DNA from: Luminiphilus syltensis NOR5-1B
GTDB lineage: Bacteria; Pseudomonadota; Gammaproteobacteria; Pseudomonadales; Halieaceae
Direction: 5' to 3'
Length of the DNA: 64,000 bases
Assembly (NCBI RefSeq): GCF_000158175.1
Contig: NZ_DS999411.1
Span: 2,277,784-2,341,783, forward strand
Below, piece after piece: positions 1 to 64,000 of the stretch (positions are counted from its first letter, which is position 1; each line of letters opens with the position of its first letter). A program made the translations under genes and the position numbers. Below the pieces are notes generated by a model, which was given only the letters and a program-made list of their open reading frames with translations, was not told where the DNA came from and did not search any database.

Positions 1-2277
1 GACATTCTTTTTTATCAGCCGCACTCCGCGCCCGGTGTGTACGCCCGCGCTTTCCTGGAGGGGCGTTTAGACGCCTCGGACCTGTCTCACTATCGCCAGG
101 AGGTCGCTGCATTGGGCAAGGGGGTAACGGGCTTGTGTAGTTATCCCCATCCCTGGCTCATGCCCGACTTCTGGCAGTTTCCCACTGGATCGATGGGGAT
201 CGGTCCGATTAGCTCCATCTATCAGGCGCGCTTTATGCGTTACCTGAACCACCGGGGTCTCGCCGATACCGCAAAGCAAAAGGTGTGGGGCGTCTTCGGT
301 GATGGTGAGATGGACGAACCCGAGAGTATGTCCGCGTTAACACTTGCCGCCAGAGAGAAGCTTGATAATTTGGTTTGGGTGGTCAACTGTAATCTGCAAC
401 GCCTCGACGGTCCGGTCAGGGGGAATGGTCGGATTATCGATGAGCTTGAATCACTATTTGTAGGCGCGGGTTGGCGGGTTATCAAGCTGGTCTGGGGTTC
501 GGACTGGGATGGGCTGTTCGCGGGGGATAACCAGGGTGCATTGCGAGAGGCCTTTTCCAACATTGTTGATGGGCAACTACAGACGTTTGCCGCCAACGAT
601 GGGCGCTTTAATCGCGAGCGATTTTTCGGCCAGAATGAAGCATTGTCATCTCTGGTAGCAGGCCTCACCGATGATCAGATCGATCGACTCAAGCGCGGCG
701 GCCACGATCTGGTAAAGATTTATTCGGCCTATCATGCCGCGCTCGAGACCGATGGTGCACCCACGGTCATCCTCGCCCAAACGAAAAAAGGTTTTGGCAT
801 GGGGAAATCAGGTCAGGGCAAGATGACGACGCATCAGCAGAAAAAACTGGACACTGACGCCCTGCTGGAATTCCGTGATCATTTTCGGCTGCCACTGACC
901 GACCAGCAAGTTGCTGATCTGGCTTTTTATAAACCAGCTGCGGGTTCTCGTGTTAGTGATTACCTGCATGATCGAAGGGCGGCCCTCGGTGGATACATGC
1001 CGCAGCGTTCGAACCTGGCGCCTATGGTCTCTGTTCCATCGCGATCCGTGTATGCGGGTTTTACCGAGGATCAGTCAGGCAAACCCATGTCGACTACCAT
1101 GGGCTTCGTACGCATGCTGGCCGGCCTGCTCAAGGATAAAAATCTGGGGCCGAGAGTGGTCCCTATTGTCGCCGATGAGGCGCGCACTTTCGGTATGGCG
1201 AATCTATTCAAGCAGGTCGGGATTTATGCCAGTGCCGGGCAGAAATACGAACCTGAGGATATTGGTTCGATTCTGAGTTACCGCGAAGCGCTTGACGGTC
1301 AGATTCTGGAGGAGGGTATCAGCGAAGCGGGTGCCCTCAGTTCCTGGACTGCTGCTGCGACCAGCTACTCGGTTCATGGCCTACGTATGCTGCCGTTTTA
1401 TATTTATTACTCGATGTTTGGATTTCAGCGCGTGGGCGACCTCATCTGGGCGGCGGCGGACCAGCGAGCCCGGGGTTTTTTGCTCGGTGCTACCTCGGGC
1501 AGGACCACATTGGGGGGTGAGGGACTTCAGCACCAGGATGGCCACAGTCATGTTATGGCTGCAACGGTGCCCAACTGTCGGGCTTATGACCCCGCATTCA
1601 CCGGTGAGCTTGCAGTGATTCTTGACCACGGTATGCGACGAATGATGGAGCAGGATGTCGATGAGTTCTATTACATCACCCTGATGAATGAGAATTACGC
1701 CCAGCGTCCATTACACGAGGATGCAGCGGAAGGTGTGGTTAAAGGGATGTATCGGTTGGAAACGCAGGTTCCAGATTCGACCGTGGCAACTGTGCGCCTG
1801 CTCGGTTCAGGGTCGTTGCTTCCCGAGGTGCTTCGTGCAGCGGAACGACTGGCCGAGGACTGGCAGGTCGCCAGTGAGGTGTGGAGCGTGACCAGCTATC
1901 CCGAGCTCGCCAGGCAGGCCCAGTCGGTTGAGCGGGAGAACCGCCTGCACCCGATGCAGGAGTTGAAAACCAGCTACGTGGCCGAGTGTCTCGAGGGTAA
2001 AAAACCTGTGGTTGCCACCACTGACTATGTGCGCGCCTTGCCGGAGATGATCGCAGCCCACATAGAGGCCCCTTTTACTGCATTGGGGACCGACGGGTTT
2101 GGTCGCAGTGATACCCGGGCGGCCCTGCGCGAGTTCTTTGAAATTGACGCCGATCATATCGTTGTAGCTTCGCTACAGGCGCTGGCAGTCTGCGGAGATA
2201 TCGAGCGGAGCATTGTGCAGACCGCGATTGAAAAGTCGGATATGAATATTGCCGATGAGTCGCCTTGGCTGCGCTGA
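1..2277 (+). CDS. aceE: Pyruvate dehydrogenase E1 component, 5' end cut off by window
   Basis: Homodimeric E1 subunit of the pyruvate dehydrogenase complex: thiamine-diphosphate-dependent decarboxylation of pyruvate and transfer of the acetyl group to E2 lipoyl domains in the cytoplasm. The frame is open from base 1, giving 758 visible residues. Alignment from memory with the roughly 890-residue enterobacterial enzyme puts the first visible residue near position 130, so only the N-terminus is missing. The ThDP motif is seen as GDGEMDEPES followed after about 30 residues by NCNLQRLDGPV. The rest is collinear with the E1 family to the TGA at 2275-2277. The usual aceF (E2) partner does not follow; the next gene is convergent and unrelated. 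Identification is firm. Confidence 0.96.
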   Translation, partial: DILFYQPHSAPGVYARAFLEGRLDASDLSHYRQEVAALGKGVTGLCSYPHPWLMPDFWQFPTGSMGIGPISSIYQARFMRYLNHRGLADTAKQKVWGVFGDGEMDEPESMSALTLAAREKLDNLVWVVNCNLQRLDGPVRGNGRIIDELESLFVGAGWRVIKLVWGSDWDGLFAGDNQGALREAFSNIVDGQLQTFAANDGRFNRERFFGQNEALSSLVAGLTDDQIDRLKRGGHDLVKIYSAYHAALETDGAPTVILAQTKKGFGMGKSGQGKMTTHQQKKLDTDALLEFRDHFRLPLTDQQVADLAFYKPAAGSRVSDYLHDRRAALGGYMPQRSNLAPMVSVPSRSVYAGFTEDQSGKPMSTTMGFVRMLAGLLKDKNLGPRVVPIVADEARTFGMANLFKQVGIYASAGQKYEPEDIGSILSYREALDGQILEEGISEAGALSSWTAAATSYSVHGLRMLPFYIYYSMFGFQRVGDLIWAAADQRARGFLLGATSGRTTLGGEGLQHQDGHSHVMAATVPNCRAYDPAFTGELAVILDHGMRRMMEQDVDEFYYITLMNENYAQRPLHEDAAEGVVKGMYRLETQVPDSTVATVRLLGSGSLLPEVLRAAERLAEDWQVASEVWSVTSYPELARQAQSVERENRLHPMQELKTSYVAECLEGKKPVVATTDYVRALPEMIAAHIEAPFTALGTDGFGRSDTRAALREFFEIDADHIVVASLQALAVCGDIERSIVQTAIEKSDMNIADESPWLR

Positions 2278-2337
2278 AGACCACAAACCAGCTGGATATA
2301 GTACGGGCAGTGATAACCCGAGCAACGGTGTAGCCGC

Positions 2338-2601
2338 CTAAAGGGGCTTTTGAGACCCGCGGAGATCGTTAAAGGGGATTAGCTTGCCATCCTCGAGTAC
2401 TTGCCAGCATTTGCCGTGATTAGCATCACACATCACAACAGTGGGGTCTTGAAACAGGGGACGACGAATGAAGTGAAGTGACCAGCCGAAGTTGCGGCTC
2501 GAATCGATGGCGTGGCGTTGGGCATCAGTGAGCAGGGATTCGTAACCAAATGGCACTTCGGGCTGTCTACCGCGCTTGTCTTTGAAGACCTCCGCGACCA
2601 T
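2338..2601 (-). CDS. Conserved-looking small hypothetical protein (87 aa)
   Basis: An 87-residue soluble protein I cannot assign to a named family. The ATG at 2601 is preferred over upstream in-frame codons because it follows GGGGAA at a good distance and the residues before it look like untranslated leader. The sequence contains a VPFGYESLLTDAQRHAIDSSR stretch (abbreviated here by its character: mixed, non-repetitive) and two cysteines near the C-terminus, with no signal peptide or membrane segment. It is convergent with aceE and divergent from the S41 protease gene, with an 89-bp shared upstream region. A real gene is likely from the Shine-Dalgarno site and clean composition; function unknown. 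Confidence 0.65.
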   Translation of the reverse strand: MVAEVFKDKRGRQPEVPFGYESLLTDAQRHAIDSSRNFGWSLHFIRRPLFQDPTVVMCDANHGKCWQVLEDGKLIPFNDLRGSQKPL

Positions 2602-2690
2602 GTTGCTTCCCCACTGAATTTTTGATGCTAGGTATACTAAGCGTTGTATTCGCCGCTGAGAAGGGGCCTTAACCATCGAGGTAAAGAAGT

Positions 2691-4070
2691 GTGACCAGTC
2701 GCGCATTATTGCCGATGCTTGCCGTTGCATTGGTTAGCTGTGGCGGGGGAGGCGGAGGTGCCTCCGCACCCGCGGCATCACCGCAAGCACCGAGCGCCGT
2801 CGATTGCTCGATAGAGTCCCAAAAGCAATTCGTCTTTGATGTCGCACAGGATTGGTACCTCTGGTTCGATGAATTGGCCGGCGTCGAGGTCGATGCCTTT
2901 GCTGATCCCCAGGCGCTGCTGGAGGCGATGACCGCGCCGCTGGCGCCGTCCGGTCGCGATCCTGGCTTTTCCTACGTCACCACGATCACCGAGGATGAGA
3001 ACAATTTCAGCTCTCGGGGCTATATCGGTTTTGGTTTCCGCTACGGGATCGATGGAACGCGATTTCTGATCAGTGATGTCTTCGAAGGCAGCCCCATCGA
3101 CGACGCCGGCATCGGGCGTGGCGCCGAACTGCTCGCCGTGGATGTCGGCGATGGCTTTGTTCCGATGGATGAATGGGTTGCCGCCAACGCCACAGCTGAG
3201 GAGGTATTTGGGCGGGAGCAGGAGGGGATTGAGCGCGTATTTCGTTTTCGCACCGTAGCAGGCACCAGCGAGGTGGTACTGCGCAAGCGAGCGCTGGAGC
3301 CCCCTGCGCTGGTCGAGGCTCCCCGCTTGATTAACAGGCCCGGTATGGCGCCGATCGGATACTTTAATTTGCGACAATTTACATTGTCTGCACGCGACCC
3401 GGTCGCCGCCATGATGTCCGAATTTCGAGATTCCAACGTCACCGATTATGTCATTGACCTGCGCTACAACAGTGGTGGTTTGATCGAGATAGCCGACGAC
3501 ATTCTCAATCACATTGGGGGTGAGGCAGCGTCGGGTGAAACGGCTTATGTGCTTAATCATAACGTGAAGCGACAGGACGAAAATGTATCTGTGACCTTCG
3601 CCCCCACGGCGGAGTCGATAAACCCTCTACGTCTGGCATTTATTGTTTCCGGTGCCACCGCCTCTGCCAGCGAATTACTGGTTAACAGTCTGGCACCCTA
3701 TATTGAGGTCTTGCTTGTCGGCAGCGAAACGCTGGGTAAGTCGACGGGCAGCTATGCGTTTGACCAGCCAGGCTGTGATACCCGGCTGAGACTCATTGCC
3801 TTTGAAGCCTTGAACGGAAACAACGAGGGGGAGTTCTACAACGGATTGGTTTCCACGGGCCGTTTTACTTTTTGCCCCGCTGAAGACGACCTTTATCGGG
3901 CATTCGGTGATCCAGCGGAAGCCTCGCTGAAAGCGGCTATTGACTACCTTAACGGTGCTGGGTGTGCGGCGACGGCGGCATCCGCAACTTCCTCCCCAGT
4001 GTCACGCCTTCGAAGGGGCCTGCTCGACGTGACACCACTGCCGGATCGTCAGTCAGCACTATCTCAATAG
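2691..4070 (+). CDS. S41-family (C-terminal processing type) peptidase, lipoprotein
   Basis: Serine protease of the tail-specific/CtpA class, probably anchored in the envelope. A GTG start at 2691 follows GAGGTAAAGAAG. The N-terminus is a short lipoprotein signal with lipobox LVSC and a glycine-rich linker. A PDZ-like segment (FGFRYGIDGTRFLISDVFEG, about residues 110-130) precedes the protease domain. The catalytic serine lies in SGATASASELLV and the general-base lysine in GSETLGKSTG, the usual S41 Ser/Lys arrangement. Length is 459 residues. Substrate is not predictable. It is followed 71 bp later by a CofD-like gene on the same strand; a functional link is not evident. Confidence 0.88.
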   Translation: MTSRALLPMLAVALVSCGGGGGGASAPAASPQAPSAVDCSIESQKQFVFDVAQDWYLWFDELAGVEVDAFADPQALLEAMTAPLAPSGRDPGFSYVTTITEDENNFSSRGYIGFGFRYGIDGTRFLISDVFEGSPIDDAGIGRGAELLAVDVGDGFVPMDEWVAANATAEEVFGREQEGIERVFRFRTVAGTSEVVLRKRALEPPALVEAPRLINRPGMAPIGYFNLRQFTLSARDPVAAMMSEFRDSNVTDYVIDLRYNSGGLIEIADDILNHIGGEAASGETAYVLNHNVKRQDENVSVTFAPTAESINPLRLAFIVSGATASASELLVNSLAPYIEVLLVGSETLGKSTGSYAFDQPGCDTRLRLIAFEALNGNNEGEFYNGLVSTGRFTFCPAEDDLYRAFGDPAEASLKAAIDYLNGAGCAATAASATSSPVSRLRRGLLDVTPLPDRQSALSQ

Positions 4071-4141
4071 GGTGGGTTGTCGCGTTGGGAGCAAATGGGT
4101 TGGGCTTGCGCGGCGCGTGCTTTCCCCACAGACTCCCGGTC

Positions 4142-5338
4142 ATGTCATCGATATATTCCGATGTGGTCTCCTCTTCGTCACCCGCAGGTGAGGCAGGCAG
4201 TTCTATCACAGGCAATCGTCCCGCAGCCGGGCCGGCGCCGCTCTTCTTCTCCGGGGGGTCTGCGCTGCACGGCCTGAGTCAGCTACTCCCTACCAGAACC
4301 CACCGATCCATCCATTTGGTGACCACCTTTGACTCCGGCGGTAGTTCCGCCGAGTTGCGGCAGGCGCTCGGCATGCCGGCTATCGGTGATCTTCGCCAGC
4401 GCCTTTTGGCCCTGGCCGATCGCAGTGTGGAGGGTAACGACGCGCTACTGCCGCTACTCGCCTATCGGTTCGACCACTGGGCATCAAGATTTGTTTTGGA
4501 AAAAGAGCTCGATAATTTGATATCAGGTGTGGATTCGCGATTGACATCGGTTCCATCGTCACATCAGCAGTGGTTATCGCGCTGCCTGGCGAGTGTTCGC
4601 GATGCCGTGGGAGCTTCTTTTGATTGGCGCAATGCCTCGCTGGGAAATCTCGTTATTGCCGGGTCGTATCTGTTGAACGATTGCGATCTGCATCGTGCTA
4701 TTGATGAATTCCGGCGCGCTGTCCACACGCGAGGTGAAGTCCACGCTATTGCATCAAGCAGCGCGCATCTGGCGGCGCGGTTACAAAATGGTGAGATGGT
4801 TCTGGGCCAGCATCGATTTACGGGGAAGGAGTACGCCGGTGTCGAAGCGCCAATCGTCGAGGTCTTTCTCAATGCGTCGGTCCACGAATACTCGCCGCTA
4901 ACGGTGGCCGCTGACCCCTATTGCTGCGAGCTCGCGAAGACGGCCGATATGATTTGCTACGCCCCTGGGAGTTTCTTCAGTAGCCTCTGTGCCAACTTGC
5001 TACCGTCCGGTATCGCTGACGCGATTGCCGAAAATCCCTGTTCAAAAATATACGTCCCCAATCTGGGGCGCGATCCAGAGCAATTTGGACTTTCGTTGCC
5101 TGAGCTCGTGACAGTGTTGCTGGATTATCTGGCGCCCGAGCGATCCGGCCGGGCGGTTTCGTCGGTGCTCGATGCGGTATGGGTGGCGGATACTTTGCCA
5201 GCGCAGAGCCTGATGGATGTCGAGAAGACGCTGGCGGCGTTTGGCGTTGAATTATCTGTGCTGCCCATCGGCGATATTGACGACCCGTCGCGCTATGACA
5301 ACGAGGAGTTGCTGGGCGCGTTGTGGTCTGTTCTATGA
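4142..5338 (+). CDS. CofD/YvcK-like protein (GAK-system CofD-like type)
   Basis: About 398 residues, related to the 2-phospho-L-lactate transferase (CofD) and YvcK/gluconeogenesis-factor superfamily of nucleotide-sugar or nucleotide-metabolite binding proteins. Seen directly: an N-terminal glycine-rich loop FSGGSALHGL, then TTFDSGGSSAELRQALGMP and AIGDLRQRLLALAD. These correspond to the GGGTG, DDGGSSGRLR and GDIRNCLVALA signatures of YvcK. The overall length and the DPSRYDNEELL tail fit the CofD-like member of the 'GAK' gene group (ATP-grasp, CofD-like, kinase), though no GAK partners are next to it. The ATG at 4142 lacks a strong Shine-Dalgarno, and the frame is open further upstream, so the start is uncertain. 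Biochemical role unknown. Confidence 0.75.
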   Translation: MSSIYSDVVSSSSPAGEAGSSITGNRPAAGPAPLFFSGGSALHGLSQLLPTRTHRSIHLVTTFDSGGSSAELRQALGMPAIGDLRQRLLALADRSVEGNDALLPLLAYRFDHWASRFVLEKELDNLISGVDSRLTSVPSSHQQWLSRCLASVRDAVGASFDWRNASLGNLVIAGSYLLNDCDLHRAIDEFRRAVHTRGEVHAIASSSAHLAARLQNGEMVLGQHRFTGKEYAGVEAPIVEVFLNASVHEYSPLTVAADPYCCELAKTADMICYAPGSFFSSLCANLLPSGIADAIAENPCSKIYVPNLGRDPEQFGLSLPELVTVLLDYLAPERSGRAVSSVLDAVWVADTLPAQSLMDVEKTLAAFGVELSVLPIGDIDDPSRYDNEELLGALWSVL

Positions 5339-5477
5339 ATATGGACGGTTGTGCCCGAAGTCAGTCATCGTGCAGAGAAGGAGGCGTCGCTTTGGCGGCC
5401 GCCGCTTTATGCGATCGAGGTGGCGGATTGAGTAGTTCAATGCCCGGTGACCAGTGACGTCCTGATGACGGGTGCCT

Positions 5478-6587
5478 TTAGCTGAGAGGCTCGCTGATAA
5501 ATTCTGTAATTTCCAGGTTGAACCCGGAGAGGGCGTTAAAGCGAACCGGGGCCGATAAGATCTGCATCCGGCGAACGCCTAGGTGCCTCAAGATCTGCGC
5601 GCCCGTGCCAATCAGACGATAATTTTGCGGCGATTCCCGTTTTGGTGCATCCCCTGAAAACAAGGCAATGTCCGAGAGCAGCTCCTCTCTGGACTCCCGA
5701 TTACCCACCAGTACGACGACGCCGCGATCAATCGCGGCTATATGCGACATGGCGGAACGATAGGACCAGCCGGCACTTCCGTCACTCAGTCGAGTACCGA
5801 GAACATCGCGAAGCGTATTAATCGGCTGCACCCGTACCGGGATGGGTTGGTCCCCCTGAATCTCACCCCGTGAAAGCGCGAAATGCACCGTATCGTCGAT
5901 GTGATCAGAAAACGTATGCAGGGAGAATGGGCCCCATTCGGTATTGATCTCGTGATGGCTGACGACTTCCACTGAATGCTCATGTAGAGATCGGTATTCG
6001 ATCAAGTCGGCGATGGTGCCCATTCGCAGGCCATGTTCCTCGGCAAATACCTCAAGCTCGGGTCGGCGCGCCATGGTGCCGTCGTGGTTCATTATCTCAA
6101 CGATCACTGCGGCCGGCTCCAGACCTGCCATACGCGCCAGATCAACGCCCGCCTCGGTGTGTCCTGCACGCTTGAGTACGCCGCCGGGCTTGGCCACCAG
6201 CGGAAAAATATGACCCGGCTGGCGGATATCGGCGGGCCCGGCATTCTTCTTGCTCGCCTGCTTAATGGTATGTGCCCGCTGGGCCGCACTGATACCGGCG
6301 GCCACCTGTTCGGTGGCGTCGATGGATACCGTGAAGTTGGTTTCGTGCTGGGATCGGTTGTCGCGCACCATCAGCGGCAGGCGAAGCTGCCGAGCACGCT
6401 CTTCTGTGATGGGCATGCAAATCAGGCCGCAGGCCTCGGTGGCGAAAAAATTGATCGCCGCCGGCGTCACCTTCTCTGCGGCAATAATCAGGTCGCCCTC
6501 ATTCTCCCGGTCTTCATCGTCCATCAAAATCACCATGTTGCCGGCGCGGATGTCGTCGATGAGTTCTGGAATAGAGCTGAGTGGCAT
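5478..6587 (-). CDS. ribB: 3,4-dihydroxy-2-butanone-4-phosphate synthase with degenerate GTP cyclohydrolase II domain (RibBX)
   Basis: Riboflavin biosynthesis: the N-terminal half converts ribulose-5-phosphate to 3,4-dihydroxy-2-butanone 4-phosphate. The DHBP synthase signature DDEDRENEGD is at residues 23-32, and the domain runs to about residue 200. The C-terminal domain (about 205-369) is GTP cyclohydrolase II-like, but the zinc-binding CxLTGDxFGSxxCDC segment is replaced by PINTLRDVLGT without cysteines. It should therefore lack cyclohydrolase activity, as in the described RibBX class. The ATG at 6587 is chosen because it begins the conserved IPELIDDIRAG segment. It lies 19 bp behind the thiolase gene and is probably co-transcribed. 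No FMN riboswitch is seen in front of it. Confidence 0.92.
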   Translation of the reverse strand: MPLSSIPELIDDIRAGNMVILMDDEDRENEGDLIIAAEKVTPAAINFFATEACGLICMPITEERARQLRLPLMVRDNRSQHETNFTVSIDATEQVAAGISAAQRAHTIKQASKKNAGPADIRQPGHIFPLVAKPGGVLKRAGHTEAGVDLARMAGLEPAAVIVEIMNHDGTMARRPELEVFAEEHGLRMGTIADLIEYRSLHEHSVEVVSHHEINTEWGPFSLHTFSDHIDDTVHFALSRGEIQGDQPIPVRVQPINTLRDVLGTRLSDGSAGWSYRSAMSHIAAIDRGVVVLVGNRESREELLSDIALFSGDAPKRESPQNYRLIGTGAQILRHLGVRRMQILSAPVRFNALSGFNLEITEFISEPLS

Positions 6588-6606
6588 GAGCCGGTTCCTT
6601 GTCGTT

Positions 6607-7785
6607 TTACACGACCTCGATGGCAACGGCTGTCGCTTCGCCACCGCCGATGCACAGGGCGGCAACACCGCGCTTGAGACCGTAGTGTTTGAGTGCATGT
6701 GCCAGCGTCACGATGATTCTCGAACCGGTAGACCCGACGGGGTGGCCCTGAGCACAGGCACCGCCATGGACGTTCACCTTTGCCGGATCGAGATCAAAAG
6801 CTCGGCTGGCCAGCATGGTGACCATAGCAAATGCCTCATTGATCTCCCACAAATCGACGTCAGCGGCGCTCCACCCCGTCTTTTCCATTAGTTTTTCAAT
6901 CGCGCCTACCGGTGCGATGGTGAAATCTTCAGGGGCGCGGCTGAATCGCGAATGGGCGATGAATCGCGCCAATGGATTCAGGTTGTGGGTCTTGACAGCA
7001 TCCTCGCTTGCCAGCAACAGGGCGCTGGCGCCGTCGGAAATAGAGCTCGAGTTGGCGGCTGTAATGGTGCCATCCGAAACAAAGGCGGGTCGCAGCGACG
7101 GAATTTTATCAACGGCTGCTTTATGTGGCTGCTCATCGTCGGTGATGATGCGATCACCTTTGCGTGAACTAATGGTGACCGGCGCTATCTCCGCCGTTAG
7201 CAGTCCGTCGTCGATGGCGCGCTTGGCCCGTGTCAGGCTTTCAATCGCGAAAGCATCCATTTCTTCCCGGGTGAGGCCATTTTCGTCAGCTGTGTTCTGC
7301 GCAAAAATCCCCATTGCTTTGCCCGTATAGGCGTCTTCTAGGCCATCAAGGAACATATGGTCAAATAGCTGAGTGTGGCCGAGTCGCTTGCCTTTGCGTC
7401 CGGTCATCAGTATTTGGGGCGCATTGGTCATGCTCTCCATGCCGCCTGCAAGAACGAGGTTATTCGTGCCGGTGCGGATGCTGTCGATTCCGTAAATGGT
7501 CGTCTGCATGCCACTGCCGCAGGCTTTGTTGACGGTGACCGCGCCGGTGCTTGAGGGGATTCCCGCAGCCAGCATCGCCTGACGCGCAGGGCACTGTTTG
7601 AGACCCGCGGGCAGCACACATCCCATAAAGACTTCATCAATTTTTGTCTGGTCTACTCCGCTTTTCTCAAGCACGGCGCGGATCGCGACGGTACCCAGTT
7701 CGGTAGCAGGCACGTCGGCTAGGTCCCCCAGCATGCCGCCCATGGGTGTTCGCGCCCCGCTCACCAGATAAACAGAATCAGTCAT
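6607..7785 (-). CDS. Acetyl-CoA C-acyltransferase (thiolase)
   Basis: Thiolase of 392 residues, cleaving 3-ketoacyl-CoA or condensing acetyl-CoA in the cytoplasm. The acyl-accepting cysteine is C89 in NKACGSGMQ; the catalytic histidine is in GACAQGHPVGSTG and the second cysteine in CIGGGEA near the C-terminus. NEAF, which lines the active site, is present in LWEINEAFAM. The ATG at 7785 follows GGTGGAG. Chain-length preference (acetoacetyl-CoA thiolase versus a FadA-type enzyme) cannot be fixed by eye. It leads a two-gene unit with ribB and is divergent from fabY across 358 bp. Confidence 0.93.
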   Translation of the reverse strand: MTDSVYLVSGARTPMGGMLGDLADVPATELGTVAIRAVLEKSGVDQTKIDEVFMGCVLPAGLKQCPARQAMLAAGIPSSTGAVTVNKACGSGMQTTIYGIDSIRTGTNNLVLAGGMESMTNAPQILMTGRKGKRLGHTQLFDHMFLDGLEDAYTGKAMGIFAQNTADENGLTREEMDAFAIESLTRAKRAIDDGLLTAEIAPVTISSRKGDRIITDDEQPHKAAVDKIPSLRPAFVSDGTITAANSSSISDGASALLLASEDAVKTHNLNPLARFIAHSRFSRAPEDFTIAPVGAIEKLMEKTGWSAADVDLWEINEAFAMVTMLASRAFDLDPAKVNVHGGACAQGHPVGSTGSRIIVTLAHALKHYGLKRGVAALCIGGGEATAVAIEVV

Positions 7786-8143
7786 TTTAAAATCTCCACC
7801 TCGTATTGGTTGCAAAACTCACTATAAAAGCGACGGCGCATTTAGCCACAGCTACCGCCCAGTCTCAATGCGATTGGGCTATTCGGATGGTCCTTAGGCG
7901 CGGACCCCCCCCGAGGTTTGCCGACCCGCCGCAATCGCATTTGGCGACAGGAATGAAAAAACCGCACAATGAGCCGCGCGATGAGCGGTCAGTTAGGGAC
8001 AACAGGCGGTCTTAGCTGTCATAATCTCGATCATACGACGGTAACCCGCGGTACCTCCTGTCGCTGCTTGCTCCGGCTGCTTGCAGGCTGAGGCTGCCGA
8101 GGGGTATACCCCTAGCCGCTGCGCTGAATGCGAGGGTCATTCC
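7786..8143. other. Divergent intergenic region between thiolase and fabY
   Basis: A 358-bp gene-free stretch that should carry both promoters. It includes a run of eight C residues at about 7906-7913 and the perfect palindrome listed separately at 8100-8113. I see no convincing RNA gene and no strong -35/-10 pair. Confidence 0.5.
8100..8113. promoter_or_regulatory. 14-bp perfect palindrome in fabY leader
   Basis: AGGGGTATACCCCT is a perfect 14-bp inverted repeat without spacer, 30 bp before the fabY ATG. The position suits an operator for a dimeric repressor, but the regulator and its binding are inference only. Confidence 0.35.
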
Positions 8144-9976
8144 ATGTTAAACCTCCCTGTTGTTGTTGCTGCAGGAGGCATCAACAGCGCTGGACGCACA
8201 TCCCAGCATCATGCCTATCGGCGTATGGTCATCGATGCGCTGCCCCATCACGCCCGCAGCGATACGCTGGCGGCATTGAAGGCGCTTACCGGATTCAGTT
8301 CTGATGATGACGTTTTGATGTCGACGTTGATTCGTCGTATCGAGTCTGATTATTTTGTCCCCTCCGCGGTTCCCTGGAACCGTGCCGTCACACTGAAACC
8401 GAATAATGGCGTCGTCAATTTCGAGATGGCGGCGAGTCGGTCGGGGGAATCCCTGCCGGCGGACTGGCAGCTGGAAAAGCGGGATAAGCGTCGAACCGGT
8501 GTTACCGTTGCCGGTGAGCATGAGGTGCTATTCCCGAGCCATCGGGTATTTGAGGTGGGCGCAGCGGGTCAATTGCCCACGGGCTTTCGCCCCGGTGATC
8601 TCTATGCGTCGCGCAACCACCCCCGGGCGCTGCAAATGACCGTATTTGCCGCCTCGGATGCCCTGGCTGATCTGGGAATTGAATGGGAAGTGATTCGCCA
8701 GCGGGTGCCCGCCGATGCCATCAGCGTCTATGTATCGAGCTCGATGGGGCAGCTCGATGATGCGGGAACCGGCGGTATGCTCAGCGCGCGCGCCACCGGG
8801 CGTCGTGTGACGTCGAAGCAATGCCCGCTGGGGTTTGCCGAGATGCCCGGCGATTTCATCAACGCCTACCTGCTTCATTCCCTGGGTAATACGGGTCCCG
8901 CCCTCGGCGCCTGCGCCACTTTTTTGTACAATCTGCGACTGGCAGCGGCCGATATCCGTTCCGGCCGTTCCCGTGTCGCCATTATTGGCGCCTCAGAGGC
9001 CCCCATCCTGCACACAGTGATGGAGGGTTATGCCGCGATGGGCGCTCTTGCGACCGATGCGGGTCTGCGTAGCCTTGACGGGCTCGACGACAGCGATGCC
9101 CCCGATCATCGCAGGGCATGCCGTCCCTTCGGCGACAATTGCGGCTTTACGATGGCCGAGTCTTCACAGGTGCTGGTTCTCTTTGACGACGCGCTGGTCT
9201 GTGAGCTCGGGGCGCCAATCAAGGCAGCGGTTGCCGATGTCTTCGTCCATGCAGACGGCGCCAAAAAATCGATTACTGGCCCTGGCCCGGGCAATTACAT
9301 GACCATGGGGCGGGCGCTGACCTCGCTGCGTGGCATTCTCGGGGATGAGCGCCTGGCACGGGGGGGCTTTGTTCAGGCTCACGGCACCGGCACTCCGCAA
9401 AATCGAGTGACCGAGTCGCAGATAATGAATCGTATGGCGTCGGTGTTTGGTATCGATCAGTGGCCGGTTTCTGCGATCAAAAGCTTTGTGGGTCACTCGC
9501 TGGGTGCCGCCGCAGGGGATCAGGTCAGCGCAACCCTGGGCATTTGGGAGCATGGGTATATTCCCCCGATCAATACCATCGATAGCGTCGCCGATGACGT
9601 GGCGCAGACCCACCTGGCGTTCACACTGGAAACGACCGAGTTGGAAGGTCGCGATTTTGCCGTGGTTAACAGCAAAGGCTTCGGCGGCAACAACGCCAGT
9701 GCTGCACTGCTCAGTCCCGATGCCACCCGGGAGCTTGTCTTCGGCGCCCACGGTAAAGGTGCCGAGCTTAAATGGCAGGGCAAAAACGAGACCGTCGCTT
9801 CTCATCGTGCGGCTACTGAAAGTACGCGACTAAGGGGAGAGTGGGCGCCGTTGTATCGTTTTGACGACGGTGTACTCAACGACGGGGACATCAGTTTCGA
9901 CGCCGAGGGTATTCGCTTCGGCGATCTCGATGTCAGTTGGCGTGCGGATGTGCCCGATAGCTGGAAGCTGAAATAA
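8144..9976 (+). CDS. fabY: Beta-ketoacyl-ACP synthase, FabY type
   Basis: Condensing enzyme of 610 residues, much longer than FabB/FabF (about 410). It matches the FabY type known from Pseudomonas aeruginosa, which starts fatty-acid synthesis from acetyl-CoA and malonyl-ACP. The N-terminus LPVVVAAGGINSAGR followed by HHAYRRMVIDAL is characteristic. The Cys-His-His triad is visible as C257 in LGACATFLYN, H413 in VQAHGTGTPQ and H451 in SFVGHSLGAA. The ATG at 8144 is chosen because conserved sequence starts there and GAGGG precedes it, although the frame is open to 8081. It is followed 46 bp later by a nitroreductase gene and then a dienoyl-CoA isomerase gene. Confidence 0.86.
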   Translation: MLNLPVVVAAGGINSAGRTSQHHAYRRMVIDALPHHARSDTLAALKALTGFSSDDDVLMSTLIRRIESDYFVPSAVPWNRAVTLKPNNGVVNFEMAASRSGESLPADWQLEKRDKRRTGVTVAGEHEVLFPSHRVFEVGAAGQLPTGFRPGDLYASRNHPRALQMTVFAASDALADLGIEWEVIRQRVPADAISVYVSSSMGQLDDAGTGGMLSARATGRRVTSKQCPLGFAEMPGDFINAYLLHSLGNTGPALGACATFLYNLRLAAADIRSGRSRVAIIGASEAPILHTVMEGYAAMGALATDAGLRSLDGLDDSDAPDHRRACRPFGDNCGFTMAESSQVLVLFDDALVCELGAPIKAAVADVFVHADGAKKSITGPGPGNYMTMGRALTSLRGILGDERLARGGFVQAHGTGTPQNRVTESQIMNRMASVFGIDQWPVSAIKSFVGHSLGAAAGDQVSATLGIWEHGYIPPINTIDSVADDVAQTHLAFTLETTELEGRDFAVVNSKGFGGNNASAALLSPDATRELVFGAHGKGAELKWQGKNETVASHRAATESTRLRGEWAPLYRFDDGVLNDGDISFDAEGIRFGDLDVSWRADVPDSWKLK

Positions 9977-10022
9977 TCGGCGATTCCAGCACGCGCCACC
10001 CTTTAACATCACAGGAGGAACC

Positions 10023-10577
10023 ATGTCGGTTTTGCAGTCCCTGCAGCGCAGGAATTCCCACCCTCGACTGGTGGAGCCTGGCCCGGATGCGGGGCAGCTC
10101 AATGATATTTTCGCCGCCGGTCTGCGTGCGCCCGACCACCAGCGCCTGAGACCCTGGCATTTTGTGGTGGTGGAGGGCGATCGTCGTGCGGCACTGGGCG
10201 CTTTATTTGAGGAGAGCCTGTTACTGCGCAAGCCAGATGCGTCAGAGGCGGAGCGGACCAAGGCATTGCGCGCGCCCCTGCGCGCGCCTGTAATGATTGC
10301 TGGCCTTTTACGCTACGTGGAGCACCCCAAGGTTCCCCGCGTTGAACAGGCGGCGGCGGTGGCCTGTGCGCTTTATGGCATGTCGTTAGCCGCCAATGAT
10401 CTGGGCTTTGGCGGTATGTGGCGTACCGGACCCTACGCTCAGGATCCGCTGGTGATCAGTCGTCTCGGCGGTGCTCCGGGCGATGAAGTCATCGGCTTTT
10501 TGTATTTGGGGACCCAGGAGGGCGCCGCCAAGCCGCTTCCCGATGAATCGATTCAGGATTTTGTCTCTCCGTTTTAA
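10023..10577 (+). CDS. Nitroreductase-family protein (YdjA-like)
   Basis: FMN-dependent oxidoreductase of the small nitroreductase fold, 184 residues, close in length and motifs to the YdjA subgroup. The N-terminal RRNSHPRLVEPGPD segment, then LRAPDHQRLRPWHFVVVEG (phosphate-binding Arg and the PDHxxLRPW signature), and C-terminal LGFGGMWRTGPYA and VIGFLYLGT are typical. A perfect AGGAGG lies just upstream of the ATG. The physiological substrate of this subgroup is unknown. It sits between fabY and an enoyl-CoA hydratase-family gene, 15 bp before the latter, so one operon is likely. Confidence 0.87.
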   Translation: MSVLQSLQRRNSHPRLVEPGPDAGQLNDIFAAGLRAPDHQRLRPWHFVVVEGDRRAALGALFEESLLLRKPDASEAERTKALRAPLRAPVMIAGLLRYVEHPKVPRVEQAAAVACALYGMSLAANDLGFGGMWRTGPYAQDPLVISRLGGAPGDEVIGFLYLGTQEGAAKPLPDESIQDFVSPF

Positions 10578-10592
10578 AGCGCTGGAGCTTCT

Positions 10593-11411
10593 ATGGTATC
10601 TGTACCTTCGCTTGCAACCCTTGAGCTAACACTCGAGGGCCGGGTTTTAGAGGTGGCGTTGAATCGCCCCGATAAAATCAACGCGTTGAATGCGCTCATG
10701 TGGCAGGAATTGCAGACCGCCTTTGAGTGGGCCGATCAGGCGTCTGCGGCGAGAGTTGTGATTCTCCGGGGTGAGGGTAGGCATTTTTGCGCAGGAATCG
10801 ATCTTGCGATGCTCGCCGGCATGCCGGGTTCCAGTGAAGATCCGGCCCGTCGTGCCGAGACTTTTCATCAAAATGTTCGGGCGATGCACGAGAATCTGAT
10901 GTCAATTGAGCGCTGCCGAAAACCGGTATTGGCTGCCATTCATGGTTATTGCCTCGGTGGAGCAGTGGACCTGATCTCCTATGCCGATATGCGCTACGGC
11001 GCTGCCAGTGCGATCCTGTCGATCCGGGAAATTGACATAGGTATGGTGGCAGATGTGGGCACATTGCAACGACTCCCCAAACTGATTCCCGAGGGCATTG
11101 TGCGCGAATTGGCGTTTACCGGTCGTAATATGGAAGCGGATGAAGCCGCGTCTGTGGGCTTATTCAATGCTGTTTTTGAGGATGAGGCACAACTGCTGGA
11201 CGGCGTGCGTAATATCGCAGCGACTATCGCCGAGAAGTCTCCTCTTGCGGTTCGCGGAACCAAAGAGATACTGAACTTTACTCGCGACCACTCGGTCGAG
11301 GATGGTCTGCGCTACGTGGCCGCCTGGAATGCCGGAATGCTCAGCGAGCAGGACCTGAAAGAGGGGCTGACGGCACAGGCCGAGAAGCGAGCCCCTAAAT
11401 TTTCTGATTGA
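10593..11411 (+). CDS. Crotonase-family delta(3,5)-delta(2,4)-dienoyl-CoA isomerase
   Basis: Enoyl-CoA hydratase/isomerase fold, 272 residues. NRPDKINALN and HFCAGIDLAML form the CoA site, and HGYCLGGAVDL the oxyanion-hole region. Three acidic residues, D126 (GGAVDL), E146 (SIREID) and D154 (VADVGTLQRLPK), have the same 20- and 8-residue spacing as the catalytic Asp/Glu/Asp I recall for rat dienoyl-CoA isomerase (ECH1). This points to isomerisation of 3,5-dienoyl-CoA during beta-oxidation of odd-position unsaturated acids rather than plain hydration. GGAG precedes the ATG. It is probably co-transcribed with the nitroreductase gene. Confidence 0.85.
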   Translation: MVSVPSLATLELTLEGRVLEVALNRPDKINALNALMWQELQTAFEWADQASAARVVILRGEGRHFCAGIDLAMLAGMPGSSEDPARRAETFHQNVRAMHENLMSIERCRKPVLAAIHGYCLGGAVDLISYADMRYGAASAILSIREIDIGMVADVGTLQRLPKLIPEGIVRELAFTGRNMEADEAASVGLFNAVFEDEAQLLDGVRNIAATIAEKSPLAVRGTKEILNFTRDHSVEDGLRYVAAWNAGMLSEQDLKEGLTAQAEKRAPKFSD

Positions 11412-11453
11412 CCCCGAGCCGCGTCCGGGGTCTGCTCAGGAACCTATGCTGGA

Positions 11454-12278
11454 TTAATCAGCTTCACCGGGCCAGTCGTCCATAACGATCAGCGGATGCA
11501 GCGCCAGCGCTATGCCCTCTTGGATAAAGTTATCGTTATCAAGGATTTCCCTACGGCGGATAAAACCGTTACCAGAGCGCGTATCTACGGCGTCGTTTAG
11601 CTCCATGCCGCCAACGCCTGCGAACAACTTCTGCAGATCCATGTTGTAAATCGAGATTTGAATCGAAGCGGCAGAGACCGGCTCGGCCCAGTTAAACGCT
11701 GTTGAAACTCCCGTTCCGGCGCCACGCAATGCGGGTTTGCGCGACACTCCGTCCCAGCGGGCCACCCGGTTGATACCCTGATCGAAGATGACTTCGCGTT
11801 CGATGATATCGGTGAAGACGAACGCATCGACGCTGGTTTGTTCCTTCATTTGATCTCGAACGCCCTGCATGATCTGTATGAATGTCTTCATATTGACGCG
11901 GCCCGTAGTGGGGTCCACCGGATCTCCATAAACCAGGATGAGATTGTTCCAGCGTTGGCTGAACTCACGCTGGGGCAGCACCTGATAGCCGTTATCCTTC
12001 AGATATTCAGTCACCTGTCGATCGATTCGGGGGGCCTGTTTATCAAGGTATGATCGTGAGGGCGGACCCAGATTGACGCTCGCCACCACTACGGTGTTGA
12101 TTTCACTGGCAGCGGTCAGCTCCGCATTGAAATCGGCCGGGACGGTCGTCGGGTTGTAGCCTCCGGTGCTGATTCCTGAGGAGCAGCCGGTCAGGACCAA
12201 ACCAATGATCAGGGCCGAGGCCAAGCGGTAAAGTATGGTGTTGAGAGGCGAGGGGGGTGTACTGGAGCGGTGATACAT
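11454..12278 (-). CDS. Lipoprotein of unknown function (274 aa)
   Basis: The ATG at 12278 gives a basic start, a hydrophobic stretch and the lipobox LVLTGC, so the mature protein should be lipid-anchored in the envelope. The body contains VVVASVNLGP, a TEYLKDNGYQVLP segment and a VDAFVFTDIIEREVIF strand-like segment. There are no catalytic motifs I recognise. The alternation of predicted strands and helices and the secreted context would fit an envelope-assembly lipoprotein, but this is weak inference. It is divergent from the alpha/beta hydrolase gene with 52 bp between starts. Confidence 0.75.
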   Translation of the reverse strand: MYHRSSTPPSPLNTILYRLASALIIGLVLTGCSSGISTGGYNPTTVPADFNAELTAASEINTVVVASVNLGPPSRSYLDKQAPRIDRQVTEYLKDNGYQVLPQREFSQRWNNLILVYGDPVDPTTGRVNMKTFIQIMQGVRDQMKEQTSVDAFVFTDIIEREVIFDQGINRVARWDGVSRKPALRGAGTGVSTAFNWAEPVSAASIQISIYNMDLQKLFAGVGGMELNDAVDTRSGNGFIRRREILDNDNFIQEGIALALHPLIVMDDWPGEAD

Positions 12279-12330
12279 AGCAACATTCCATTTCAACGAA
12301 GGTGTGCATGCTAACAAAGGAGATCGACCA

Positions 12331-13098
12331 ATGAACACTACGCTGCACGACAGCGTGCTGGGAAACGGCCCGGATGTGGTTTTATTGCATGGGCTTTTTG
12401 GCCAGGGCAGTAATTTAGGCGGCATAGCTCGAGGTTTACAGGGCGAGTTTAAGGTGCATAGCCTGGATCTCCCCGATCATGGACACTCCTTTTGGAGTGA
12501 TCCGCCATCGATTGCGGGCTACGCCAAGGCCGTTGCCGACTGGATGGAGCAGCGGGAGCTGCCCGTCGCCAGCTTTGTCGGGCACTCGCTGGGCGGCAAG
12601 GTGGCTATGCAGCTCGCCCTGACGCAACCGGTATTGGTCGATCGACTGGTAGTGGCCGATATCGCGCCAGTGGCGTATCCCAGAGGGCACGATGGGGTTT
12701 TTGCCGGGATGGCCGAGGTGGCTCGAAACCCGGCTGCGTCCCGCCGCGAGGCCGGTGATTTGCTCAGCAAGTTCATTTCGGAAGACGCGGTGGTGCAGTT
12801 CCTGTTGCTACACCTGATGCGGGCCGACGACGGCCGCTACGTCTGGCGTCTGAACCGAGAGGGCCTGGAGGCGGCGTACGATGGGCTCCGTGAGGGGCTT
12901 GATTCCGATCTGCCCTTCGACGGTGAAACCCTGTTTCTGCGAGGCGGCGATTCTGACTACGTGCTGGAGTCTTACGCGCCGCACATGGATAAATTGTTTA
13001 GTCACTATCGGGTTGAGACGCTGGAGGGTACCGGCCACTGGCTGCACGCGGAGAAACCGGCGGAGTTCAATGCCGCGGTGCTCGATTTCCTGCTCTAA
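12331..13098 (+). CDS. Alpha/beta hydrolase (YbfF-like esterase)
   Basis: Cytoplasmic serine hydrolase of 255 residues. The oxyanion segment is LLHGLFGQGSNLG, the nucleophile is S86 in GHSLGG, the acidic residue is in GGDSDYV and the catalytic histidine in GTGHWLHAEKP. No signal peptide. The start at 12331 follows AAAGGAGATCG. Short acyl esters or acyl-CoA thioesters are the usual substrates of this subgroup; the real substrate is unknown. Confidence 0.88.
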   Translation: MNTTLHDSVLGNGPDVVLLHGLFGQGSNLGGIARGLQGEFKVHSLDLPDHGHSFWSDPPSIAGYAKAVADWMEQRELPVASFVGHSLGGKVAMQLALTQPVLVDRLVVADIAPVAYPRGHDGVFAGMAEVARNPAASRREAGDLLSKFISEDAVVQFLLLHLMRADDGRYVWRLNREGLEAAYDGLREGLDSDLPFDGETLFLRGGDSDYVLESYAPHMDKLFSHYRVETLEGTGHWLHAEKPAEFNAAVLDFLL

Positions 13099-13384
13099 GC
13101 GCCGCCGGTTTGTCCACAATACCTGTGGATATCTCAGTGGGTAATTTGTTTAAGTTAAGGGCAACCCGAGGCCGTACAGGAAATGTTACAAATTGGTTAA
13201 AAAGTGATCAATCAATAAAAAAATAATAAAAACAGATGCTTACGGGTGTTATGTAAGGCCACTTATTTTAAAATGCAACTAAGTAGGGCTTCGGAAGTTG
13301 ATATCACGGGCGTGTGCATAAAAGTATCTATAGCGTCAACACCCTTCGCACAAAAAATCCTTAATTTTTTTTGGGGAATCGCCC
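13099..13384. other. AT-rich intergenic region with DnaA-box-like pair
   Basis: A 286-bp stretch without a gene. Two one-mismatch DnaA-box-like 9-mers face each other at 13110-13118 (TTGTCCACA) and 13124-13132 (TGTGGATAT). They are followed by a strongly AT-rich tract at about 13186-13236. No initiator gene is nearby, so an origin is not claimed. Confidence 0.4.
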
Positions 13385-13750
13385 TCAGGAGGTCCCCGGA
13401 CCCCGGTAAATGCACCCCGCATTGCAGGTTTCCTTGACTTCAATCTGAACCAGCCCCTCGAGGCGGGGTGCGATTTCTTCCCATAGCCACATCGCCAGGA
13501 CCTCGCTGGTCGGGTTTTCCAGTCCCGGGATCTCATTTAAAAAATAATGGTCCAGCCTATCGATAACAGGCGTCACCGCGGCTTTGATCTCGGCAAAGTC
13601 CATCAGCCAGCCCGTGTGCTCATCCACCTCGCCATCGATGGTCATACGCACCCAGAACGAATGGCCGTGTAAACGGGCACAGGGATGCCCCTCTGGTACG
13701 TTAGGGAGCTGATGAGCGGCTTCGAAACGAAAGTCTTTGTACAGTTCCAC
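13385..13750 (-). CDS. queD: 6-carboxy-5,6,7,8-tetrahydropterin synthase
   Basis: Second step of queuosine precursor synthesis, turning dihydroneopterin triphosphate into 6-carboxytetrahydropterin. The 121-residue length is typical. Zinc ligands H13 (FEAAHQL), H28 and H30 (LHGHSF) and the catalytic cysteine C24 ([10 protein letters not shown]) are all present, as is the later LDHYFLN segment. The ATG at 13750 starts the conserved [12 protein letters not shown] segment. Monocistronic by position, facing away from the tRNA pair. Identification is firm. Confidence 0.95.
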
Positions 13751-13839
13751 GAGGTTGATTCCCGCCTGGTCTTGTTGAATGATTCGGCGCGGAGTCTACC
13801 GGTTTTTTCGCCCTCTGAGAAAATATTGCGTGTTAACCG

Positions 13840-13867
13840 TTGACAGCGAAAGGGGCCTGCTTATAAT
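13840..13867 (+). promoter_or_regulatory. Near-consensus sigma-70 promoter for the tRNA pair
   Basis: TTGACA at 13840-13845 and TATAAT at 13862-13867, separated by 16 bp, lie 16 bp before the tRNA-Val gene. Both hexamers are exact consensus, as expected for a stable-RNA promoter. Confidence 0.85.
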
Positions 13868-13883
13868 GCGCGGCTCTGGTTTG

Positions 13884-13959
13884 GGGTGATTAGCTCAGCT
13901 GGGAGAGCATCTGCCTTACAAGCAGAGGGTCGGCGGTTCGATCCCGTCATCACCCACCA
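13884..13959 (+). tRNA. tRNA-Val (anticodon TAC)
   Basis: A 76-base cloverleaf with the 3' CCA encoded. Acceptor arms GGGTGAT and ATCACCC pair, the D-loop holds AGCTCAGCTGGGAGAGC, the anticodon loop is CTTACAA (TAC) between CTGCC-type arms, and the T-arm carries GGTTCGATCCC. It is almost identical to enterobacterial tRNA-Val(TAC) as I recall it. Confidence 0.97.
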
Positions 13960-14034
13960 ACTCTCTTAACACGCTTTCAAGCGTGCAGGAGTTGGCCAAA
14001 ACAGCAGCAACCAGCGCGCACGCGCTGTCTACCT

Positions 14035-14111
14035 GGAGCGGTAGTTCAGTTGGTTAGAATACCGGCCTGTCACGCCGGGGGTCGCGGGTTCGAGTCCCGT
14101 CCGCTCCGCCA
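14035..14111 (+). tRNA. tRNA-Asp (anticodon GTC)
   Basis: A 77-base cloverleaf with encoded CCA. Acceptor arms GGAGCGG and CCGCTCC pair, the D-loop is typical, the anticodon loop CTGTCAC gives GTC, and the T-arm is GGGTTCGAGTCCC. It lies 75 bp behind tRNA-Val and is probably on the same transcript. Its 3' end borders the transposase remnants, an arrangement common at island insertion sites. Confidence 0.97.
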
Positions 14112-14182
14112 TTACCTTCAACACCGCATAGACGCTGGCTCGCCCGGCTCTATCCAATTAATGGGGCATGGACCGGTTTTCA

Positions 14183-14278
14183 CTAAACTCGGTTAATGAT
14201 GCCATCCCGCCCGCAATGGGCCGAGACGCGCAGTGAGTAGTTCTCAAAATTCCTGAATCCGTAAGCGCTACCGGTCAT
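14183..14278 (-). pseudogene. C-terminal remnant of an ISL3-family transposase
   Basis: The leftward reading contains AYGFRNFENYSLRV followed by AHCGRDG and ends in INRV plus stop. This resembles the last 30 residues of ISL3-type (IS204/IS1001/IS1165) transposases. Nothing of the catalytic DDE region remains. It abuts an IS3 remnant on the other strand, so the spot has been hit by at least two elements. Family assignment rests on one short motif. Confidence 0.5.
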
Positions 14279-14571
14279 CATCTCCATACTGAGCCGACGC
14301 GGCAACTGCCGCGACGCCGCCGTTGCCGAGCGCTTTTTCCAGTTACTCCAACGTGAACGCATCAAGCGACATATTTACTCAGCAAGAAACCACCCGCACC
14401 GACATCGTCGACTACATCATAATGTCCTACAACAGCAAACGACGGCAGGGTTTCAATAATCCGTTGTCGCCCCTGCAGTATGGGAATGAATTGTCAGCGG
14501 CGGGTAAGTGGCTAGAGGACAGGGACCGATTCAGACCTGTCCAAAGTATCAGGCAAAGTGTAAGCAAGTAG
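14274..14571 (+). pseudogene. Frameshifted 3' remnant of an IS3-family transposase
   Basis: In one frame (from about 14289) the reading SRRGNCRDAAVAERFFQLLQ continues as RERIKRHIYSARN. In the other frame it continues with TRTDIVDYIIMSYNSKRRQG and NNPLSPLQYGNEL up to the stop at 14571. Together these match the C-terminal third of the IS3/OrfB integrase core, including the DNAVAE-type glutamate, split by a frameshift near 14385. The two catalytic aspartates upstream are absent. No terminal inverted repeats were recognised. It is a dead element. Confidence 0.75.
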
Positions 14572-14599
14572 TGCGAATAGCGATGGGTCAGGTAGACTC

Positions 14600-17311
14600 T
14601 TGAATGTAGGAACGACCCGATGGTTTATAGGATATGCCGCTTTGCGAGTCCCCTTTACGAAAGACCCCGGCGGGGCAGATCCCTGGGCCCAGGACGCTAC
14701 TGAATTAGCGTCGGCATTGCGGGTAGATTTGAGCCTCGGCCTTACGGCCATTGAGGTTCTGCGTCGACGAGAGATTTTTGGCCCGAATCTTTTGCGAGAT
14801 ACGAAGCAGCGATCAGCCCTGGCGATCCTGTGGGCTCAATTTCGCAGTATTGTCGTATTACTCCTCGTTGCAGCGGCGATGCTCGCTGGTGCGATGGGCG
14901 AGGGCGTTGAAGCCATCGCAATCGCTGTGGTGATCGCTATTAACACGCTTATCGGCTTTGTTACGGAATGGCGGGCTACCCGCTCCATGGAGGCGCTTCG
15001 CCATTTCTCTCGGACGGAGACGACAGTGCTGCGGGATGGTCACTCGACCATGACACCAGCAGCAGATCTGGTGCCAGGCGACGTGGTGCTCCTTGAGGCC
15101 GGGGACGCGGTTCCTGCAGACCTGCGCCTGGTCGAGGCATCCAAACTGCAGACGAACGAAGCACCGCTCACCGGTGAATCCCTCCCTGTAAGTAAACACA
15201 TCGACCCGATTCGGGAAACGACAACACTCCTGGATCGTGCGAACCTAGCTTACCGTGGTACGACCATAACCTGCGGGTCCGGCAAAGGTGTGGTCGTTGC
15301 TATCGGCATGGAAACAGAATTTGGCCGTATCTTTGCCCAGGTCAGCACCGCGCGACCGCAGCAAACACCGCTGGAGAAGCGACTCGACGCCCTGGGTAAA
15401 CGCCTCGCCTGGGCCGCGCTCGCGATGGCGGTGCTGTTGGCGATAGCCGGGGTTCTCGCCGGTCGTGACCTGTCATTGGCTATCGAGGTTGCAATCGCCC
15501 TATGTGTTGCGGCGATTCCGGAAGGCCTTCCCGTCGTTGCCACGATTGCGCTTGGCCGTGGTATGTGGCGTATGGCGAGACGCAATGCCCTGATCACCCG
15601 TCTGTCGGCGGTCGAAACGCTCGGTGCAACGAGCCTAATCCTGACTGACAAGACGGGAACACTCACTGAAAACCGAATGACAGTCACGATGATGCTGCTC
15701 GCGGACGCAGACGTCGACTGCAGAAAAGCCGAAAGCCTCGCGGACAATGAACTGACGCTGTGTCTACTTCGTGTCGCGGCGCTTTGCGTAAATGCATCTC
15801 TAGGCGATAGCGAGGATGAAGCTGGGCAGGATACCGGGGACCCGACAGAGCTGGCATTATTGGCCGCAGCGGCACAAGCGGGTCTGAATCGTCCCACGCT
15901 GCTTGCCGATATGCCGGAGTTACGCGAAGAGCCCTTCGACGCTGAAAATAAGCGGATGGCGACTGTACATCAGGGTGGCGATGGGGTTTTCGCCGCCGTC
16001 AAAGGAGCTGCAGAAAACCTGCTGCCATTGTGCAATAACCAATTGACCCGCAATGGGGAAAGCGCGCTGGATGACGCTGGTCGGAAGCAGTGGCTAGCAC
16101 GAGCCGAAGCGCTGGCTGCGCAGGGCCTGCGTACGTTGGCAATCGCACAGCGTCGACTCGACAACGCTGCCGACTCGCCTTACGGAAGTCTCCAGCTCCT
16201 GGGTATCGTTGGCATGGAAGACCCGGCGCGCAAAGGGGTCAGGGAGGCTATTGACCAATGCCATAAGGCAGGCCTCGACGTGGTAATGGTAACGGGCGAC
16301 CATCCTGCCACCGCGAGAAGTATCGCTCTTGACACAGGTATTCTCCAAAACGATGAGACTGCTAATGTCATTCTTGGGAGTGAACTTCAGCAGCTATTTG
16401 CGGCCGGCTCCAGTAGCACCTTGCTAAGTTCACGGGTTTTTGCGCGTGTCACACCCGACCAAAAGCTGCGCCTTATAGACTTCCATCAGAACGAAGGTCG
16501 GGTGGTCGCTATGACGGGAGATGGGGTCAATGACGCGCCAGCCCTGAAAAAAGCAGATATTGGTATTGCCATGGGGATACGCGGTACCGCTGTTGCCAGA
16601 GAGGCTGCGGCGATGGTCCTGCAGGATGATGAGTTCGGGACCATTGTTGCTGCCATTCAACAGGGTCGGGCAATCTTTGGAAATATTCGTAAATTTGTTC
16701 TCTATCTTCTCTCCTGTAACATCAGCGAAGTTTTCGTGGTTGTTATCGCCACGCTCCTCGGCGCGCCATTACCGCTTCTCCCGCTGCAGATTCTGTTTCT
16801 CAATCTGGTCACTGATGTCTTCCCTGCGTTGGCGTTGGGTGTTGGTGGCGGCGCGCCGGGCGCCATGTCGGAGCCGCCCAGACCCGCAAACGAGCGCATA
16901 CTCATGCGCGAGCACTGGCTGTTGATTGCTCTTTACGGGGGCCTGATTTCGGCGTCCGTACTCGGCTCCATGACTGTGGCGATACTGTTTCTGGGTTATA
17001 GCGGGGAGCGGGCAGTTACCGTTTCATTCCTGACCCTCTCGCTTGGCCAGATGTGGCATGTGCTCAATATGCGCGATGACCCTGCCCGGTGGTTGAGCAA
17101 TGAAATCACTGGGAATCCGTGGATCTGGATGGCTCTGCTGCTCTGTCTGATCCTTCTCGGCGCGGCAGTGTACCTGCCGCCACTGGCATCGGTACTGTCA
17201 CTCAGCCATCCCGGTGCTGTTGGCTGGTTGTTGGCCGTTGTGGCCAGTTTTGTCCCGGTTGTCTTCGGCCCGCCAATCAAGAGGCTTGTCCGTATACGAT
17301 CTGAAGATTGA
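14600..17311 (+). CDS. P2-type cation-transporting ATPase (Ca2+-ATPase-like, CtpF-like)
   Basis: Integral-membrane P-type ATPase of about 903 residues. Actuator motif LTGESLP lies near residue 190, the phosphorylated aspartate is D350 in DKTGTLT, and the hinge motif TGDGVNDAPALKKADIG begins near 639. M4 has CVAAIPEGLP, M5 has SCNISE and M6 has NLVTDVFPALALG, close to the PEGL, NxxE and NLVTD ion-site motifs of Ca2+ pumps. Calcium or a similar divalent cation is therefore likely, although the M6 aspartate context differs from SERCA. The only upstream in-frame start is TTG at 14600; a start further in is possible. It lies between the IS remnants and the hydrogenase operon. Confidence 0.88.
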   Translation: MNVGTTRWFIGYAALRVPFTKDPGGADPWAQDATELASALRVDLSLGLTAIEVLRRREIFGPNLLRDTKQRSALAILWAQFRSIVVLLLVAAAMLAGAMGEGVEAIAIAVVIAINTLIGFVTEWRATRSMEALRHFSRTETTVLRDGHSTMTPAADLVPGDVVLLEAGDAVPADLRLVEASKLQTNEAPLTGESLPVSKHIDPIRETTTLLDRANLAYRGTTITCGSGKGVVVAIGMETEFGRIFAQVSTARPQQTPLEKRLDALGKRLAWAALAMAVLLAIAGVLAGRDLSLAIEVAIALCVAAIPEGLPVVATIALGRGMWRMARRNALITRLSAVETLGATSLILTDKTGTLTENRMTVTMMLLADADVDCRKAESLADNELTLCLLRVAALCVNASLGDSEDEAGQDTGDPTELALLAAAAQAGLNRPTLLADMPELREEPFDAENKRMATVHQGGDGVFAAVKGAAENLLPLCNNQLTRNGESALDDAGRKQWLARAEALAAQGLRTLAIAQRRLDNAADSPYGSLQLLGIVGMEDPARKGVREAIDQCHKAGLDVVMVTGDHPATARSIALDTGILQNDETANVILGSELQQLFAAGSSSTLLSSRVFARVTPDQKLRLIDFHQNEGRVVAMTGDGVNDAPALKKADIGIAMGIRGTAVAREAAAMVLQDDEFGTIVAAIQQGRAIFGNIRKFVLYLLSCNISEVFVVVIATLLGAPLPLLPLQILFLNLVTDVFPALALGVGGGAPGAMSEPPRPANERILMREHWLLIALYGGLISASVLGSMTVAILFLGYSGERAVTVSFLTLSLGQMWHVLNMRDDPARWLSNEITGNPWIWMALLLCLILLGAAVYLPPLASVLSLSHPGAVGWLLAVVASFVPVVFGPPIKRLVRIRSED

Positions 17312-17952
17312 TATGCGAGTCCATTTGCCGGCGAGCAACTAGCTTCGTCTCTGTTCAGGGTTCTGATGATCTCTGTGATTCATGGAATTTTAGTTGTTCA
17401 ATCAAATACGTCACCACGTTCTGGGTAGCTGAATGCTGCTCGTGCGCGTTTCTTTGACTGACGTAGCCAGCGCCCGCTTCGACCGTTTCACGCACCTTGT
17501 TCAGGTCGTATTCCTGACCCGGATTCCGTGTTGTGTTCTCGAGCACAATCGTCTGTCGACGACCAGTTCCTATACATACTGCAAAAGAGTGAATCAATCG
17601 TGAGCCCCGGCACAGCGTTACTCGAGGTGGATGATGCTTCAAGCTTCGAAGTTGTCGTACATAGACTGTCGTTCGCTGCCGTCAGCGTAACAGCAGGGCA
17701 GTGAGTGATGATTGATCAATAGGGCGGGGACAAAATCCTGAATGCCAGAGCAAGAGCTGTCGAACTGTTTGCGTTTACCAATCTCTCTTCTGCGCATCCT
17801 CTAAAAGGGGATGTGGTGCCCCTTGGCTCGTGCGGCTGATTTACGTCTGTGATCTGATTGCTGTATCTGCGGTAGGGTTAGGTGTTGCTTAAATACATTT
17901 AGCCCACTGCGTCCTAGACTCATTAGTGGTAAAACGGCAATAGGAGGTATTG
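17312..17952. other. Upstream region of hydrogenase operon, with one doubtful ORF
   Basis: A 641-bp stretch. A leftward 95-codon reading frame at 17355-17642 shows no recognisable family and no good Shine-Dalgarno, so it is not called as a gene. Two inverted repeats are seen: ATTGATCAAT at 17711-17720 and the interrupted repeat at 17805-17824, listed separately. AGGAGG just before 17953 is the ribosome-binding site of hyhB. The operon promoter must be here but could not be pinpointed. Confidence 0.45.
17805..17824. promoter_or_regulatory. Interrupted palindrome AAGGGG-N8-CCCCTT upstream of hyhB
   Basis: Perfect 6-bp arms around 8 bp, about 130 bp before the hyhB start. Size and symmetry suit an activator or repressor dimer site. 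The inner bases do not match the DosR or FNR consensus, so the regulator is open. Confidence 0.3.
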
Positions 17953-19092
17953 ATGAAAACGGACGCTATAGCGCAGATCGGTGAGAGCGGAGTTCTGGCG
18001 CGCAGCGACTTTGCTAAGCTCCTAAGCACGCTGCAAGATGAGGGCTACGCTGTAGTCGGGCCTACGATCCGGGGCGGTGCCGTAGTGTACGCAGAGATCG
18101 ACGACGAGAGCGAGCTTCCCATTGGCTGGACTGATGAGCAGGAGGCGGGAACCTATCGGCTTAAACGGTCCGGAGTAGCACTATTTGGCTATGTCGCGGG
18201 TGCCCAGTCCTGGAAGCCCAATCTCTTTCAACCGCAGCGGACCCTCTGGACGGCCAGGGGAAATGCTGACGGTTTTGTCATCGAAGCGGTAGCAGAAGAC
18301 ATGCCCCGTCAGGCATTCCTCGGAGTACGCGCCTGTGAACTCAAGGCTATTTCGATTCAGGATCACGTCCTTGCGGATCCCGCTAACCCAGAATCAGATT
18401 ACGTGGCACGTCGGCAAGAGAGTTTTATTGTCGCCGTCAACTGCGCCAAGGCGGGGGCTACCTGTTTTTGTGTATCCATGGACGCGGGGCCGGGTGTGGA
18501 GGCCGGCTACGACCTCGCGCTGACCGAGCTTATCGATGATGTGCGGCATGATTTTCTAGTCGAGATCGGCAGCCCGCGCGGTGCATCGATTGCGGCCCGG
18601 CTCCCCCTTACAACGGCTTCTGGCGGCGACATCGACGCCGCGGAGGCTGTTGTCAGCGAGACGGCTGCAGGAATGGGAAGGACATTGAACACCGTTGGTC
18701 TCAAGTCGCTGCTGCAGGACAATCCGGATCATGCGCAGTGGGATGATGTAGCGGCGCGCTGCCTGTCATGCGGCAACTGTACCTTTGCCTGTCCGACGTG
18801 TTTTTGTCATAGCACCGAAGATGTGACTACGATTGACGGGGAGGTGGCGGAGCGTCAGCAACGCTGGGATTCCTGCTTCAGTCTGGACTTTTCCTACATT
18901 CGCGGCGGCGCAGTTCGTCCCGGTGTCGCCTCGCGCTACAGGCAGTGGATGACCCACAAGCTGGCAAACTGGTTTGATCAGTTTGGCGAAAGCGGCTGTG
19001 TTGGCTGTGGACGCTGCATCACCTGGTGTCCGTCCGGGATCGACATCACAGCTGAGGCTGCGGCGATTCGGGATAGTCTCAGAGAGGATTGA
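17953..19092 (+). CDS. hyhB: Group 3b [NiFe] hydrogenase beta subunit (4Fe-4S electron-transfer protein)
   Basis: Iron-sulfur subunit of the cytoplasmic NAD(P)-linked (sulf)hydrogenase, passing electrons between the hydrogenase dimer and the flavin subunit. Two ferredoxin-type clusters are visible near the C-terminus: [14 protein letters not shown] starting at residue 270 and [12 protein letters not shown] at about 348. The N-terminal two thirds resembles the anaerobic sulfite reductase subunit A / HyhB family, with cysteine-containing segments such as RACELKAI and CFCVSMD. The ATG at 17953 follows AGGAGG. First gene of an operon with hyhG, hyhS and hyhL, all overlapping or nearly so. Confidence 0.9.
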
Positions 19093-19097
19093 CGATC

Positions 19098-19568
19098 ATG
19101 GCGAAAAAGGACCTCGAAGAAATTATTGCCCAGGAGCCATTTTTCCGCGGCCTGAATGCTGATTTTTGTAAGACTATCGCGCGCTGCGGTAAGCATGTGC
19201 GATTTGACAAGGGCCAGATAATCTATCGACAGGGTGATCCGGCAGATACCTTCTACGTCATACGCCACGGGTATGTCGCCCTGGAGTTTCCTGGCGGCGG
19301 CAGGGCCATGGTCCATCAAACTCTCCACGACGGTGATCTCGCGAATGCAGAGTGGCTGGTTGCACCGTATCGCTGCCTCTGGGATGCGCGCGCCGTTGCC
19401 GCAACGGTTGCCATTGCTCTCGATGCCGCCTGCCTGCGCGGCAAATGCGACGATGATCACGATCTGGGCTACGAGCTCATGAAGCGATTTGTCCCCCTGG
19501 TTGTCGAGCGACTCAGTCATGCGAAGTTGCAGGCACTGGACGTTTACGGGGAGGGGAGCACGACGTGA
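19098..19568 (+). CDS. Cyclic-nucleotide-binding-domain protein without DNA-binding domain
   Basis: About 156 residues forming a single Crp-like cNMP-binding beta-barrel: [42 protein letters not shown] and a long helix at the end. The usual RxA/S phosphate-binding signature is poorly conserved ([14 protein letters not shown]), so nucleotide binding is uncertain. There is no helix-turn-helix, so it cannot act as a classical Crp regulator. It sits inside the hydrogenase operon between hyhB and hyhG, ending in a TGATG overlap with hyhG, which suggests a structural or regulatory role in the complex. An in-frame TTG at 19089 is an alternative start. Confidence 0.82.
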
Positions 19569-20413
19569 TGGCGAAATCCCCATTGCCCGCTGACCCAATG
19601 TTGCCGCGACGGTTTCGCGTCGTCGAAAATACCCGCGAGACCGTCGATACCTATACATTTTCCATTGCCGCCATGGATGGAGTTAGCGAGTTTTCGTTCG
19701 CGCCGGGGCAGTTCAACATGCTCTATCTGTTTGGGTATGGCGAAGTGCCCATCAGCATTTGTGGCGACCCAGCGCAACCTGGACTGCTGGTGCACACGGT
19801 GCGTGCCACTGGTAGCGTGACGCAGGCCTTTGCATCGCTCAAGGCGGGTGACATGATCGGCGTGAGAGGGCCGTTCGGAAGCTCCTGGCCTGTCGCCGCG
19901 GCCGAGGGCGGCGATGTGCTTATTGTGGCGGGTGGACTCGGCCTCGCACCACTGCGCTCGGCAATCTACCGCCTGCTAGCCCGGGAAGGCCGCTACCGCA
20001 GAATCGTGATTCTTTACGGCGCACGCAGTCCAGACACAATTCTTTTCGCGGAAGAGCTCAAACGATGGAGGGATCAGCCTGGCATCTCCTGCGATATCAC
20101 TGTCGACTACGCCGATGCCAACTGGCAGGGTCGCGTCGGCGTCATCACCCAACTCATAGCCCAGGCCGAGTTTGATCCACAGCAGGTTGTTGCTTTGATC
20201 TGCGGGCCGGAAATCATGATGCGCTTCAGCGTTGCGGCGCTGAAGTCGCTGGGAGTCAGTGACGCGAGCATCCATGTTTCTCTTGAGCGCAGTATGAAAT
20301 GCGCGTTGGGACACTGCGGTCATTGCCAGTTTGGTCCGCTGTTCGTGTGTAAGGACGGACCGGTGCTACCTTACGATCAGATAGCTACTTTACTAGGGGT
20401 CGCAGAACTGTGA
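19568..20413 (+). CDS. hyhG: Group 3b hydrogenase gamma subunit (FAD/NAD(P)-binding reductase)
   Basis: Diaphorase subunit of 281 residues linking H2 oxidation or evolution to NAD(P). It has a ferredoxin-reductase fold: flavin-binding segment [20 protein letters not shown], pyridine-nucleotide loop [23 protein letters not shown], and a C-terminal 2Fe-2S cluster in [15 protein letters not shown] plus FVCKDGPV. These are the hallmarks of HyhG/PyrK-like proteins. The ATG at 19568 overlaps the preceding stop (TGATG). Translationally coupled to both neighbours. Confidence 0.93.
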
Positions 20414-21204
20414 AGAAGGCGAACGAATCGAGGCCAAAACTCGCTGTGTGGAAGTTTGCGTCCTGCGATGGCTGCCAGCTGTCGATTCTCGATCTTGAGG
20501 ACGAATTGCTGGCCCTTGCCAGCGAAATCGAGATTGCCTATTTTCTCGAGGCGACGCAAACGGCGTCAGACGGACCCTACGATCTGTCTCTGGTCGAGGG
20601 CTCTATCACGACTGCACAGGACCTCGAGCGAATCAAGACGGTGCGGCGCCAGTCGAAAGCGCTTGTAACGATTGGTGCCTGCGCCACCTCCGGCGGGATT
20701 CAGGCGTTGCGGAATTTTCGCGATGTGAATGACTTTCTTGCGGTGGTCTACGCGGACCCTGGTTACATCGACACGCTAGCGACATCGACGCCTATTGCGG
20801 ACCATGTCGCCGTCGACTTCGAGCTGCGGGGCTGTCCGGTTAACAAATATCAGCTCCTCGAGGTGGTGACGGCCTTTGTTTTTGGGCGTAAACCGATGAT
20901 CGCCGCGCACAGTGTCTGTATGGAGTGCAAAATGCGCGGCAATGTTTGTGTCACCGTTGCGCAGGGGATTCCCTGTCTAGGTCCGGTAACACAGGCGGGT
21001 TGCGGTGCAATCTGCCCCGCCTACGACCGGGGCTGCTACGGCTGCTACGGCCCCCAGGACACGCCTGCTATGTCCGCTATGACAGACGTACTGGATGCGC
21101 ACGGCATGAGTCGGCGGGATATCCAGCGCATCCTGAGTACCTTCAACGCAAACGCTACACCTTTTCTTGAGGAGAGCCAGCGCCATGGCACGGCGGACGA
21201 TTAA
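20410..21204 (+). CDS. hyhS: Group 3b [NiFe] hydrogenase small (delta) subunit
   Basis: Electron-relay subunit of 264 residues, related to the 20-kDa NADH dehydrogenase subunit, pairing with HyhL. The proximal cluster begins with CDGC (C19 and C22) and continues with cysteines in [10 protein letters not shown] and LRGCPVN. Further cysteines for the medial and distal clusters are in [13 protein letters not shown] and [19 protein letters not shown]. There is no Tat signal, so the enzyme is cytoplasmic. The GTG start overlaps the hyhG stop (GTGA). Confidence 0.94.
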
Positions 21205-22483
21205 GGTTGAGCAAATCGCCCGTGTGGAGGGCGAAGGTGCGCTGCATGTCGACGTTAATGACGGTAGGGTTGAGCGGGTGGAGCTGAATATTTTTGAGCC
21301 ACCGCGGTTCTTTGAAGCATTTTTACGCGGACGGGATTTCAGCGAGGCCCCGGACATCACGGCGAGGATTTGCGGCATATGTCCAGTCGCCTATCAGATG
21401 AGTGCTGTCCACGCCATGGAAGCCGCCTGCGGCATCAGCGTTGGCGGCGCGCTTCGTGAGCTCCGACGTCTCCTTTACTGTGGAGAATGGATAGAGAGTC
21501 ACGCGCTGCATGTCTACCTGCTTCATGCACCGGATTTCCTGGGTTACCCGGGAGCCGTTGAGATGGCACAAGAGCACGGTTCGCTGCTGCAACAGGGACT
21601 GCGGCTGAAGAAGGCGGGAAACGCGATCATCTCTATACTCGGGGGTCGTGAGGTGCATCCGATCAATGTGCGCCTTGGCGGTTTCTATCGCGCGCCACGG
21701 CGCTCAGAGTTGATGGCGCTCCGGGACGAACTCAGCTGGGGCCGGGACGCTGCTTTCGATGCCGTTCGCTGGGCGGGTGAGCTTGTGTTTCCCGAGTTTG
21801 AGCGAGATTACGAATTTGTCGCCTTGCGACACCCAACCGAATACCCGATGAATGAGGGTCGGATCGTATCGAGTCGGGGCGTGGACATCGATTACTATGA
21901 GTTTTCGCGAGTTTTCGAAGAGTTTCAGGTAGCCCATTCGACCGCCTTGCATAGCCGCATGAGGGGGCAGGGCGCTTATCTGGTGGGGCCACTGGCCCGC
22001 TATAGCCTGAACTTTGACCGACTGCCCGGCAGTGTACAGTCTGCAGCGCTGACCGCGGGCCTCGATCAAGAGTGCCGCAACCCTTTTAAGAGCATCATCG
22101 TGCGTGCCGTTGAAATACTGTTTGCCTTTGAGGAAGCACTGCGCATCATCGACTGCTATGAGCAGCCGGAGGAATCTGCGGTACCGGTCACGCCGCGAGC
22201 GTCCGTGGGTGAATGGGCCACGGAGGCGCCGCGCGGTCTGCTCTATCACCGTTATGAGACTTCATCCAATGGCAGTATCCTCGAGGCGAAGATTATTCCA
22301 CCCACTTCGCAGAACCAGCCCAGTATCGAGGATGATTTGCGTACTGTTGTCGAGGGAAATATAGCCCTTGAAGATGACGAACTGCGCTCTCGATGTGAGC
22401 GCTCAATCCGTAACTACGATCCGTGCATCTCTTGTGCGACGCATTTTTTGAAGCTTAATATCAACCGTAGGGGAGGTGTGTGA
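21185..22483 (+). CDS. hyhL: Group 3b [NiFe] hydrogenase large (alpha) subunit
   Basis: Catalytic subunit of 432 residues holding the Ni-Fe(CN)2CO centre. The four nickel-site cysteines are all present: C63 and C66 in [11 protein letters not shown], and C414 and C417 in DPCISCATH. The P-A-Y after RICGICP is typical of group 3 rather than uptake (group 1) enzymes. Twelve residues follow the final histidine (H420), the tail that a maturation protease removes after nickel insertion. The ATG at 21185 overlaps hyhS by 20 bp. Next comes the protease gene with a GTGA overlap. Confidence 0.95.
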
Positions 22484-22944
22484 ACTCGCGACGATTGGTT
22501 ATCGGCATTGGCAATTCGGACCGCGCCGATGACGGCGCAGGGCCAGCAGCCGCTCGAGCCCTCATGCTGGATTCGCCCGTGGACACATCGATTATTGAGT
22601 CTTCCGGGGATCCTGGCAGTCTCATCGAGCAGTTAACGGGCAGCGACGCGGTCTTTTTTGTGGATGCCTGTGCCAGTGGCGCGGCAGCTGGGACTGTGCA
22701 TCGTTTTGCCGTCAGTGAGGAACCGCTGCCAGAAATCTTTGGAGCTGTCTCTACACACGGCCTGGGTCTGGGCACGGCCCTTGAACTAGCAAGAATGATG
22801 GGTGTGCTGCCAGAAACGGTCGTCGTCTTTGGCATCGAGGCCGAATCCTTCGAGACCGGGCTGCCTCTTTCACCCGCCGTCGCGAGCGCCACCGAGGTGG
22901 TAGCAATTCGCATCCGTGACGAGCTTGCCCAACTTTCAGCCTGA
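22480..22944 (+). CDS. Hydrogenase maturation protease
   Basis: Endopeptidase of the HybD/HycI fold, 154 residues, expected to cleave the HyhL C-terminal tail after H420. The N-terminal [14 protein letters not shown] carries the acidic nickel-sensing residue in the GxGNxxxxDDGxG motif. A second acidic site is in [10 protein letters not shown], and [11 protein letters not shown] contains the usual histidine. The GTG start overlaps the hyhL stop (GTGA), indicating tight coupling with its substrate. Confidence 0.92.
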
Positions 22945-22954
22945 CGAGGACGCC

Positions 22955-23218
22955 ATGCACGAAGCTTCGCTCATGAATGATCTTATGGAAAAGATAGCCC
23001 GTATTGCGAGGCAGGAGGCCGTGGCTCGCGTTACCGGTGTAGACGTGTGGCTCGGAGCTCTTTCGCACATGTCAGCAGACCATTTCCGGCAGCATTTTGA
23101 AGAATCTTGTAAGGGTTCTATCGCCGAGGGTGCGGATCTGCATATAGAAGTTTCCACGGATATCAATCATCCCGATGCGCAAGCTATCGCGCTGAAGAGT
23201 ATTGAAGCGGATGACTGA
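22955..23218 (+). CDS. hypA: Short HypA-like protein lacking the zinc domain
   Basis: Nickel metallochaperone relative, 87 residues against about 113 for normal HypA. The start MHEASLMNDLMEKI keeps the nickel-binding MHE motif, and VWLGALSHMSADHFRQHFEE matches the core domain. The zinc-binding loop with two CxxC motifs is missing: the chain runs from IEVSTDINHPDAQ directly to LKSIEADD. This is a clean deletion of the zinc domain rather than a frameshift. The ATG at 22955 begins the conserved motif and follows GAGGA. hypF starts immediately after the stop. Confidence 0.85.
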   Translation: MHEASLMNDLMEKIARIARQEAVARVTGVDVWLGALSHMSADHFRQHFEESCKGSIAEGADLHIEVSTDINHPDAQAIALKSIEADD

Positions 23219-25534
23219 ATGACTGAGCGAGCGCGAAGCCTGCCGAGCGATCGGGTGCGGCTGCGCTTCGAAATTGGTGGCGCGGTGCAGGGCGTCGGCT
23301 TCCGTCCGTTTGTCTTTCGAACAGCCAGGCATTTTGGCGTGACCGGTCATGTCGCCAATACCGGCGACGGTGTCATTGTTGAGGCGGAGGGCGCGCCCTG
23401 CGCACTCGAGGCGTTCGCGCAGGCCCTACAGGGCAGTGCTCCGGCTCCTGCGCAGTTGCGCTCTTTCAGATGTCAGAGCATCGCACTCCGGGGAGACAGC
23501 GATTTTGTGATTGGCGACAGTACGGTCGGTGTGCAGCGAGACGCCGTCCTGCTCCCCGATCTCGCGACGTGCAGGCTGTGCCTTGAGGATATTTTTGATC
23601 CGGAAAATCGCCGCTATCTCTACCCGTTCACTAACTGCACGGCGTGTGGCCCGCGTTACTCCATCCTCTGCGAGCTGCCTTACGACCGTGCCAACACGAC
23701 CATGTCGGGATTCTCTATGTGCGCGGAGTGTGCGCGGGAATACGCTGACCCGCAGGATCGACGTTTTCACGCGGAGCCTATCGCCTGCGACACGTGCGGG
23801 CCACAGATTGCACTGTGGGACCGCCACGGCGATAGGATTAAAGTTCGCGGTGAGGCTCTGGACGGGGCAGCGGCCATTATTCGCAGCGGCGGTATTGCCG
23901 CAGTTAAGGGGCTGGGTGGATTCCATCTTCTTACTGATGCCCGCAACGCGGAGGCCGTTAGAACTCTGCGGTCTCGAAAGAGGCGGCCCAATAAACCCTT
24001 TGCTCTTATGGTTCCCTCGCTCGAAGTGGCAGAGCACCTGTGCTTCGTCAATGCAGATGAGAAATCCCTGCTTGCCTCCAGCGAGGCTCCCATCGTCCTG
24101 CTGCGTCAGCGGGCCGTCACTGGCGTGACCGAGGACGTCGCGCCAGGGCTGTGTGAACTTGGGCTTATGCTGCCCTATACGCCGCTGCATCATCTCTTGC
24201 TGCACAGGCTCGGCTTTCCCATCGTCGTGACAAGCGCGAACCTGAGCGGGGAACCCATCGTTGCGAACGAGGACGAAGCGCTTGCTCGGCTTGGTCATCT
24301 GGCAGATGTTTTTCTGATTCATGATCGACCCATCGCGCAGGCCAGCGAAGACTCTGTTATGCGAGTGATACTCGAGGCTCCGCAAGCCATTCGCTGTGGG
24401 CGCGGGCGTGCACCACTCGCGCTACCAGTCGATTCGTTGGGACTTGGAAATCACCTGTCGGTGCTGGCGCTGGGCGGCCATTTCAAAACGGCGGCGACAT
24501 TACTCATTAATGATAAGGCGACGGTCGGTCAGCACATCGGTGATCTTTCCACGCTCGCAGCCGAGCATACGCTTGCTGAAGCGGCGGGAACACTGGAGGC
24601 ATTGCGCGGTAGCAAAGCTGCTGTCATCGCCTGCGATCAGCATCCTGACTATGCGACCACGCGCCTTGCCGAACGTATGGGTAGACCTGTCGTACCGGTA
24701 CAGCACCATGTCGCCCATGTCGTTTCGGTCATGGCAGAACACGGGCTGAGCGGCCCGGTTCTCGGCATTGCCTGGGACGGCACAGGTTTGGGCCCCGACG
24801 GCACGATCTGGGGTGGGGAGTTTCTCCAGGTGCGCAATGACAGTTGGATGCGTAAGGCCCATCTGCGACCCTTCCGTCTGCCGGGCGCAGAGACTGCAAT
24901 TCGGGAGCCGCGCCGTTCGGCGGTTGGTATGCTTTACGAGGCGTTTGGCGCTTGCGGAGTCGTTGAGAACACGCATCTTGCCTGTATTGCGGCCTTTTCT
25001 GAGCCCGAGCGCGAGATCCTCTGCCAGATGCTCGAACGCGGTATCCAGTCGCCGTGGACAAGTAGTGCGGGTCGCCTGTTTGATGCATTCGCGGCCATAC
25101 TGGGCCTGACGCCTGTTAGCAGTCACGAGGGTGAGGCACCGATGCGCCTGGAAGCGCTGGCGGACGCGTCAAGTTGTGCACCCTATCCCTTCGATATCAA
25201 CGCGCCACAAGGTTGCCCGCTGGTGATTGACTGGTTTCCCATGGTGCATGCTGTGCTTCAGGACCTGGCCGCCGACGTCAGGAATAGGACGATTGCGGGG
25301 CGCATTCACGGAACATTCGCAGCTATGATGTTAGCGATAGTGGAAAGCACTGACGTCGGCACCATTGCGCTGACCGGGGGCTGCTTTCAGAACCGCTTGT
25401 TGACCGAGCTTGCTGCACGGCAGATCGAACAAGCGGGCAGACAGGTCGTGCTTGCCCGTGCCCTGCCACCTCACGATGGTGGTCTGTCACTCGGTCAGGC
25501 GGTATGGGCGCGGCGGGCCGCGCAGAAGGAGTAA
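23219..25534 (+). CDS. hypF: Carbamoyltransferase HypF
   Basis: Makes the carbamoyl adduct that becomes the cyanide ligands of the Ni-Fe centre, transferring it to HypE. The 771-residue length is usual. Domains in order: acylphosphatase-like (GAVQGVGFRPFVFRTA), a zinc-finger region with paired CxxC motifs (CRLC, CTACGPRYS, CAEC, CDTCGP), a YrdC-like domain (AVKGLGGFHLLTDA, KRRPNKPFALM) and a Kae1-like domain (VQHHVAHVVSVMAEH, GIAWDGTGLGPDG, LTGGCFQN). The ATG directly follows the hypA stop. All expected domains are intact. Confidence 0.96.
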   Translation: MTERARSLPSDRVRLRFEIGGAVQGVGFRPFVFRTARHFGVTGHVANTGDGVIVEAEGAPCALEAFAQALQGSAPAPAQLRSFRCQSIALRGDSDFVIGDSTVGVQRDAVLLPDLATCRLCLEDIFDPENRRYLYPFTNCTACGPRYSILCELPYDRANTTMSGFSMCAECAREYADPQDRRFHAEPIACDTCGPQIALWDRHGDRIKVRGEALDGAAAIIRSGGIAAVKGLGGFHLLTDARNAEAVRTLRSRKRRPNKPFALMVPSLEVAEHLCFVNADEKSLLASSEAPIVLLRQRAVTGVTEDVAPGLCELGLMLPYTPLHHLLLHRLGFPIVVTSANLSGEPIVANEDEALARLGHLADVFLIHDRPIAQASEDSVMRVILEAPQAIRCGRGRAPLALPVDSLGLGNHLSVLALGGHFKTAATLLINDKATVGQHIGDLSTLAAEHTLAEAAGTLEALRGSKAAVIACDQHPDYATTRLAERMGRPVVPVQHHVAHVVSVMAEHGLSGPVLGIAWDGTGLGPDGTIWGGEFLQVRNDSWMRKAHLRPFRLPGAETAIREPRRSAVGMLYEAFGACGVVENTHLACIAAFSEPEREILCQMLERGIQSPWTSSAGRLFDAFAAILGLTPVSSHEGEAPMRLEALADASSCAPYPFDINAPQGCPLVIDWFPMVHAVLQDLAADVRNRTIAGRIHGTFAAMMLAIVESTDVGTIALTGGCFQNRLLTELAARQIEQAGRQVVLARALPPHDGGLSLGQAVWARRAAQKE

Positions 25535-25539
25535 GGCTC

Positions 25540-25782
25540 ATGTGTCTGGCAATTCCAGGCTGTATTCTTTCCACGACGGGAGATGACTTCTCGCGATCGG
25601 CGCGGGTCGATTTCGGTGGTGTGATTAGAGAAGTCAACCTCGCGTTCACGCCGGAGGCCCACATTGGCGACTATATTCTCGTTCACGTCGGAATCGCCAT
25701 CGCGACCATTGATGAGGAAGAAGCCGCCCGCGTTCTTGCCGCACTGGCATCGCTCAATGAGCTGGCAGCGGAGTCGTCATGA
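25540..25782 (+). CDS. hypC: Hydrogenase assembly chaperone HypC
   Basis: Small chaperone of 80 residues that carries the Fe(CN)2CO unit with HypD and docks on the large subunit. The essential N-terminal cysteine is present (MCLAIPG), and the family segments [13 protein letters not shown] and [16 protein letters not shown] follow. The ATG at 25540 lies 5 bp behind the hypF stop, with AAGGAG overlapping the end of hypF. Its last four bases overlap hypD. Confidence 0.95.
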
Positions 25783-26897
25783 AACATGTGGACGAGTACC
25801 GGGCCGCCGAGACCGTCGCCAGTCTGGCCGATGCCATCGCGCGGGCGACGACGCAGCCCTGGATCATCATGGAGATTTGCGGGGGGCAAACCCACGCGAT
25901 TATGCGCTACGGACTCGATCAGATTCTGCCGAAAGAAATCACGCTCATACACGGACCCGGGTGTCCGGTGTGCGTAACCCCTGACGCTTATATCGACAAG
26001 GCGCTCGAAATCGCGGCGACGCCCGGCGTCATTTTCTGTTCTTTCGGCGATATGCTACGCGTTCCTGGCTCGCAAGGAGACCTGCTGGGTGTCAAGGCTC
26101 GCGGAGGCGATGTGCGCATTGTCTATTCGCCTCTGGATGCGGTCGAGATTGCGCGCAGCAATCCCAGTCGCGAGGTGGTGTTCTTCGCGATTGGTTTCGA
26201 GACCACAGCGCCCGCCAACGCAATGGCCGCGTATACGGCCAAACGCGAGGGGCTATGCAATTTCTCCCTACTGGTTTCGCAGGTTCTGGTACCTCCGGCC
26301 ATGGAGGCGCTGCTGTCGGCTCCCGACACGCGCGTGCAGGGATTTCTTGCGGCAGGGCATGTTTGTACGGTAATGGGGACAGAAGCCTATGGCCCCATCG
26401 CCATGCGTTTCGATTTACCCATCGTGGTTACTGGCTTTGAGCCGGTCGATATTCTCGCCGGTGTTCTCGCCTGTGTGCGCGCGCTTGAAGAAGGACTTCA
26501 TGACGTTCTCAATATGTACGGGCGTACCGTAAAGTCTCAGGGAAATGCGGCGGCTCGCGCGCTGATTGACGAGGTTTTTGAGGTGACGGAGCGTGAATGG
26601 CGCGGTCTGGGTGTTTTACCGGCAAGCGGCCTTGCACTCCGCTCAACCTATGCAGCGTTCGATGCGGAAGCGCGATTTGGTCCGGCCCGGGATATCCGCG
26701 CGGCACCGTCGCCCTGTATCAGTGGCGAAATCCTGCGCGGTGTTTGTTCTCCACTCGAGTGCGCGGCGTTTGGCGCGTCCTGCACGCCAGACCATCCGCT
26801 CGGCGTTACCATGGTCTCGTCGGAAGGGGCTTGCGCGGCCTATTATCGCTATCGTGACCCGACGGATGAGGTCGGTGTGGTATTCGTACATGAATGA
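25779..26897 (+). CDS. hypD: Hydrogenase formation protein HypD
   Basis: Iron-sulfur scaffold for assembly of the Fe(CN)2CO group, 372 residues. [28 protein letters not shown] and [12 protein letters not shown] are the three diagnostic HypD motifs. The C-terminal 4Fe-4S cysteines lie in [23 protein letters not shown] (described here by its cysteine pattern C-C-C-C). The ATG overlaps hypC (ATGA). Confidence 0.95.
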
Positions 26898-27933
26898 TTC
26901 CAAGGACCTCAACTGCCCCGTAGCCGCGATCGAAACCGAGGTCATTCAGCTCGCCCATGGCGGCGGTGGCCGTCTTATGCATTCACTGCTTGAGACGGTG
27001 ATCCTTTCCGCCTTTGAAAATCCAGCTCCCAACGAGTGCCATGACGGCGCGATCTTCGAGGTGGGTGGTGAGCGCCTTGCTTTCACGACCGACTCCTACG
27101 TCGTCAAGCCGCTGTTCTTTCCCGGTGGTGACATCGGCAGCCTTGCGGTAAACGGGACCGTGAACGATCTTGCCATGTGTGGTGCCCAGCCACTGTATCT
27201 CAGCGCCGCCTTTATCATCGAGGAAGGTTTTCCGATGGCGGAATTGCGCCAGGTGGTAGCCTCCATGGAGACCGCGGCCAGACAATCAGGGGTGTATCTG
27301 GTTACCGGCGATACCAAGGTCGTGGATCGCGGCAACGGCGACGGGCTGTTCGTCAATACGGCAGGCATAGGGGCAGTGCGCGCGCGGACACCGGTAAACC
27401 CGGGTGCCGTCGAAGCAGGTGATGTAATCATTCTCAGTGGTGACCTGGGGCGCCATGGTATTGCCATCATGGCGGCCCGTGAGCACCTGGCGTTCGAGAC
27501 ATCGGTCGCCAGCGACTGCGCGCCACTGTGGGAGCCGGTGAAGGCTCTTATCGAGGCCGGTATCGAACTTCACTGCCTCCGCGACCTGACACGTGGCGGC
27601 CTCGCTTCGGCGCTGATCGAAATCGCAGAAACGGCGGCCTGCGCGCTCACCATCGAGGAGACCGCGATTCCTGTTTTGCCGGAGGTGCAAGCCGCCTGTG
27701 ACCTGCTGGGGCTCGACGCCCTTTACGTGGCGAATGAGGGCCGCTTCGCCGCCTTTGTGCCGGCCGCACAGGCAGCACAGACCGTCGAGCTGCTGGGCGC
27801 CGCCGGCCTTGGGGCGGTCGCTATCGGCCAGGTTACGTCGGGAGCAGGCGGCACCGTCGCTATAGCGGGTCCCTATGGCGCGACGCGGCGGCTGACCATG
27901 TTCAGCGGCGAGCAACTGCCCCGAATCTGCTGA
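26890..27933 (+). CDS. hypE: Carbamoyl-phosphate/cyano carrier HypE
   Basis: AIR-synthase-like enzyme of 347 residues that dehydrates the C-terminal thiocarbamate to thiocyanate. [32 protein letters not shown] and [11 protein letters not shown] are typical ATP-binding segments. The chain ends in PRIC, so the required terminal cysteine is present. The ATG at 26890 overlaps the hypD end by 8 bp; the longer open frame upstream of it is unlikely to be translated. Last gene of the operon, convergent with ppsA. Confidence 0.95.
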
Positions 27934-28000
27934 ACCAGGTTCGGCAAAAGAACCGCTGGGGCCTCGACTGCCGACGTCTATTTATAACTTATAGCAAGAC

Positions 28001-30424
28001 TCAGACTACGCGCCCCAGGCGTGCTTCGACCTCGAGTACCTGGCGGGTGGTCGCCAGGATGGTGTCTGGATTGAGACTTATGGAATCTATGCCAAGACCC
28101 ACCAAAAACTCGACCACCTCCGGGTAGTCCGAGGGCGCCTGACCGCACAGGCCGGAGTGTCTGTTATTGCGGCGCGCCCCTTCTACCGCAAGTCTGATCA
28201 TCTGCATCACTCCCGGGTCGCGTTCATCAAAATCGAAGGCGACGAGTTCCGAATCACGATCAACACCCAGGGTGAGCTGGGTGAGATCGTTGGAGCCAAT
28301 GGAGAACCCATCGAACAAGTTGGCGAACTCGTCGATGAGGATGACGTTGTTGGGTATCTCACACATCACGTAGATTTCCAGCCCGTTTTCACCGCGCACA
28401 AGACCGTGGCTGGCCATGGCTTCGAGCGTCTTTTTACCTTCCTCTACGCGACGACAGAACGGGATCATCAGGATAACGTTGGTCAGACCCATCTCATCAC
28501 GCACGCGCTTCATAGCAGCGCATTCCAGGCCAAAGCCTTCGGCGTAAGAGGGGTGACTGTAACGGGCGGCACCGCGAAAACCGATCATGGGGTTGGCTTC
28601 GGTGGGCTCAAAAAACTGCCCCCCTAACAGAGCGGAGTATTCGTTGCTTTTGAAGTCGGACATGCGGACCACGCAGGGCTCGGGATAAACCGAAGCGGCG
28701 AGGGTGGCCACCCCCTCGGAGAGGGTCTTTACAAAGAAGTCGGCCGGATCCGCATAGGCCTCGCTCATGGCAGCGATCGCCTGGCGTGTCTTCTGGTCGA
28801 CTTTCTCTGGATGCCTGAAGGCCATAGGGTGCGCCTTGATATATTCGCTGATAATGAACTCCAATCGCGCCAGGCCGATGCCATCCACGGGGAGAGAGCT
28901 CAGGTTGAATGCCTGGTCAGGGTTGCCCAGATTCATCATGATTTTCGTTCTGGGGCGCTTCAGATCGCTAAGATCGTCCGTTTCAATATCGAAGTCCAGA
29001 ATACCCTCGTAGATATTACCGACCTCGCCGTCGGCGCAGCTGACGGTGATTTCCTGCCCATCTTCGAGCGCATCGAAGCCAGCGCCCACACCAACGACTG
29101 CGGGAATACCGAGTTCACGCGCGACAATGGCCGCATGACAGGTGCGACCACCGCCGTTGGTAACAATCGCAGCGGCAATCTTCATAACCGGTTCCCAGTC
29201 CGGCGTCGTTGAGCTGGTGACCAACACATCGCCGGTTTGGAACTCGCTGAGGCGCTGGATATCGTTGACGATGCGCACCTGTCCGGCGCCGATGCGCGCC
29301 CCGACCGCCTGCCCCTGAGCGAGAATGCTGGATGTTTCCCTGAGGTGATAGACCTCAAGCAGGTTGCCCCGCTTCTGCGACTCCACCGTTTCCGGCCGTG
29401 CCTGCAACATGTAGAGATGACCATCAAGCCCATCTTTGCCCCACTCCATATCCATCGGCCTGTGCATATTGGCCTTGTTGGAAAAGTGGGCCTCCACTTT
29501 GATGGCATACTCCGCAAGCACCATGACATCTTCGTCCGAGATGCAGAATTGAGTTTGTTCTTCGGCGCTGGTGTCAATGTAGCGGGTGTATTCGGTGGCG
29601 ATGTTGGCAGTATTGAGCGTATCGGCAAAAATCATTTTCTGCTGTTTTTTGCCGAGCTTGCGTTTGAGGACGGATCGAGCGCCTTTTTCAAATGTAGGCT
29701 TATGGACATAGAAGCTGTCTGGATCGACCGATCCCTGTACGACGCTTTCCCCGAGACCGATCGCGGCGTTGATAAAAACGACGTCTTTGAAACCAGTTTC
29801 CGTATCCAGCGAGAACATCACACCGCTGGACCCGCTGTCGCTACGCACCATTTTCATGACGACTACGCACAGATAAACTTTCAGGTAGTCAAAGTTGTTA
29901 TCGTACTTGTAATGGATGGATCTATCGGTGAAGTTGGATACCAGGCAGCGCCGATAGGCATCCAGCAGGGCATCCTCTCCGCTTACATTCAGGTAGGTTT
30001 CGTTCTGGCCGGCAAAGGAGGCCTCGGGGGAATCCTCCGCTGTTGCTGATGACCGCACGGCCAGCGATACATCATCGCCATACTCCGCCTTTAGTATGGC
30101 ATATTGCGCAAGAATCGCAGATTCCAGATCTTCGGGAAGCGTGCAGGCTGAGACGATTGCTCTCGCAGCGGCGCCGCATTTCTGCAGGTCCTTTATATTG
30201 TCGGGATCAAGACCGTCAAGGAGTGTCTGTAACTTGCCCCAGGCGCCGTTGGTATCCAGCACATGTCGATAGGCGTCCGCTGTCACGGCAAAGCCGTTCG
30301 GTATGCGCACGTTCTGTGCAGTCAGCTCCCGATACATCTCGCCGAGCGCCGCGTTCTTGCCACCGACTTGGCTGACATCGTCGATGTCAATATCTTCGAA
30401 CCAGCGGACGAACTTATTGGACAT
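28001..30424 (-). CDS. ppsA: Phosphoenolpyruvate synthase
   Basis: ATP-dependent conversion of pyruvate to PEP, 807 residues. N-terminal ATP-grasp domain (VGGKNAALGEMYREL, LAVRSSATAEDSPEASFAGQNETYL), the phosphohistidine domain with H430 in GGRTCHAAIVARELGIP, and a C-terminal PEP-binding TIM barrel with ICMP-type segments ending in SGLCGQAPSDYPE, whose cysteine is catalytic. The ATG at 30424 follows GGAG. The usual PpsR kinase/phosphatase gene is not adjacent. It converges on the hydrogenase operon across 67 bp, and gene partnerships known elsewhere suggest both belong to one island. Confidence 0.95.
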   Translation of the reverse strand: MSNKFVRWFEDIDIDDVSQVGGKNAALGEMYRELTAQNVRIPNGFAVTADAYRHVLDTNGAWGKLQTLLDGLDPDNIKDLQKCGAAARAIVSACTLPEDLESAILAQYAILKAEYGDDVSLAVRSSATAEDSPEASFAGQNETYLNVSGEDALLDAYRRCLVSNFTDRSIHYKYDNNFDYLKVYLCVVVMKMVRSDSGSSGVMFSLDTETGFKDVVFINAAIGLGESVVQGSVDPDSFYVHKPTFEKGARSVLKRKLGKKQQKMIFADTLNTANIATEYTRYIDTSAEEQTQFCISDEDVMVLAEYAIKVEAHFSNKANMHRPMDMEWGKDGLDGHLYMLQARPETVESQKRGNLLEVYHLRETSSILAQGQAVGARIGAGQVRIVNDIQRLSEFQTGDVLVTSSTTPDWEPVMKIAAAIVTNGGGRTCHAAIVARELGIPAVVGVGAGFDALEDGQEITVSCADGEVGNIYEGILDFDIETDDLSDLKRPRTKIMMNLGNPDQAFNLSSLPVDGIGLARLEFIISEYIKAHPMAFRHPEKVDQKTRQAIAAMSEAYADPADFFVKTLSEGVATLAASVYPEPCVVRMSDFKSNEYSALLGGQFFEPTEANPMIGFRGAARYSHPSYAEGFGLECAAMKRVRDEMGLTNVILMIPFCRRVEEGKKTLEAMASHGLVRGENGLEIYVMCEIPNNVILIDEFANLFDGFSIGSNDLTQLTLGVDRDSELVAFDFDERDPGVMQMIRLAVEGARRNNRHSGLCGQAPSDYPEVVEFLVGLGIDSISLNPDTILATTRQVLEVEARLGRVV

Positions 30425-30713
30425 AAGTGATCTCCATTCGGTGACGCGTTTTACCAAAGCCTGTCTGTCCAATACTCCACCCCGGGAAGGCAGAGAATGT
30501 TTACGATCAGTCCGCGCTACAGCCGGCGCAGATTTTGCCGACCCGCGCCACAGGCGTGAGCACGATTACTGATGCCTGAGACACCGGGTGTCAATCACTA
30601 ATCACACAAGCCTTGCGGCTATCAGGCTATAGATGTGATTCCTATAACCAGACAGGTTAATACCAGCGTATACATCGCACCTCAGCCTTACTACCTGCGC
30701 ATTCATTACGCTT
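30425..30713. other. Upstream region of ppsA with inverted repeat
   Basis: A 289-bp gene-free stretch. A 13-bp odd palindrome, GACACC-G-GGTGTC, is at 30580-30592, about 155 bp upstream of ppsA. AATCACA at 30600-30606 and TGTGATT at 30634-30640 form a wider inverted pair. Either could be regulatory; no promoter stands out. Confidence 0.35.
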
Positions 30714-31295
30714 CTACAGCTGGTTATTGGGGTCGTCTGGTGATTCCCGTTGCGTATTCGCTGCACTTGTAAACCTGTATACCTTGAGGAGCTTCATTGA
30801 ATCTTCGCTTAACTGTCTGGATGAAGCGCTCCCAATCTTCCCGGCACTTACCAGCCGTTCTGTAAATTCATTCTCATACTGTAACGGCGACACCATCAGT
30901 GTTGTGACCGGCGAAATGACTGTAGAGCTGGCGGGCACTAGCAACTCGCCATTGAAGGTCAGGGTGTTGGTAGCCATCTCGATGACAGTACAGCCGCCCA
31001 GACCATCATCCCGCAAGTGCAAGGTGCCGGAGGTGTCCCCAATCAGAGTAGAGTTGCCCTCTCCATCGCTATGCCCGTAGGCTTCGAGGGCCGTGTCACC
31101 CGCGCTGAAGTCGCCGCTCAAATCCGTATCGATATAGTCAAGCTGGCCGGTGGGATTGGTGTCGGACGAGACCAGAGCTTCGTCGACTCTGACAGCTTTC
31201 ACTTTTTCGTGACATACATCACCGAATTCCAAGGTGCCTATCACCTGGCTTATGCCGCCCGCGTCGATCTCATTTTCCGAGGTGCAGATGATCAC
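30714..31295 (-). pseudogene. Possible fragment of a larger secreted/adhesin-like gene
   Basis: A leftward frame of 193 codons from a GTG at 31295, open to 31331 without any ATG and without a clear ribosome-binding site. The product is acidic and rich in Asp, Gly, Ser and Thr, with LSGDFSAGDTALEAYGH and PASSTVISPVTTLMVSP segments. The latter recur in large repeat-rich surface proteins. There is no signal peptide, so the N-terminal part appears to be missing. I interpret it as a gene remnant, but a leaderless small gene cannot be excluded. Confidence 0.4.
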
Positions 31296-31427
31296 GTCAT
31301 CTTCGAGCTTGAATGAGTACGCCCATCGTGCTCATCACGGCAATGATAACTGCGGGGCCTTCTGCGACTGAACCCCGCGGTTTGCTTGTGAGAATAATTC
31401 AGGTTTCAAGCGCTTGCTTACGGGTGT

Positions 31428-31673
31428 TTACAGGCCAGCAAATGCGGCGTCGAAGTCACGCGCTGCAGCGTCGGTAAATTCGAAGTTTTTCCGAATATAA
31501 ACCAGAGTGGCCCTTTCTGTGTCAGTCACACCCTGACCATCTGATGCCGACTTGAAGAGATCAGCAACTTCATCTTTTGACAGCTTGCCTTCACCCGCAC
31601 CCGTGGTGTGTGCTCGAGCAAGTTCCAGCAATTCTTTTTCGTATTTGTTGCCATCTATTGTTTCGTAAGCCAT
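31428..31673 (-). CDS. Small acidic hypothetical protein (81 aa)
   Basis: An 81-residue soluble, acidic protein: MAYETIDGNKYEKELLELA, then a GKLSKDEVADLFKSASDGQG stretch that looks like an EF-hand-type helix-loop-helix without a complete calcium loop, then a helical C-terminus. CGGAG lies upstream of the ATG. No family name comes to mind. It stands alone between ppsA and the GFA-family gene. Confidence 0.7.
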   Translation of the reverse strand: MAYETIDGNKYEKELLELARAHTTGAGEGKLSKDEVADLFKSASDGQGVTDTERATLVYIRKNFEFTDAAARDFDAAFAGL

Positions 31674-31983
31674 TAGCGTTCACTCCGGGTTGGTCTCTGA
31701 GTTGTGGGTTGGTATGCCGGCCGCCAGGCCAACGCCTCTGAGATTGACACTGTTCCAAGCTCGGCGTCAATTGTCAGTTAGCGATTGATACTGACGCTGC
31801 AGGTTGTGTTTGTTCCGCTCGGTGCGGTTTTTTAGGGACGCGAAGCATAGTGCTTAATTGCTGGCTTCATTGACGCGCATCGGTCACAGGTTCGAAGTCT
31901 TCTTGCCTATCTCACCATCCGGGCACTGGACTGCCCTGGGGTTTCCGATGCTAATATTCGAGTATAAATAGGAGGCGTAGTTG
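31674..31983. other. Divergent intergenic region
   Basis: A 310-bp stretch between the 81-aa gene and the GFA-family gene. A small hairpin, CCGC-TCGGT-GCGG followed by six T, at 31815-31833 resembles a rightward terminator, but no rightward gene precedes it. Nothing else is seen. Confidence 0.4.
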
Positions 31984-32475
31984 ATGGGTTTTCCAACTTC
32001 GGCAACCGGGGGTTGCTTGTGTGGCGCTATCCGTTACACCGTATCAGGCGCACCGCTCTCGACGCTTTATTGCCATTGTGAGAGTTGCCGTAAGCATACA
32101 GGAGCGCCTGCGGTTGCCTTTGTCGGCTATCGACGTGATCAGGTGGCCTACACGGCGTCGCAGCCTTCGATCTACTCATCGAGCCCTGGAGTCGGCCGCG
32201 CTTTTTGTGGTCACTGTGGCACGCCACTAACCTGGGAGGGAGACGGCGGGGAAATCGGGCCGCTGGTCGAGCTCTATACGGGGACGCTCGATAATCCAGA
32301 GGCATTTCCACCGGAACAGCATATTCACCATCGTGAGCACCTGAGCTGGTTTGAGACCCTTGACCGTCTGCCCCGGTACTCGGAATGGCATGACGACGGA
32401 GAATCGCCGTATCAGTATGGGCCTGTCGCTGGCGAGGGAGAGGGCGAAGAGCGCGAGTCGGGTGAGGAAGAATAA
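31984..32475 (+). CDS. GFA-family (glutathione-dependent formaldehyde-activating-like) zinc protein
   Basis: A 163-residue zinc-binding protein of the GFA/CENP-V fold. Cysteines GGCLCGAIRY, YCHCESCRKHTG and FCGHCGTPL give the usual seven-cysteine double zinc site, and LVELYTGTLDNPEAFPPEQHIH is the typical C-terminal half. AGGAGG precedes the ATG at 31984. The C-terminus is very rich in Glu and Gly. The original formaldehyde-activating role is doubted for most members, so no reaction is assigned. Confidence 0.88.
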   Translation: MGFPTSATGGCLCGAIRYTVSGAPLSTLYCHCESCRKHTGAPAVAFVGYRRDQVAYTASQPSIYSSSPGVGRAFCGHCGTPLTWEGDGGEIGPLVELYTGTLDNPEAFPPEQHIHHREHLSWFETLDRLPRYSEWHDDGESPYQYGPVAGEGEGEERESGEEE

Positions 32476-32678
32476 AATCGTTGCAGTGGTTGAAGAAGAT
32501 CGCTCCTGTGGGAGGCGTGCCGTCTAAATCCACGCTGTGCCGCCAAGACCGCTATCTAGGATGACCGGACACATTGTTGGTGTCAGTCCGAGAGAAAGCT
32601 CCGTGTGGTTAATTGGAGCGGCAGGTGAGCACCAGTGAGGCACACGCTGTTAACAATCGAAGCTGATAGTCTCTGCCA

Positions 32679-33080
32679 ATGAAAAAAGCCGCCGTCCTTC
32701 TTTGGTTTTTACTCCTGCCTTACCTGTCCCGACTGCCGGGCGGGATTGAATGGGTAAAAGCCTATTTGCCTGACGAGGGCATGATGCTTTTCGGGCTGGT
32801 GTTTTTTGGGGCCTTCAATCTGCTACCCGTCGTGGTGATGAGTGCGGCATCCAAGGTAGTACCGCCTCGACCCAGGGTCGTCACTGTGATTCCGTTCGTG
32901 GTGATGAGCGTTGCGACGGTAGTGGCGCATTTCGACTACGATCTTTCGTCCGATGCCCAGGCCGCCATTTGGTTGATTGTTGCTCCCGCTTTCGTGGCGA
33001 TTCTCGGCGCTGTATCACTGGCGCTTACCCGAGCCGCGATCTGGCTTGCTGCCCGACAGGAAGAATCATCACGCGATTAA
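32679..33080 (+). CDS. Small membrane protein of unknown function (133 aa)
   Basis: Four hydrophobic segments are visible at about residues 4-20, 36-56, 66-84 and 97-122, with a charged RQEESSRD tail. No family recognised. The ATG at 32679 begins MKKAAVLLWFLLLPY, which could also act as a signal anchor. Stands alone, convergent with the molybdenum enzyme genes. Confidence 0.65.
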   Translation: MKKAAVLLWFLLLPYLSRLPGGIEWVKAYLPDEGMMLFGLVFFGAFNLLPVVVMSAASKVVPPRPRVVTVIPFVVMSVATVVAHFDYDLSSDAQAAIWLIVAPAFVAILGAVSLALTRAAIWLAARQEESSRD

Positions 33081-33226
33081 CCGTCTATGGATATCCCGGG
33101 TTACACCCGCTTTCCAACGCTGGCGTCCGCGGCGACGTGAGTGAAACGGCCAAAGCCGGTCAAGTCAGTCGCCCCGAAAGCCGATTCACGAATAGGCGCC
33201 ATCCATCGCTGCGCAGCAGGGCGCGC

Positions 33227-35410
33227 TCAGGCGCGCATGCCCTTTTGAAACGGCAGTGTCGTTACGTGTTTGCCCGTCGCGCTTCTGACCGCGTTGGCAA
33301 CGGCAGGGCCTATCGGCGGCACCCCGGGCTCGCCAACACCGGTGGGTCCTGCATCGCTGTCCACGATATGTACCTCGACCTCCGGTGACGCATTCATTCG
33401 AAGCGGGGTGTAGGCATCGTAGTTGGACTGTTGCACATAACCGTCCTTCAGGGTGAGCTCCTCAGCGAGCACGGCACCGAGACCAAAGCCGATGCCGCCC
33501 TCCATTTGCGCCCGCACCACGTCGGGGTTGATAGCGATACCGCAATCCACCGCGCACACCACCTTGTGCACTTTTGGAAGATCGTCTTCTATTGATATTT
33601 CAACAACTTGCGCAACATAGCTCTTGAAACTTTCATGAAGCGAAACACCCCGGTAACGACCCTCGGGAAGCGCTTCTCCCCAGCCCGCTTTCTCGGCGGC
33701 GAGTTTCAATACCGCGGCGTGGCGCGGGTGGTCTTTGAGCATGGCCAGGCGGTAGTCCACCGGGTCCTTCTTGGCCTTGGCGGCTAATTCGTCGATAAAG
33801 GTTTCCACCGCATAGGCGGTGTGGGTTGAACCCACCGCGCGCCACCACAAGACGGGGACGCCAACCTGGGGCATGGTGGCACCGACACGCAGGTTGTCGA
33901 TGGCGTAGGGCAGGTTGGAGGCGCCCTCGACGACAGTGTTGTCAACTTCTGCACCGCTATCAAAAGCTGTGCCCTTGATCAGCGATTGGGAAACAATATG
34001 GCTATCCCAGCCGACAATGTTGCCATTCTCGTCGAGCCCTGCCTGAACCCGGTGGATGGTCGCGGGACGATAGCGCCCGCCCAGGGTGTCGTTTTCCCGA
34101 GTCCACTGGACCTTCACCGGCGCCGAATAATCGATGGCTTTGGCAACCATGGCCGCTTCGGTGACAACATCAGCGTCGAGTACTGCGCGCCGTCCGAATC
34201 CACCTCCGGTCGGCATGATTACCAGGTTGATGTTGGACATATCCAACTCGGTCATGCCGCTGACGATCATTTGGTACAAATCAGGTGCCTGGTGGCCGCC
34301 ATAGAGATCGAGCACCCCGTCGTCGCGCATATGGGCGACCGCATTGAGGGGCTCCATCGCCGCATGTGCCAGATAGGGGAACTCATACGTCGCCTCCACC
34401 ATTTGCGTCGCCTGCTTGATCGCGGCGGGGGCATCGCCCTCGGTTCGGGCGACAACCTCTGGCTCGTTCATCACCGTTTCTCGGTAAGCGGAGAGCAGGG
34501 CGTCGCTGCCGCGTTTCTCAGCGGCACTTTCGTCCCACTCCACCTCAACCAGTTCTTTTCCCTGCAGCGCATCAAACATGGTTTTGGCTACCACGGCGAC
34601 GCCGCGGTGGATGGCAACGACGTGTTCGACACCGTCGCGAGCCAGCGCTTTCGAGCCATCAAAGGATTTTACGGTGGCCCCGAAACGCGGGGGGTGAATC
34701 ATCACCGCGGTCAGCATGCCGGGGATCTGAACATCCCCGGTGTAAGTAAAGGTGCCGCGGGTTTTTGGGTCGGTATCGAAACGGCGAAGCGCGTCTGAAC
34801 CCAAAGTAGACCACTCTTCCCGGGGTTTTAGCGCTACATTTTCGGGTACGGGAATTTGTGCGGCATCGGCGACCAGATCGCCAAAGCTTGCTGCCTGATC
34901 ACCGTTGCGGACAAAGCCGTCCGACACCACCAATGAATCAACGTTCACGTTCCATCGCTTTGCCGCCGCCGCTTTGAGCATTTCCCGCGCGGTTGCTCCG
35001 GCAACCCGATAGCGATCAAAGGAGGTAAACACGGAAGACGAACCACCGCTGAGCTGGAAGGCGCCACCGGCGGTCAGATTGCCATAAGCGGCCGGGTTGC
35101 CGTTGACACCCTTGACGGTGATTTGGTCCCAATCAGCGCCCAGTTCTTCAACCACCAGGCTGGCCAGGCCGTGCCACGCCCCCTGACCCATATCGAATTG
35201 GCTCGAGAGTACGGTCACCGTATTGTCGGGGTGGATGGTGATATAGGCATTGAGCGGGTTAATCGGTGCGGTTTCGCCTTCCTGGGCTTGCGCAGGAGGC
35301 AGTCTGAAGCCCACCGCCAGGCCACCGGCGACAGCGCCAGCACCGAGCAGGAAACGCCGACGACTTACCGGTTTGGGAGCAGTTAATTGATTCAGAATCT
35401 TGGCGTACAT
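33227..35410 (-). CDS. Molybdopterin-binding large subunit, isoquinoline 1-oxidoreductase (IorB)-type
   Basis: Catalytic molybdenum subunit of a xanthine-oxidase-family dehydrogenase, 727 residues. The N-terminus carries a twin-arginine signal ([20 protein letters not shown]), so the enzyme is exported folded to the periplasm. Moco-binding segments include [18 protein letters not shown] and [16 protein letters not shown]. The catalytic glutamate is in [13 protein letters not shown] near the end. The ATG at 35410 is 2 bp behind the small-subunit stop. The two-subunit layout without a FAD subunit fits IorAB-type aldehyde or N-heterocycle dehydrogenases that pass electrons to a cytochrome. Substrate unknown. 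Confidence 0.88.
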
Positions 35411-35412
35411 GA

Positions 35413-35871
35413 TCAGGCCTCCAGAATATCGGCGGCGCGATGAATGCCTGCCCGAATACGTTGATAGGTCGCGCAGCGACAGAGGTTTCCGCTCATGGCA
35501 TTGTCGATGTCCTGATCGCTGGGCTTGGGCGTTCGTTCCAGTAGCGAAGCCGCCGACATCAGCTGACCGGACTGGCAGTACCCGCACTGGGGAACGTCGA
35601 GCTCGTTCCAGGCCACGCGCAGTGCTTCAATCGCCTTGCTCTCAGCGCCTTCAATGGTGGTGATTTCCATGCCTTCGGCATCGCCCACGTTGAGCTGGCA
35701 GGAGCGCACGGGTGCGCCGTTCACGTGCACCGTGCAGGCGCCGCACTGTGCAATGCCGCAGCCATACTTGGTGCCGGTCATTGCCAGGGTGTCGCGCAGT
35801 GCCCACAGTAGTGGCGTTTGTGGATCGACACTGACTTCGCGGACCTCTCCGTTGATGTTCAGGGTTGTCAT
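35413..35871 (-). CDS. 2Fe-2S small subunit, isoquinoline 1-oxidoreductase (IorA)-type
   Basis: Two-cluster ferredoxin subunit of 152 residues. The plant-type [2Fe-2S] site is in [17 protein letters not shown] plus a cysteine in RSCQLNV. The second cluster is in [10 protein letters not shown] and [11 protein letters not shown]. It has no signal of its own and presumably rides with the Tat-exported large subunit encoded 2 bp downstream. Start ATG at 35871. Confidence 0.93.
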
Positions 35872-36005
35872 GGGCTGGACCTCTTTATTCTCTGGTGGCG
35901 CGATAAATTGCAGAACGCGATTGGCTCACGAAGACTACCTTTAATTGGTGTTTACGGGAACCAGACGCGACTGGTTCCTCCCCCGGAAACGGCTTGCGCA
36001 CCACT

Positions 36006-36986
36006 TCACAGACGATCGGTCAGTGCAATGCCGATCCCGATTCGATTGGTGTAGTTTTCCATATCGATCAGGTTTTCGCCATAACCCGAGTAGAGCTGGA
36101 CGAAACCCTTCAGACGGTGCAGTAGCGGAAAGGTGTAATTGACCTCGACACCACTGCGGTTGTCGCGATCGAGGTTGTTTTTCAGATTGATGGAAAAGGT
36201 GTGTTGCTCGCGGGTGTGGGCCAGTCCTAGCTGTATCCGGCCCATGTAGTCTTCAATGTTCGGGTTGTCATCGGATTCAACCGGTTCATTGATCCGGCCC
36301 CAGGTCTTTGCGGTGAAGGCCCAGCGGCCGCGATCGAATGCCAGGCCCGCGGTGACTCGATTCCAGCTCCGTGAAAGCGGTTCGGAACGGCCGTTGGACT
36401 GGTGGTTCAGGCCCAGGGTTGCAATACGGGCATTCCAGCCAAGGACCTGGAAGTCGGTCGGGATTTGCCAGAAGACCTCGGGTTGATGATTGGTCTCACG
36501 AAACGGCGCGGATGCCGACTTGTCGGCGTACAGCTGCCAGTAGGATTGCTGTGTGTAACCCGCCCACACGGTGGACTTGCGCCACAACCCGGTTGCCAGT
36601 CGCGTCTTCAGGCTGATCTGCATTTTGATCTCATAGTCGCTGAAGGCGTTCGCGGCCTCGCCGAAATCCGGATACCCGTTATTATCGCTGTAAGTCACGG
36701 GGAGGATATAATTAGGCTGGTGGGGCGTAATGGAAAACCACTGGTCCGTAAGCGCAGCTTCCTGCTCAATGCGGGCATTAATCAGCGACACGGGGCCACG
36801 GGCTTGAATCTCAGTGGCTGTTTCTCTTGCCGTTGCTGTTGATAGGGTCGGCGCCGGAAAATAACTGTCGAAGCAATTGAGTCGCGCGTTGTCATCGGCG
36901 ATGAACGCACAGGAGTTGACGCTGGCCTGAACGGTGGTCGTAGTCAGCAGGCCAGAGAGCACTAAAAAAAGAATAATCGCGGGCAT
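36006..36986 (-). CDS. pldA: Outer membrane phospholipase A
   Basis: Calcium-dependent phospholipase A1 in the outer membrane, 326 residues. Signal peptide MPAIILFLVLSGLLTTTTVQA starts at the ATG at 36986. The catalytic triad is clear: H195 and S197 in NHQSNGR and N209 in SRSWNR, the same spacing as H142-S144-N156 of Escherichia coli OMPLA. Alternating hydrophobic strands fill the rest, ending in a beta-strand. The N-terminal region before the barrel (to about residue 85) is longer than in E. coli. Divergent from sseA. Confidence 0.94.
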   Translation of the reverse strand: MPAIILFLVLSGLLTTTTVQASVNSCAFIADDNARLNCFDSYFPAPTLSTATARETATEIQARGPVSLINARIEQEAALTDQWFSITPHQPNYILPVTYSDNNGYPDFGEAANAFSDYEIKMQISLKTRLATGLWRKSTVWAGYTQQSYWQLYADKSASAPFRETNHQPEVFWQIPTDFQVLGWNARIATLGLNHQSNGRSEPLSRSWNRVTAGLAFDRGRWAFTAKTWGRINEPVESDDNPNIEDYMGRIQLGLAHTREQHTFSINLKNNLDRDNRSGVEVNYTFPLLHRLKGFVQLYSGYGENLIDMENYTNRIGIGIALTDRL

Positions 36987-37127
36987 TGAGGTCGGGCTCG
37001 GAGTAATGATGAAGTTGAAATCAAGCGTGAATGTAACCGGCTTTGCGCTCGAAACGAAGCGCGACGCCTTAAGCCTCAGCATTAACCCTTGTGGATTAAG
37101 CGTTGTGGTAGTGAGAGGAATAACCCT

Positions 37128-37985
37128 ATGAAAGGAGTGGTCAGCGCATCGTGGCTGCGTGAAAATCTAGGCAGGACCGACGTGAAGGTGCTCGATGGCT
37201 CCTGGTATCTGCCGGGTGATCCACGAAACCCGCGTCGCTTGTTCGAGCACGAGCGTATACCGGGAGCGCAGTACTTCGATATTGAAACGATCTGTGACCA
37301 CACCGCAGTGCTGCCCCATATGCTGCCCTCGACCTTGGAATTTCAGGCTTCGGTCAGGTCACTCGGTGTCAATCAGGATGATACCGTGGTGATTTACGCC
37401 CATCAGGGCTCTGTATCCGCCCCCCGGATCTGGTGGATGTTCAGAGTCTTTGGTTATGACAATGTGCGGGTGCTCAACGGGGGGTTTGAGGCCTGGAGAG
37501 ACGAGGGCGGGGCGATTGATACCCACAGCCTCGACGCGGCCACCGGTCAGCCCAATGGTGATTTTGTGGCCGGCGAGCCCCGCACCGAGTTACTGGCGGA
37601 CTTTGCCCAGGTAGAGGCCGCAAGCCAGCAGGCTTGTTGCCAAATCCTCGATGCCCGCGCCCCGGATCGATTTTCAGGCCAGGTACCCGAACTGCGCCCG
37701 GGCGTGAGATCAGGCCACATCCCCCATTCGCGCAATATTCCCTATAGCGAGGTTTGGGATGGCGGTCGCGGCGAGCTTCGTAGTGAGGCGGAGCTCAAAA
37801 GCGCCTTCACGGACCTGGCCGGTGCTGACGCCCCCATAATCACGACCTGTGGCAGTGGGGTCTCGGCGTGTATTCTGGCGCTAGCCCTGTTCGAGCTGGG
37901 TTACGACACTGTCGCGGTCTACGACGGGTCCTGGACGGAGTGGGGGAGTAGGGCGGATGCCCGTGTTGCGGTGAGTTCGGACTGA
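37128..37985 (+). CDS. sseA: 3-mercaptopyruvate sulfurtransferase
   Basis: Two tandem rhodanese domains, 285 residues. The first (residues 1-130) is inactive and has the usual VLDGSWYLP start. The second carries the active cysteine C241 in the loop CGSGVSA, the CG[S/T]GV signature that separates mercaptopyruvate from thiosulfate sulfurtransferases (CRKG). The ATG at 37128 starts the conserved WLRENL segment. It sits 139 bp upstream of lipA, another sulfur-insertion enzyme, but co-regulation is only a possibility. Confidence 0.9.
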   Translation: MKGVVSASWLRENLGRTDVKVLDGSWYLPGDPRNPRRLFEHERIPGAQYFDIETICDHTAVLPHMLPSTLEFQASVRSLGVNQDDTVVIYAHQGSVSAPRIWWMFRVFGYDNVRVLNGGFEAWRDEGGAIDTHSLDAATGQPNGDFVAGEPRTELLADFAQVEAASQQACCQILDARAPDRFSGQVPELRPGVRSGHIPHSRNIPYSEVWDGGRGELRSEAELKSAFTDLAGADAPIITTCGSGVSACILALALFELGYDTVAVYDGSWTEWGSRADARVAVSSD

Positions 37986-38124
37986 TTCGGTGGCATCGGG
38001 GCATGGAACCAATGTCGGGATAATTTGCAGTGAAAGCCCGTAGGTTTGCAGCGTCAGGTGCCTTAGACTTGACCCACCCTTAAACCGCGCGGCGCTCGGT
38101 TGATTCGCGCATACAGAGGCGTAC

Positions 38125-39117
38125 ATGTCTGACAAGATCATACCCGCAGTACAGATTCAAAGTGGTGACAAATTCACCAACCCTCGCGGAATTCGCGCCA
38201 TCAAAGATGGCATAAAGAGTGCCGCGAACAAGGGCGAAGCACTCAAGAAGCCTGACTGGCTGCGCATGCGCATTCAGAGCAGCCCCAAATTTGAGGCCGT
38301 GCGGGGTATTGTGCATGAACACCGCCTGGCGACGGTCTGTGAGGAAGCGAAGTGCCCTAATATGAGCGAGTGCTGGAGTGCGGGCACCGCCACAATCATG
38401 CTCATGGGCGATGTCTGCACTCGCGCCTGCCAATTCTGCTCGGTCAATACGGGTAACCCCCGGGGGTGGCTCGATGCGGACGAACCGGCCAACACGGCCA
38501 ACGCGGTGGCATTGATGGGCCTCAAGTACGTCGTGCTGACCTCGGTGAATCGGGATGATATTCCCGACGGCGGTGCCGGTCACTATGCGGCAGTCGTCAA
38601 GGCGGTCAAAGTGAGGAATCCCGACACTGCGGTTGAGGCACTGACCCCCGATTTTCTCGGCGACCTGAAGGCCGTCGAGGTCCTGCTCGATTCCGGCATC
38701 GAGGTTTTCGCACAGAACGTAGAAACGGTGGAGCGACTGACGCATCCGGTGCGCGATCCCCGCGCAGGCTATCAGCAAACCCTCGATGTTCTCGCCCACG
38801 GTAAGCGCTATCGCCCCGATGTCATTACCAAAACCTCGCTCATGCTGGGCCTGGGGGAAGGGGAGGACGAGCTTCAGCAGTGTATGGACGATTTGCGATC
38901 CCACAATATTGATGTACTGACCCTGGGCCAGTATTTACAGCCCACGCGTAACCATCACCCTATCGCTCGCTACGTCACGCCAGAGGAGTTCGAGCGCTAT
39001 CGGGAGTGGGGCCTGGAGCGGGGTTTCATGGAGGTTGTGTCGGGGACTTTCGTGCGATCGAGTTATCGAGCGGAGCGGGTGCTGGAGAAAAACAACGTCG
39101 GGCTCGCCACGGAATGA
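38125..39117 (+). CDS. lipA: Lipoyl synthase
   Basis: Radical-SAM enzyme inserting two sulfur atoms into octanoyl groups of E2 and H proteins. The 330-residue chain has the auxiliary cluster cysteines C72, C77 and C83 ([12 protein letters not shown]), the radical-SAM cluster C98, C102 and C105 (CTRACQFC), and the conserved RSSYRAE near the C-terminus. Usual partner lipB is not next to it; instead a glycosyltransferase gene overlaps its stop (ATGA). Confidence 0.97.
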
Positions 39118-40304
39118 TTGCAGGGGAGGAGCAGTCATCGCCCGAAAAACTGCTCTACCTTACCTCGGTTGACCCGGATAGCGGCGAGGCCTGTCTCAGT
39201 GCTTCCAGTCGCGTTCTCATCGGCGTACTCAGTCGTGACTTCGATGTGGCAGTAGGGGTTATTGGGCCCCTCGATACGCGCACGCTCAACCACCTGCGGG
39301 TGACCCTGGGTCCCTATCAGGTTACCGGGGCGTACGAGCCCAGCCGTGCAGACCAGCCGTTCCCGGAAGCCCTGGAAGACCTGGCCAAGCGGCGCATCGG
39401 CTCCAAGCAGGTGTCGGCTCGCCTTCAGGCCGCGATCCAGCGTAAATCCCGCGAGGTATGGGCGGTAGTCGTCGATGACATCCTGGCCTGGCCCTATTTG
39501 CCGGCGGGTTTTCTTGGGCCCGTCTTTTACGTGGCCCAGCAACGGTTTATTTCCGAGTCCTTTTCCCTGAGCCAGCGGGTACTTCGATCCGCGACCAATC
39601 CCTCGGAGTACCAGCGGGAAATCTGCGATGCTGCAGAGGCGGTTTTTGCAACGCCGGATGTCTGTCGTGAGCTGAGCGCGGCGGGAGTCCCTTTTCGCAA
39701 GCTGCAGCCTAATTACGAACGCCGTACCACACCGACAACGGGAGAGGTGGATTTAAGCCGTTCAAAGCCTTTCCTTGGCTACACCGGATTTCTGGGGGAC
39801 GAGCGCAATGCGGCCAGTTTGCATTGGTTTATCGACAATATCTGGACGGTGCTCGAGGACAAAGTGCCCAAGATCGAGCTGCACGTCGTGGGCGATAGTC
39901 CAACGGCGTCCTTGCGACAAAAAATGGAGCGGTTTGATAATATTATCTGGCACCGAGGCGTTACCGATGAGCAGCTGTTAACCCTCCGTTGTCGACTGGT
40001 GATCGAGCCTCTGATTTATGAAGCTCATGTGGACTCCAAGTTGATCAATGCAATGGTTCGTGGGCTGCCGACCATTACCTCAGAGCACGCGTTGCGTCGT
40101 GCCCATGAGACCCTTCATCAGGGTGTCATCGCCGCAGACAGCCGCGAAGATATGGTGTTGTCCATCATGCGCCTAATGAACGACACTCGCCATTGGCATG
40201 CGATTGTTCGTGAGGCCCGTAAGGTAGCGGACAAATTGTTGCCCAAATTTGAAATGGCGCACAGTCTTCGACGGGAATTGGCTCGACGAAAAAACCCTTT
40301 ATAG
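39114..40304 (+). CDS. Glycosyltransferase (GT4-like)
   Basis: A 396-residue protein with the two-Rossmann (GT-B) look. The C-terminal half has [19 protein letters not shown], the LHVVGDSP strand, [10 protein letters not shown] and a [19 protein letters not shown] segment, in place of the EGFG...E signature of group-1 glycosyltransferases. No membrane segment. The ATG at 39114 overlaps the lipA stop; the longer upstream reading overlaps lipA and is unlikely. Acceptor and sugar unknown. Confidence 0.75.
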
Positions 40305-40340
40305 GCACGGTCACCGACTTATCACAGCAAGGATTTCGTA

Positions 40341-41225
40341 ATGCCTAATCAGTTTCAGAGGATTGGCCTGCTCGGTAGGCGAGAGCATCCTGGCGTCAAC
40401 CAGGTCGTCGCTGACTTACTCAGTCTGCTTGACCAACGCGGCGTTGACGTCACCCTCGAAGACCGGCTGGCCACACTCGCGCATTTCGAAAAACGCGCGA
40501 TGATGCCTCGCGAGCAAATCGGCGCCATGGTTGATCTCGCGATTGTTATCGGCGGTGATGGCAGCTTGCTGAGCGCAGCCCGTATGCTGGTCAGACACGA
40601 TACTCCGGTCATTGGTATCAATCGGGGTCGACTGGGGTTTCTCACTGATGTCAGCCCGGACGATGTTCTAGCGCAGGTGAATGCGGTGCTTGATGGTGAC
40701 TACCATCGCGATTCCCGTTTTTTGCTGGACGCCGAAGTGCGCCGCGACGGGGTAACGATAGGCAGCGCCGAGGCGCTGAATGACGTGGTTGTCAACTCCG
40801 GTACTTCCGCACAAATGATCGAATTTGAACTCAATGTTGATGGTGAGTTTGTCTACCGTCTTAACGCCGACGGTTTGATTGTTTCGACGCCGACAGGTTC
40901 AACCGCATATTCAATGTCTGGCGGCGGGCCGATTATGAATCCGCACCTTGATGCCATCGTTCTGGTGCCCATGTTTCCGCATTCGCTGACCAGCCGTCCC
41001 ATCGTCGTTGAGGGAAATAGTGAGATCCGTATCGATGTGGTGGCGCGCAACTTCATACATCCACCCGTCACCTGCGATGGTCAGGTTTCCCTCACAGCCC
41101 TGCCGGGCGACGCGGTCTTTGTTAGAAAGAAAGATAAGCCGTTAACGCTGTTGCACCCGCCCGGATACAGCTTTTACGCCAGTTGCCGCGATAAGCTCCG
41201 GTGGTCAGATGCCCTTATCCCATAG
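40341..41225 (+). CDS. nadK: NAD kinase
   Basis: ATP-dependent phosphorylation of NAD to NADP, 294 residues. Motifs GGDG (residues 71-74, IVIGGDGSLLSAAR), NDVVV (LNDVVVNSGT) and the long glycine-rich PTGSTAYSMSGGGPI are all present. The end of the gene overlaps the rhomboid gene by 17 bp. Confidence 0.97.
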   Translation: MPNQFQRIGLLGRREHPGVNQVVADLLSLLDQRGVDVTLEDRLATLAHFEKRAMMPREQIGAMVDLAIVIGGDGSLLSAARMLVRHDTPVIGINRGRLGFLTDVSPDDVLAQVNAVLDGDYHRDSRFLLDAEVRRDGVTIGSAEALNDVVVNSGTSAQMIEFELNVDGEFVYRLNADGLIVSTPTGSTAYSMSGGGPIMNPHLDAIVLVPMFPHSLTSRPIVVEGNSEIRIDVVARNFIHPPVTCDGQVSLTALPGDAVFVRKKDKPLTLLHPPGYSFYASCRDKLRWSDALIP

Positions 41226-41832
41226 CGTTCGCCACGCGCCGGGGACGCTTGGGCTGATCGTCATCAGTGTGGTCTGTTTTCTGCTGTTTCATCAGTTGGG
41301 TTGGCTGAGCGTGCTTCAGGCGTTCAATTTTGTTCCCTTTGACGAGTTTGGTGGAATGATTCAGTTTGGAGAGCCGGGTGCCGACTTTTGGCGCTTTGTG
41401 ACTCCGGCCTTTATCCACTTTAGCTGGCTGCACCTGGCGTTCAATTCCCTGTGGTTGTGGGAGTTTGGTCAGCGTATTGAACAGCGCGTGGGTACGGTCA
41501 ATTTACTCGGCCTGTTTCTGTTATCCGCAGGTGTGAGCAACGGTATCCAGTATCTCGTCAGCGGGCCCTCCATTTTCGGCGGGCTGTCCGGCGTTGTGTA
41601 CGCGTTTCTCGGTTTTCTCTGGGCGGCATCATTGGTGCGTCCAGGGTGGATTATCCCGCCGCCGCGCCCCATCCTGCTATTTATGCTCGGATGGCTGATC
41701 GTCGGTTTTCTCGGCGTGCTCGAATTCCTCGGCGTGGGGGCGATTGCCAATGGCGCCCACCTCGGCGGTCTCGCCGTTGGTTTTGCACTGGGCGGATTGT
41801 TCGCCATTCTTTCCCGGTTGCAGGTTCGCTAA
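41209..41832 (+). CDS. Rhomboid-family intramembrane serine protease
   Basis: Six-helix membrane protein of 207 residues. The catalytic pair is S127 in GGLSG and H184 in GAHLGG, and the helix-2 motif H70-H75-N79 is in FIHFSWLHLAFNS. A large periplasmic L1 loop with WRFVTPAF is as in GlpG, but the N-terminal cytoplasmic domain of GlpG is absent. The ATG lies inside the end of nadK. Confidence 0.92.
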   Translation: MPLSHSVRHAPGTLGLIVISVVCFLLFHQLGWLSVLQAFNFVPFDEFGGMIQFGEPGADFWRFVTPAFIHFSWLHLAFNSLWLWEFGQRIEQRVGTVNLLGLFLLSAGVSNGIQYLVSGPSIFGGLSGVVYAFLGFLWAASLVRPGWIIPPPRPILLFMLGWLIVGFLGVLEFLGVGAIANGAHLGGLAVGFALGGLFAILSRLQVR

Positions 41833-41855
41833 TCTAGAGCGTTTTGGAGGCAGCA

Positions 41856-42119
41856 ATGACAGATCCATACCGCGATACCATCGCCACTATGGACCGTTCG
41901 GTTTATGACCGTTTGGTCGACGCCCTGGCAACGGGCCGTTGGCCCGATGGTAAAGCCGTCACGGCAAGTCAGCGAGAGCATGCCATGGGCGCGGTCATCG
42001 CCTGGGGTGAGCTGCACCTGCCCGAGGCCGATCGTATCGGCTTTATCGACAAAGGACACAAGGGCGGTGGTCGCGAACAGGATGTACAACCGCTGACGCT
42101 ACAGGGCGAGAGCAAGTGA
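41856..42119 (+). CDS. YeaC-family (DUF1315) protein
   Basis: An 87-residue protein with YDRLVDALATGRWPDGKAV and the EHAMGAVIAWGELHLP motif of the DUF1315/YeaC family. GGAGG precedes the ATG at 41856. Function of the family is unknown. It overlaps the following DUF2797 gene (TGATG), as part of a tight run towards pepN. Confidence 0.88.
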   Translation: MTDPYRDTIATMDRSVYDRLVDALATGRWPDGKAVTASQREHAMGAVIAWGELHLPEADRIGFIDKGHKGGGREQDVQPLTLQGESK

Positions 42120-42952
42120 TGACCGCCGCGGTTGGTGCCATCCGAAAAATGCGGACAGAGCTTGCGAGCCCCGTGAATTACAGTTTCGTCGCAGGCGACT
42201 CGCTACTGCCACTGAAAGACGCCATCGGTCTTCCCATTAGCATTGTGTTTACCGGGGTTATCAACTGTGTGCACTGCAATCGAGTGACCAAGAAGAGCTT
42301 TAACCAGGGGTATTGCTACCCCTGTTTTCGGAAGTTGGCGCAATGTGACAGCTGTATTGTCAGTCCTGAGAAATGTCATTTTGATGCCGGTACCTGCCGC
42401 GAGCCAGAGTGGGGTGAGGCCAACTGCAATATCGAGCACATCGTTTATCTCGCCAATACTTCGGGCATAAAAGTGGGTATTACCCGAGGTACTCAAGTGC
42501 CGACGCGCTGGATCGATCAGGGGGCAACCCAGGCGCTGCCCATCGCGCGCGTGGCAACCCGAAAGCAATCTGGTTTGCTGGAAGTGGCGATTGGCCAGCA
42601 TGTCAGCGATAAAACCGCGTGGCAGCGAATGTTAAAAGGCAATCAGGATGACCTGGACCTCGGTGCCATCCGCGATGAGTTGATCGGGCAGTGTGAGCGC
42701 GAATTGCGCACCCTACAGAGTGATTTTGGCCTGCAGTCCATTCAGATTATCGATAACGCCGAGGTTCAGCAGATCGCGTATCCGGTGCTCGAGTGGCCCG
42801 TCAAAGTAAAGGCTCACAACCTGGATAAACAGCCCGAGGTATTTGGCACGTTGCTGGGTATTAAGGGGCAATATCTGATGCTCGATACCGGCGTAATCAA
42901 TATTCGCAAGTACGGAGGATACAACGTGGAATTCAAGGTCGGATCGGTATGA
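42119..42952 (+). CDS. DUF2797 cysteine-rich protein
   Basis: A 277-residue protein with a zinc-ribbon-like N-terminal part: CVHCNRVTKKSFNQGYCYPC, then CDSC and further cysteines at CHFDAGTC. It is followed by a GIY-YIG-like reading, HIVYLANTSGIKVGITRGTQVPTRW. The latter resembles the start of GIY-YIG nuclease folds and supports a nucleic-acid role, as a guess only. Ends with an ATGA overlap with pepN. Confidence 0.85.
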   Translation: MTAAVGAIRKMRTELASPVNYSFVAGDSLLPLKDAIGLPISIVFTGVINCVHCNRVTKKSFNQGYCYPCFRKLAQCDSCIVSPEKCHFDAGTCREPEWGEANCNIEHIVYLANTSGIKVGITRGTQVPTRWIDQGATQALPIARVATRKQSGLLEVAIGQHVSDKTAWQRMLKGNQDDLDLGAIRDELIGQCERELRTLQSDFGLQSIQIIDNAEVQQIAYPVLEWPVKVKAHNLDKQPEVFGTLLGIKGQYLMLDTGVINIRKYGGYNVEFKVGSV

Positions 42953-45555
42953 GAGACGGAGTACCGCAAACGATTTTTCGTAAAGACTACCGGGCACCGG
43001 ATTTTTCGGTGGAACAGATTGACCTCTATTTTGATATTCGCGCAGGTTACACCACGGTACGCGCCACCCTGGATATGGTCAGAGCCGTGCCTGGGCACGC
43101 GCCACTGGTCCTCGATGGTGTTGAATTGGTGCTTGAATCGGTGGCCATCGATGGGGTGTCACTCGCCGAATCTGACTATTCCGTCACGCCTGAGACACTG
43201 GTAATTTCGAAGGTTCCGGATCGGTTCAAGCTCGAGACTCAGGTTCGGATCGCGCCCGAGACCAATACCTCGCTCGAGGGTCTCTATCGCTCCCAGAGCA
43301 GTTACAGCACGCAATGCGAGGCCGAAGGCTTTCGCAAGATCACGTATTATCCTGATCGCCCCGACGTGCTCGCGCTGTTTAATGTGACGATTGAAGCGGA
43401 CCGGGAAGCCTGCCCGGTGCTTCTCAGTAACGGTAATTTGATCGACAGTGGTGTCCTGGATAATAGACGACACCGGGCGGTGTGGCAGGATCCGTGGCCC
43501 AAGCCCAGCTATCTTTTTGCGCTGGTGGCGGGTGATCTTGCCTGTGTCGAAGACACCTTTGTCACACGGTCGGGAAAGCCCGTGGCGTTACGCGTTTATG
43601 TCGAAGAAAAAGACCGCGACTTTTGTGCCCATGCCATCGAGTCGCTGAAACGATCAATGCGCTGGGATGAGGAAGTCTACGGTCTTGAGTACGATCTCGA
43701 GCTGTTCAACATTGTTGCCGTTGATGACTTCAATATGGGCGCGATGGAAAACAAGAGCCTCAATATCTTCAATACTTCGTGTGTTCTCGCGAGTCCGGAC
43801 ATCACTACGGACGCGGGTTATCAACGTATCGAATCGATTGTGGCCCACGAATATTTCCACAATTTTTCCGGCAATCGGGTGACCTGCCGCGATTGGTTCC
43901 AGTTATCGCTGAAAGAGGGTTTTACGGTCTTTCGCGACGCGGAATTCACCTCGGACATGCATTCTCGCGGCGTGAAGCGCGTTGAAGATGTCGCTTTTCT
44001 CAGAGCGCATCAATTTGCGGAAGACGCCGGACCGCTCGCGCACCCCGTTCGACCCGACTCCTTCATCGAGATTTCCAACTTCTACACAACCACGGTGTAC
44101 GAGAAGGGCGCCGAGGTGGTCAGAATGCTGCACACCTTGCTTGGCGCCGAGGTATTCCAAAGGGGCGCCACCCATTATTTTGAAACCTATGACGGGCAGG
44201 CCGTCACCTGTGATGATTTTGTAGATGCGATGGAAGTGGCATCGGGGCGTGATCTCTCTCAATTTCGTCGCTGGTATTCCCAACCCGGGACACCGTTGCT
44301 GACTGTAACGGGAGATTACGACGGCGATTCGTCACGCTACCGTCTCACCGTTGAACAGAGTAATCCAGCCGTGGGGGTCGCCTCCGAGGTGGGGCCGCTG
44401 CATATGCCATTGGCGCTCGGTCTGGTGGTCGATGGAGCGCCGATGACGATGCCCTCCGGCGCCACGACAGCCGTGGTGGAACTCACCGAGCCGCGGCAAA
44501 CGTTTGTCTTCGACGGAGTTGAGAGTGAGCCTGTGCCCGCGTTACTGCGGGGCTTCTCTGCACCGGTGCGAGTGTCTCCCGAGCCGGATATCGACCAACT
44601 CCGCGTGCTCATGGCGGCCGATGACGACCCCTTCGTCCGCTGGGACGCGGCCCAGAGTTATGCGGCACAGTTAATGGAAGCCACGGTCGCAGACGACGAA
44701 TCGGAGAGCGCTTTCCTCGATGCTTACGGTCAGGTCATGGCGTCCGACCTTGATCCCGCCATGAAGGCGCAGACCTTGATCCTGCCGAGTGAGGATTATC
44801 TCGCTGATCGGGCGGCGCAGCGTGGGCTGGTCGATGTTCACAGTATTCATGAGCGCAGAGAGCGGTTGAAGCAAATGATTGCGCGATCATTCGCAGAGGA
44901 ATGGAGCGAGTGGTTTGCTCGTTATGCGGTAACGGCGGCTTACGAGCCTTCCGCTGAACAGATCGGTCATCGGGCATTGCGGCATCTCGCTGCAGATTAT
45001 CTCTGCTACACCGATGCTATCGATTTGGAGTTCGCCGAACACCTATACGCCCACGCCGACAATCTTACCGATCGTCTCGCCGCTGCACGCTGCCTCATCA
45101 ATCATGGTAGTGACCTCCAGCGCGAGCGCATGGTCGAGCGCTTTTATGAGGACTGGAAGCAGCAGGCCCTCGTCGTTAACGCGTGGCTGAGTCTGCAGGC
45201 AACTCGACCCCATGACGACGCCGTTGAAACGGTCGCTCAGCTGCGCAATCATCCCGCCTTTGATTGGCGCAATCCCAATAAGTTGCGGTCGCTGGTAGGG
45301 GCGATGGCAGGCCGCAATGCCATCGCATTCCACCGGGCCGACGGGGCGGGGTATACACTGCTGACCGATACGGTCATCGCTATTCAAAAAGCGAACCCCC
45401 AGATGGCTGCGGGTATGCTCTCGCCGCTGACGCGATTCCGTCGCTATGCCCACGGAGTCGACCTCATGCGAGGCCAGCTTGAGCGTGTGGCCGCGATTGA
45501 CGATTTATCGAGGGACGTTTTTGAGGTGGTGCAGCGCACACTCGATGGCCATTGA
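42949..45555 (+). CDS. pepN: Aminopeptidase N (M1 family)
   Basis: Zinc aminopeptidase of 868 residues removing N-terminal residues from peptides in the cytoplasm. Exopeptidase motif GAMEN at 264-268, zinc motif H300-E-x-x-H304 in VAHEYFHNFSGNRV with the third ligand E323 in LKEGFTVFRD. The C-terminal helical domain is full length. The ATG overlaps the DUF2797 stop. Identification is firm. Confidence 0.97.
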   Translation: MRDGVPQTIFRKDYRAPDFSVEQIDLYFDIRAGYTTVRATLDMVRAVPGHAPLVLDGVELVLESVAIDGVSLAESDYSVTPETLVISKVPDRFKLETQVRIAPETNTSLEGLYRSQSSYSTQCEAEGFRKITYYPDRPDVLALFNVTIEADREACPVLLSNGNLIDSGVLDNRRHRAVWQDPWPKPSYLFALVAGDLACVEDTFVTRSGKPVALRVYVEEKDRDFCAHAIESLKRSMRWDEEVYGLEYDLELFNIVAVDDFNMGAMENKSLNIFNTSCVLASPDITTDAGYQRIESIVAHEYFHNFSGNRVTCRDWFQLSLKEGFTVFRDAEFTSDMHSRGVKRVEDVAFLRAHQFAEDAGPLAHPVRPDSFIEISNFYTTTVYEKGAEVVRMLHTLLGAEVFQRGATHYFETYDGQAVTCDDFVDAMEVASGRDLSQFRRWYSQPGTPLLTVTGDYDGDSSRYRLTVEQSNPAVGVASEVGPLHMPLALGLVVDGAPMTMPSGATTAVVELTEPRQTFVFDGVESEPVPALLRGFSAPVRVSPEPDIDQLRVLMAADDDPFVRWDAAQSYAAQLMEATVADDESESAFLDAYGQVMASDLDPAMKAQTLILPSEDYLADRAAQRGLVDVHSIHERRERLKQMIARSFAEEWSEWFARYAVTAAYEPSAEQIGHRALRHLAADYLCYTDAIDLEFAEHLYAHADNLTDRLAAARCLINHGSDLQRERMVERFYEDWKQQALVVNAWLSLQATRPHDDAVETVAQLRNHPAFDWRNPNKLRSLVGAMAGRNAIAFHRADGAGYTLLTDTVIAIQKANPQMAAGMLSPLTRFRRYAHGVDLMRGQLERVAAIDDLSRDVFEVVQRTLDGH

Positions 45556-45622
45556 TCCCCGCGTGAGCCGCACCGAATTCGCTGCTTTACGGTAACCCCT
45601 GTGTTTTTAGCTGCGCTCTAAG

Positions 45623-47254
45623 TCAGGTGGGATAAAGGCTGTAGCGTGAATCCGAACCGTTATCTGCGGGTGCTCTTTCGTCACGGATCGCCGCGAAGAG
45701 CGCTTGTCCGCTCCAGTCGTCGTCGCCAACTCGGTAGAGTGCCGCATCCAGCGCCCGCAGCTGCTCCTGAACGTTAGGGGAGCAGCGTCGACCCACTTCG
45801 GCAAGCGTCGCCGGCGCGCCATCGCCAAAGTGATCCTGACTCCATTTCAGTACCGCGGTGCGTGCGGCCTGCGTGTCATTGTTTTGGCATGCCAGGCGCA
45901 GCGCCACCAGGTTTTGTTTTGGGGTGGGGCGTGTTTTGGCGCCGGGGTTAGGCGTGGTTTTGTGCAGGTAGACAACCCATGCGCCCAACAGTAACACCAG
46001 GAACCAACCCGCGGCGGCAACGCCCTGCCACAGCAGCGTTGTGTTTTCTGCCGTTTCAGTCACTGAGGCTGCACCTTCGGTGCCGGTGGGTGTTTGGCCT
46101 GCCGGCCCCGCCACGGAGACCGATCGGCCAGGTAGACGCGCTATCTCCATTTGATCGGTCTCGGTATTCCACCAGGGGAGTTCGATCGCCGGGAGCTGCC
46201 ATGATCCTGTATCGGTGCTGACCAGTGCCTCACTTTGTACGCGGAAGCCTTCAATCCCGCCGGTTACCTCGCGATCATCGATGGTTTCGGTGTCCGGGTA
46301 GAAACGTAGACCGGGGGGGGGACTGGTGTCTCCGAAACTGGTCAGCGGCGGAATCTGGCTGCCCTGTAGTCCGCGGGCGACGATCTCGATCGTACGGGTG
46401 GTCGAGTCGCCCACCGAGAGGCTTCCCGGATTGCTCGACCAGTTTTCCCTGAGCTCGAGTGCGCTCGCGGGTAGCCAGACGTCTCCGGTAAACGCGGTGG
46501 GTACGGGCTTGACGGCCACCCTAATCGGGGTGGTCTCAAGCAGCGTTCGATTACCGAGTCTGGCCCCCAGAAGTGATCGTCCCGGAATCAGCTCCCGGCC
46601 GCTGAAAGTGATCGGGGGAATCTCCAGCGAACCACTTTTTTGCGGGAAGATGGCGTAACGCAACTCGGTAACCTGCCACAGTCGTCCGCTTTGACGACGT
46701 TGAAACGAGCGTTGCTCGAGTTGCTCCACCACGGCGTCGGGAATGTTCAATTCCGATACGGTACGGGCATCGAGATTGACCGACTGCGCGAGGGTCACGG
46801 TCAGTATGACCTGCTGCTGGACATAAGCCTCGTCGAGATCGACCTGGGCACTAAACTGCACCCGCGCGTCATCGGTAGCTGTGACCTGTCGCGGCTTGAC
46901 CTTGATGGCAATAGGGGTGGTTTGCCGTCCCCCTGCGCTAAATGAGGGGATGACCATCAGCCCTTCGCGCAGGGGTTCCATTTCAATTTCCAGCGTGCGT
47001 ATGACGCTACCACTGCCATTGATCAAGCTGGCGTTTGTGGAGCTGGAGCGCTGCAACAACACAAAGTTTGCAGAGAGCGGGGTCAGGTCGACATCGTCGG
47101 GATCTTCACCATCATCGCCGCGCAGAGTCAGTCGAAGTGTCTCACCGAGAGCAACCTCGCGACGGTCGACTTCTGCTGATAATCTCGCATCCACGGGAGC
47201 GGTGACAAGAATAAGCAGCAGAACCACTAAGCCCTTACCAGCGAATATCTTCAT
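45623..47254 (-). CDS. batD: BatD-like membrane-anchored protein
   Basis: Last gene of the moxR-bat cluster, 543 residues. Signal peptide MKIFAGKGLVVLLLILVTAPVDA, a large beta-rich periplasmic part with repeated Ig-like segments (for example RLSAEVDRREVALGETLRL), then one membrane helix near residue 415-435 (LLWQGVAAAGWFLVLLLGAW) and a cytoplasmic tail. The ATG at 47254 is preferred because it gives the signal peptide and follows GGTGAAG inside the end of the batB/C gene, which it overlaps by 20 bp. Role inferred from the operon: envelope stress/aerotolerance complex. Confidence 0.88.
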   Translation of the reverse strand: MKIFAGKGLVVLLLILVTAPVDARLSAEVDRREVALGETLRLTLRGDDGEDPDDVDLTPLSANFVLLQRSSSTNASLINGSGSVIRTLEIEMEPLREGLMVIPSFSAGGRQTTPIAIKVKPRQVTATDDARVQFSAQVDLDEAYVQQQVILTVTLAQSVNLDARTVSELNIPDAVVEQLEQRSFQRRQSGRLWQVTELRYAIFPQKSGSLEIPPITFSGRELIPGRSLLGARLGNRTLLETTPIRVAVKPVPTAFTGDVWLPASALELRENWSSNPGSLSVGDSTTRTIEIVARGLQGSQIPPLTSFGDTSPPPGLRFYPDTETIDDREVTGGIEGFRVQSEALVSTDTGSWQLPAIELPWWNTETDQMEIARLPGRSVSVAGPAGQTPTGTEGAASVTETAENTTLLWQGVAAAGWFLVLLLGAWVVYLHKTTPNPGAKTRPTPKQNLVALRLACQNNDTQAARTAVLKWSQDHFGDGAPATLAEVGRRCSPNVQEQLRALDAALYRVGDDDWSGQALFAAIRDERAPADNGSDSRYSLYPT

Positions 47255-49130
47255 CGGGTTCTTCACCATTCCTGAGTCGTTTAATCGTTTCGTAACGAAA
47301 TTTATTGCGCAACAAACCTGAGGGGTCGTCAGGGACGCGTCGCAACCACTGTTCCAAAGCCTGCTGTTCTTCCAGCGCTTCATCAAAGCGCGTCATTTGC
47401 GCCTGGGTCTGGCGCTCGAGTTCAGCGCGCATATCGTCGGATTGCTCGGCGGCGCGCGCATTCTGGGTATTGGCCTCAGCGCGTTCCTCATCCTGCGAAT
47501 CGGCGTCGCTCGGGTCTTGTCCCGAATCCCCGGATGACTCTTCCTGCTGCCCGTCAGACTGTTGCGACTGGGAATTATCGGCCGAGGGGTCAGCTTCAGA
47601 TTCACCCTCCTGGCCCTGTTGTTCGTTGTTGCCCTCGGTCCCCGCTTCCTGCTCACCGGATTCGGGCTGCTGCTGCGACTGCTCGCTGTCGTCGCCGCTA
47701 TCACCGTCCTGTCCCTGTTCCTGTTCCTGATTCTGGCCCTGCTGTTGCTGTTCTTCTTGTTGTTTCAGTAGTTGTTCGACGATATCGCGATTCTTCAGGG
47801 CGTCGGGTGCATCGGGATGTAGGGCGAGGCTTTTGTCATAGGCGGCGATGGCACCGGGAAAATCGCCTGCGTTGGCGAGGGCGTTGCCGAGGTTGTAGAA
47901 ATCATCGGCATTGTCCCCGTTGCCAAAGCGTTCGGCGGCTGCCTCATAATCCTCTGCTTCATAGTGTGCCGCAGCCTTCCATTGCTCGTTGGCAAATAGA
48001 TTTGCCGCACGCTCGGCGTCACCGGATTGCAGCGCCCGCTGACCCTGCTGATCGGCAGTGAGCCACCAGTTACTGAGATCGACCGCCTGGGCGGGTGTAG
48101 GGTTGATCAACGCAGTGGCGACAAGCGCGAGCGGGGCCAATTGCAGTAAGCCGCGCCTGAATAGGGGCAGGGTGCCTGCCAGCAGCAAGAAGATCAGCCA
48201 GTATCCCTGATCCTCCCAGGTGTCGGTTCGGCGGTCCAATGCAATATTGTTCTCGGATTCGAGAGGGGATAATGCGGTCAGGTAGTCGAGATCGCTGTCG
48301 TCGAGTGCGACATCGGAATACCTGCCGTCCAGTTCCGTCGCGATTTGGCGAAGTGCTCCAGCATCGAGGGTGGGAACGACAATCTCACCCGACTGGTCAC
48401 GGACAAAGCCACTGTTTGGCCGTGGGATCGGTGCTCCCGTTGCGGTGCCAACGCCCAGGATCGACAGGCGGGCGCCTTGGTCCGAGAGGAGGCTTCTGGT
48501 GCGTTCCGTGTCGAGTTTGGGGATCTCATCGGTAATGAGTAGCAGTGTGCCGCTACTCATTCCGGCAGCGCCGAGCAGTTCCGCGGCTTTCTCGATCGCG
48601 CTTCCCGCATCGGATCCGGGAAGCGGCATGATGTCGGGGGACAGAACGGGGAGCAGATTCTCGATGGTTCGCACGTCATCGGTGAGTGGCGCGACCACAT
48701 GGGCATCGCCCGCATAGGCGACCAACCCGGTGAGGCCTTCGGTGCGCCGATCCAATAGATCGAGAATCTTCTGACGGGCCCGCTGCGCCCGACTGGGTTG
48801 TACATCAGCGGCCAGCATTGACGCGCTGAGGTCGAGGATAACCACGACCGCGTTCGCGCGTTGATAGACGGGGACATCCACTTTTTGGGTACTCGGTCCC
48901 GCGATGGCCACTACCGCGATAAGCAGCAGCACTGTAATCACCGGATTCTTCCAGCGCTGGTGTGTCTGGCGTGTCTGATCGAGAACAAAGGGCAAGAGCT
49001 CGGGTGCAATGACCTTGCTCCAGGAACCCGCTTCGGTGCGTGCCCGCCAGAGCAGGCCGGCACCGAGGATCGCCGGGAGTATCAGCCATAACGCCTGTGG
49101 CCTTAGTACGGTGATAGTCTCAGCGAGCAC
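47235..49130 (-). CDS. VWA-TPR fusion protein (BatB fused to BatC)
   Basis: A 631-residue protein joining what are separate BatB and BatC in some bacteria. First part: membrane helices, a von Willebrand A domain with MIDAS DLSASM, and a further helix (YWLIFLLLAGTLPLF). Second part: TPR units (FYNLGNALANAGDFPGAIAAYDKSLALHPDAPD), then a long Gln/Glu/Asp/Ser low-complexity region (about 47490-47770) and a conserved RRVPDDPSGLLRNKF end. The GTG at 49130 follows GGGAGC and overlaps the batA stop. Upstream codons in frame lie within batA. Expected to act with BatA and BatD at the inner membrane. Confidence 0.87.
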   Translation of the reverse strand: MLAETITVLRPQALWLILPAILGAGLLWRARTEAGSWSKVIAPELLPFVLDQTRQTHQRWKNPVITVLLLIAVVAIAGPSTQKVDVPVYQRANAVVVILDLSASMLAADVQPSRAQRARQKILDLLDRRTEGLTGLVAYAGDAHVVAPLTDDVRTIENLLPVLSPDIMPLPGSDAGSAIEKAAELLGAAGMSSGTLLLITDEIPKLDTERTRSLLSDQGARLSILGVGTATGAPIPRPNSGFVRDQSGEIVVPTLDAGALRQIATELDGRYSDVALDDSDLDYLTALSPLESENNIALDRRTDTWEDQGYWLIFLLLAGTLPLFRRGLLQLAPLALVATALINPTPAQAVDLSNWWLTADQQGQRALQSGDAERAANLFANEQWKAAAHYEAEDYEAAAERFGNGDNADDFYNLGNALANAGDFPGAIAAYDKSLALHPDAPDALKNRDIVEQLLKQQEEQQQQGQNQEQEQGQDGDSGDDSEQSQQQPESGEQEAGTEGNNEQQGQEGESEADPSADNSQSQQSDGQQEESSGDSGQDPSDADSQDEERAEANTQNARAAEQSDDMRAELERQTQAQMTRFDEALEEQQALEQWLRRVPDDPSGLLRNKFRYETIKRLRNGEEPDEDIRW

Positions 49131-50106
49131 CGGCGATGCTCCCGAAGTTAGGGCGTGAACGCCATAAAATACTGGCCAACGCGAGCGCCAATGCGGCGGA
49201 GAGTGGCAGATAGCCCAGTGCTCGCTTGGGTCGGAATGTGCTGGTGTTTTGCTCGATGGGTTCCAGCTGATCGACCACGCCATAGATCGATTGCAGCTCC
49301 GCGGGGTTTCGGGCCCGGAAGTACTCGCCTCCGGTAGCCTCGGCGATGGCATTGAGCAGGGCTTCGTCGACCTCGCCGGACCCGCCGGCTCTGGCACCGA
49401 TACGGCGGCTGATACCGATGGTATAGACCTTGATGCCGGACTCAGCCGCCAGTGCGGTGGCCTCCATCGGGTCGACGGTGCTCGCGGTGTCCTGCCCGTC
49501 GGTCAGTAGTATCAGTACCCGGGACTCGGCCGGCCGCTCCCGGAGTCTTTTTATTGCCAGCCCCAGCGCATCTCCGATCGCCGTATCCTCGCCGGCGAAA
49601 CCGAGTTGCGCCTCCCGAATAAACCGCGTCACCGTCGCCGTATCGAAGGTCAGCGGCGCCTGTACATAGGCGCGTGTACCGAACAGAATCAGCCCCACCC
49701 GATCACCTACCCGCTGGGAAGTAAAGTCTGAGGCGATTGCCTTTACCGCTTCTATCCGCGAAACCAGCCGCGCGCCCACCTGCATATCTTCGATTTGCAT
49801 GCTGCCCGACAAATCGATGGCGAGCATCAGGTCGCGACCGCTACTGGGCAGCTCAATCGGATCGCCCACCCACTGTGGTCGTGATAATGCCAGTACCAGC
49901 AATAGCCAGATTGCCCACAGAATCCACAGCGCCGCTGACGGGCGATTACTGAGTCGACCGGTGCCCCGCTTAAGCACCTGCCAGCGGCTGGCGAAGGGGG
50001 CTCGGAGTGCGCCTTCATCGGCGGCGTTCTCACCCGCCCTAAACAGGCGAACAATGATAGGGAGGGGCAGCGCCACGAACACCCAGGGCCACAAGATCTC
50101 AAACAT
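49120..50106 (-). CDS. batA: BatA-like VWA-domain membrane protein
   Basis: A 328-residue protein with membrane helices near residues 5-22 and 58-75, a VWA domain and a C-terminal helix. The metal-ion-dependent adhesion site is complete: D98-L-S-G-S in IDLSGSM, threonine in GEDTAIGD and LTDGQDTAS. Order and overlaps (8 bp with DUF4381 upstream, 11 bp with batB/C downstream) place it in the moxR operon. Confidence 0.9.
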   Translation of the reverse strand: MFEILWPWVFVALPLPIIVRLFRAGENAADEGALRAPFASRWQVLKRGTGRLSNRPSAALWILWAIWLLLVLALSRPQWVGDPIELPSSGRDLMLAIDLSGSMQIEDMQVGARLVSRIEAVKAIASDFTSQRVGDRVGLILFGTRAYVQAPLTFDTATVTRFIREAQLGFAGEDTAIGDALGLAIKRLRERPAESRVLILLTDGQDTASTVDPMEATALAAESGIKVYTIGISRRIGARAGGSGEVDEALLNAIAEATGGEYFRARNPAELQSIYGVVDQLEPIEQNTSTFRPKRALGYLPLSAALALALASILWRSRPNFGSIAGAR

Positions 50107-50557
50107 GGGCAGCCTTGTGCGACTTCAGCCAGCGCACACCGGCGTTAACCAGCGCGGGGTCCGCAGGCCTGGCCTCTTCTTCGTAAATGCTCGCCAGTGC
50201 CGCCAGCTCGACCGACTCGATCTTGTTGCAGGAGCGCGACAGAAAGTCGATCCAGGAGGAACCCGACAATGGCGCGACCTTATCCCGGGGAAACGCCTGC
50301 AGCGCGGCGGCCTTCAACAGGCGGTTAATGCTCGCTGTGGTCAGTGTTTGCGTCGATTCAAGCTGTCGCAGCTGCTTGATTGCCGCTCGCCGGTAGGCGG
50401 TTTGCCGGCGATGCCGTCGCCATAGCCAAACCAGCGTGCTTATACTGACAACCAGGAGTAACGACACCACCCACCATCCCACCGCGGGGGGCCACCAGCC
50501 GATAGCTTCCGGGCTGCGCAGGGGTTCGAGGTCGGCCAGGAGTTCCTCGGGGTTCAT
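50099..50557 (-). CDS. DUF4381-family membrane protein
   Basis: A 152-residue protein with one central helix (VGWWVVSLLLVVSISTLVWLW, about residues 27-46), then a basic stretch RRHRRQTAYRRAAIKQLRQLE. Typical small gene between the DUF58 and batA genes in proteobacterial moxR clusters. Start overlaps the DUF58 stop by 4 bp and its end overlaps batA. Function unknown. Confidence 0.87.
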   Translation of the reverse strand: MNPEELLADLEPLRSPEAIGWWPPAVGWWVVSLLLVVSISTLVWLWRRHRRQTAYRRAAIKQLRQLESTQTLTTASINRLLKAAALQAFPRDKVAPLSGSSWIDFLSRSCNKIESVELAALASIYEEEARPADPALVNAGVRWLKSHKAAHV

Positions 50558-51480
50558 CGGTCGGGGAACACCCGTTGCAAGGCGGGCAGGGTCGGGTCGA
50601 TGGTGCTCAGCTCAAGCAGCGGTATTCTTAACCCCTGCAGGGATGAGACCAGCTGTTGGTGACGGTCTCGGGCGTCTTCGGAAAACCGCCGTCTTAGTTG
50701 GGCATCGGCCGTATTGAGTGCAGTTTTGGTATTGCCATCGGTAACCACGTAGCGACCGGCTACCGGCAATTCCTGCTCCAGAGGGTCACCAATCCGGATG
50801 GCCGTGACCTGTGTGCGACGGACCAGGTGGCGGAGCCCCTCGAGCAGGGAGTCACCCTCTGTGGCGTCAAAATCACTGATAATAAAGGTGTGACTCCCGG
50901 GGCGCGCAATGCGTGAGAGCTGCCGTATGTGGTCTGCCAGGTCCTGCCCTCCTGTGCCAACGGAAGAGGGTTGCCCGTAGGCGTGAAGATGGCCAATCAT
51001 CGCCAGAACACTGTTCCGGGACCGTCGTGGCCGCACGTCGTCGAAGTGGTGATCATCAAAAACCATACCCCCGACGCGCTCACCGCGGTCCAGGCCCGAC
51101 CACAGGAGCAGGGACGCCGCATGGGCAGCTTGCACCGACTTGAAGCAGGTGCGTGAGCCGAACTTCATTGTCTGGCGTTGATCGACGGCGACCAGTACGG
51201 GTCGCTCGCGTTCTTCGTGGAACAGTTTGGTGTGGGCGGTGCCTGAGCGCGCGGTAACCCGCCAGTCAATCGAGCGTACGTCATCGCCTGCCGCGTACTG
51301 GCGTACTTCATCAAACTCGACCCCTCGGCCTCGCTGGTTGGATCGTTTTGAGCCGGCGAGGTGCGCCAGTGTGCGACCCCCTGCGGTGACATTGATAAAT
51401 CGCGCGGCGAATCGCAGGGCGATGAGGTCTGCCACCTCTGCCAGCGCGCCGCGTGGAGCTTGATCGACCCTGGGGTGCAT
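50554..51480 (-). CDS. DUF58 protein of the MoxR operon
   Basis: A 308-residue soluble protein. GRGVEFDEVRQYAAGDDVRSIDWRVTAR (given here as the GxEFDxxRxYxxGDDVRxIDW signature) is diagnostic of DUF58. The C-terminal half is VWA-like, with VAVDQRQTMKFGS. The ATG at 51480 (MHPRVDQ) lies 7 bp behind the moxR stop; the reading frame extends further up into moxR. Partner of the MoxR ATPase in most genomes, with an unproven chaperone role. Confidence 0.92.
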   Translation of the reverse strand: MHPRVDQAPRGALAEVADLIALRFAARFINVTAGGRTLAHLAGSKRSNQRGRGVEFDEVRQYAAGDDVRSIDWRVTARSGTAHTKLFHEERERPVLVAVDQRQTMKFGSRTCFKSVQAAHAASLLLWSGLDRGERVGGMVFDDHHFDDVRPRRSRNSVLAMIGHLHAYGQPSSVGTGGQDLADHIRQLSRIARPGSHTFIISDFDATEGDSLLEGLRHLVRRTQVTAIRIGDPLEQELPVAGRYVVTDGNTKTALNTADAQLRRRFSEDARDRHQQLVSSLQGLRIPLLELSTIDPTLPALQRVFPDR

Positions 51481-51487
51481 CAGCCCA

Positions 51488-52444
51488 TTAACCGACAGGT
51501 ACTTGCTCGAGTAATCGGGCGACCGCGGCATCTCGGGTGACACCGGCGGCCTCCGCTTCAAACGAAATAATCAGGCGGTGCTTGAGGCAGTCCGGCGCTA
51601 CCAGCTGCACATCGTCCGGGCTTACGTAATCCCGGCCGTGGAGAAAGGCACTGGCCCGGGCGCAGCGATCCAGCGCGATGGTGGCGCGGGGGCTGGCACC
51701 GTACTCGAGCCAGCTGGACAATTCGCCATCGTAGGCGCCCGGTTCTCGTGTTGCCATGACCAGCTGGACGATGTACTCCTCGACCGCCGGCGCCATGTGG
51801 AGCCCGAGTACTGCTTTTCGCGCTTCGATGATGGCGGCCTGCGACAACTCGGCGGGGGTATCGAGGACGTCCCCACTGGCCTCATCCCGCACCAGGCGAA
51901 GAATGGCCATCTCCGCCGCGGCGTCTGGGTAGGACACGTTGACCTGCATTAGGAAGCGGTCTAACTGGGCCTCGGGTAGCGGGTAGGTGCCTTCCTGCTC
52001 GATGGGGTTTTGTGTTGCCATTACCAGAAACAGCGGCGGTAAGGGGTAGGTGCGGCTGCCGATACTGACCTGGCGCTCGGCCATGGCTTCGAGCAGGGCG
52101 GATTGTACCTTCGCGGGTGCTCGATTGATTTCGTCGGCCAAAATCAGATTGTTGAATATCGGGCCCTCCTGAAACTCGAAGGTTCCCTGCTGTGGGCGAA
52201 AGATATCGGTACCCGTAATGTCGCCCGGCAGGAGGTCCGGCGTAAACTGGATGCGGTGGAAGCTGCCCTCAATGCCGTCGGCCATTTGCTTGATTGCACG
52301 GGTTTTCGCCAGTCCCGGTGCCCCCTCTACCAGAAGGTGACCGTCGGCGAGCAGCGCAATGAGGAGTTTGTGGATCAAATCCTGCTGGCCAATGATCTGG
52401 CTGTCGAGCCAGCGTTCCAGTTGTTGCAATGGTTCGTGATTCAC
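51488..52444 (-). CDS. MoxR-family AAA+ ATPase
   Basis: A 318-residue AAA+ ATPase. Walker A GAPGLAKT at residues 41-48, Walker B LILADEINRAPAKVQSALLEAM, sensor-1 LVMATQNPIEQEGTYPLPEAQLDRF. Heads the cluster with DUF58, DUF4381, batA, batB/C and batD. Proposed to remodel or insert metal into partner proteins together with the VWA proteins. The start at 52444 begins the conserved MNHEPLQQLERWL segment. Confidence 0.94.
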   Translation of the reverse strand: MNHEPLQQLERWLDSQIIGQQDLIHKLLIALLADGHLLVEGAPGLAKTRAIKQMADGIEGSFHRIQFTPDLLPGDITGTDIFRPQQGTFEFQEGPIFNNLILADEINRAPAKVQSALLEAMAERQVSIGSRTYPLPPLFLVMATQNPIEQEGTYPLPEAQLDRFLMQVNVSYPDAAAEMAILRLVRDEASGDVLDTPAELSQAAIIEARKAVLGLHMAPAVEEYIVQLVMATREPGAYDGELSSWLEYGASPRATIALDRCARASAFLHGRDYVSPDDVQLVAPDCLKHRLIISFEAEAAGVTRDAAVARLLEQVPVG

Positions 52445-52491
52445 AGAAAAACCCAGTGGAGGTGTCCGGTAACTATGGTGCCTTTTCGGAC

Positions 52492-52523
52492 AAAAACAAC
52501 CCCGCCCGAGTTCCCGGGCAGGG
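52492..52523 (-). terminator. Rho-independent terminator of rmf
   Basis: On the leftward strand a 9-bp GC-rich stem (52515-52523 with 52500-52508, one G-T pair) with a 6-base loop is followed by TTGTTTTT. It lies between the rmf stop and the moxR start, so it should separate rmf from the bat operon. Confidence 0.8.
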
Positions 52524-52577
52524 TGCCTGAATAATCAAAAGTGTGGGTGATTGGTGCCTGTCGGCACCGTTGTCAGA

Positions 52578-52781
52578 TCAGAAGCCTGACAATTTGTGGC
52601 AAGCGGTGGCGCCGTTCAGTCCGTCCCATTGGTCGGTGCGTCCCTCCCGCCAGCCCATCAGCCAGTTTTCCCGATGCAGACCATCGGAATGGGGGCAGAG
52701 CTCGCTGCTCTTTCGAGTCAGGCCGGCCTGGTAACCGCGCTCGTAGGCGCGTTGATTCATATCTCGCTTGTGTCGCTTCAT
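52578..52781 (-). CDS. rmf: Ribosome modulation factor
   Basis: A 67-residue basic protein that dimerises ribosomes into inactive 100S particles in stationary phase. MKRHKRDMNQRAYERGYQAG followed by ELCPH and WLMGWREGRTDQ matches E. coli RMF (MKRQKRD...RGYQAG...GGWREA) closely, with a C-terminal extension of about a dozen residues. The ATG at 52781 follows GGAGAG. Own terminator downstream. Confidence 0.95.
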   Translation of the reverse strand: MKRHKRDMNQRAYERGYQAGLTRKSSELCPHSDGLHRENWLMGWREGRTDQWDGLNGATACHKLSGF

Positions 52782-53203
52782 AAACTCTCCACTGTAAAAA
52801 GAATGCGCAACAGGTAGCAGTGCACGTGGCAATGCATCCCGTGGGCGCATGACTGTGTTGATTTCTTGAGTGTTGCAACGGAGCGGCTGACCCGGGGGGC
52901 AGCAATGGGGAAGCTTGCGTAGTGTGGCGCGTTGGTCGGACGGTGCCTGAGGCAACCGCTCGAAAGACGCGCCCACTCGCTGATGAGTGGCTCGCACACC
53001 CCAAATAGACCAGATTGCGGCGCGCTTGTCGAAAAACCTTTTGTTCTAACTCCGAGTCCGGGTGGCGAAAAAGGGAATATGGGGTGAAGAATCGCTCGTA
53101 GACCCCTACCTGTTTCGTCACAAATTTGTCACAGATTGGCAATGTCTCTTTAACAATCGCGGCTTATGGTGCCCGCATTGACCGATTCGCAGGGAGTGTC
53201 GTT
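52782..53203. other. Divergent control region of rmf and the TonB-dependent receptor
   Basis: A 422-bp stretch without a gene. It holds the Pho box listed at 53115-53132 and, for rmf, no clearly readable promoter. A short open reading frame runs through it in frame with the receptor, but without a start of quality. Confidence 0.5.
53115..53132 (+). promoter_or_regulatory. Candidate PhoB box upstream of the TonB-dependent receptor
   Basis: TCGTCAC-AAAT-TTGTCAC: two 7-bp direct repeats with a 4-bp AT spacer, the layout of a Pho box (CTGTCAT-N4-CTGTCAC), matching the 18-bp consensus at 14 positions by my count. It lies about 70 bp before the start codon. A possible -10 (TTTAAC, 53149-53154) is a little further off than usual. 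Confidence 0.6.
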
Positions 53204-56200
53204 TTGCCGCAAGCACGGGTACCGTATTTCGATCGAGAGGCGCAGCCTCTGCTGACCTGTGCGCTTTTTGCCGTGAGCCTGCTGAGTCCACTGAGCGCGT
53301 GGGCAGACGATGAACTGATGCTCTATGTGCTCGACGGCGGCACACCTGTAGACGGGGTTGAAGTCAGCATTGATGGCCAATCGGTGGGCGAGACATCGCG
53401 GGACGGCGCTTTGGTAGCAGACCTGAGCGGCACCGAAGCTGGTGCGATGATGACCTTCTCTGACGGCGAGACCTACCCCCTGCGCCTGACCTATGGGCCG
53501 GCACAGTTGGTCGATGTCATTTTTGACCGAAACGAGCCTGCGAACCCCCGCATTGAAAGCTATGCCCGGGTGGAAGGAGCCGAGCAGCGTCGAGATGCGG
53601 CTCCCGGTAGCCTCGAGGTGGTTGTGCTGGAGGGCGATCGTCCTGCCGCCAATCAGTTGGTGGTTATTTCCAATGGTGGGGGAGGGGTTGCGACCAATAC
53701 CCAGGGTCGGGCCCAGCGGGAGTTACCTCGGGGCCTGTATCGGCTGACCGTGGGTGATATCCGGGAGTCTGTGCGAGTGGTTGCCGGAATTAGCAGCCAG
53801 GTGGTCATCCGTTTGCCCGGGCGTGAAGGCATTGCGTTGGATATTGGTGCCCCGGAGATCGAAGAGGTGTTCGTTACGGCCACCTTTGACCCCAGTGGGT
53901 TCGAGGTCAGCGAGCGCGATACCAGCAATATCGTCGATACGATCGGTGTCGAAATGCTGACCCGCTTCTCGGATTCGGACGTGGCCGCGTCGGTTGTACG
54001 AGTACCGGGTATCTCGGTTCAGGACGACAAGTTTGTGTTTATTCGTGGGTTGGGTGGTCGTTATATTTCATCGACATTGAACAATGCGACCATGCCATCC
54101 ACGAACCCCTCGAGACGTACGGTTCCACTCGATCTGTTCCCCTCCAATTTTGTCAATCAGCTCGATATCAAAAAAACGTTTCTTGCGTATATGCCGGGTG
54201 AGTCGACGGGCGGCAATCTGGTGATCAACACCAAGACTTTTCCTGATGAGCGCGGTGGTAGCGTTAACGTTTCCCTGGGAGGAACGTCGGATTTTACGGG
54301 GAAAACAACATTCGTCGATCCGTTGGAGGATGACTTCGACTGGCTTGGTTGGGACGCTGGCAACCGCTCCGAGGATGGTGGTGTGGCCGCCATTGCAACG
54401 CTGCTGGACTCGGGGTTTGCGACGGATACGACTACCGGCGAGACCTTCGCGCTGAATGATCCCATCAAAGGTGAGCTCGCTCGCGTTGGCGCCATCCTGA
54501 TCAAGGATGGTTTCGATCTCCATACGGCCAGTGTGAAGCCCGATGTCGGTTTGGGCGCCAATTACGGTGATCTGTTCTATCTGGATAACTCCGAGCTCGG
54601 ATTCTACGCCGCCGTCAATTACTCCAACCAATGGTCCAAGCGCGATGAGGGTGAGCGCAACAGCTACACGCCGACCCTCGATTTGCTGGACAACTTTGTA
54701 TTTCAGCGCTCATCCAATTCGGTCGAGACCAGTGGGCTCTTCTCAGTGGGCTGGAACGTCGGTAACAGCACCCTGGAGTGGAATAATGTGCTTTCCCGCG
54801 TCAGTGAAAGTCAGATCGAGCGTTTTGTCGGTGAGGAGGGCGATGAGCGCCAGTCGGTGTACCGTCAAACAACTCAGTGGGAAGAGCGTCAATACATTTC
54901 TTCACAGCTCCTGGGCTCACACTTTCTCAATGAGGACGGATCACTCTTTGGTGAGTGGCAATTTACTGCGAGCCAGGCCGATCGCTATGCACCGGATCGA
55001 CGGGAAGTGGAGTTTCGGGCCTCCCAGTCCCAGACCGATGCCGATGCGCTGAAGCAGGGCTTTGAGTTTCAGAAAACCAACGATCAGCAGACCGTGCCCC
55101 TCGCGGGCTTTTTCATCGAACCCAACGTCATTCTCCGGCGCTACGACGAATTGACCGATAACAACTTCGACGGTTCATTTGATATTACCTGGGACGCCTA
55201 CGACGATGGAGGGAGCTTCGGCGTCTTGCAGGCGGGCGTGCAGGCGATCTATCGGGAGCGTGATTCGGAAAGTAACTCCTACGGATTCAACATCAACCAG
55301 GCCCGTGATGATTTGCTCGCGTCCGATAATCTGCTCGTCTCCGATGTCATCTACGTCTGTGGCGAAGGCAATGGTGCGGTGAGCTGCCCGGAGGGAGCCG
55401 AGGGAGGTATCGCCGATGATCCCGACGATGGTTTTGTCTTTGATGATAAAACCCTGGCCTCCGACAGTTACGAGGCCGAGCTGACCTACACCAGCGCCTA
55501 CGCGTCCTACGACCACACCATCAACAATACCTGGCAGGTCATTGCCGGAACGCGCTACGAGATTTACGACCAGACGACGGAAACGTTCTCGCTCCAGGGC
55601 GCCCAGGAGGCCGTCGAGTCGACGATAGACGAGGCGAGCATTCTGCCTTCGCTGGGTATCAACTGGTTTTACTCCGACAACCAACAGCTGCGATTTGCGG
55701 TGTCAAAAACAGTAGCGAGGCCGGACTTTAAAGAGGCGGCGAATGCCACTTTTTATGACAATGAATTCAACTTCCGGATTCGTGGCAATCCGTTTCTTGA
55801 GATTTCCGACATCGTCAACGTGGATTTGCGCTGGGAATGGTATTCGGATGAGAACGAGCAGGACAATTTGTCCATCGCGGCTTTTTACAAGGATATGGAG
55901 AAGCCGATCGAGCGGGTGGTTCAGCCCGCGTCGGGAACTGCCGGTAACTCCCGCACCTTCCAGAATTCTGACAGCGCGGAATTGCTGGGTGTTGAGGTCG
56001 AGGGTCGTCGCGAATTCAATCTTACCGACGACTACAACAACACCCTGTTTGTTTCCTTCAATGCCGCCTGGATTGATTCTGAAGTGACTGCCGATAACCA
56101 GGACGCGCGAGCATTACAGGGCCAGCCCGAATACACGGCCAATTTGGTCCTCGGTTACGACAACTTCAGTTCTGGCCATCAGCTCACGCTGCTCTATAAC

Positions 56201-56434
56201 GAAAACGGAGAGTCTATTGCCGATGTGGGTGTCTCGGGTGCGCCCGATGTCATCTTCGAGCCGAGGGGCGAGCTCAATCTGGTGTATCGCTATACCGGAT
56301 TTGAGCCGGCGACGATTCGCGCCCGAATTCAGAACGTACTCAACGAACCAGTCGAGTACACACAGGGCGGCAATGTGTTTCAGAAGTTTGAAAAAGGTAT
56401 GACTTTCCAGCTCGGTTTGCGCTGGCAGTTTTGA
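53204..56434 (+). CDS. TonB-dependent outer membrane receptor with N-terminal regulatory-like domains
   Basis: About 1076 residues. A TTG at 53204 after AGGGAG gives a signal peptide ending in LLSPLSAWA; earlier in-frame codons (to 53126) give no signal. Two carboxypeptidase-regulatory-like (Ig-fold) segments occupy about residues 28-230 (LYVLDGGTPVDGVEVSIDGQ, VVVLEGDRPAANQLVVISNG). A TonB-box-like EEVFVTATFDPSGF, the plug domain (SVVRVPGISVQDDKFVFIRGLGG), and a long barrel ending in FQLGLRWQF with terminal Phe follow. It imports a substrate with TonB energy. The Pho-box upstream suggests a phosphorus compound, by inference. It pairs with the next lipoprotein. Confidence 0.9.
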   Translation: MPQARVPYFDREAQPLLTCALFAVSLLSPLSAWADDELMLYVLDGGTPVDGVEVSIDGQSVGETSRDGALVADLSGTEAGAMMTFSDGETYPLRLTYGPAQLVDVIFDRNEPANPRIESYARVEGAEQRRDAAPGSLEVVVLEGDRPAANQLVVISNGGGGVATNTQGRAQRELPRGLYRLTVGDIRESVRVVAGISSQVVIRLPGREGIALDIGAPEIEEVFVTATFDPSGFEVSERDTSNIVDTIGVEMLTRFSDSDVAASVVRVPGISVQDDKFVFIRGLGGRYISSTLNNATMPSTNPSRRTVPLDLFPSNFVNQLDIKKTFLAYMPGESTGGNLVINTKTFPDERGGSVNVSLGGTSDFTGKTTFVDPLEDDFDWLGWDAGNRSEDGGVAAIATLLDSGFATDTTTGETFALNDPIKGELARVGAILIKDGFDLHTASVKPDVGLGANYGDLFYLDNSELGFYAAVNYSNQWSKRDEGERNSYTPTLDLLDNFVFQRSSNSVETSGLFSVGWNVGNSTLEWNNVLSRVSESQIERFVGEEGDERQSVYRQTTQWEERQYISSQLLGSHFLNEDGSLFGEWQFTASQADRYAPDRREVEFRASQSQTDADALKQGFEFQKTNDQQTVPLAGFFIEPNVILRRYDELTDNNFDGSFDITWDAYDDGGSFGVLQAGVQAIYRERDSESNSYGFNINQARDDLLASDNLLVSDVIYVCGEGNGAVSCPEGAEGGIADDPDDGFVFDDKTLASDSYEAELTYTSAYASYDHTINNTWQVIAGTRYEIYDQTTETFSLQGAQEAVESTIDEASILPSLGINWFYSDNQQLRFAVSKTVARPDFKEAANATFYDNEFNFRIRGNPFLEISDIVNVDLRWEWYSDENEQDNLSIAAFYKDMEKPIERVVQPASGTAGNSRTFQNSDSAELLGVEVEGRREFNLTDDYNNTLFVSFNAAWIDSEVTADNQDARALQGQPEYTANLVLGYDNFSSGHQLTLLYNENGESIADVGVSGAPDVIFEPRGELNLVYRYTGFEPATIRARIQNVLNEPVEYTQGGNVFQKFEKGMTFQLGLRWQF

Positions 56435-56475
56435 TTTTTTAACGGCTACGATTTTCCCACAGTAGGAGAAAGGTA

Positions 56476-57969
56476 ATGAAGACGCAGTTTATTTCGATGG
56501 CAATAGCACTACTGGTGCTGACCGCAATCAGCGGGTGCTCCGACGGTGATAACACCACTATCACTATTGAGGCGCCTACCGATGAAAGCGTCGATTCTGG
56601 CGGTGGTGACATCATTGGTGGAGACAATAATAGCGGTGGCGATGATGGTGATGGTCCCAGCGGCGTCGCCTGCCCTGAAGGCACCAGTGAAGTGGCCACC
56701 GATGTCTGTCAGTTGCCCGAGGTGGTCTCGGCGGACCTGACCCTCGTCGCCGGTAATACCTACTTGCTCAATGGCCGAGTCACGGTGGGTAACGGTAACG
56801 GTCAGCTCGGGGACGATGGCAATCTGCTCGATGGCACTCCTGTTCAGAGCATCACTCTGACAATTGAACCGGGGGTTCAGATTGAGGCGGTTAGCGGGAC
56901 CTTTGCCAATCTCATCATCACCCGTGGCAGTCAGATTGATGCCCAGGGCACAGCCGACGCGCCCATCGTTTTCAGCTCTACTGACGATGGCTTCGATGGC
57001 TCTGGCGAGTGGGGTGGTCTTATCCTGCACGGCTATGCGCCACACAACGAATGCACTGCCGGCGGTGCGATCTGCAACATCGACTCCGAAGGGGAGAGCG
57101 GTTTTGCTGGTGGTTACGATCCCGAGGACTCGAGTGGTGTACTGGCCTACGTTATTGTTGTTGAGGGCGGCTTTGAGTTCTCACCGGGCAACGAGATCAA
57201 TGGCATTTCGCTGATTGGTGTGGGCGCTGGCACCGATATGAGCCACATCGCTATCGGTGGAAACTCCGATGACGGTATTGAGTTCTATGGCGGCACCGTG
57301 AATGTGAAGCACCTGCTGCTGGTGAACAACCTCGATGACTCCCTCGACTGGGACGAAGGGTTCCAGGGTAACCTGCAGTATGTACTGGTGATCCAGTCCA
57401 GCTCAGGCGGCGGTGAGGCGTTTGAAATGGACACACAAGGGACCGATCTGTTCCTGTCCAAGCCCACTCTGGCCAACGTCACCGTAATCGCGGACAAGCG
57501 CGAGGGCGATGATCCGTTCATCTTCAACTTCAAGGCGGGCTCCGGCGGGTTTTTCCACAATACGGTTGTCACTGTTGCCGAGGGCAATGCGACACCACTA
57601 ACCACCTGTGTCAACGTCGACGGTGTCGACTCCGAGGCCCTGGTGGGTACGGCGCTGGTGCTCAACAACTGGATTCAGGATTGCGCGGCTGGTGATGCCG
57701 ATCAAGGCACGCTATCGGGCGCGAATGTCAGTCTCGACAACGGCACGATTGCGGCGCTTCCTGCCATGCTCGGCGATCGCTACGAGTCGATGGCGGCCGA
57801 GGCGACCGGGCTCGATGCACTCGATTGGCCGGGTATCAACGGCGTGTTTACCGAGTCGGTGGCCGATCCTGACTTCCTCGACAGCACCACTTTTATTGGT
57901 GCGGTTGACCCCGATGACAGCAGCGACACATGGTACGACTTTGTCGATGGGGTCATTGCATTACCCTAG
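56476..57969 (+). CDS. Large lipoprotein, beta-helix-like, partner of the receptor
   Basis: A 497-residue lipoprotein: signal with lipobox AISGC, then a long Asp/Gly/Asn/Ser linker (residues 23-60), then a repetitive beta-rich body with many parallel-beta-helix-like strands (VQSITLTIEPGVQIEAVSG, GTADAPIVFSSTDDG, WGGLILHGYAP). Acidic patches such as DSLDWDEG and DDPDDSSD-type runs could bind metal. No catalytic residues recognised. AGGAGAAAGG precedes the ATG. Only 41 bp behind the receptor, followed by a strong terminator, so the two form one operon. Role as a surface substrate-capture protein is inference. Confidence 0.82.
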   Translation: MKTQFISMAIALLVLTAISGCSDGDNTTITIEAPTDESVDSGGGDIIGGDNNSGGDDGDGPSGVACPEGTSEVATDVCQLPEVVSADLTLVAGNTYLLNGRVTVGNGNGQLGDDGNLLDGTPVQSITLTIEPGVQIEAVSGTFANLIITRGSQIDAQGTADAPIVFSSTDDGFDGSGEWGGLILHGYAPHNECTAGGAICNIDSEGESGFAGGYDPEDSSGVLAYVIVVEGGFEFSPGNEINGISLIGVGAGTDMSHIAIGGNSDDGIEFYGGTVNVKHLLLVNNLDDSLDWDEGFQGNLQYVLVIQSSSGGGEAFEMDTQGTDLFLSKPTLANVTVIADKREGDDPFIFNFKAGSGGFFHNTVVTVAEGNATPLTTCVNVDGVDSEALVGTALVLNNWIQDCAAGDADQGTLSGANVSLDNGTIAALPAMLGDRYESMAAEATGLDALDWPGINGVFTESVADPDFLDSTTFIGAVDPDDSSDTWYDFVDGVIALP

Positions 57970-57988
57970 AGCCAGACCTTCGCTCGTA

Positions 57989-58013
57989 AGCGGCCTTAGG
58001 GCCGCTTTTTTTT
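57989..58013 (+). terminator. Rho-independent terminator of the receptor/lipoprotein operon
   Basis: A 7-bp stem AGCGGCC/GGCCGCT with loop TTAG is followed by eight T (58006-58013), 20 bp behind the lipoprotein stop. Confidence 0.9.
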
Positions 58014-58104
58014 GTTTTTGAGATTTTTTTTCTGTCTCTGTGATCCGGATAAAAAAAGCCGTCGTAATTGTTTGTAACTGTTGTTTTGTTGGAGCTTTTC
58101 ATGG

Positions 58105-58181
58105 GGCACCTACAAACCGGTTCTACACCATCTTCCCCCAGATGGTATTTCTTCCCCGGCCCACAAGGCCGGGGTTTTTTT
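58105..58181 (+). ncRNA. Candidate small RNA or leader with two hairpins and terminator
   Basis: Between the operon terminator and the DUF3833 gene lies a compact element. A hairpin at 58127-58146 (ACCATCT/AGATGGT) has loop TCCCCC. A GC-rich terminator hairpin at 58154-58174 (CCCCGGCC/GGCCGGGG) is followed by seven T. CTTCCCC occurs twice, complementary to Shine-Dalgarno-type sequences. Its 5' end is a guess and no clear promoter was found; it could instead be an attenuator of the next gene. Confidence 0.45.
58154..58181 (+). terminator. Rho-independent terminator just upstream of the DUF3833 start
   Basis: An 8-bp perfect stem CCCCGGCC/GGCCGGGG with 5-base loop and seven T, ending 21 bp before the ATG at 58203. 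A terminator in this position has no coding gene of its own to end, since the preceding operon already has one at 57989-58013. Confidence 0.85.
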
Positions 58182-58202
58182 ATTTCCTTTTCAAGAGTTT
58201 CT

Positions 58203-58757
58203 ATGTCGAAAATAGCTGCAATTACACTGATGGCGCTGTTTGTCTCTGCCTGTAATTCCGTAAAGGTCAGTGATTACGCGTCAAACACCCCCAAGCTCGA
58301 CCCCGAGCAGTTTTTCGATGGAAAATTGACCGCCCATGGGGTCGTTAAGAATTTTTCCGGCGAAGTCATCCGCCGCTTCAATGCAGATATTGCCGCGTGC
58401 TGGGATGATGGCGTCGGCACCCTCGACGAAGACTTTATTTTCGATGATGGCGAGAAGCAAAAGCGCATCTGGACCCTGCGCCCTGCGGGGGATGGTACCT
58501 ACAACGCAACCGCCGGAGATGTCGTCGGCGAGGGTAAGGCGTCCTGGGCGGGCAACGCCATGTTCCTCAAATATGTTCTGCGGGTTCCGCTCGATGATGA
58601 CACCATCGATTTGACCATCGATGATCGTATGTACCTGGTTAACGAAAACATCCTGATCAATGAGTCGATAATGACCAAGTTCGGCTTCAAGGTGGGTGAG
58701 ATTGTACTCACTATTATTCGCCATCCAGGTGGTGACGCCCAGTGCACGCCAAGCTGA
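58203..58757 (+). CDS. DUF3833-family lipoprotein
   Basis: A 184-residue lipoprotein: MSKIAAITLMALFVSAC gives lipobox FVSAC. The PEQFFDGKLTAHGVVKNFSGEVIRR segment is typical of DUF3833. Further family marks are DFIFDDGEKQKRIWTL and the RVPLDDDTIDLTIDDRMYLV stretch. Start ATG at 58203; the 45 codons ahead of it run through the terminator and are not coding. Function unknown. It overlaps the DUF3429 gene by 16 bp. Confidence 0.88.
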   Translation: MSKIAAITLMALFVSACNSVKVSDYASNTPKLDPEQFFDGKLTAHGVVKNFSGEVIRRFNADIAACWDDGVGTLDEDFIFDDGEKQKRIWTLRPAGDGTYNATAGDVVGEGKASWAGNAMFLKYVLRVPLDDDTIDLTIDDRMYLVNENILINESIMTKFGFKVGEIVLTIIRHPGGDAQCTPS

Positions 58758-59176
58758 CAGCACGCACCCTTGGCTTTGCTGGGCTCATCCCGTTCTATGC
58801 ATTCCTGGCGGGAATCTACTGGTACGAGGATTACCCCAGAGCCCTCTCGGTGCAGGGTTTCGTCGTATATTCGCTGGCAATCCTGTGTTTCCTTTCCGGT
58901 TCCGTATGGGGACACGCCCGAACCCAGTCGGTAGGTGAGCAGCCGATCCGGTTGCTGGTCAGCAATGGTCTGGTGATCTTTGGGGTGGCGGCAGTATTAA
59001 CCGCCCAGGCGATGATCGCGTCATTGCTGTTGATGCTCGGATTTATTGGGTTGTTGTGGTACGAGCGCAACGTCGATGGAACTGGCACATGGTATGCCGC
59101 TATGCGTACCCAATTGACGGTGGGCGTTGTTATTGCCCACCTGTTATACATAGCGCTGCACATGTCGGGGCTCTAA
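58742..59176 (+). CDS. DUF3429-family membrane protein
   Basis: A 144-residue protein with five hydrophobic segments (for example LGFAGLIPFYAFLAGIYWY and VVYSLAILCFLSGSVWGH). The FLSGSVWG motif is typical of DUF3429. GTG start inside the end of the DUF3833 gene. Function unknown. Followed 47 bp later by an SDR gene. Confidence 0.85.
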   Translation: MHAKLTARTLGFAGLIPFYAFLAGIYWYEDYPRALSVQGFVVYSLAILCFLSGSVWGHARTQSVGEQPIRLLVSNGLVIFGVAAVLTAQAMIASLLLMLGFIGLLWYERNVDGTGTWYAAMRTQLTVGVVIAHLLYIALHMSGL

Positions 59177-59223
59177 ACACCCTAAAGCCGCGTCCTCGGT
59201 GGACTGAAAGAGATCGAAGCGTT

Positions 59224-60003
59224 ATGGAAACTCCTCGCCGTGCCTTGATTACCGGCGCTTCTGCGGGGCTGGGGTTGGAGTTCGCCCGGCAACTTGCGGC
59301 AAAAGGTTATCACCTGGTTCTGGTGGCACGACGAGAAGACCGGCTTGAGACCATTGGTACTGCATTGGCGGCGGAATTTGGGGTCGGGGTCGAGTGCTTG
59401 GTGGCGGATCTTAGCGAGGCTGGCTCTGTTGAAAAGATTGTCAGGGAGTTGGCGCAACGGGGGCTTTCCATCGACTTCCTCGTCAATAACGCAGGCATTG
59501 CCGGCCCCAATCTGATCACCGATCGCGATTGGCCGGCACAGCGCGACTTTTTCCAGTTGATGATGACCTCCGTGGCTGAGCTTTGTCATCACCTGATCCC
59601 GCCAATGATCGAGCGGGGTTTCGGTCGGGTGGTCAACGTGGCCTCGGTCGCTGGTCGCATCGCCTTGAATGGCAGTGGAAATTACGGGCCCGCAAAGGCC
59701 TACGTCATCGCGCTGTCAGAAGAGCTCAATCTGCTGGTGGCCGACACCGGCGTCAACGTTTGTGCATTGTGTCCGGGGTATACCCACACCGATTTCCACG
59801 AGACCGCGGGCCTTGGGGAGATGAAGGCTGAGATGCCCAAATGGTTGTGGTATGACGCCGATGGCGTTGTACGAGATGGGCTTCGTGCCGTCGAGGCCGG
59901 CAAGCCTGTCATGGTATCGGGTAGACTTTATCGATGGCTCGACCCGTTTTTGCAATCGGTCTGGACGCGCTGGATGTTTCGTTTTCGAACGCGACCCGAT
60001 TGA
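59224..60003 (+). CDS. Short-chain dehydrogenase/reductase
   Basis: Classical SDR of 259 residues. Cofactor loop TGASAGLG (residues 10-17), NNAG at 88-91, catalytic serine S141 (NVASVAG), tyrosine Y154 and lysine K158 (NYGPAKAY). An Arg after the second strand (ARREDR) favours NADP(H). Substrate unknown. The ATG at 59224 begins METPRRALITGAS; upstream reading overlaps the DUF3429 gene. Confidence 0.9.
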   Translation: METPRRALITGASAGLGLEFARQLAAKGYHLVLVARREDRLETIGTALAAEFGVGVECLVADLSEAGSVEKIVRELAQRGLSIDFLVNNAGIAGPNLITDRDWPAQRDFFQLMMTSVAELCHHLIPPMIERGFGRVVNVASVAGRIALNGSGNYGPAKAYVIALSEELNLLVADTGVNVCALCPGYTHTDFHETAGLGEMKAEMPKWLWYDADGVVRDGLRAVEAGKPVMVSGRLYRWLDPFLQSVWTRWMFRFRTRPD

Positions 60004-60389
60004 TGCGGGTGCTCCGGATTTTTTGTCGGCTCATATTTCTCAGGTTGTCTCGGTATGGGTCAAAGCAATAAACAGAACGGGGCCCATGGTGATCGGCAGT
60101 ATCGCGATGGCAGTTGATTCGCACATCCCGCGCAATTCCTCAAAAAACAAGAAGAGGGTTTCGTGTGCCGACGCGCGTGAAGCCTGGGTATATGGCGGTC
60201 CGCAGACGATTCGAACCCCGGAACTCTTTCGGTTCGACGGCTATAAGGATCGTTGCTTTCGACCACGTAGGACGCCCGCCGAAATTCGTCAGACGGCGAA
60301 TTCGCGATCATACCCTGCAATATCGCGGCCACAATGCAACTGCTACACTTATTGATAAAAAACCCGAACAGTATGGAACTCAAGGGGCT
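60004..60389. other. Intergenic region before cbpA
   Basis: A 386-bp stretch. Several open frames cross it on both strands but none has a family match or good start. A T-loop-like ATTCGAACCCC at about 60209-60219 does not sit in a foldable tRNA. The cbpA promoter should be in its right part; none stands out. Confidence 0.4.
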
Positions 60390-61325
60390 ATGGAATTCAA
60401 GGACTACTACAAGATCCTCGGCGTGGCGCCTGACGCGGAAAAGGCTGACATCAAAGTGGCCTACCGCAAGCTGGCACGCAAGTTTCACCCGGACCTGAAT
60501 CCGGACGAGGGCGCAGAGGCCAGCTTCAAGGAGGTCGCGGAGGCCTGGGAGGTTCTTAAAGACAGCGAGCGGCGCGCAGAGTACGACGAGCTGCGCCGTT
60601 ACGGGGGCAGGCAGCGTGAAGGATTCGAGCCGCCGCCGGGCTGGCAGTCGGCGTCAGGTCAGCAACACCACAGTGCGGACTTCTCGGACTTTTTCAACGA
60701 GATATTCGGCAGCGGTTTCGGCCGCGAGCCCCATGGGGCCCCTGGCGGTTCAGGCTTTCGCGGACAGGACGTGGAAATCGAGCTGCCGGTGTTCCTTGAG
60801 GAGACCGTCACCGACGCAAGCAAGCCGGTGGAGTATGAGTTGCCAGTGATCGAGGCCGGGGGCATCCGGCGTGTCAAAAAATCCCTCAAGGTAACAATCC
60901 CCGCCGGGACCGCCGACGGAGAGCGAATTCGGGTCAAGGGACAAGGCTCGCCGGGGCAGGGGGACGCTCCGGCAGGTGATCTGTACCTGCATGTACGCCT
61001 GGTGCCTCACCCGGTGTTTGATCTGAAGGGCCACAACCTGCTGGTGACTGTGCCGGTCGCTCCCTGGGAGGCGGCGTTGGGAGCCAAGGTGACCGTGCCG
61101 ACCCTTGAGGGGGAGATCAAGCTTACCGTTGCACCGGGCAGTCAATCGGGGCAGAAGCTGCGTGTGCGTGGCAGGGGGCTGTCGAAACGCGATGGAAAGG
61201 GCGACCTCTACGCGGTACTGAAAGTGGTCATGCCGCCCACGGTCGACGCCGAAACGGAGGCGCTCTGGCAAACGCTGGCGACAAAGGCGGCCTTCGATCC
61301 GCGAAAAGAGTGGAGTAAGCGATGA
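60390..61325 (+). CDS. cbpA: DnaJ-family co-chaperone CbpA
   Basis: Type II J-protein of 311 residues, stimulating DnaK and binding curved DNA. N-terminal J domain DYYKILGVAPDAEKADIKVA with H33-P-D35, then a G/F region (about 75-115), and two C-terminal beta domains without the DnaJ zinc finger (VEIELPVFLEE, TIPAGTADGERIRVKGQG). AAGGGG precedes the ATG at 60390. The longer upstream frame is not coding. cbpM follows with a 4-bp overlap, as in E. coli. Confidence 0.95.
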   Translation: MEFKDYYKILGVAPDAEKADIKVAYRKLARKFHPDLNPDEGAEASFKEVAEAWEVLKDSERRAEYDELRRYGGRQREGFEPPPGWQSASGQQHHSADFSDFFNEIFGSGFGREPHGAPGGSGFRGQDVEIELPVFLEETVTDASKPVEYELPVIEAGGIRRVKKSLKVTIPAGTADGERIRVKGQGSPGQGDAPAGDLYLHVRLVPHPVFDLKGHNLLVTVPVAPWEAALGAKVTVPTLEGEIKLTVAPGSQSGQKLRVRGRGLSKRDGKGDLYAVLKVVMPPTVDAETEALWQTLATKAAFDPRKEWSKR

Positions 61326-61636
61326 TGTCTACACTTGTGCGTATTACCGTCAGTGAATTCTGTGAGCAGGAGGGGCTGTCGCGTAGAACAGTCGCTGAAC
61401 TTGTGGAGTGCGACGTTGCACGGCCCCTGAATGAAGGCTCGGCCGCGGACTGGCAGTTTGATGCCACTGGGGTTCACTGGATGAAGCGTGCGATTCGCTT
61501 GCAACGGGACTTCGAACTCGATTGGGTCACTGTCGCCACGATGATCGACCTGCTTCGCCAGCGAGAGCGGCTCCTGAAGGAAAACCAGAACCTGCGCAGA
61601 CAGCTGGGGCGGTTTCTCAAGTCGGAGGAACACTAA
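61322..61636 (+). CDS. cbpM: Chaperone modulator CbpM
   Basis: A 104-residue MerR-like helical protein that binds the J domain of CbpA and inhibits it. VRITVSEFCEQEGLSRRTVAELVECD, then WMKRAIRLQRDFELDWVTVA and a leucine-rich coiled C-terminus RLLKENQNLRRQLGRFL fit the family. The ATG at 61322 overlaps the cbpA stop. Confidence 0.9.
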   Translation: MMSTLVRITVSEFCEQEGLSRRTVAELVECDVARPLNEGSAADWQFDATGVHWMKRAIRLQRDFELDWVTVATMIDLLRQRERLLKENQNLRRQLGRFLKSEEH

Positions 61637-61717
61637 AGCTGTCGCCAGCCTTGACTTGTATTGGGTGGAACCACCGATTGCGCCAGTCGACGCTTTATAA
61701 TCAGTGGTTTATGGATA

Positions 61718-61794
61718 TGGTGCCCCTGAGACGATTCGAACGTCTGACATCTGCCTTAGGAGGGCAGCGCTCTATCCAGCTGAGCTACAGGGGC
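61718..61794 (-). tRNA. tRNA-Arg (anticodon CCT)
   Basis: A 77-base cloverleaf read leftward, CCA encoded. Acceptor arms GCCCCTG and CAGGGGC pair, the D-loop has AGCTCAGCTGGATAGAGC, the anticodon loop CTCCTAA is between CTGCC and GGCAG, and the T-arm is AGACGTTCGAATCGTCT. Confidence 0.96.
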
Positions 61795-61803
61795 TGAAGT
61801 GCA

Positions 61804-61831
61804 AGTATAACAACGCCCGCCGATCGTCTCA
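61804..61831 (-). promoter_or_regulatory. Probable promoter of tRNA-Arg
   Basis: Read leftward: TGAGAC (61826-61831) and TATACT (61804-61809) with 16 bp between, 9 bp ahead of the tRNA. The -10 is good, the -35 only fair. Confidence 0.5.
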
Positions 61832-61854
61832 CGTGTCATGACGATTTGGCGCCG

Positions 61855-62958
61855 CTAACACAGGCGTGCTGCCAGGGCGTTGTAATCCCCGGTGAAAATG
61901 ACCCGGCCACCTTTCTTCTCGAGTTGATAGTTGTACATCGGATCGTAGTAATGGGTGAGTAATTCGCCGATCCACAAGCGGTGGTGCGTGGGATCACCGC
62001 GTTGGTGATGGTCTAGTGCGTTTTGAATCATTTGGGACAGCCGGTCGTACTGCACGCCACCCAGCCGTTTTCTGATGGCTTTGATGGCGTCGATCAATTG
62101 CGTTGAAAACGCAGTCCACGCCTGTACGGGGTCGCCGCTCAGTTGCTCGAAAGCAGCCAAATTATCGACAATATAGTTGTGGTAGGAATGCTCAATTCGC
62201 GCTTCAAGGCTCGAGTCGAGCACCATCACCGGCGCCCGGGCCATGGCTTCTTGCAACACAGGTGGCAGCGCGCAGCGACCGATCAATCGACTCTCGTCCT
62301 CGAGGATAATCGGTCGGTGATGTTCAGCGCCGACCAAGGCGATCGCCACTGCAAGTTCAAAGGTGATCTGCGCGGGCTGTCCGCCGGGTAATTTGCCGAA
62401 GGCGCTGCCACGGTGATGGGCGAGGCCCTCAAGATCAACACTGCCTGGTATGGGCTCTCCCTTGAACGCGTGATTGATGAACTCGGTTTTACCACTGCCG
62501 GTCCTGCCTGCGATCAGGAGAATGTCGGCGCTGGCAGCGATGCGCTCTATCTGCTCGATCGACCAGCGACGCAGCGCTTTATAGCCACCCTCGATCCGCG
62601 GGTAGTCCACGCCGGCCTCGGCCATCCACTGCTGGACGATCTGCGAGCGCATGCCGCCGCGAAAGCAGAAGAGGGCACCGTTGGGGTGCTTTTCGGCGAA
62701 TGCCTTCCAGGCGTCAATGCGTGCAGCGCGCCGTTCACCGCTGACCAGTCGATGCCCCAGTGCAATGGCGGCATCGGGACCTTCCTGTTTATAGCAGAGC
62801 CCGACGGCCGCGCGTTCGCTGTCGTCCATCAAAGGCAGGTTGATCGCGCTGGGCGGGCTGCCCTTGGCAAACTCGCAGGGTGCACGGGTATCGATCAGCG
62901 GCCTGCCTTCAAGTAGCAGGTCCCGAAAGTCTGAGGGGGTGATATCAATATCAGTCAC
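61855..62958 (-). CDS. selU: tRNA 2-selenouridine synthase
   Basis: Replaces sulfur by selenium in the wobble 2-thiouridine of certain tRNAs (also called MnmH). The 367-residue chain has an N-terminal rhodanese domain with catalytic C98 in [11 protein letters not shown] and a P-loop GRTGSGKT at residues 151-158 for the second domain. The C-terminal [11 protein letters not shown] is typical. The GTG start overlaps the selD stop by 8 bp, so translation is coupled to its selenophosphate supplier. Confidence 0.95.
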
Positions 62959-64000
62959 CGATCAATTGAATAATGGCCTGGTCGGCTTGTCGCGCGACTA
63001 CCTCGCCAATGATGTGCGTCGGCAGATCGAACGCCGCCAGGGTCTGTTCGACGGCATTCATCGCCTCGGGGCTGACGCTGAGGAGGAGGCCGCCGCTGGT
63101 TTGCGGGTCGCACAGAAGTGCACGGGTGGGTTCAGGCATTGTCGGCAAGTTCAGCCCATAGGCGGCAAAATTGCGCTCGCTACCCCCGGGGATACAGCCC
63201 TTGGCGATGTAGTCGGTCACGCCGGGCAAGGTGGGAATGGCATCGAGTTGCAGCGTGGCGGCGAGACCGTGATCAGCGCAGAGTTCAAGCAGGTGACCAG
63301 CCAGACCGAAACCGGTCACGTCGGTCATTGCGTTAACCCCGGCCTGTTTGGCGAGGGCCGTCCCGACCCGGTTCAGCGTACACATCGTGGTCGTTGCAAT
63401 GCCGCGATGCGCTTCAGCCAGTAACTGGCGTTTCTCGGCGGTTGTCAGCACCCCGATCCCCAGTGGCTTGGTCAACAGCAGCCGGTCACCAACCCGGGCG
63501 CCGGTGTTTTGTTTCAGGTGGCAACGCAATACTTCACCGGTAACAGCGAGACCAAATATGGGTTCCGGGGCATCGATGCTGTGACCGCCGGCCAATGCAA
63601 TGCCGGCCTCCTGGCAAGCGGCGCGCCCTCCCGCAACAACGTCGGCGGCGATCTCCGGCGAAAGCTTATCTATCGGCCAGCCGAGTATGGCAATGGCAAC
63701 GAGCGGTTTGCCGCCCATCGCATAAATATCGCTAATGGCATTGGTTGCGGCGATGCGGCCAAAGTCAAAAGGATCATCGACGATAGGCATAAAAAAATCG
63801 GTGGTACTGAGAATGGCGCGCTCGTCGTCAATCGCTACTGCGGCTGCATCGTCTCGACTGGCGTTGCCGACCAGCAGTTCCGGAAAGGTCTGGTTGCGGG
63901 TTCGATCAAGGCTGCCGGCCAGGATTCGGTCGAGCACATCCGGGGCTATCTTGCAGCCACATCCAGCGCCGTGGCTGTACTGGGTCAGTCGGATGGGCTC
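62951..64000 (-). CDS. selD: Selenide, water dikinase, start cut off by window end
   Basis: Makes selenophosphate from selenide and ATP. 349 residues are visible and the frame is open to base 64000. The first visible residues, [20 protein letters not shown], match E. coli SelD from about residue 6, so only a few codons are missing. The active site has cysteine and lysine (GAGCGCK), so it is not a selenoprotein. ATP-binding segments include [31 protein letters not shown] and [11 protein letters not shown]. Overlaps selU. Confidence 0.96.

Follow-up and report, generated by a model that had tools for sequence, protein, structure and literature searches.

A group 3b-type hydrogenase block behind a tRNA-Asp gene in Luminiphilus syltensis, with a zinc-less HypA and no hypB

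Behind a tRNA-Asp gene of Luminiphilus syltensis NOR5-1B lie a cation pump, a NiFe hydrogenase operon with maturation genes, and a phosphoenolpyruvate (PEP) synthase. Do these genes belong together, how did they come to this site, and how is the hydrogenase supplied with nickel? On the last question, hypB is not in the operon; a 2025 review (PMC12134894) regards the whole series from HypA to HypF as required, and sees HypB-type GTPases as indispensable for inserting nickel. We analysed a stretch of 64,000 nucleotides around the genes, referred to here as the window, together with the genome that it comes from, a single contig of 3,261,541 bases that is 99.83% complete. We consider it fairly probable that the locus is an acquired block behind the tRNA-Asp gene, consisting of a group 3b-type hydrogenase with self-contained maturation, the pump and the PEP synthase.

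Gene content and hydrogenase type

The first gene of the block (14600..17311, + strand) encodes a P2-type cation ATPase. Its best model is PMR1-type, matched at 614.5 bits against a cut-off of 798.3; the pump would be nearest to the calcium-transporting types, and its ion is probably Ca2+. A gap with debris (17312-17949) separates it from an operon of 11 genes on the same strand, in the order hydB-hoxI-hydG-hydD-hydA-M52-hypA-hypF-hypC-hypD-hypE, whose neighbouring frames overlap or abut. The hydrogenase subunits are HydB (beta, 4Fe-4S; 17950..19092), HydG (gamma, FAD and NAD(P) binding; 19565..20413) and HydD (delta, the small subunit; 20410..21204), all three found as NCBIfam matches, and HydA (alpha, the NiFe large subunit; 21167..22483), recognised by its motifs RICGIC and DPCISC. 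Between HydB and HydG lies a protein with a cyclic-nucleotide-binding domain (19089..19568), which we call HoxI-type after a protein of such a cluster that was named HoxI and is thought to bind NADP in the account given in PMC12319191. It is present in 72 of 80 relatives' loci, themselves taken from 578 candidates.

The second half of the operon is devoted to maturation. It encodes an M52 hydrogenase maturation protease (22480..22944; TIGR00072, above cut-off), a short HypA of 87 residues that matches Pfam and, by its alignment, lacks the zinc ribbon (22955..23218), HypF (23219..25534; profile match), HypC (25504..25782) and HypD (25779..26897), both by NCBIfam match, and HypE (about 26890..27933, with its start placed within the open reading frame 26593-27933). 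Convergent to the hyp genes, on the - strand, is the gene for the PEP synthase PpsA (28001..30472; TIGR01418 and PRK06464, above cut-off), which likely starts at 30424. All of the ATPase, hyd, hyp and ppsA frames are open, with zero internal stops. The gene set of the sequence-only reading, namely a P2 ATPase, a hydrogenase operon, hyp genes and ppsA, is therefore confirmed as intact frames. That reading did not list the HoxI-type protein, the M52 protease or the short HypA, and was silent on the absence of hypB and on the missing zinc ribbon.

The four subunits make up a complete sulfhydrogenase-type set. Their best NCBIfam models are those of sulfhydrogenase ShyA/HydA, HydB/ShyB and ShyD/HydD and of the cytochrome-c3 hydrogenase gamma subunit, with scores below the archaeal equivalog cut-offs. 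HydA aligns over its full length with solved cytosolic hydrogenases and with sulfhydrogenase I. RICGIC and DPCISC, which we take to be the L1 and L2 CxxC motifs that provide the nickel ligands, are both there and are invariant in comparison with two relatives. Judged by subunit models and motifs, the product of the operon would be a soluble, NAD(P)H-linked NiFe hydrogenase of group 3b type.

A zinc-less HypA and the missing HypB

The source genome encodes a single HypA, that of the operon, and it matches the Pfam HypA model (PF01155) at positions 1-66 of 112 only. We aligned it with its counterparts from 32 loci. The two CxxC motifs that form the zinc ribbon of canonical HypA are missing: CxxC occurs in none of the 33 rows, which are 82-95 residues long, and it is likewise missing from the partial reads of L050 and L094. 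The N-terminal M-H-E nickel site is kept, with M1 and H2 in all 33 rows and E3 in 32. Three further histidines are conserved, H38 in 30 rows, H43 in 31 and H47 in 32. At their positions the zinc-ribbon HypA L215, which comes from one of these genomes, carries A, A and C; no histidine stands there in either of the two solved HypA chains that we compared. H38 is lost in L230 and L232. In L231, a Paraburkholderia plasmid, the N-terminal motif of HypA is M-R-E, and the genes from HypF to HypE are absent within the 18 kb examined. A viral origin of the short HypA was also considered, and none of 13 pattern matches was confirmed.

HypB appears to be missing not only from the operon but also from the genome. 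The best match in a profile search of the genome scored 20.4 bits, where the cut-off is 121.2, and was rejected because the sequence reads by eye as FtsY. A CobW stand-in was rejected as well: on inspection by eye, the two Pfam cobW matches above cut-off (24.0 and 21.7 bits) look like Era and Ffh. The same searches gave no candidate for UreG as a substitute. The lack of HypB extends to other carriers of the short HypA. Of 34 genomes with a short HypA in the operon, 3 have HypB above cut-off, against 12 of 16 whose operon is without HypA (Fisher P 5e-6); the 16 are a sample that we chose from 46 such loci, some of which may have lost their hypA to a contig end (e.g. L017), and the metagenome-assembled genomes (MAGs) in this comparison are incomplete. 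At E 1e-10, 20 of the 34 have no match to the HypB model; another 11 have matches below the cut-off, of 45-78 bits, that are probably UreG. The zinc-less HypA is thus tied to the absence of HypB, and this is the new part of our analysis. The natural loss of the ribbon is notable because the zinc site of Helicobacter pylori HypA is required for hydrogenase activity, according to PMC5557546. In the part of the open-licence PMC literature covered here, we found no paper on a zinc-less HypA, which is not proof that none exists.

How, then, might nickel be inserted? We hold in even balance the proposal that many group 3b operons in bacteria of different phyla have their own HypB-independent nickel insertion, carried out by the ribbonless HypA and a histidine site with no GTPase. 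If H38, H43 and H47 beside M1-H2-E3 form this site, the operon would be self-contained and portable, and would function where neither HypB nor UreG was ever present in the genome; the Luminiphilus operon may be such a case. Two other explanations deserve attention. The gap left by HypB might be merely apparent, with nickel inserted by an NTPase that has escaped recognition, be it UreG, a CobW-type protein or an archaeal-type MinD/Mrp HypB. An ATP-using HypB is known in archaea (PMC12134894), UreG has been suggested as a HypB stand-in for Nitrosococcus oceani AFC132 (PMC7285500, in the section on its hydrogenase cluster), and the 11 genomes with sub-cut-off matches point the same way. As the source genome has no UreG, CobW or HypB candidate, however, the UreG proposal is inapplicable there; its nearest matches are FtsY, Era and Ffh, and the 20 genomes without any HypB-model match speak against such an enzyme more widely, so that we see this as possible, though on the unlikely side.

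The short HypA might instead no longer be a nickel chaperone and serve as a docking or assembly factor for HydA, with nickel entering unaided. What it retains is only the part that aligns to residues 1-68 of solved HypA chains, one solved HypA is in complex with a group 3b-type large subunit (5yxy, 5yy0), and the same section of PMC7285500 cites that nickel partly rescues hypB mutants. Yet the invariance of M1 and H2, and the conservation of E3 and of the three histidines in nearly all rows, look like a kept metal site, and a role confined to docking strikes us as distinctly doubtful. We keep the zinc-less HypA as the candidate nickel donor.

Linkage of the genes and their probable acquisition behind tRNA-Asp

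The question of whether the pump and PpsA belong with the hydrogenase can be addressed by their recurrence. We use the word trio for a P2 ATPase, a group 3b operon and PpsA together. Among the 80 loci (of 578 candidates), a P2 ATPase lies within 10 kb on either side of the operon in six (L020, L049, L072, L078, L086 and L088), PpsA in four (L029, L048, L072 and L078) and both in two (L072 and L078). Our chosen sample of 43 of the 80 loci, those with a contig of 30 kb or more, has three loci with the pump against 0.19 expected (Poisson P 0.001) and two with PpsA against 0.12 (P 0.007); the expectations derive from genome-wide copy numbers, and the P values are on the optimistic side because several loci are kin, e.g. 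three from Microbulbifer. In the Meiothermus MAG L078, ppsA, hydB to hydA, M52 and the pump form one same-strand run, in which the M52 and pump frames overlap by 4 bases. At 20-25 kb, the trio is found in Microbulbifer sediminum (L093; L216, L217) and in a Flammeovirgaceae MAG of the Bacteroidota (L090; L218, L219). PpsA lies directly upstream of hydB in G167, and in G039 the pump is 12.8 kb from HydA, with a universal stress protein (USP), a Crp-type regulator and a LuxR-type response regulator upstream.

Plasmids add to this picture. Among 13 plasmid records with HydA, a USP lies within 18 kb in 12, PpsA is found in four and a full P2 ATPase in three; those with the trio (L229, L233 and L237) are near-identical Rhodococcus plasmids. 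Microbulbifer, the Meiothermus and Bacteroidota MAGs and the Rhodococcus plasmids thus all carry the trio within 10-25 kb. Two plasmids with group 3b operons are typed as conjugative. Among genomes with the closer HydA type, neither pump nor PpsA was found within about 10 kb in G055, G343, G103, G276, G451, G093, G136 and G245. The linkage of pump and PpsA to group 3b operons is real and of low penetrance, affecting a minority of loci. The co-occurrence predicted by the sequence-only reading holds in that it exceeds expectation, while most group 3b loci are without these partners.

How did the block arrive? Its left border is the tRNA-Asp gene (14035..14111, + strand), which follows a tRNA-Val gene (13884..13959, +); an Rfam search of the window gave nothing beyond three tRNAs. 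Between tRNA-Asp and the pump lies a decayed transposase-like tail (14240..14570, +), read by eye from the translation, which we take to resemble IS3 orfB and which has nucleotide matches only within the source genome and none in the other loci fetched. None of the 36 same-genus genomes searched has HydA, and none of 27 has a full-length PpsA (matches there are partial, the best at 122 bits); a pump match is missing from 26 of 27, the exception being G010 (36%). In a sample of the order, strong HydA matches occur only in G039 (56%) and G055 (48%). All 14 relatives examined, a sample that we chose among those with tRNA-Asp on the longer contigs, share the left flank, including QueD and the tRNA-Val and tRNA-Asp genes. 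Within 0.6-14.6 kb behind tRNA-Asp, none of the 14 has the pump, HydA, PpsA or the right-flank genes of the window, so that close relatives lack the block at this position. Phage-type integrases lie behind tRNA-Asp in two relatives (L179 and L180), and a second copy of 71-72 bp of the tRNA-Asp end is found 4.5-6.3 kb away in L177 and L179. We conclude that this tRNA-Asp site takes up elements.

Several expected marks of an island are missing from the Luminiphilus copy itself. The block has no integrase, and a duplicated attachment site was rejected, as repeats of tRNA-Asp in the window are only of chance size. A compositional island was rejected too, block and flanks being equal in GC and GC3. 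On the right, an XdhA-like gene (33227-35587) was considered as the border; its homologues in relatives reach only 32-47%, and the block may therefore extend further, with no defined right border. The nearest operon among the 80 of 578 candidates, where nearer records may be missing, is that of the alphaproteobacterium Parvibaculum sedimenti, with HydA at 75% and 62-83% per protein. It has the identical 11-gene order, and both pump and PpsA are absent within the 10 kb examined.

From the conserved site, the absence in the genus and the integrases of relatives, horizontal gain behind tRNA-Asp of a block that is accessory in the genus is probable, tempered by composition and the missing integrase. 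An ancestral block that the other members of the genus lost would agree with its ordinary composition and with a cognate operon in G039 of the same order. With HydA absent from every same-genus genome, and the closest relative found (among 80 of 578 candidates) belonging to another class, we regard such loss as very unlikely. A more serious contender is that the hydrogenase-hyp operon alone was transferred, and that pump and ppsA are independent genes collected at a tRNA hotspot. Most relatives' operons, the closest included, are without the two genes, debris gaps separate pump and hydB, and ppsA runs on the opposite strand. Against this, both genes are found near such operons more often than expected, the Meiothermus run joins all three with its M52 and pump overlap, and the trio is co-located in Mycobacterium smegmatis and on Rhodococcus plasmids. 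We judge transfer of the operon alone to be unlikely, though far from negligible, and take the trio together as one acquired block. The earlier idea of a mobile module is thus upheld as far as an accessory, probably acquired block that is plasmid-borne elsewhere; an intact mobile element was not seen, and of its predictions for the tRNA-Asp site, the absence from relatives was borne out and a distinct composition was not. Mobility of the block is, in our view, likely.

A possible low-energy role and comparison with known systems

On this basis, the following mechanism can be proposed. HydB, HydG, HydD and HydA with HoxI would form the soluble NAD(P)H-linked hydrogenase. HypC and HypD, HypE and HypF would make the Fe(CN)2CO half of its active site, the zinc-less HypA would deliver nickel with no HypB involved, and the M52 protease would trim HydA. 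The enzyme would then most likely balance NAD(P)H under a shortage of oxygen or carbon, by release or uptake of H2, while PpsA would convert pyruvate to PEP and the pump would expel a cation, likely Ca2+, for ion balance. This combination of hydrogenase, PEP synthase and pump is in keeping with a state of low oxygen and low energy. The joint function, low-oxygen expression, transported ion and catalytic direction proposed here are plausible, and the joint function of the trio is partly known from Mycobacterium.

According to PMC2799521, the hypoxia cluster msmeg_3926-3955 of M. smegmatis comprises hydrogenase 3, a P-type ATPase and PEP synthase, the last placed at MSMEG_3934 by PMC11303327. 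At 0.6% oxygen, hydrogenase 3 is up 7.6- to 67-fold and PEP synthase 23-fold (p = 0.08) (PMC2799521). The hydrogenase, P-type ATPase and PEP synthase that stand together in DosR-type hypoxia clusters are all present in our block. They correspond to the part of the M. smegmatis cluster that was published as being without homologues of the M. tuberculosis Dos regulon. As for control, tblastn at E 1e-3 with a few queries gave no USP, HSP20, FNR-type or FixJ-type match in the 64-kb window. FNR-type boxes with fewer than three mismatches are absent upstream of the three transcription units; weak boxes number 37 window-wide against 20.0 expected, with none at these promoters, and FNR/Anr control of this copy was rejected for lack of promoter boxes. 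With neither a regulator detected nor an FNR box, oxygen control in the source strain is something that we infer. The proposed hypoxia or dormancy function has the match to the induced M. smegmatis set in its favour, and the lack of such regulator matches and promoter boxes in the window against it.

If the explanation holds, a natural HypB-less set with a reduced HypA would be the smallest nickel-loading machinery, and could ease hydrogenase production in foreign hosts. The trio in Gammaproteobacteria, Bacteroidota, Deinococcota and Actinomycetota would also mark part of the mycobacterial response to hypoxia as a low-energy module that is shared widely and sometimes carried on plasmids.

Among known systems, the soluble sulfhydrogenase I of Pyrococcus furiosus and the cytosolic hydrogenase of Thermococcus (PDB 9nez, 5yxy) are alike in their alpha, beta, gamma and delta subunits, whereas the Luminiphilus operon scores below the archaeal equivalog cut-offs and has HoxI in addition. 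The M. smegmatis cluster shares a group 3b-type hydrogenase with an M52 protease, a cation P-type ATPase and PEP synthase. It differs in having DevR and USPs, where no regulator or USP was found in our block, and in having its hyp genes elsewhere (msmeg_2721-2722 are hypB and hypA), where ours are in the operon next to HoxI; the text seen lists no HoxI or hyp gene for 3927-3931. The AFC132-type hypAFCDE group 3b cluster of N. oceani AFC132 and others has the identical hyp set, with hypB absent there too. The section of PMC7285500 on this cluster names L. syltensis NOR5-1B among its carriers and reports the absence of hypB and a probable horizontal gain; the loss of the zinc ribbon, the extra histidines, the pump and PpsA go unmentioned in that section. 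With canonical HypA (PF01155; PDB 3a43, 2kdx, 6g81), finally, the short HypA has in common the N-terminal domain with M1-H2-E3, but it has a short linker in place of the zinc ribbon, adds three conserved histidines and co-occurs with the lack of HypB.

Integration at the tRNA-Asp site

The tRNA-Asp site, which the block of pump, hydrogenase and ppsA genes follows in the window, is an integration hotspot at the genus level, since an integrase and/or a second copy of the end of the same tRNA are present in two same-genus relatives (L177:9448-9519 and 13974-14050; L179:7737-7807 and 12768-14140). In these relatives, the second end copy is 71-72 bp long and lies downstream of tRNA-Asp.

On the right flank of the block, the window encodes a molybdenum hydroxylase-like large subunit (33227-35587), for which the homologues in the genus reach only 32-47% identity. 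This gene may be part of a longer accessory stretch.

PpsA types and neighboring genes

We see two types of PpsA, one with 57-73% and the other with about 50% identity to the PpsA of the window (28001-30472). Both types are present in several Gammaproteobacteria, i.e. the genomes of the related group 3b hydrogenase loci L029, L072, L076 and L093, and the PpsA in the neighborhood of the hydrogenase in L029, L072 and L093 is of the 57-73% type.

Microbulbifer sediminum has an additional F-type ATP synthase-like gene run, read by eye (L216:30-6294), which adjoins the pump, PpsA and a USP and is positioned upstream of the hydrogenase. In a genome of the same order as the window's, a pump (48-49% identity) and PpsA are found without the hydrogenase, no more than about 10 kb apart (L221, G055:C12:320086-330466); its hydrogenase is on a different contig.

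Plasmid-borne hydrogenase loci

On a conjugative Pandoraea plasmid, the HydA match is split in two and falls where the annotation has no gene (L232:17971-19274), so this HydA may be broken. HypA is the last gene of the hyp run on a Paraburkholderia plasmid (L231:19798-22490), and its residue 2 is Arg, not His. The near-identical Rhodococcus plasmids L229, L233 and L237 carry the hydrogenase alongside PpsA, a P-type ATPase and a USP, as well as wax ester synthases and trehalose-phosphatase.
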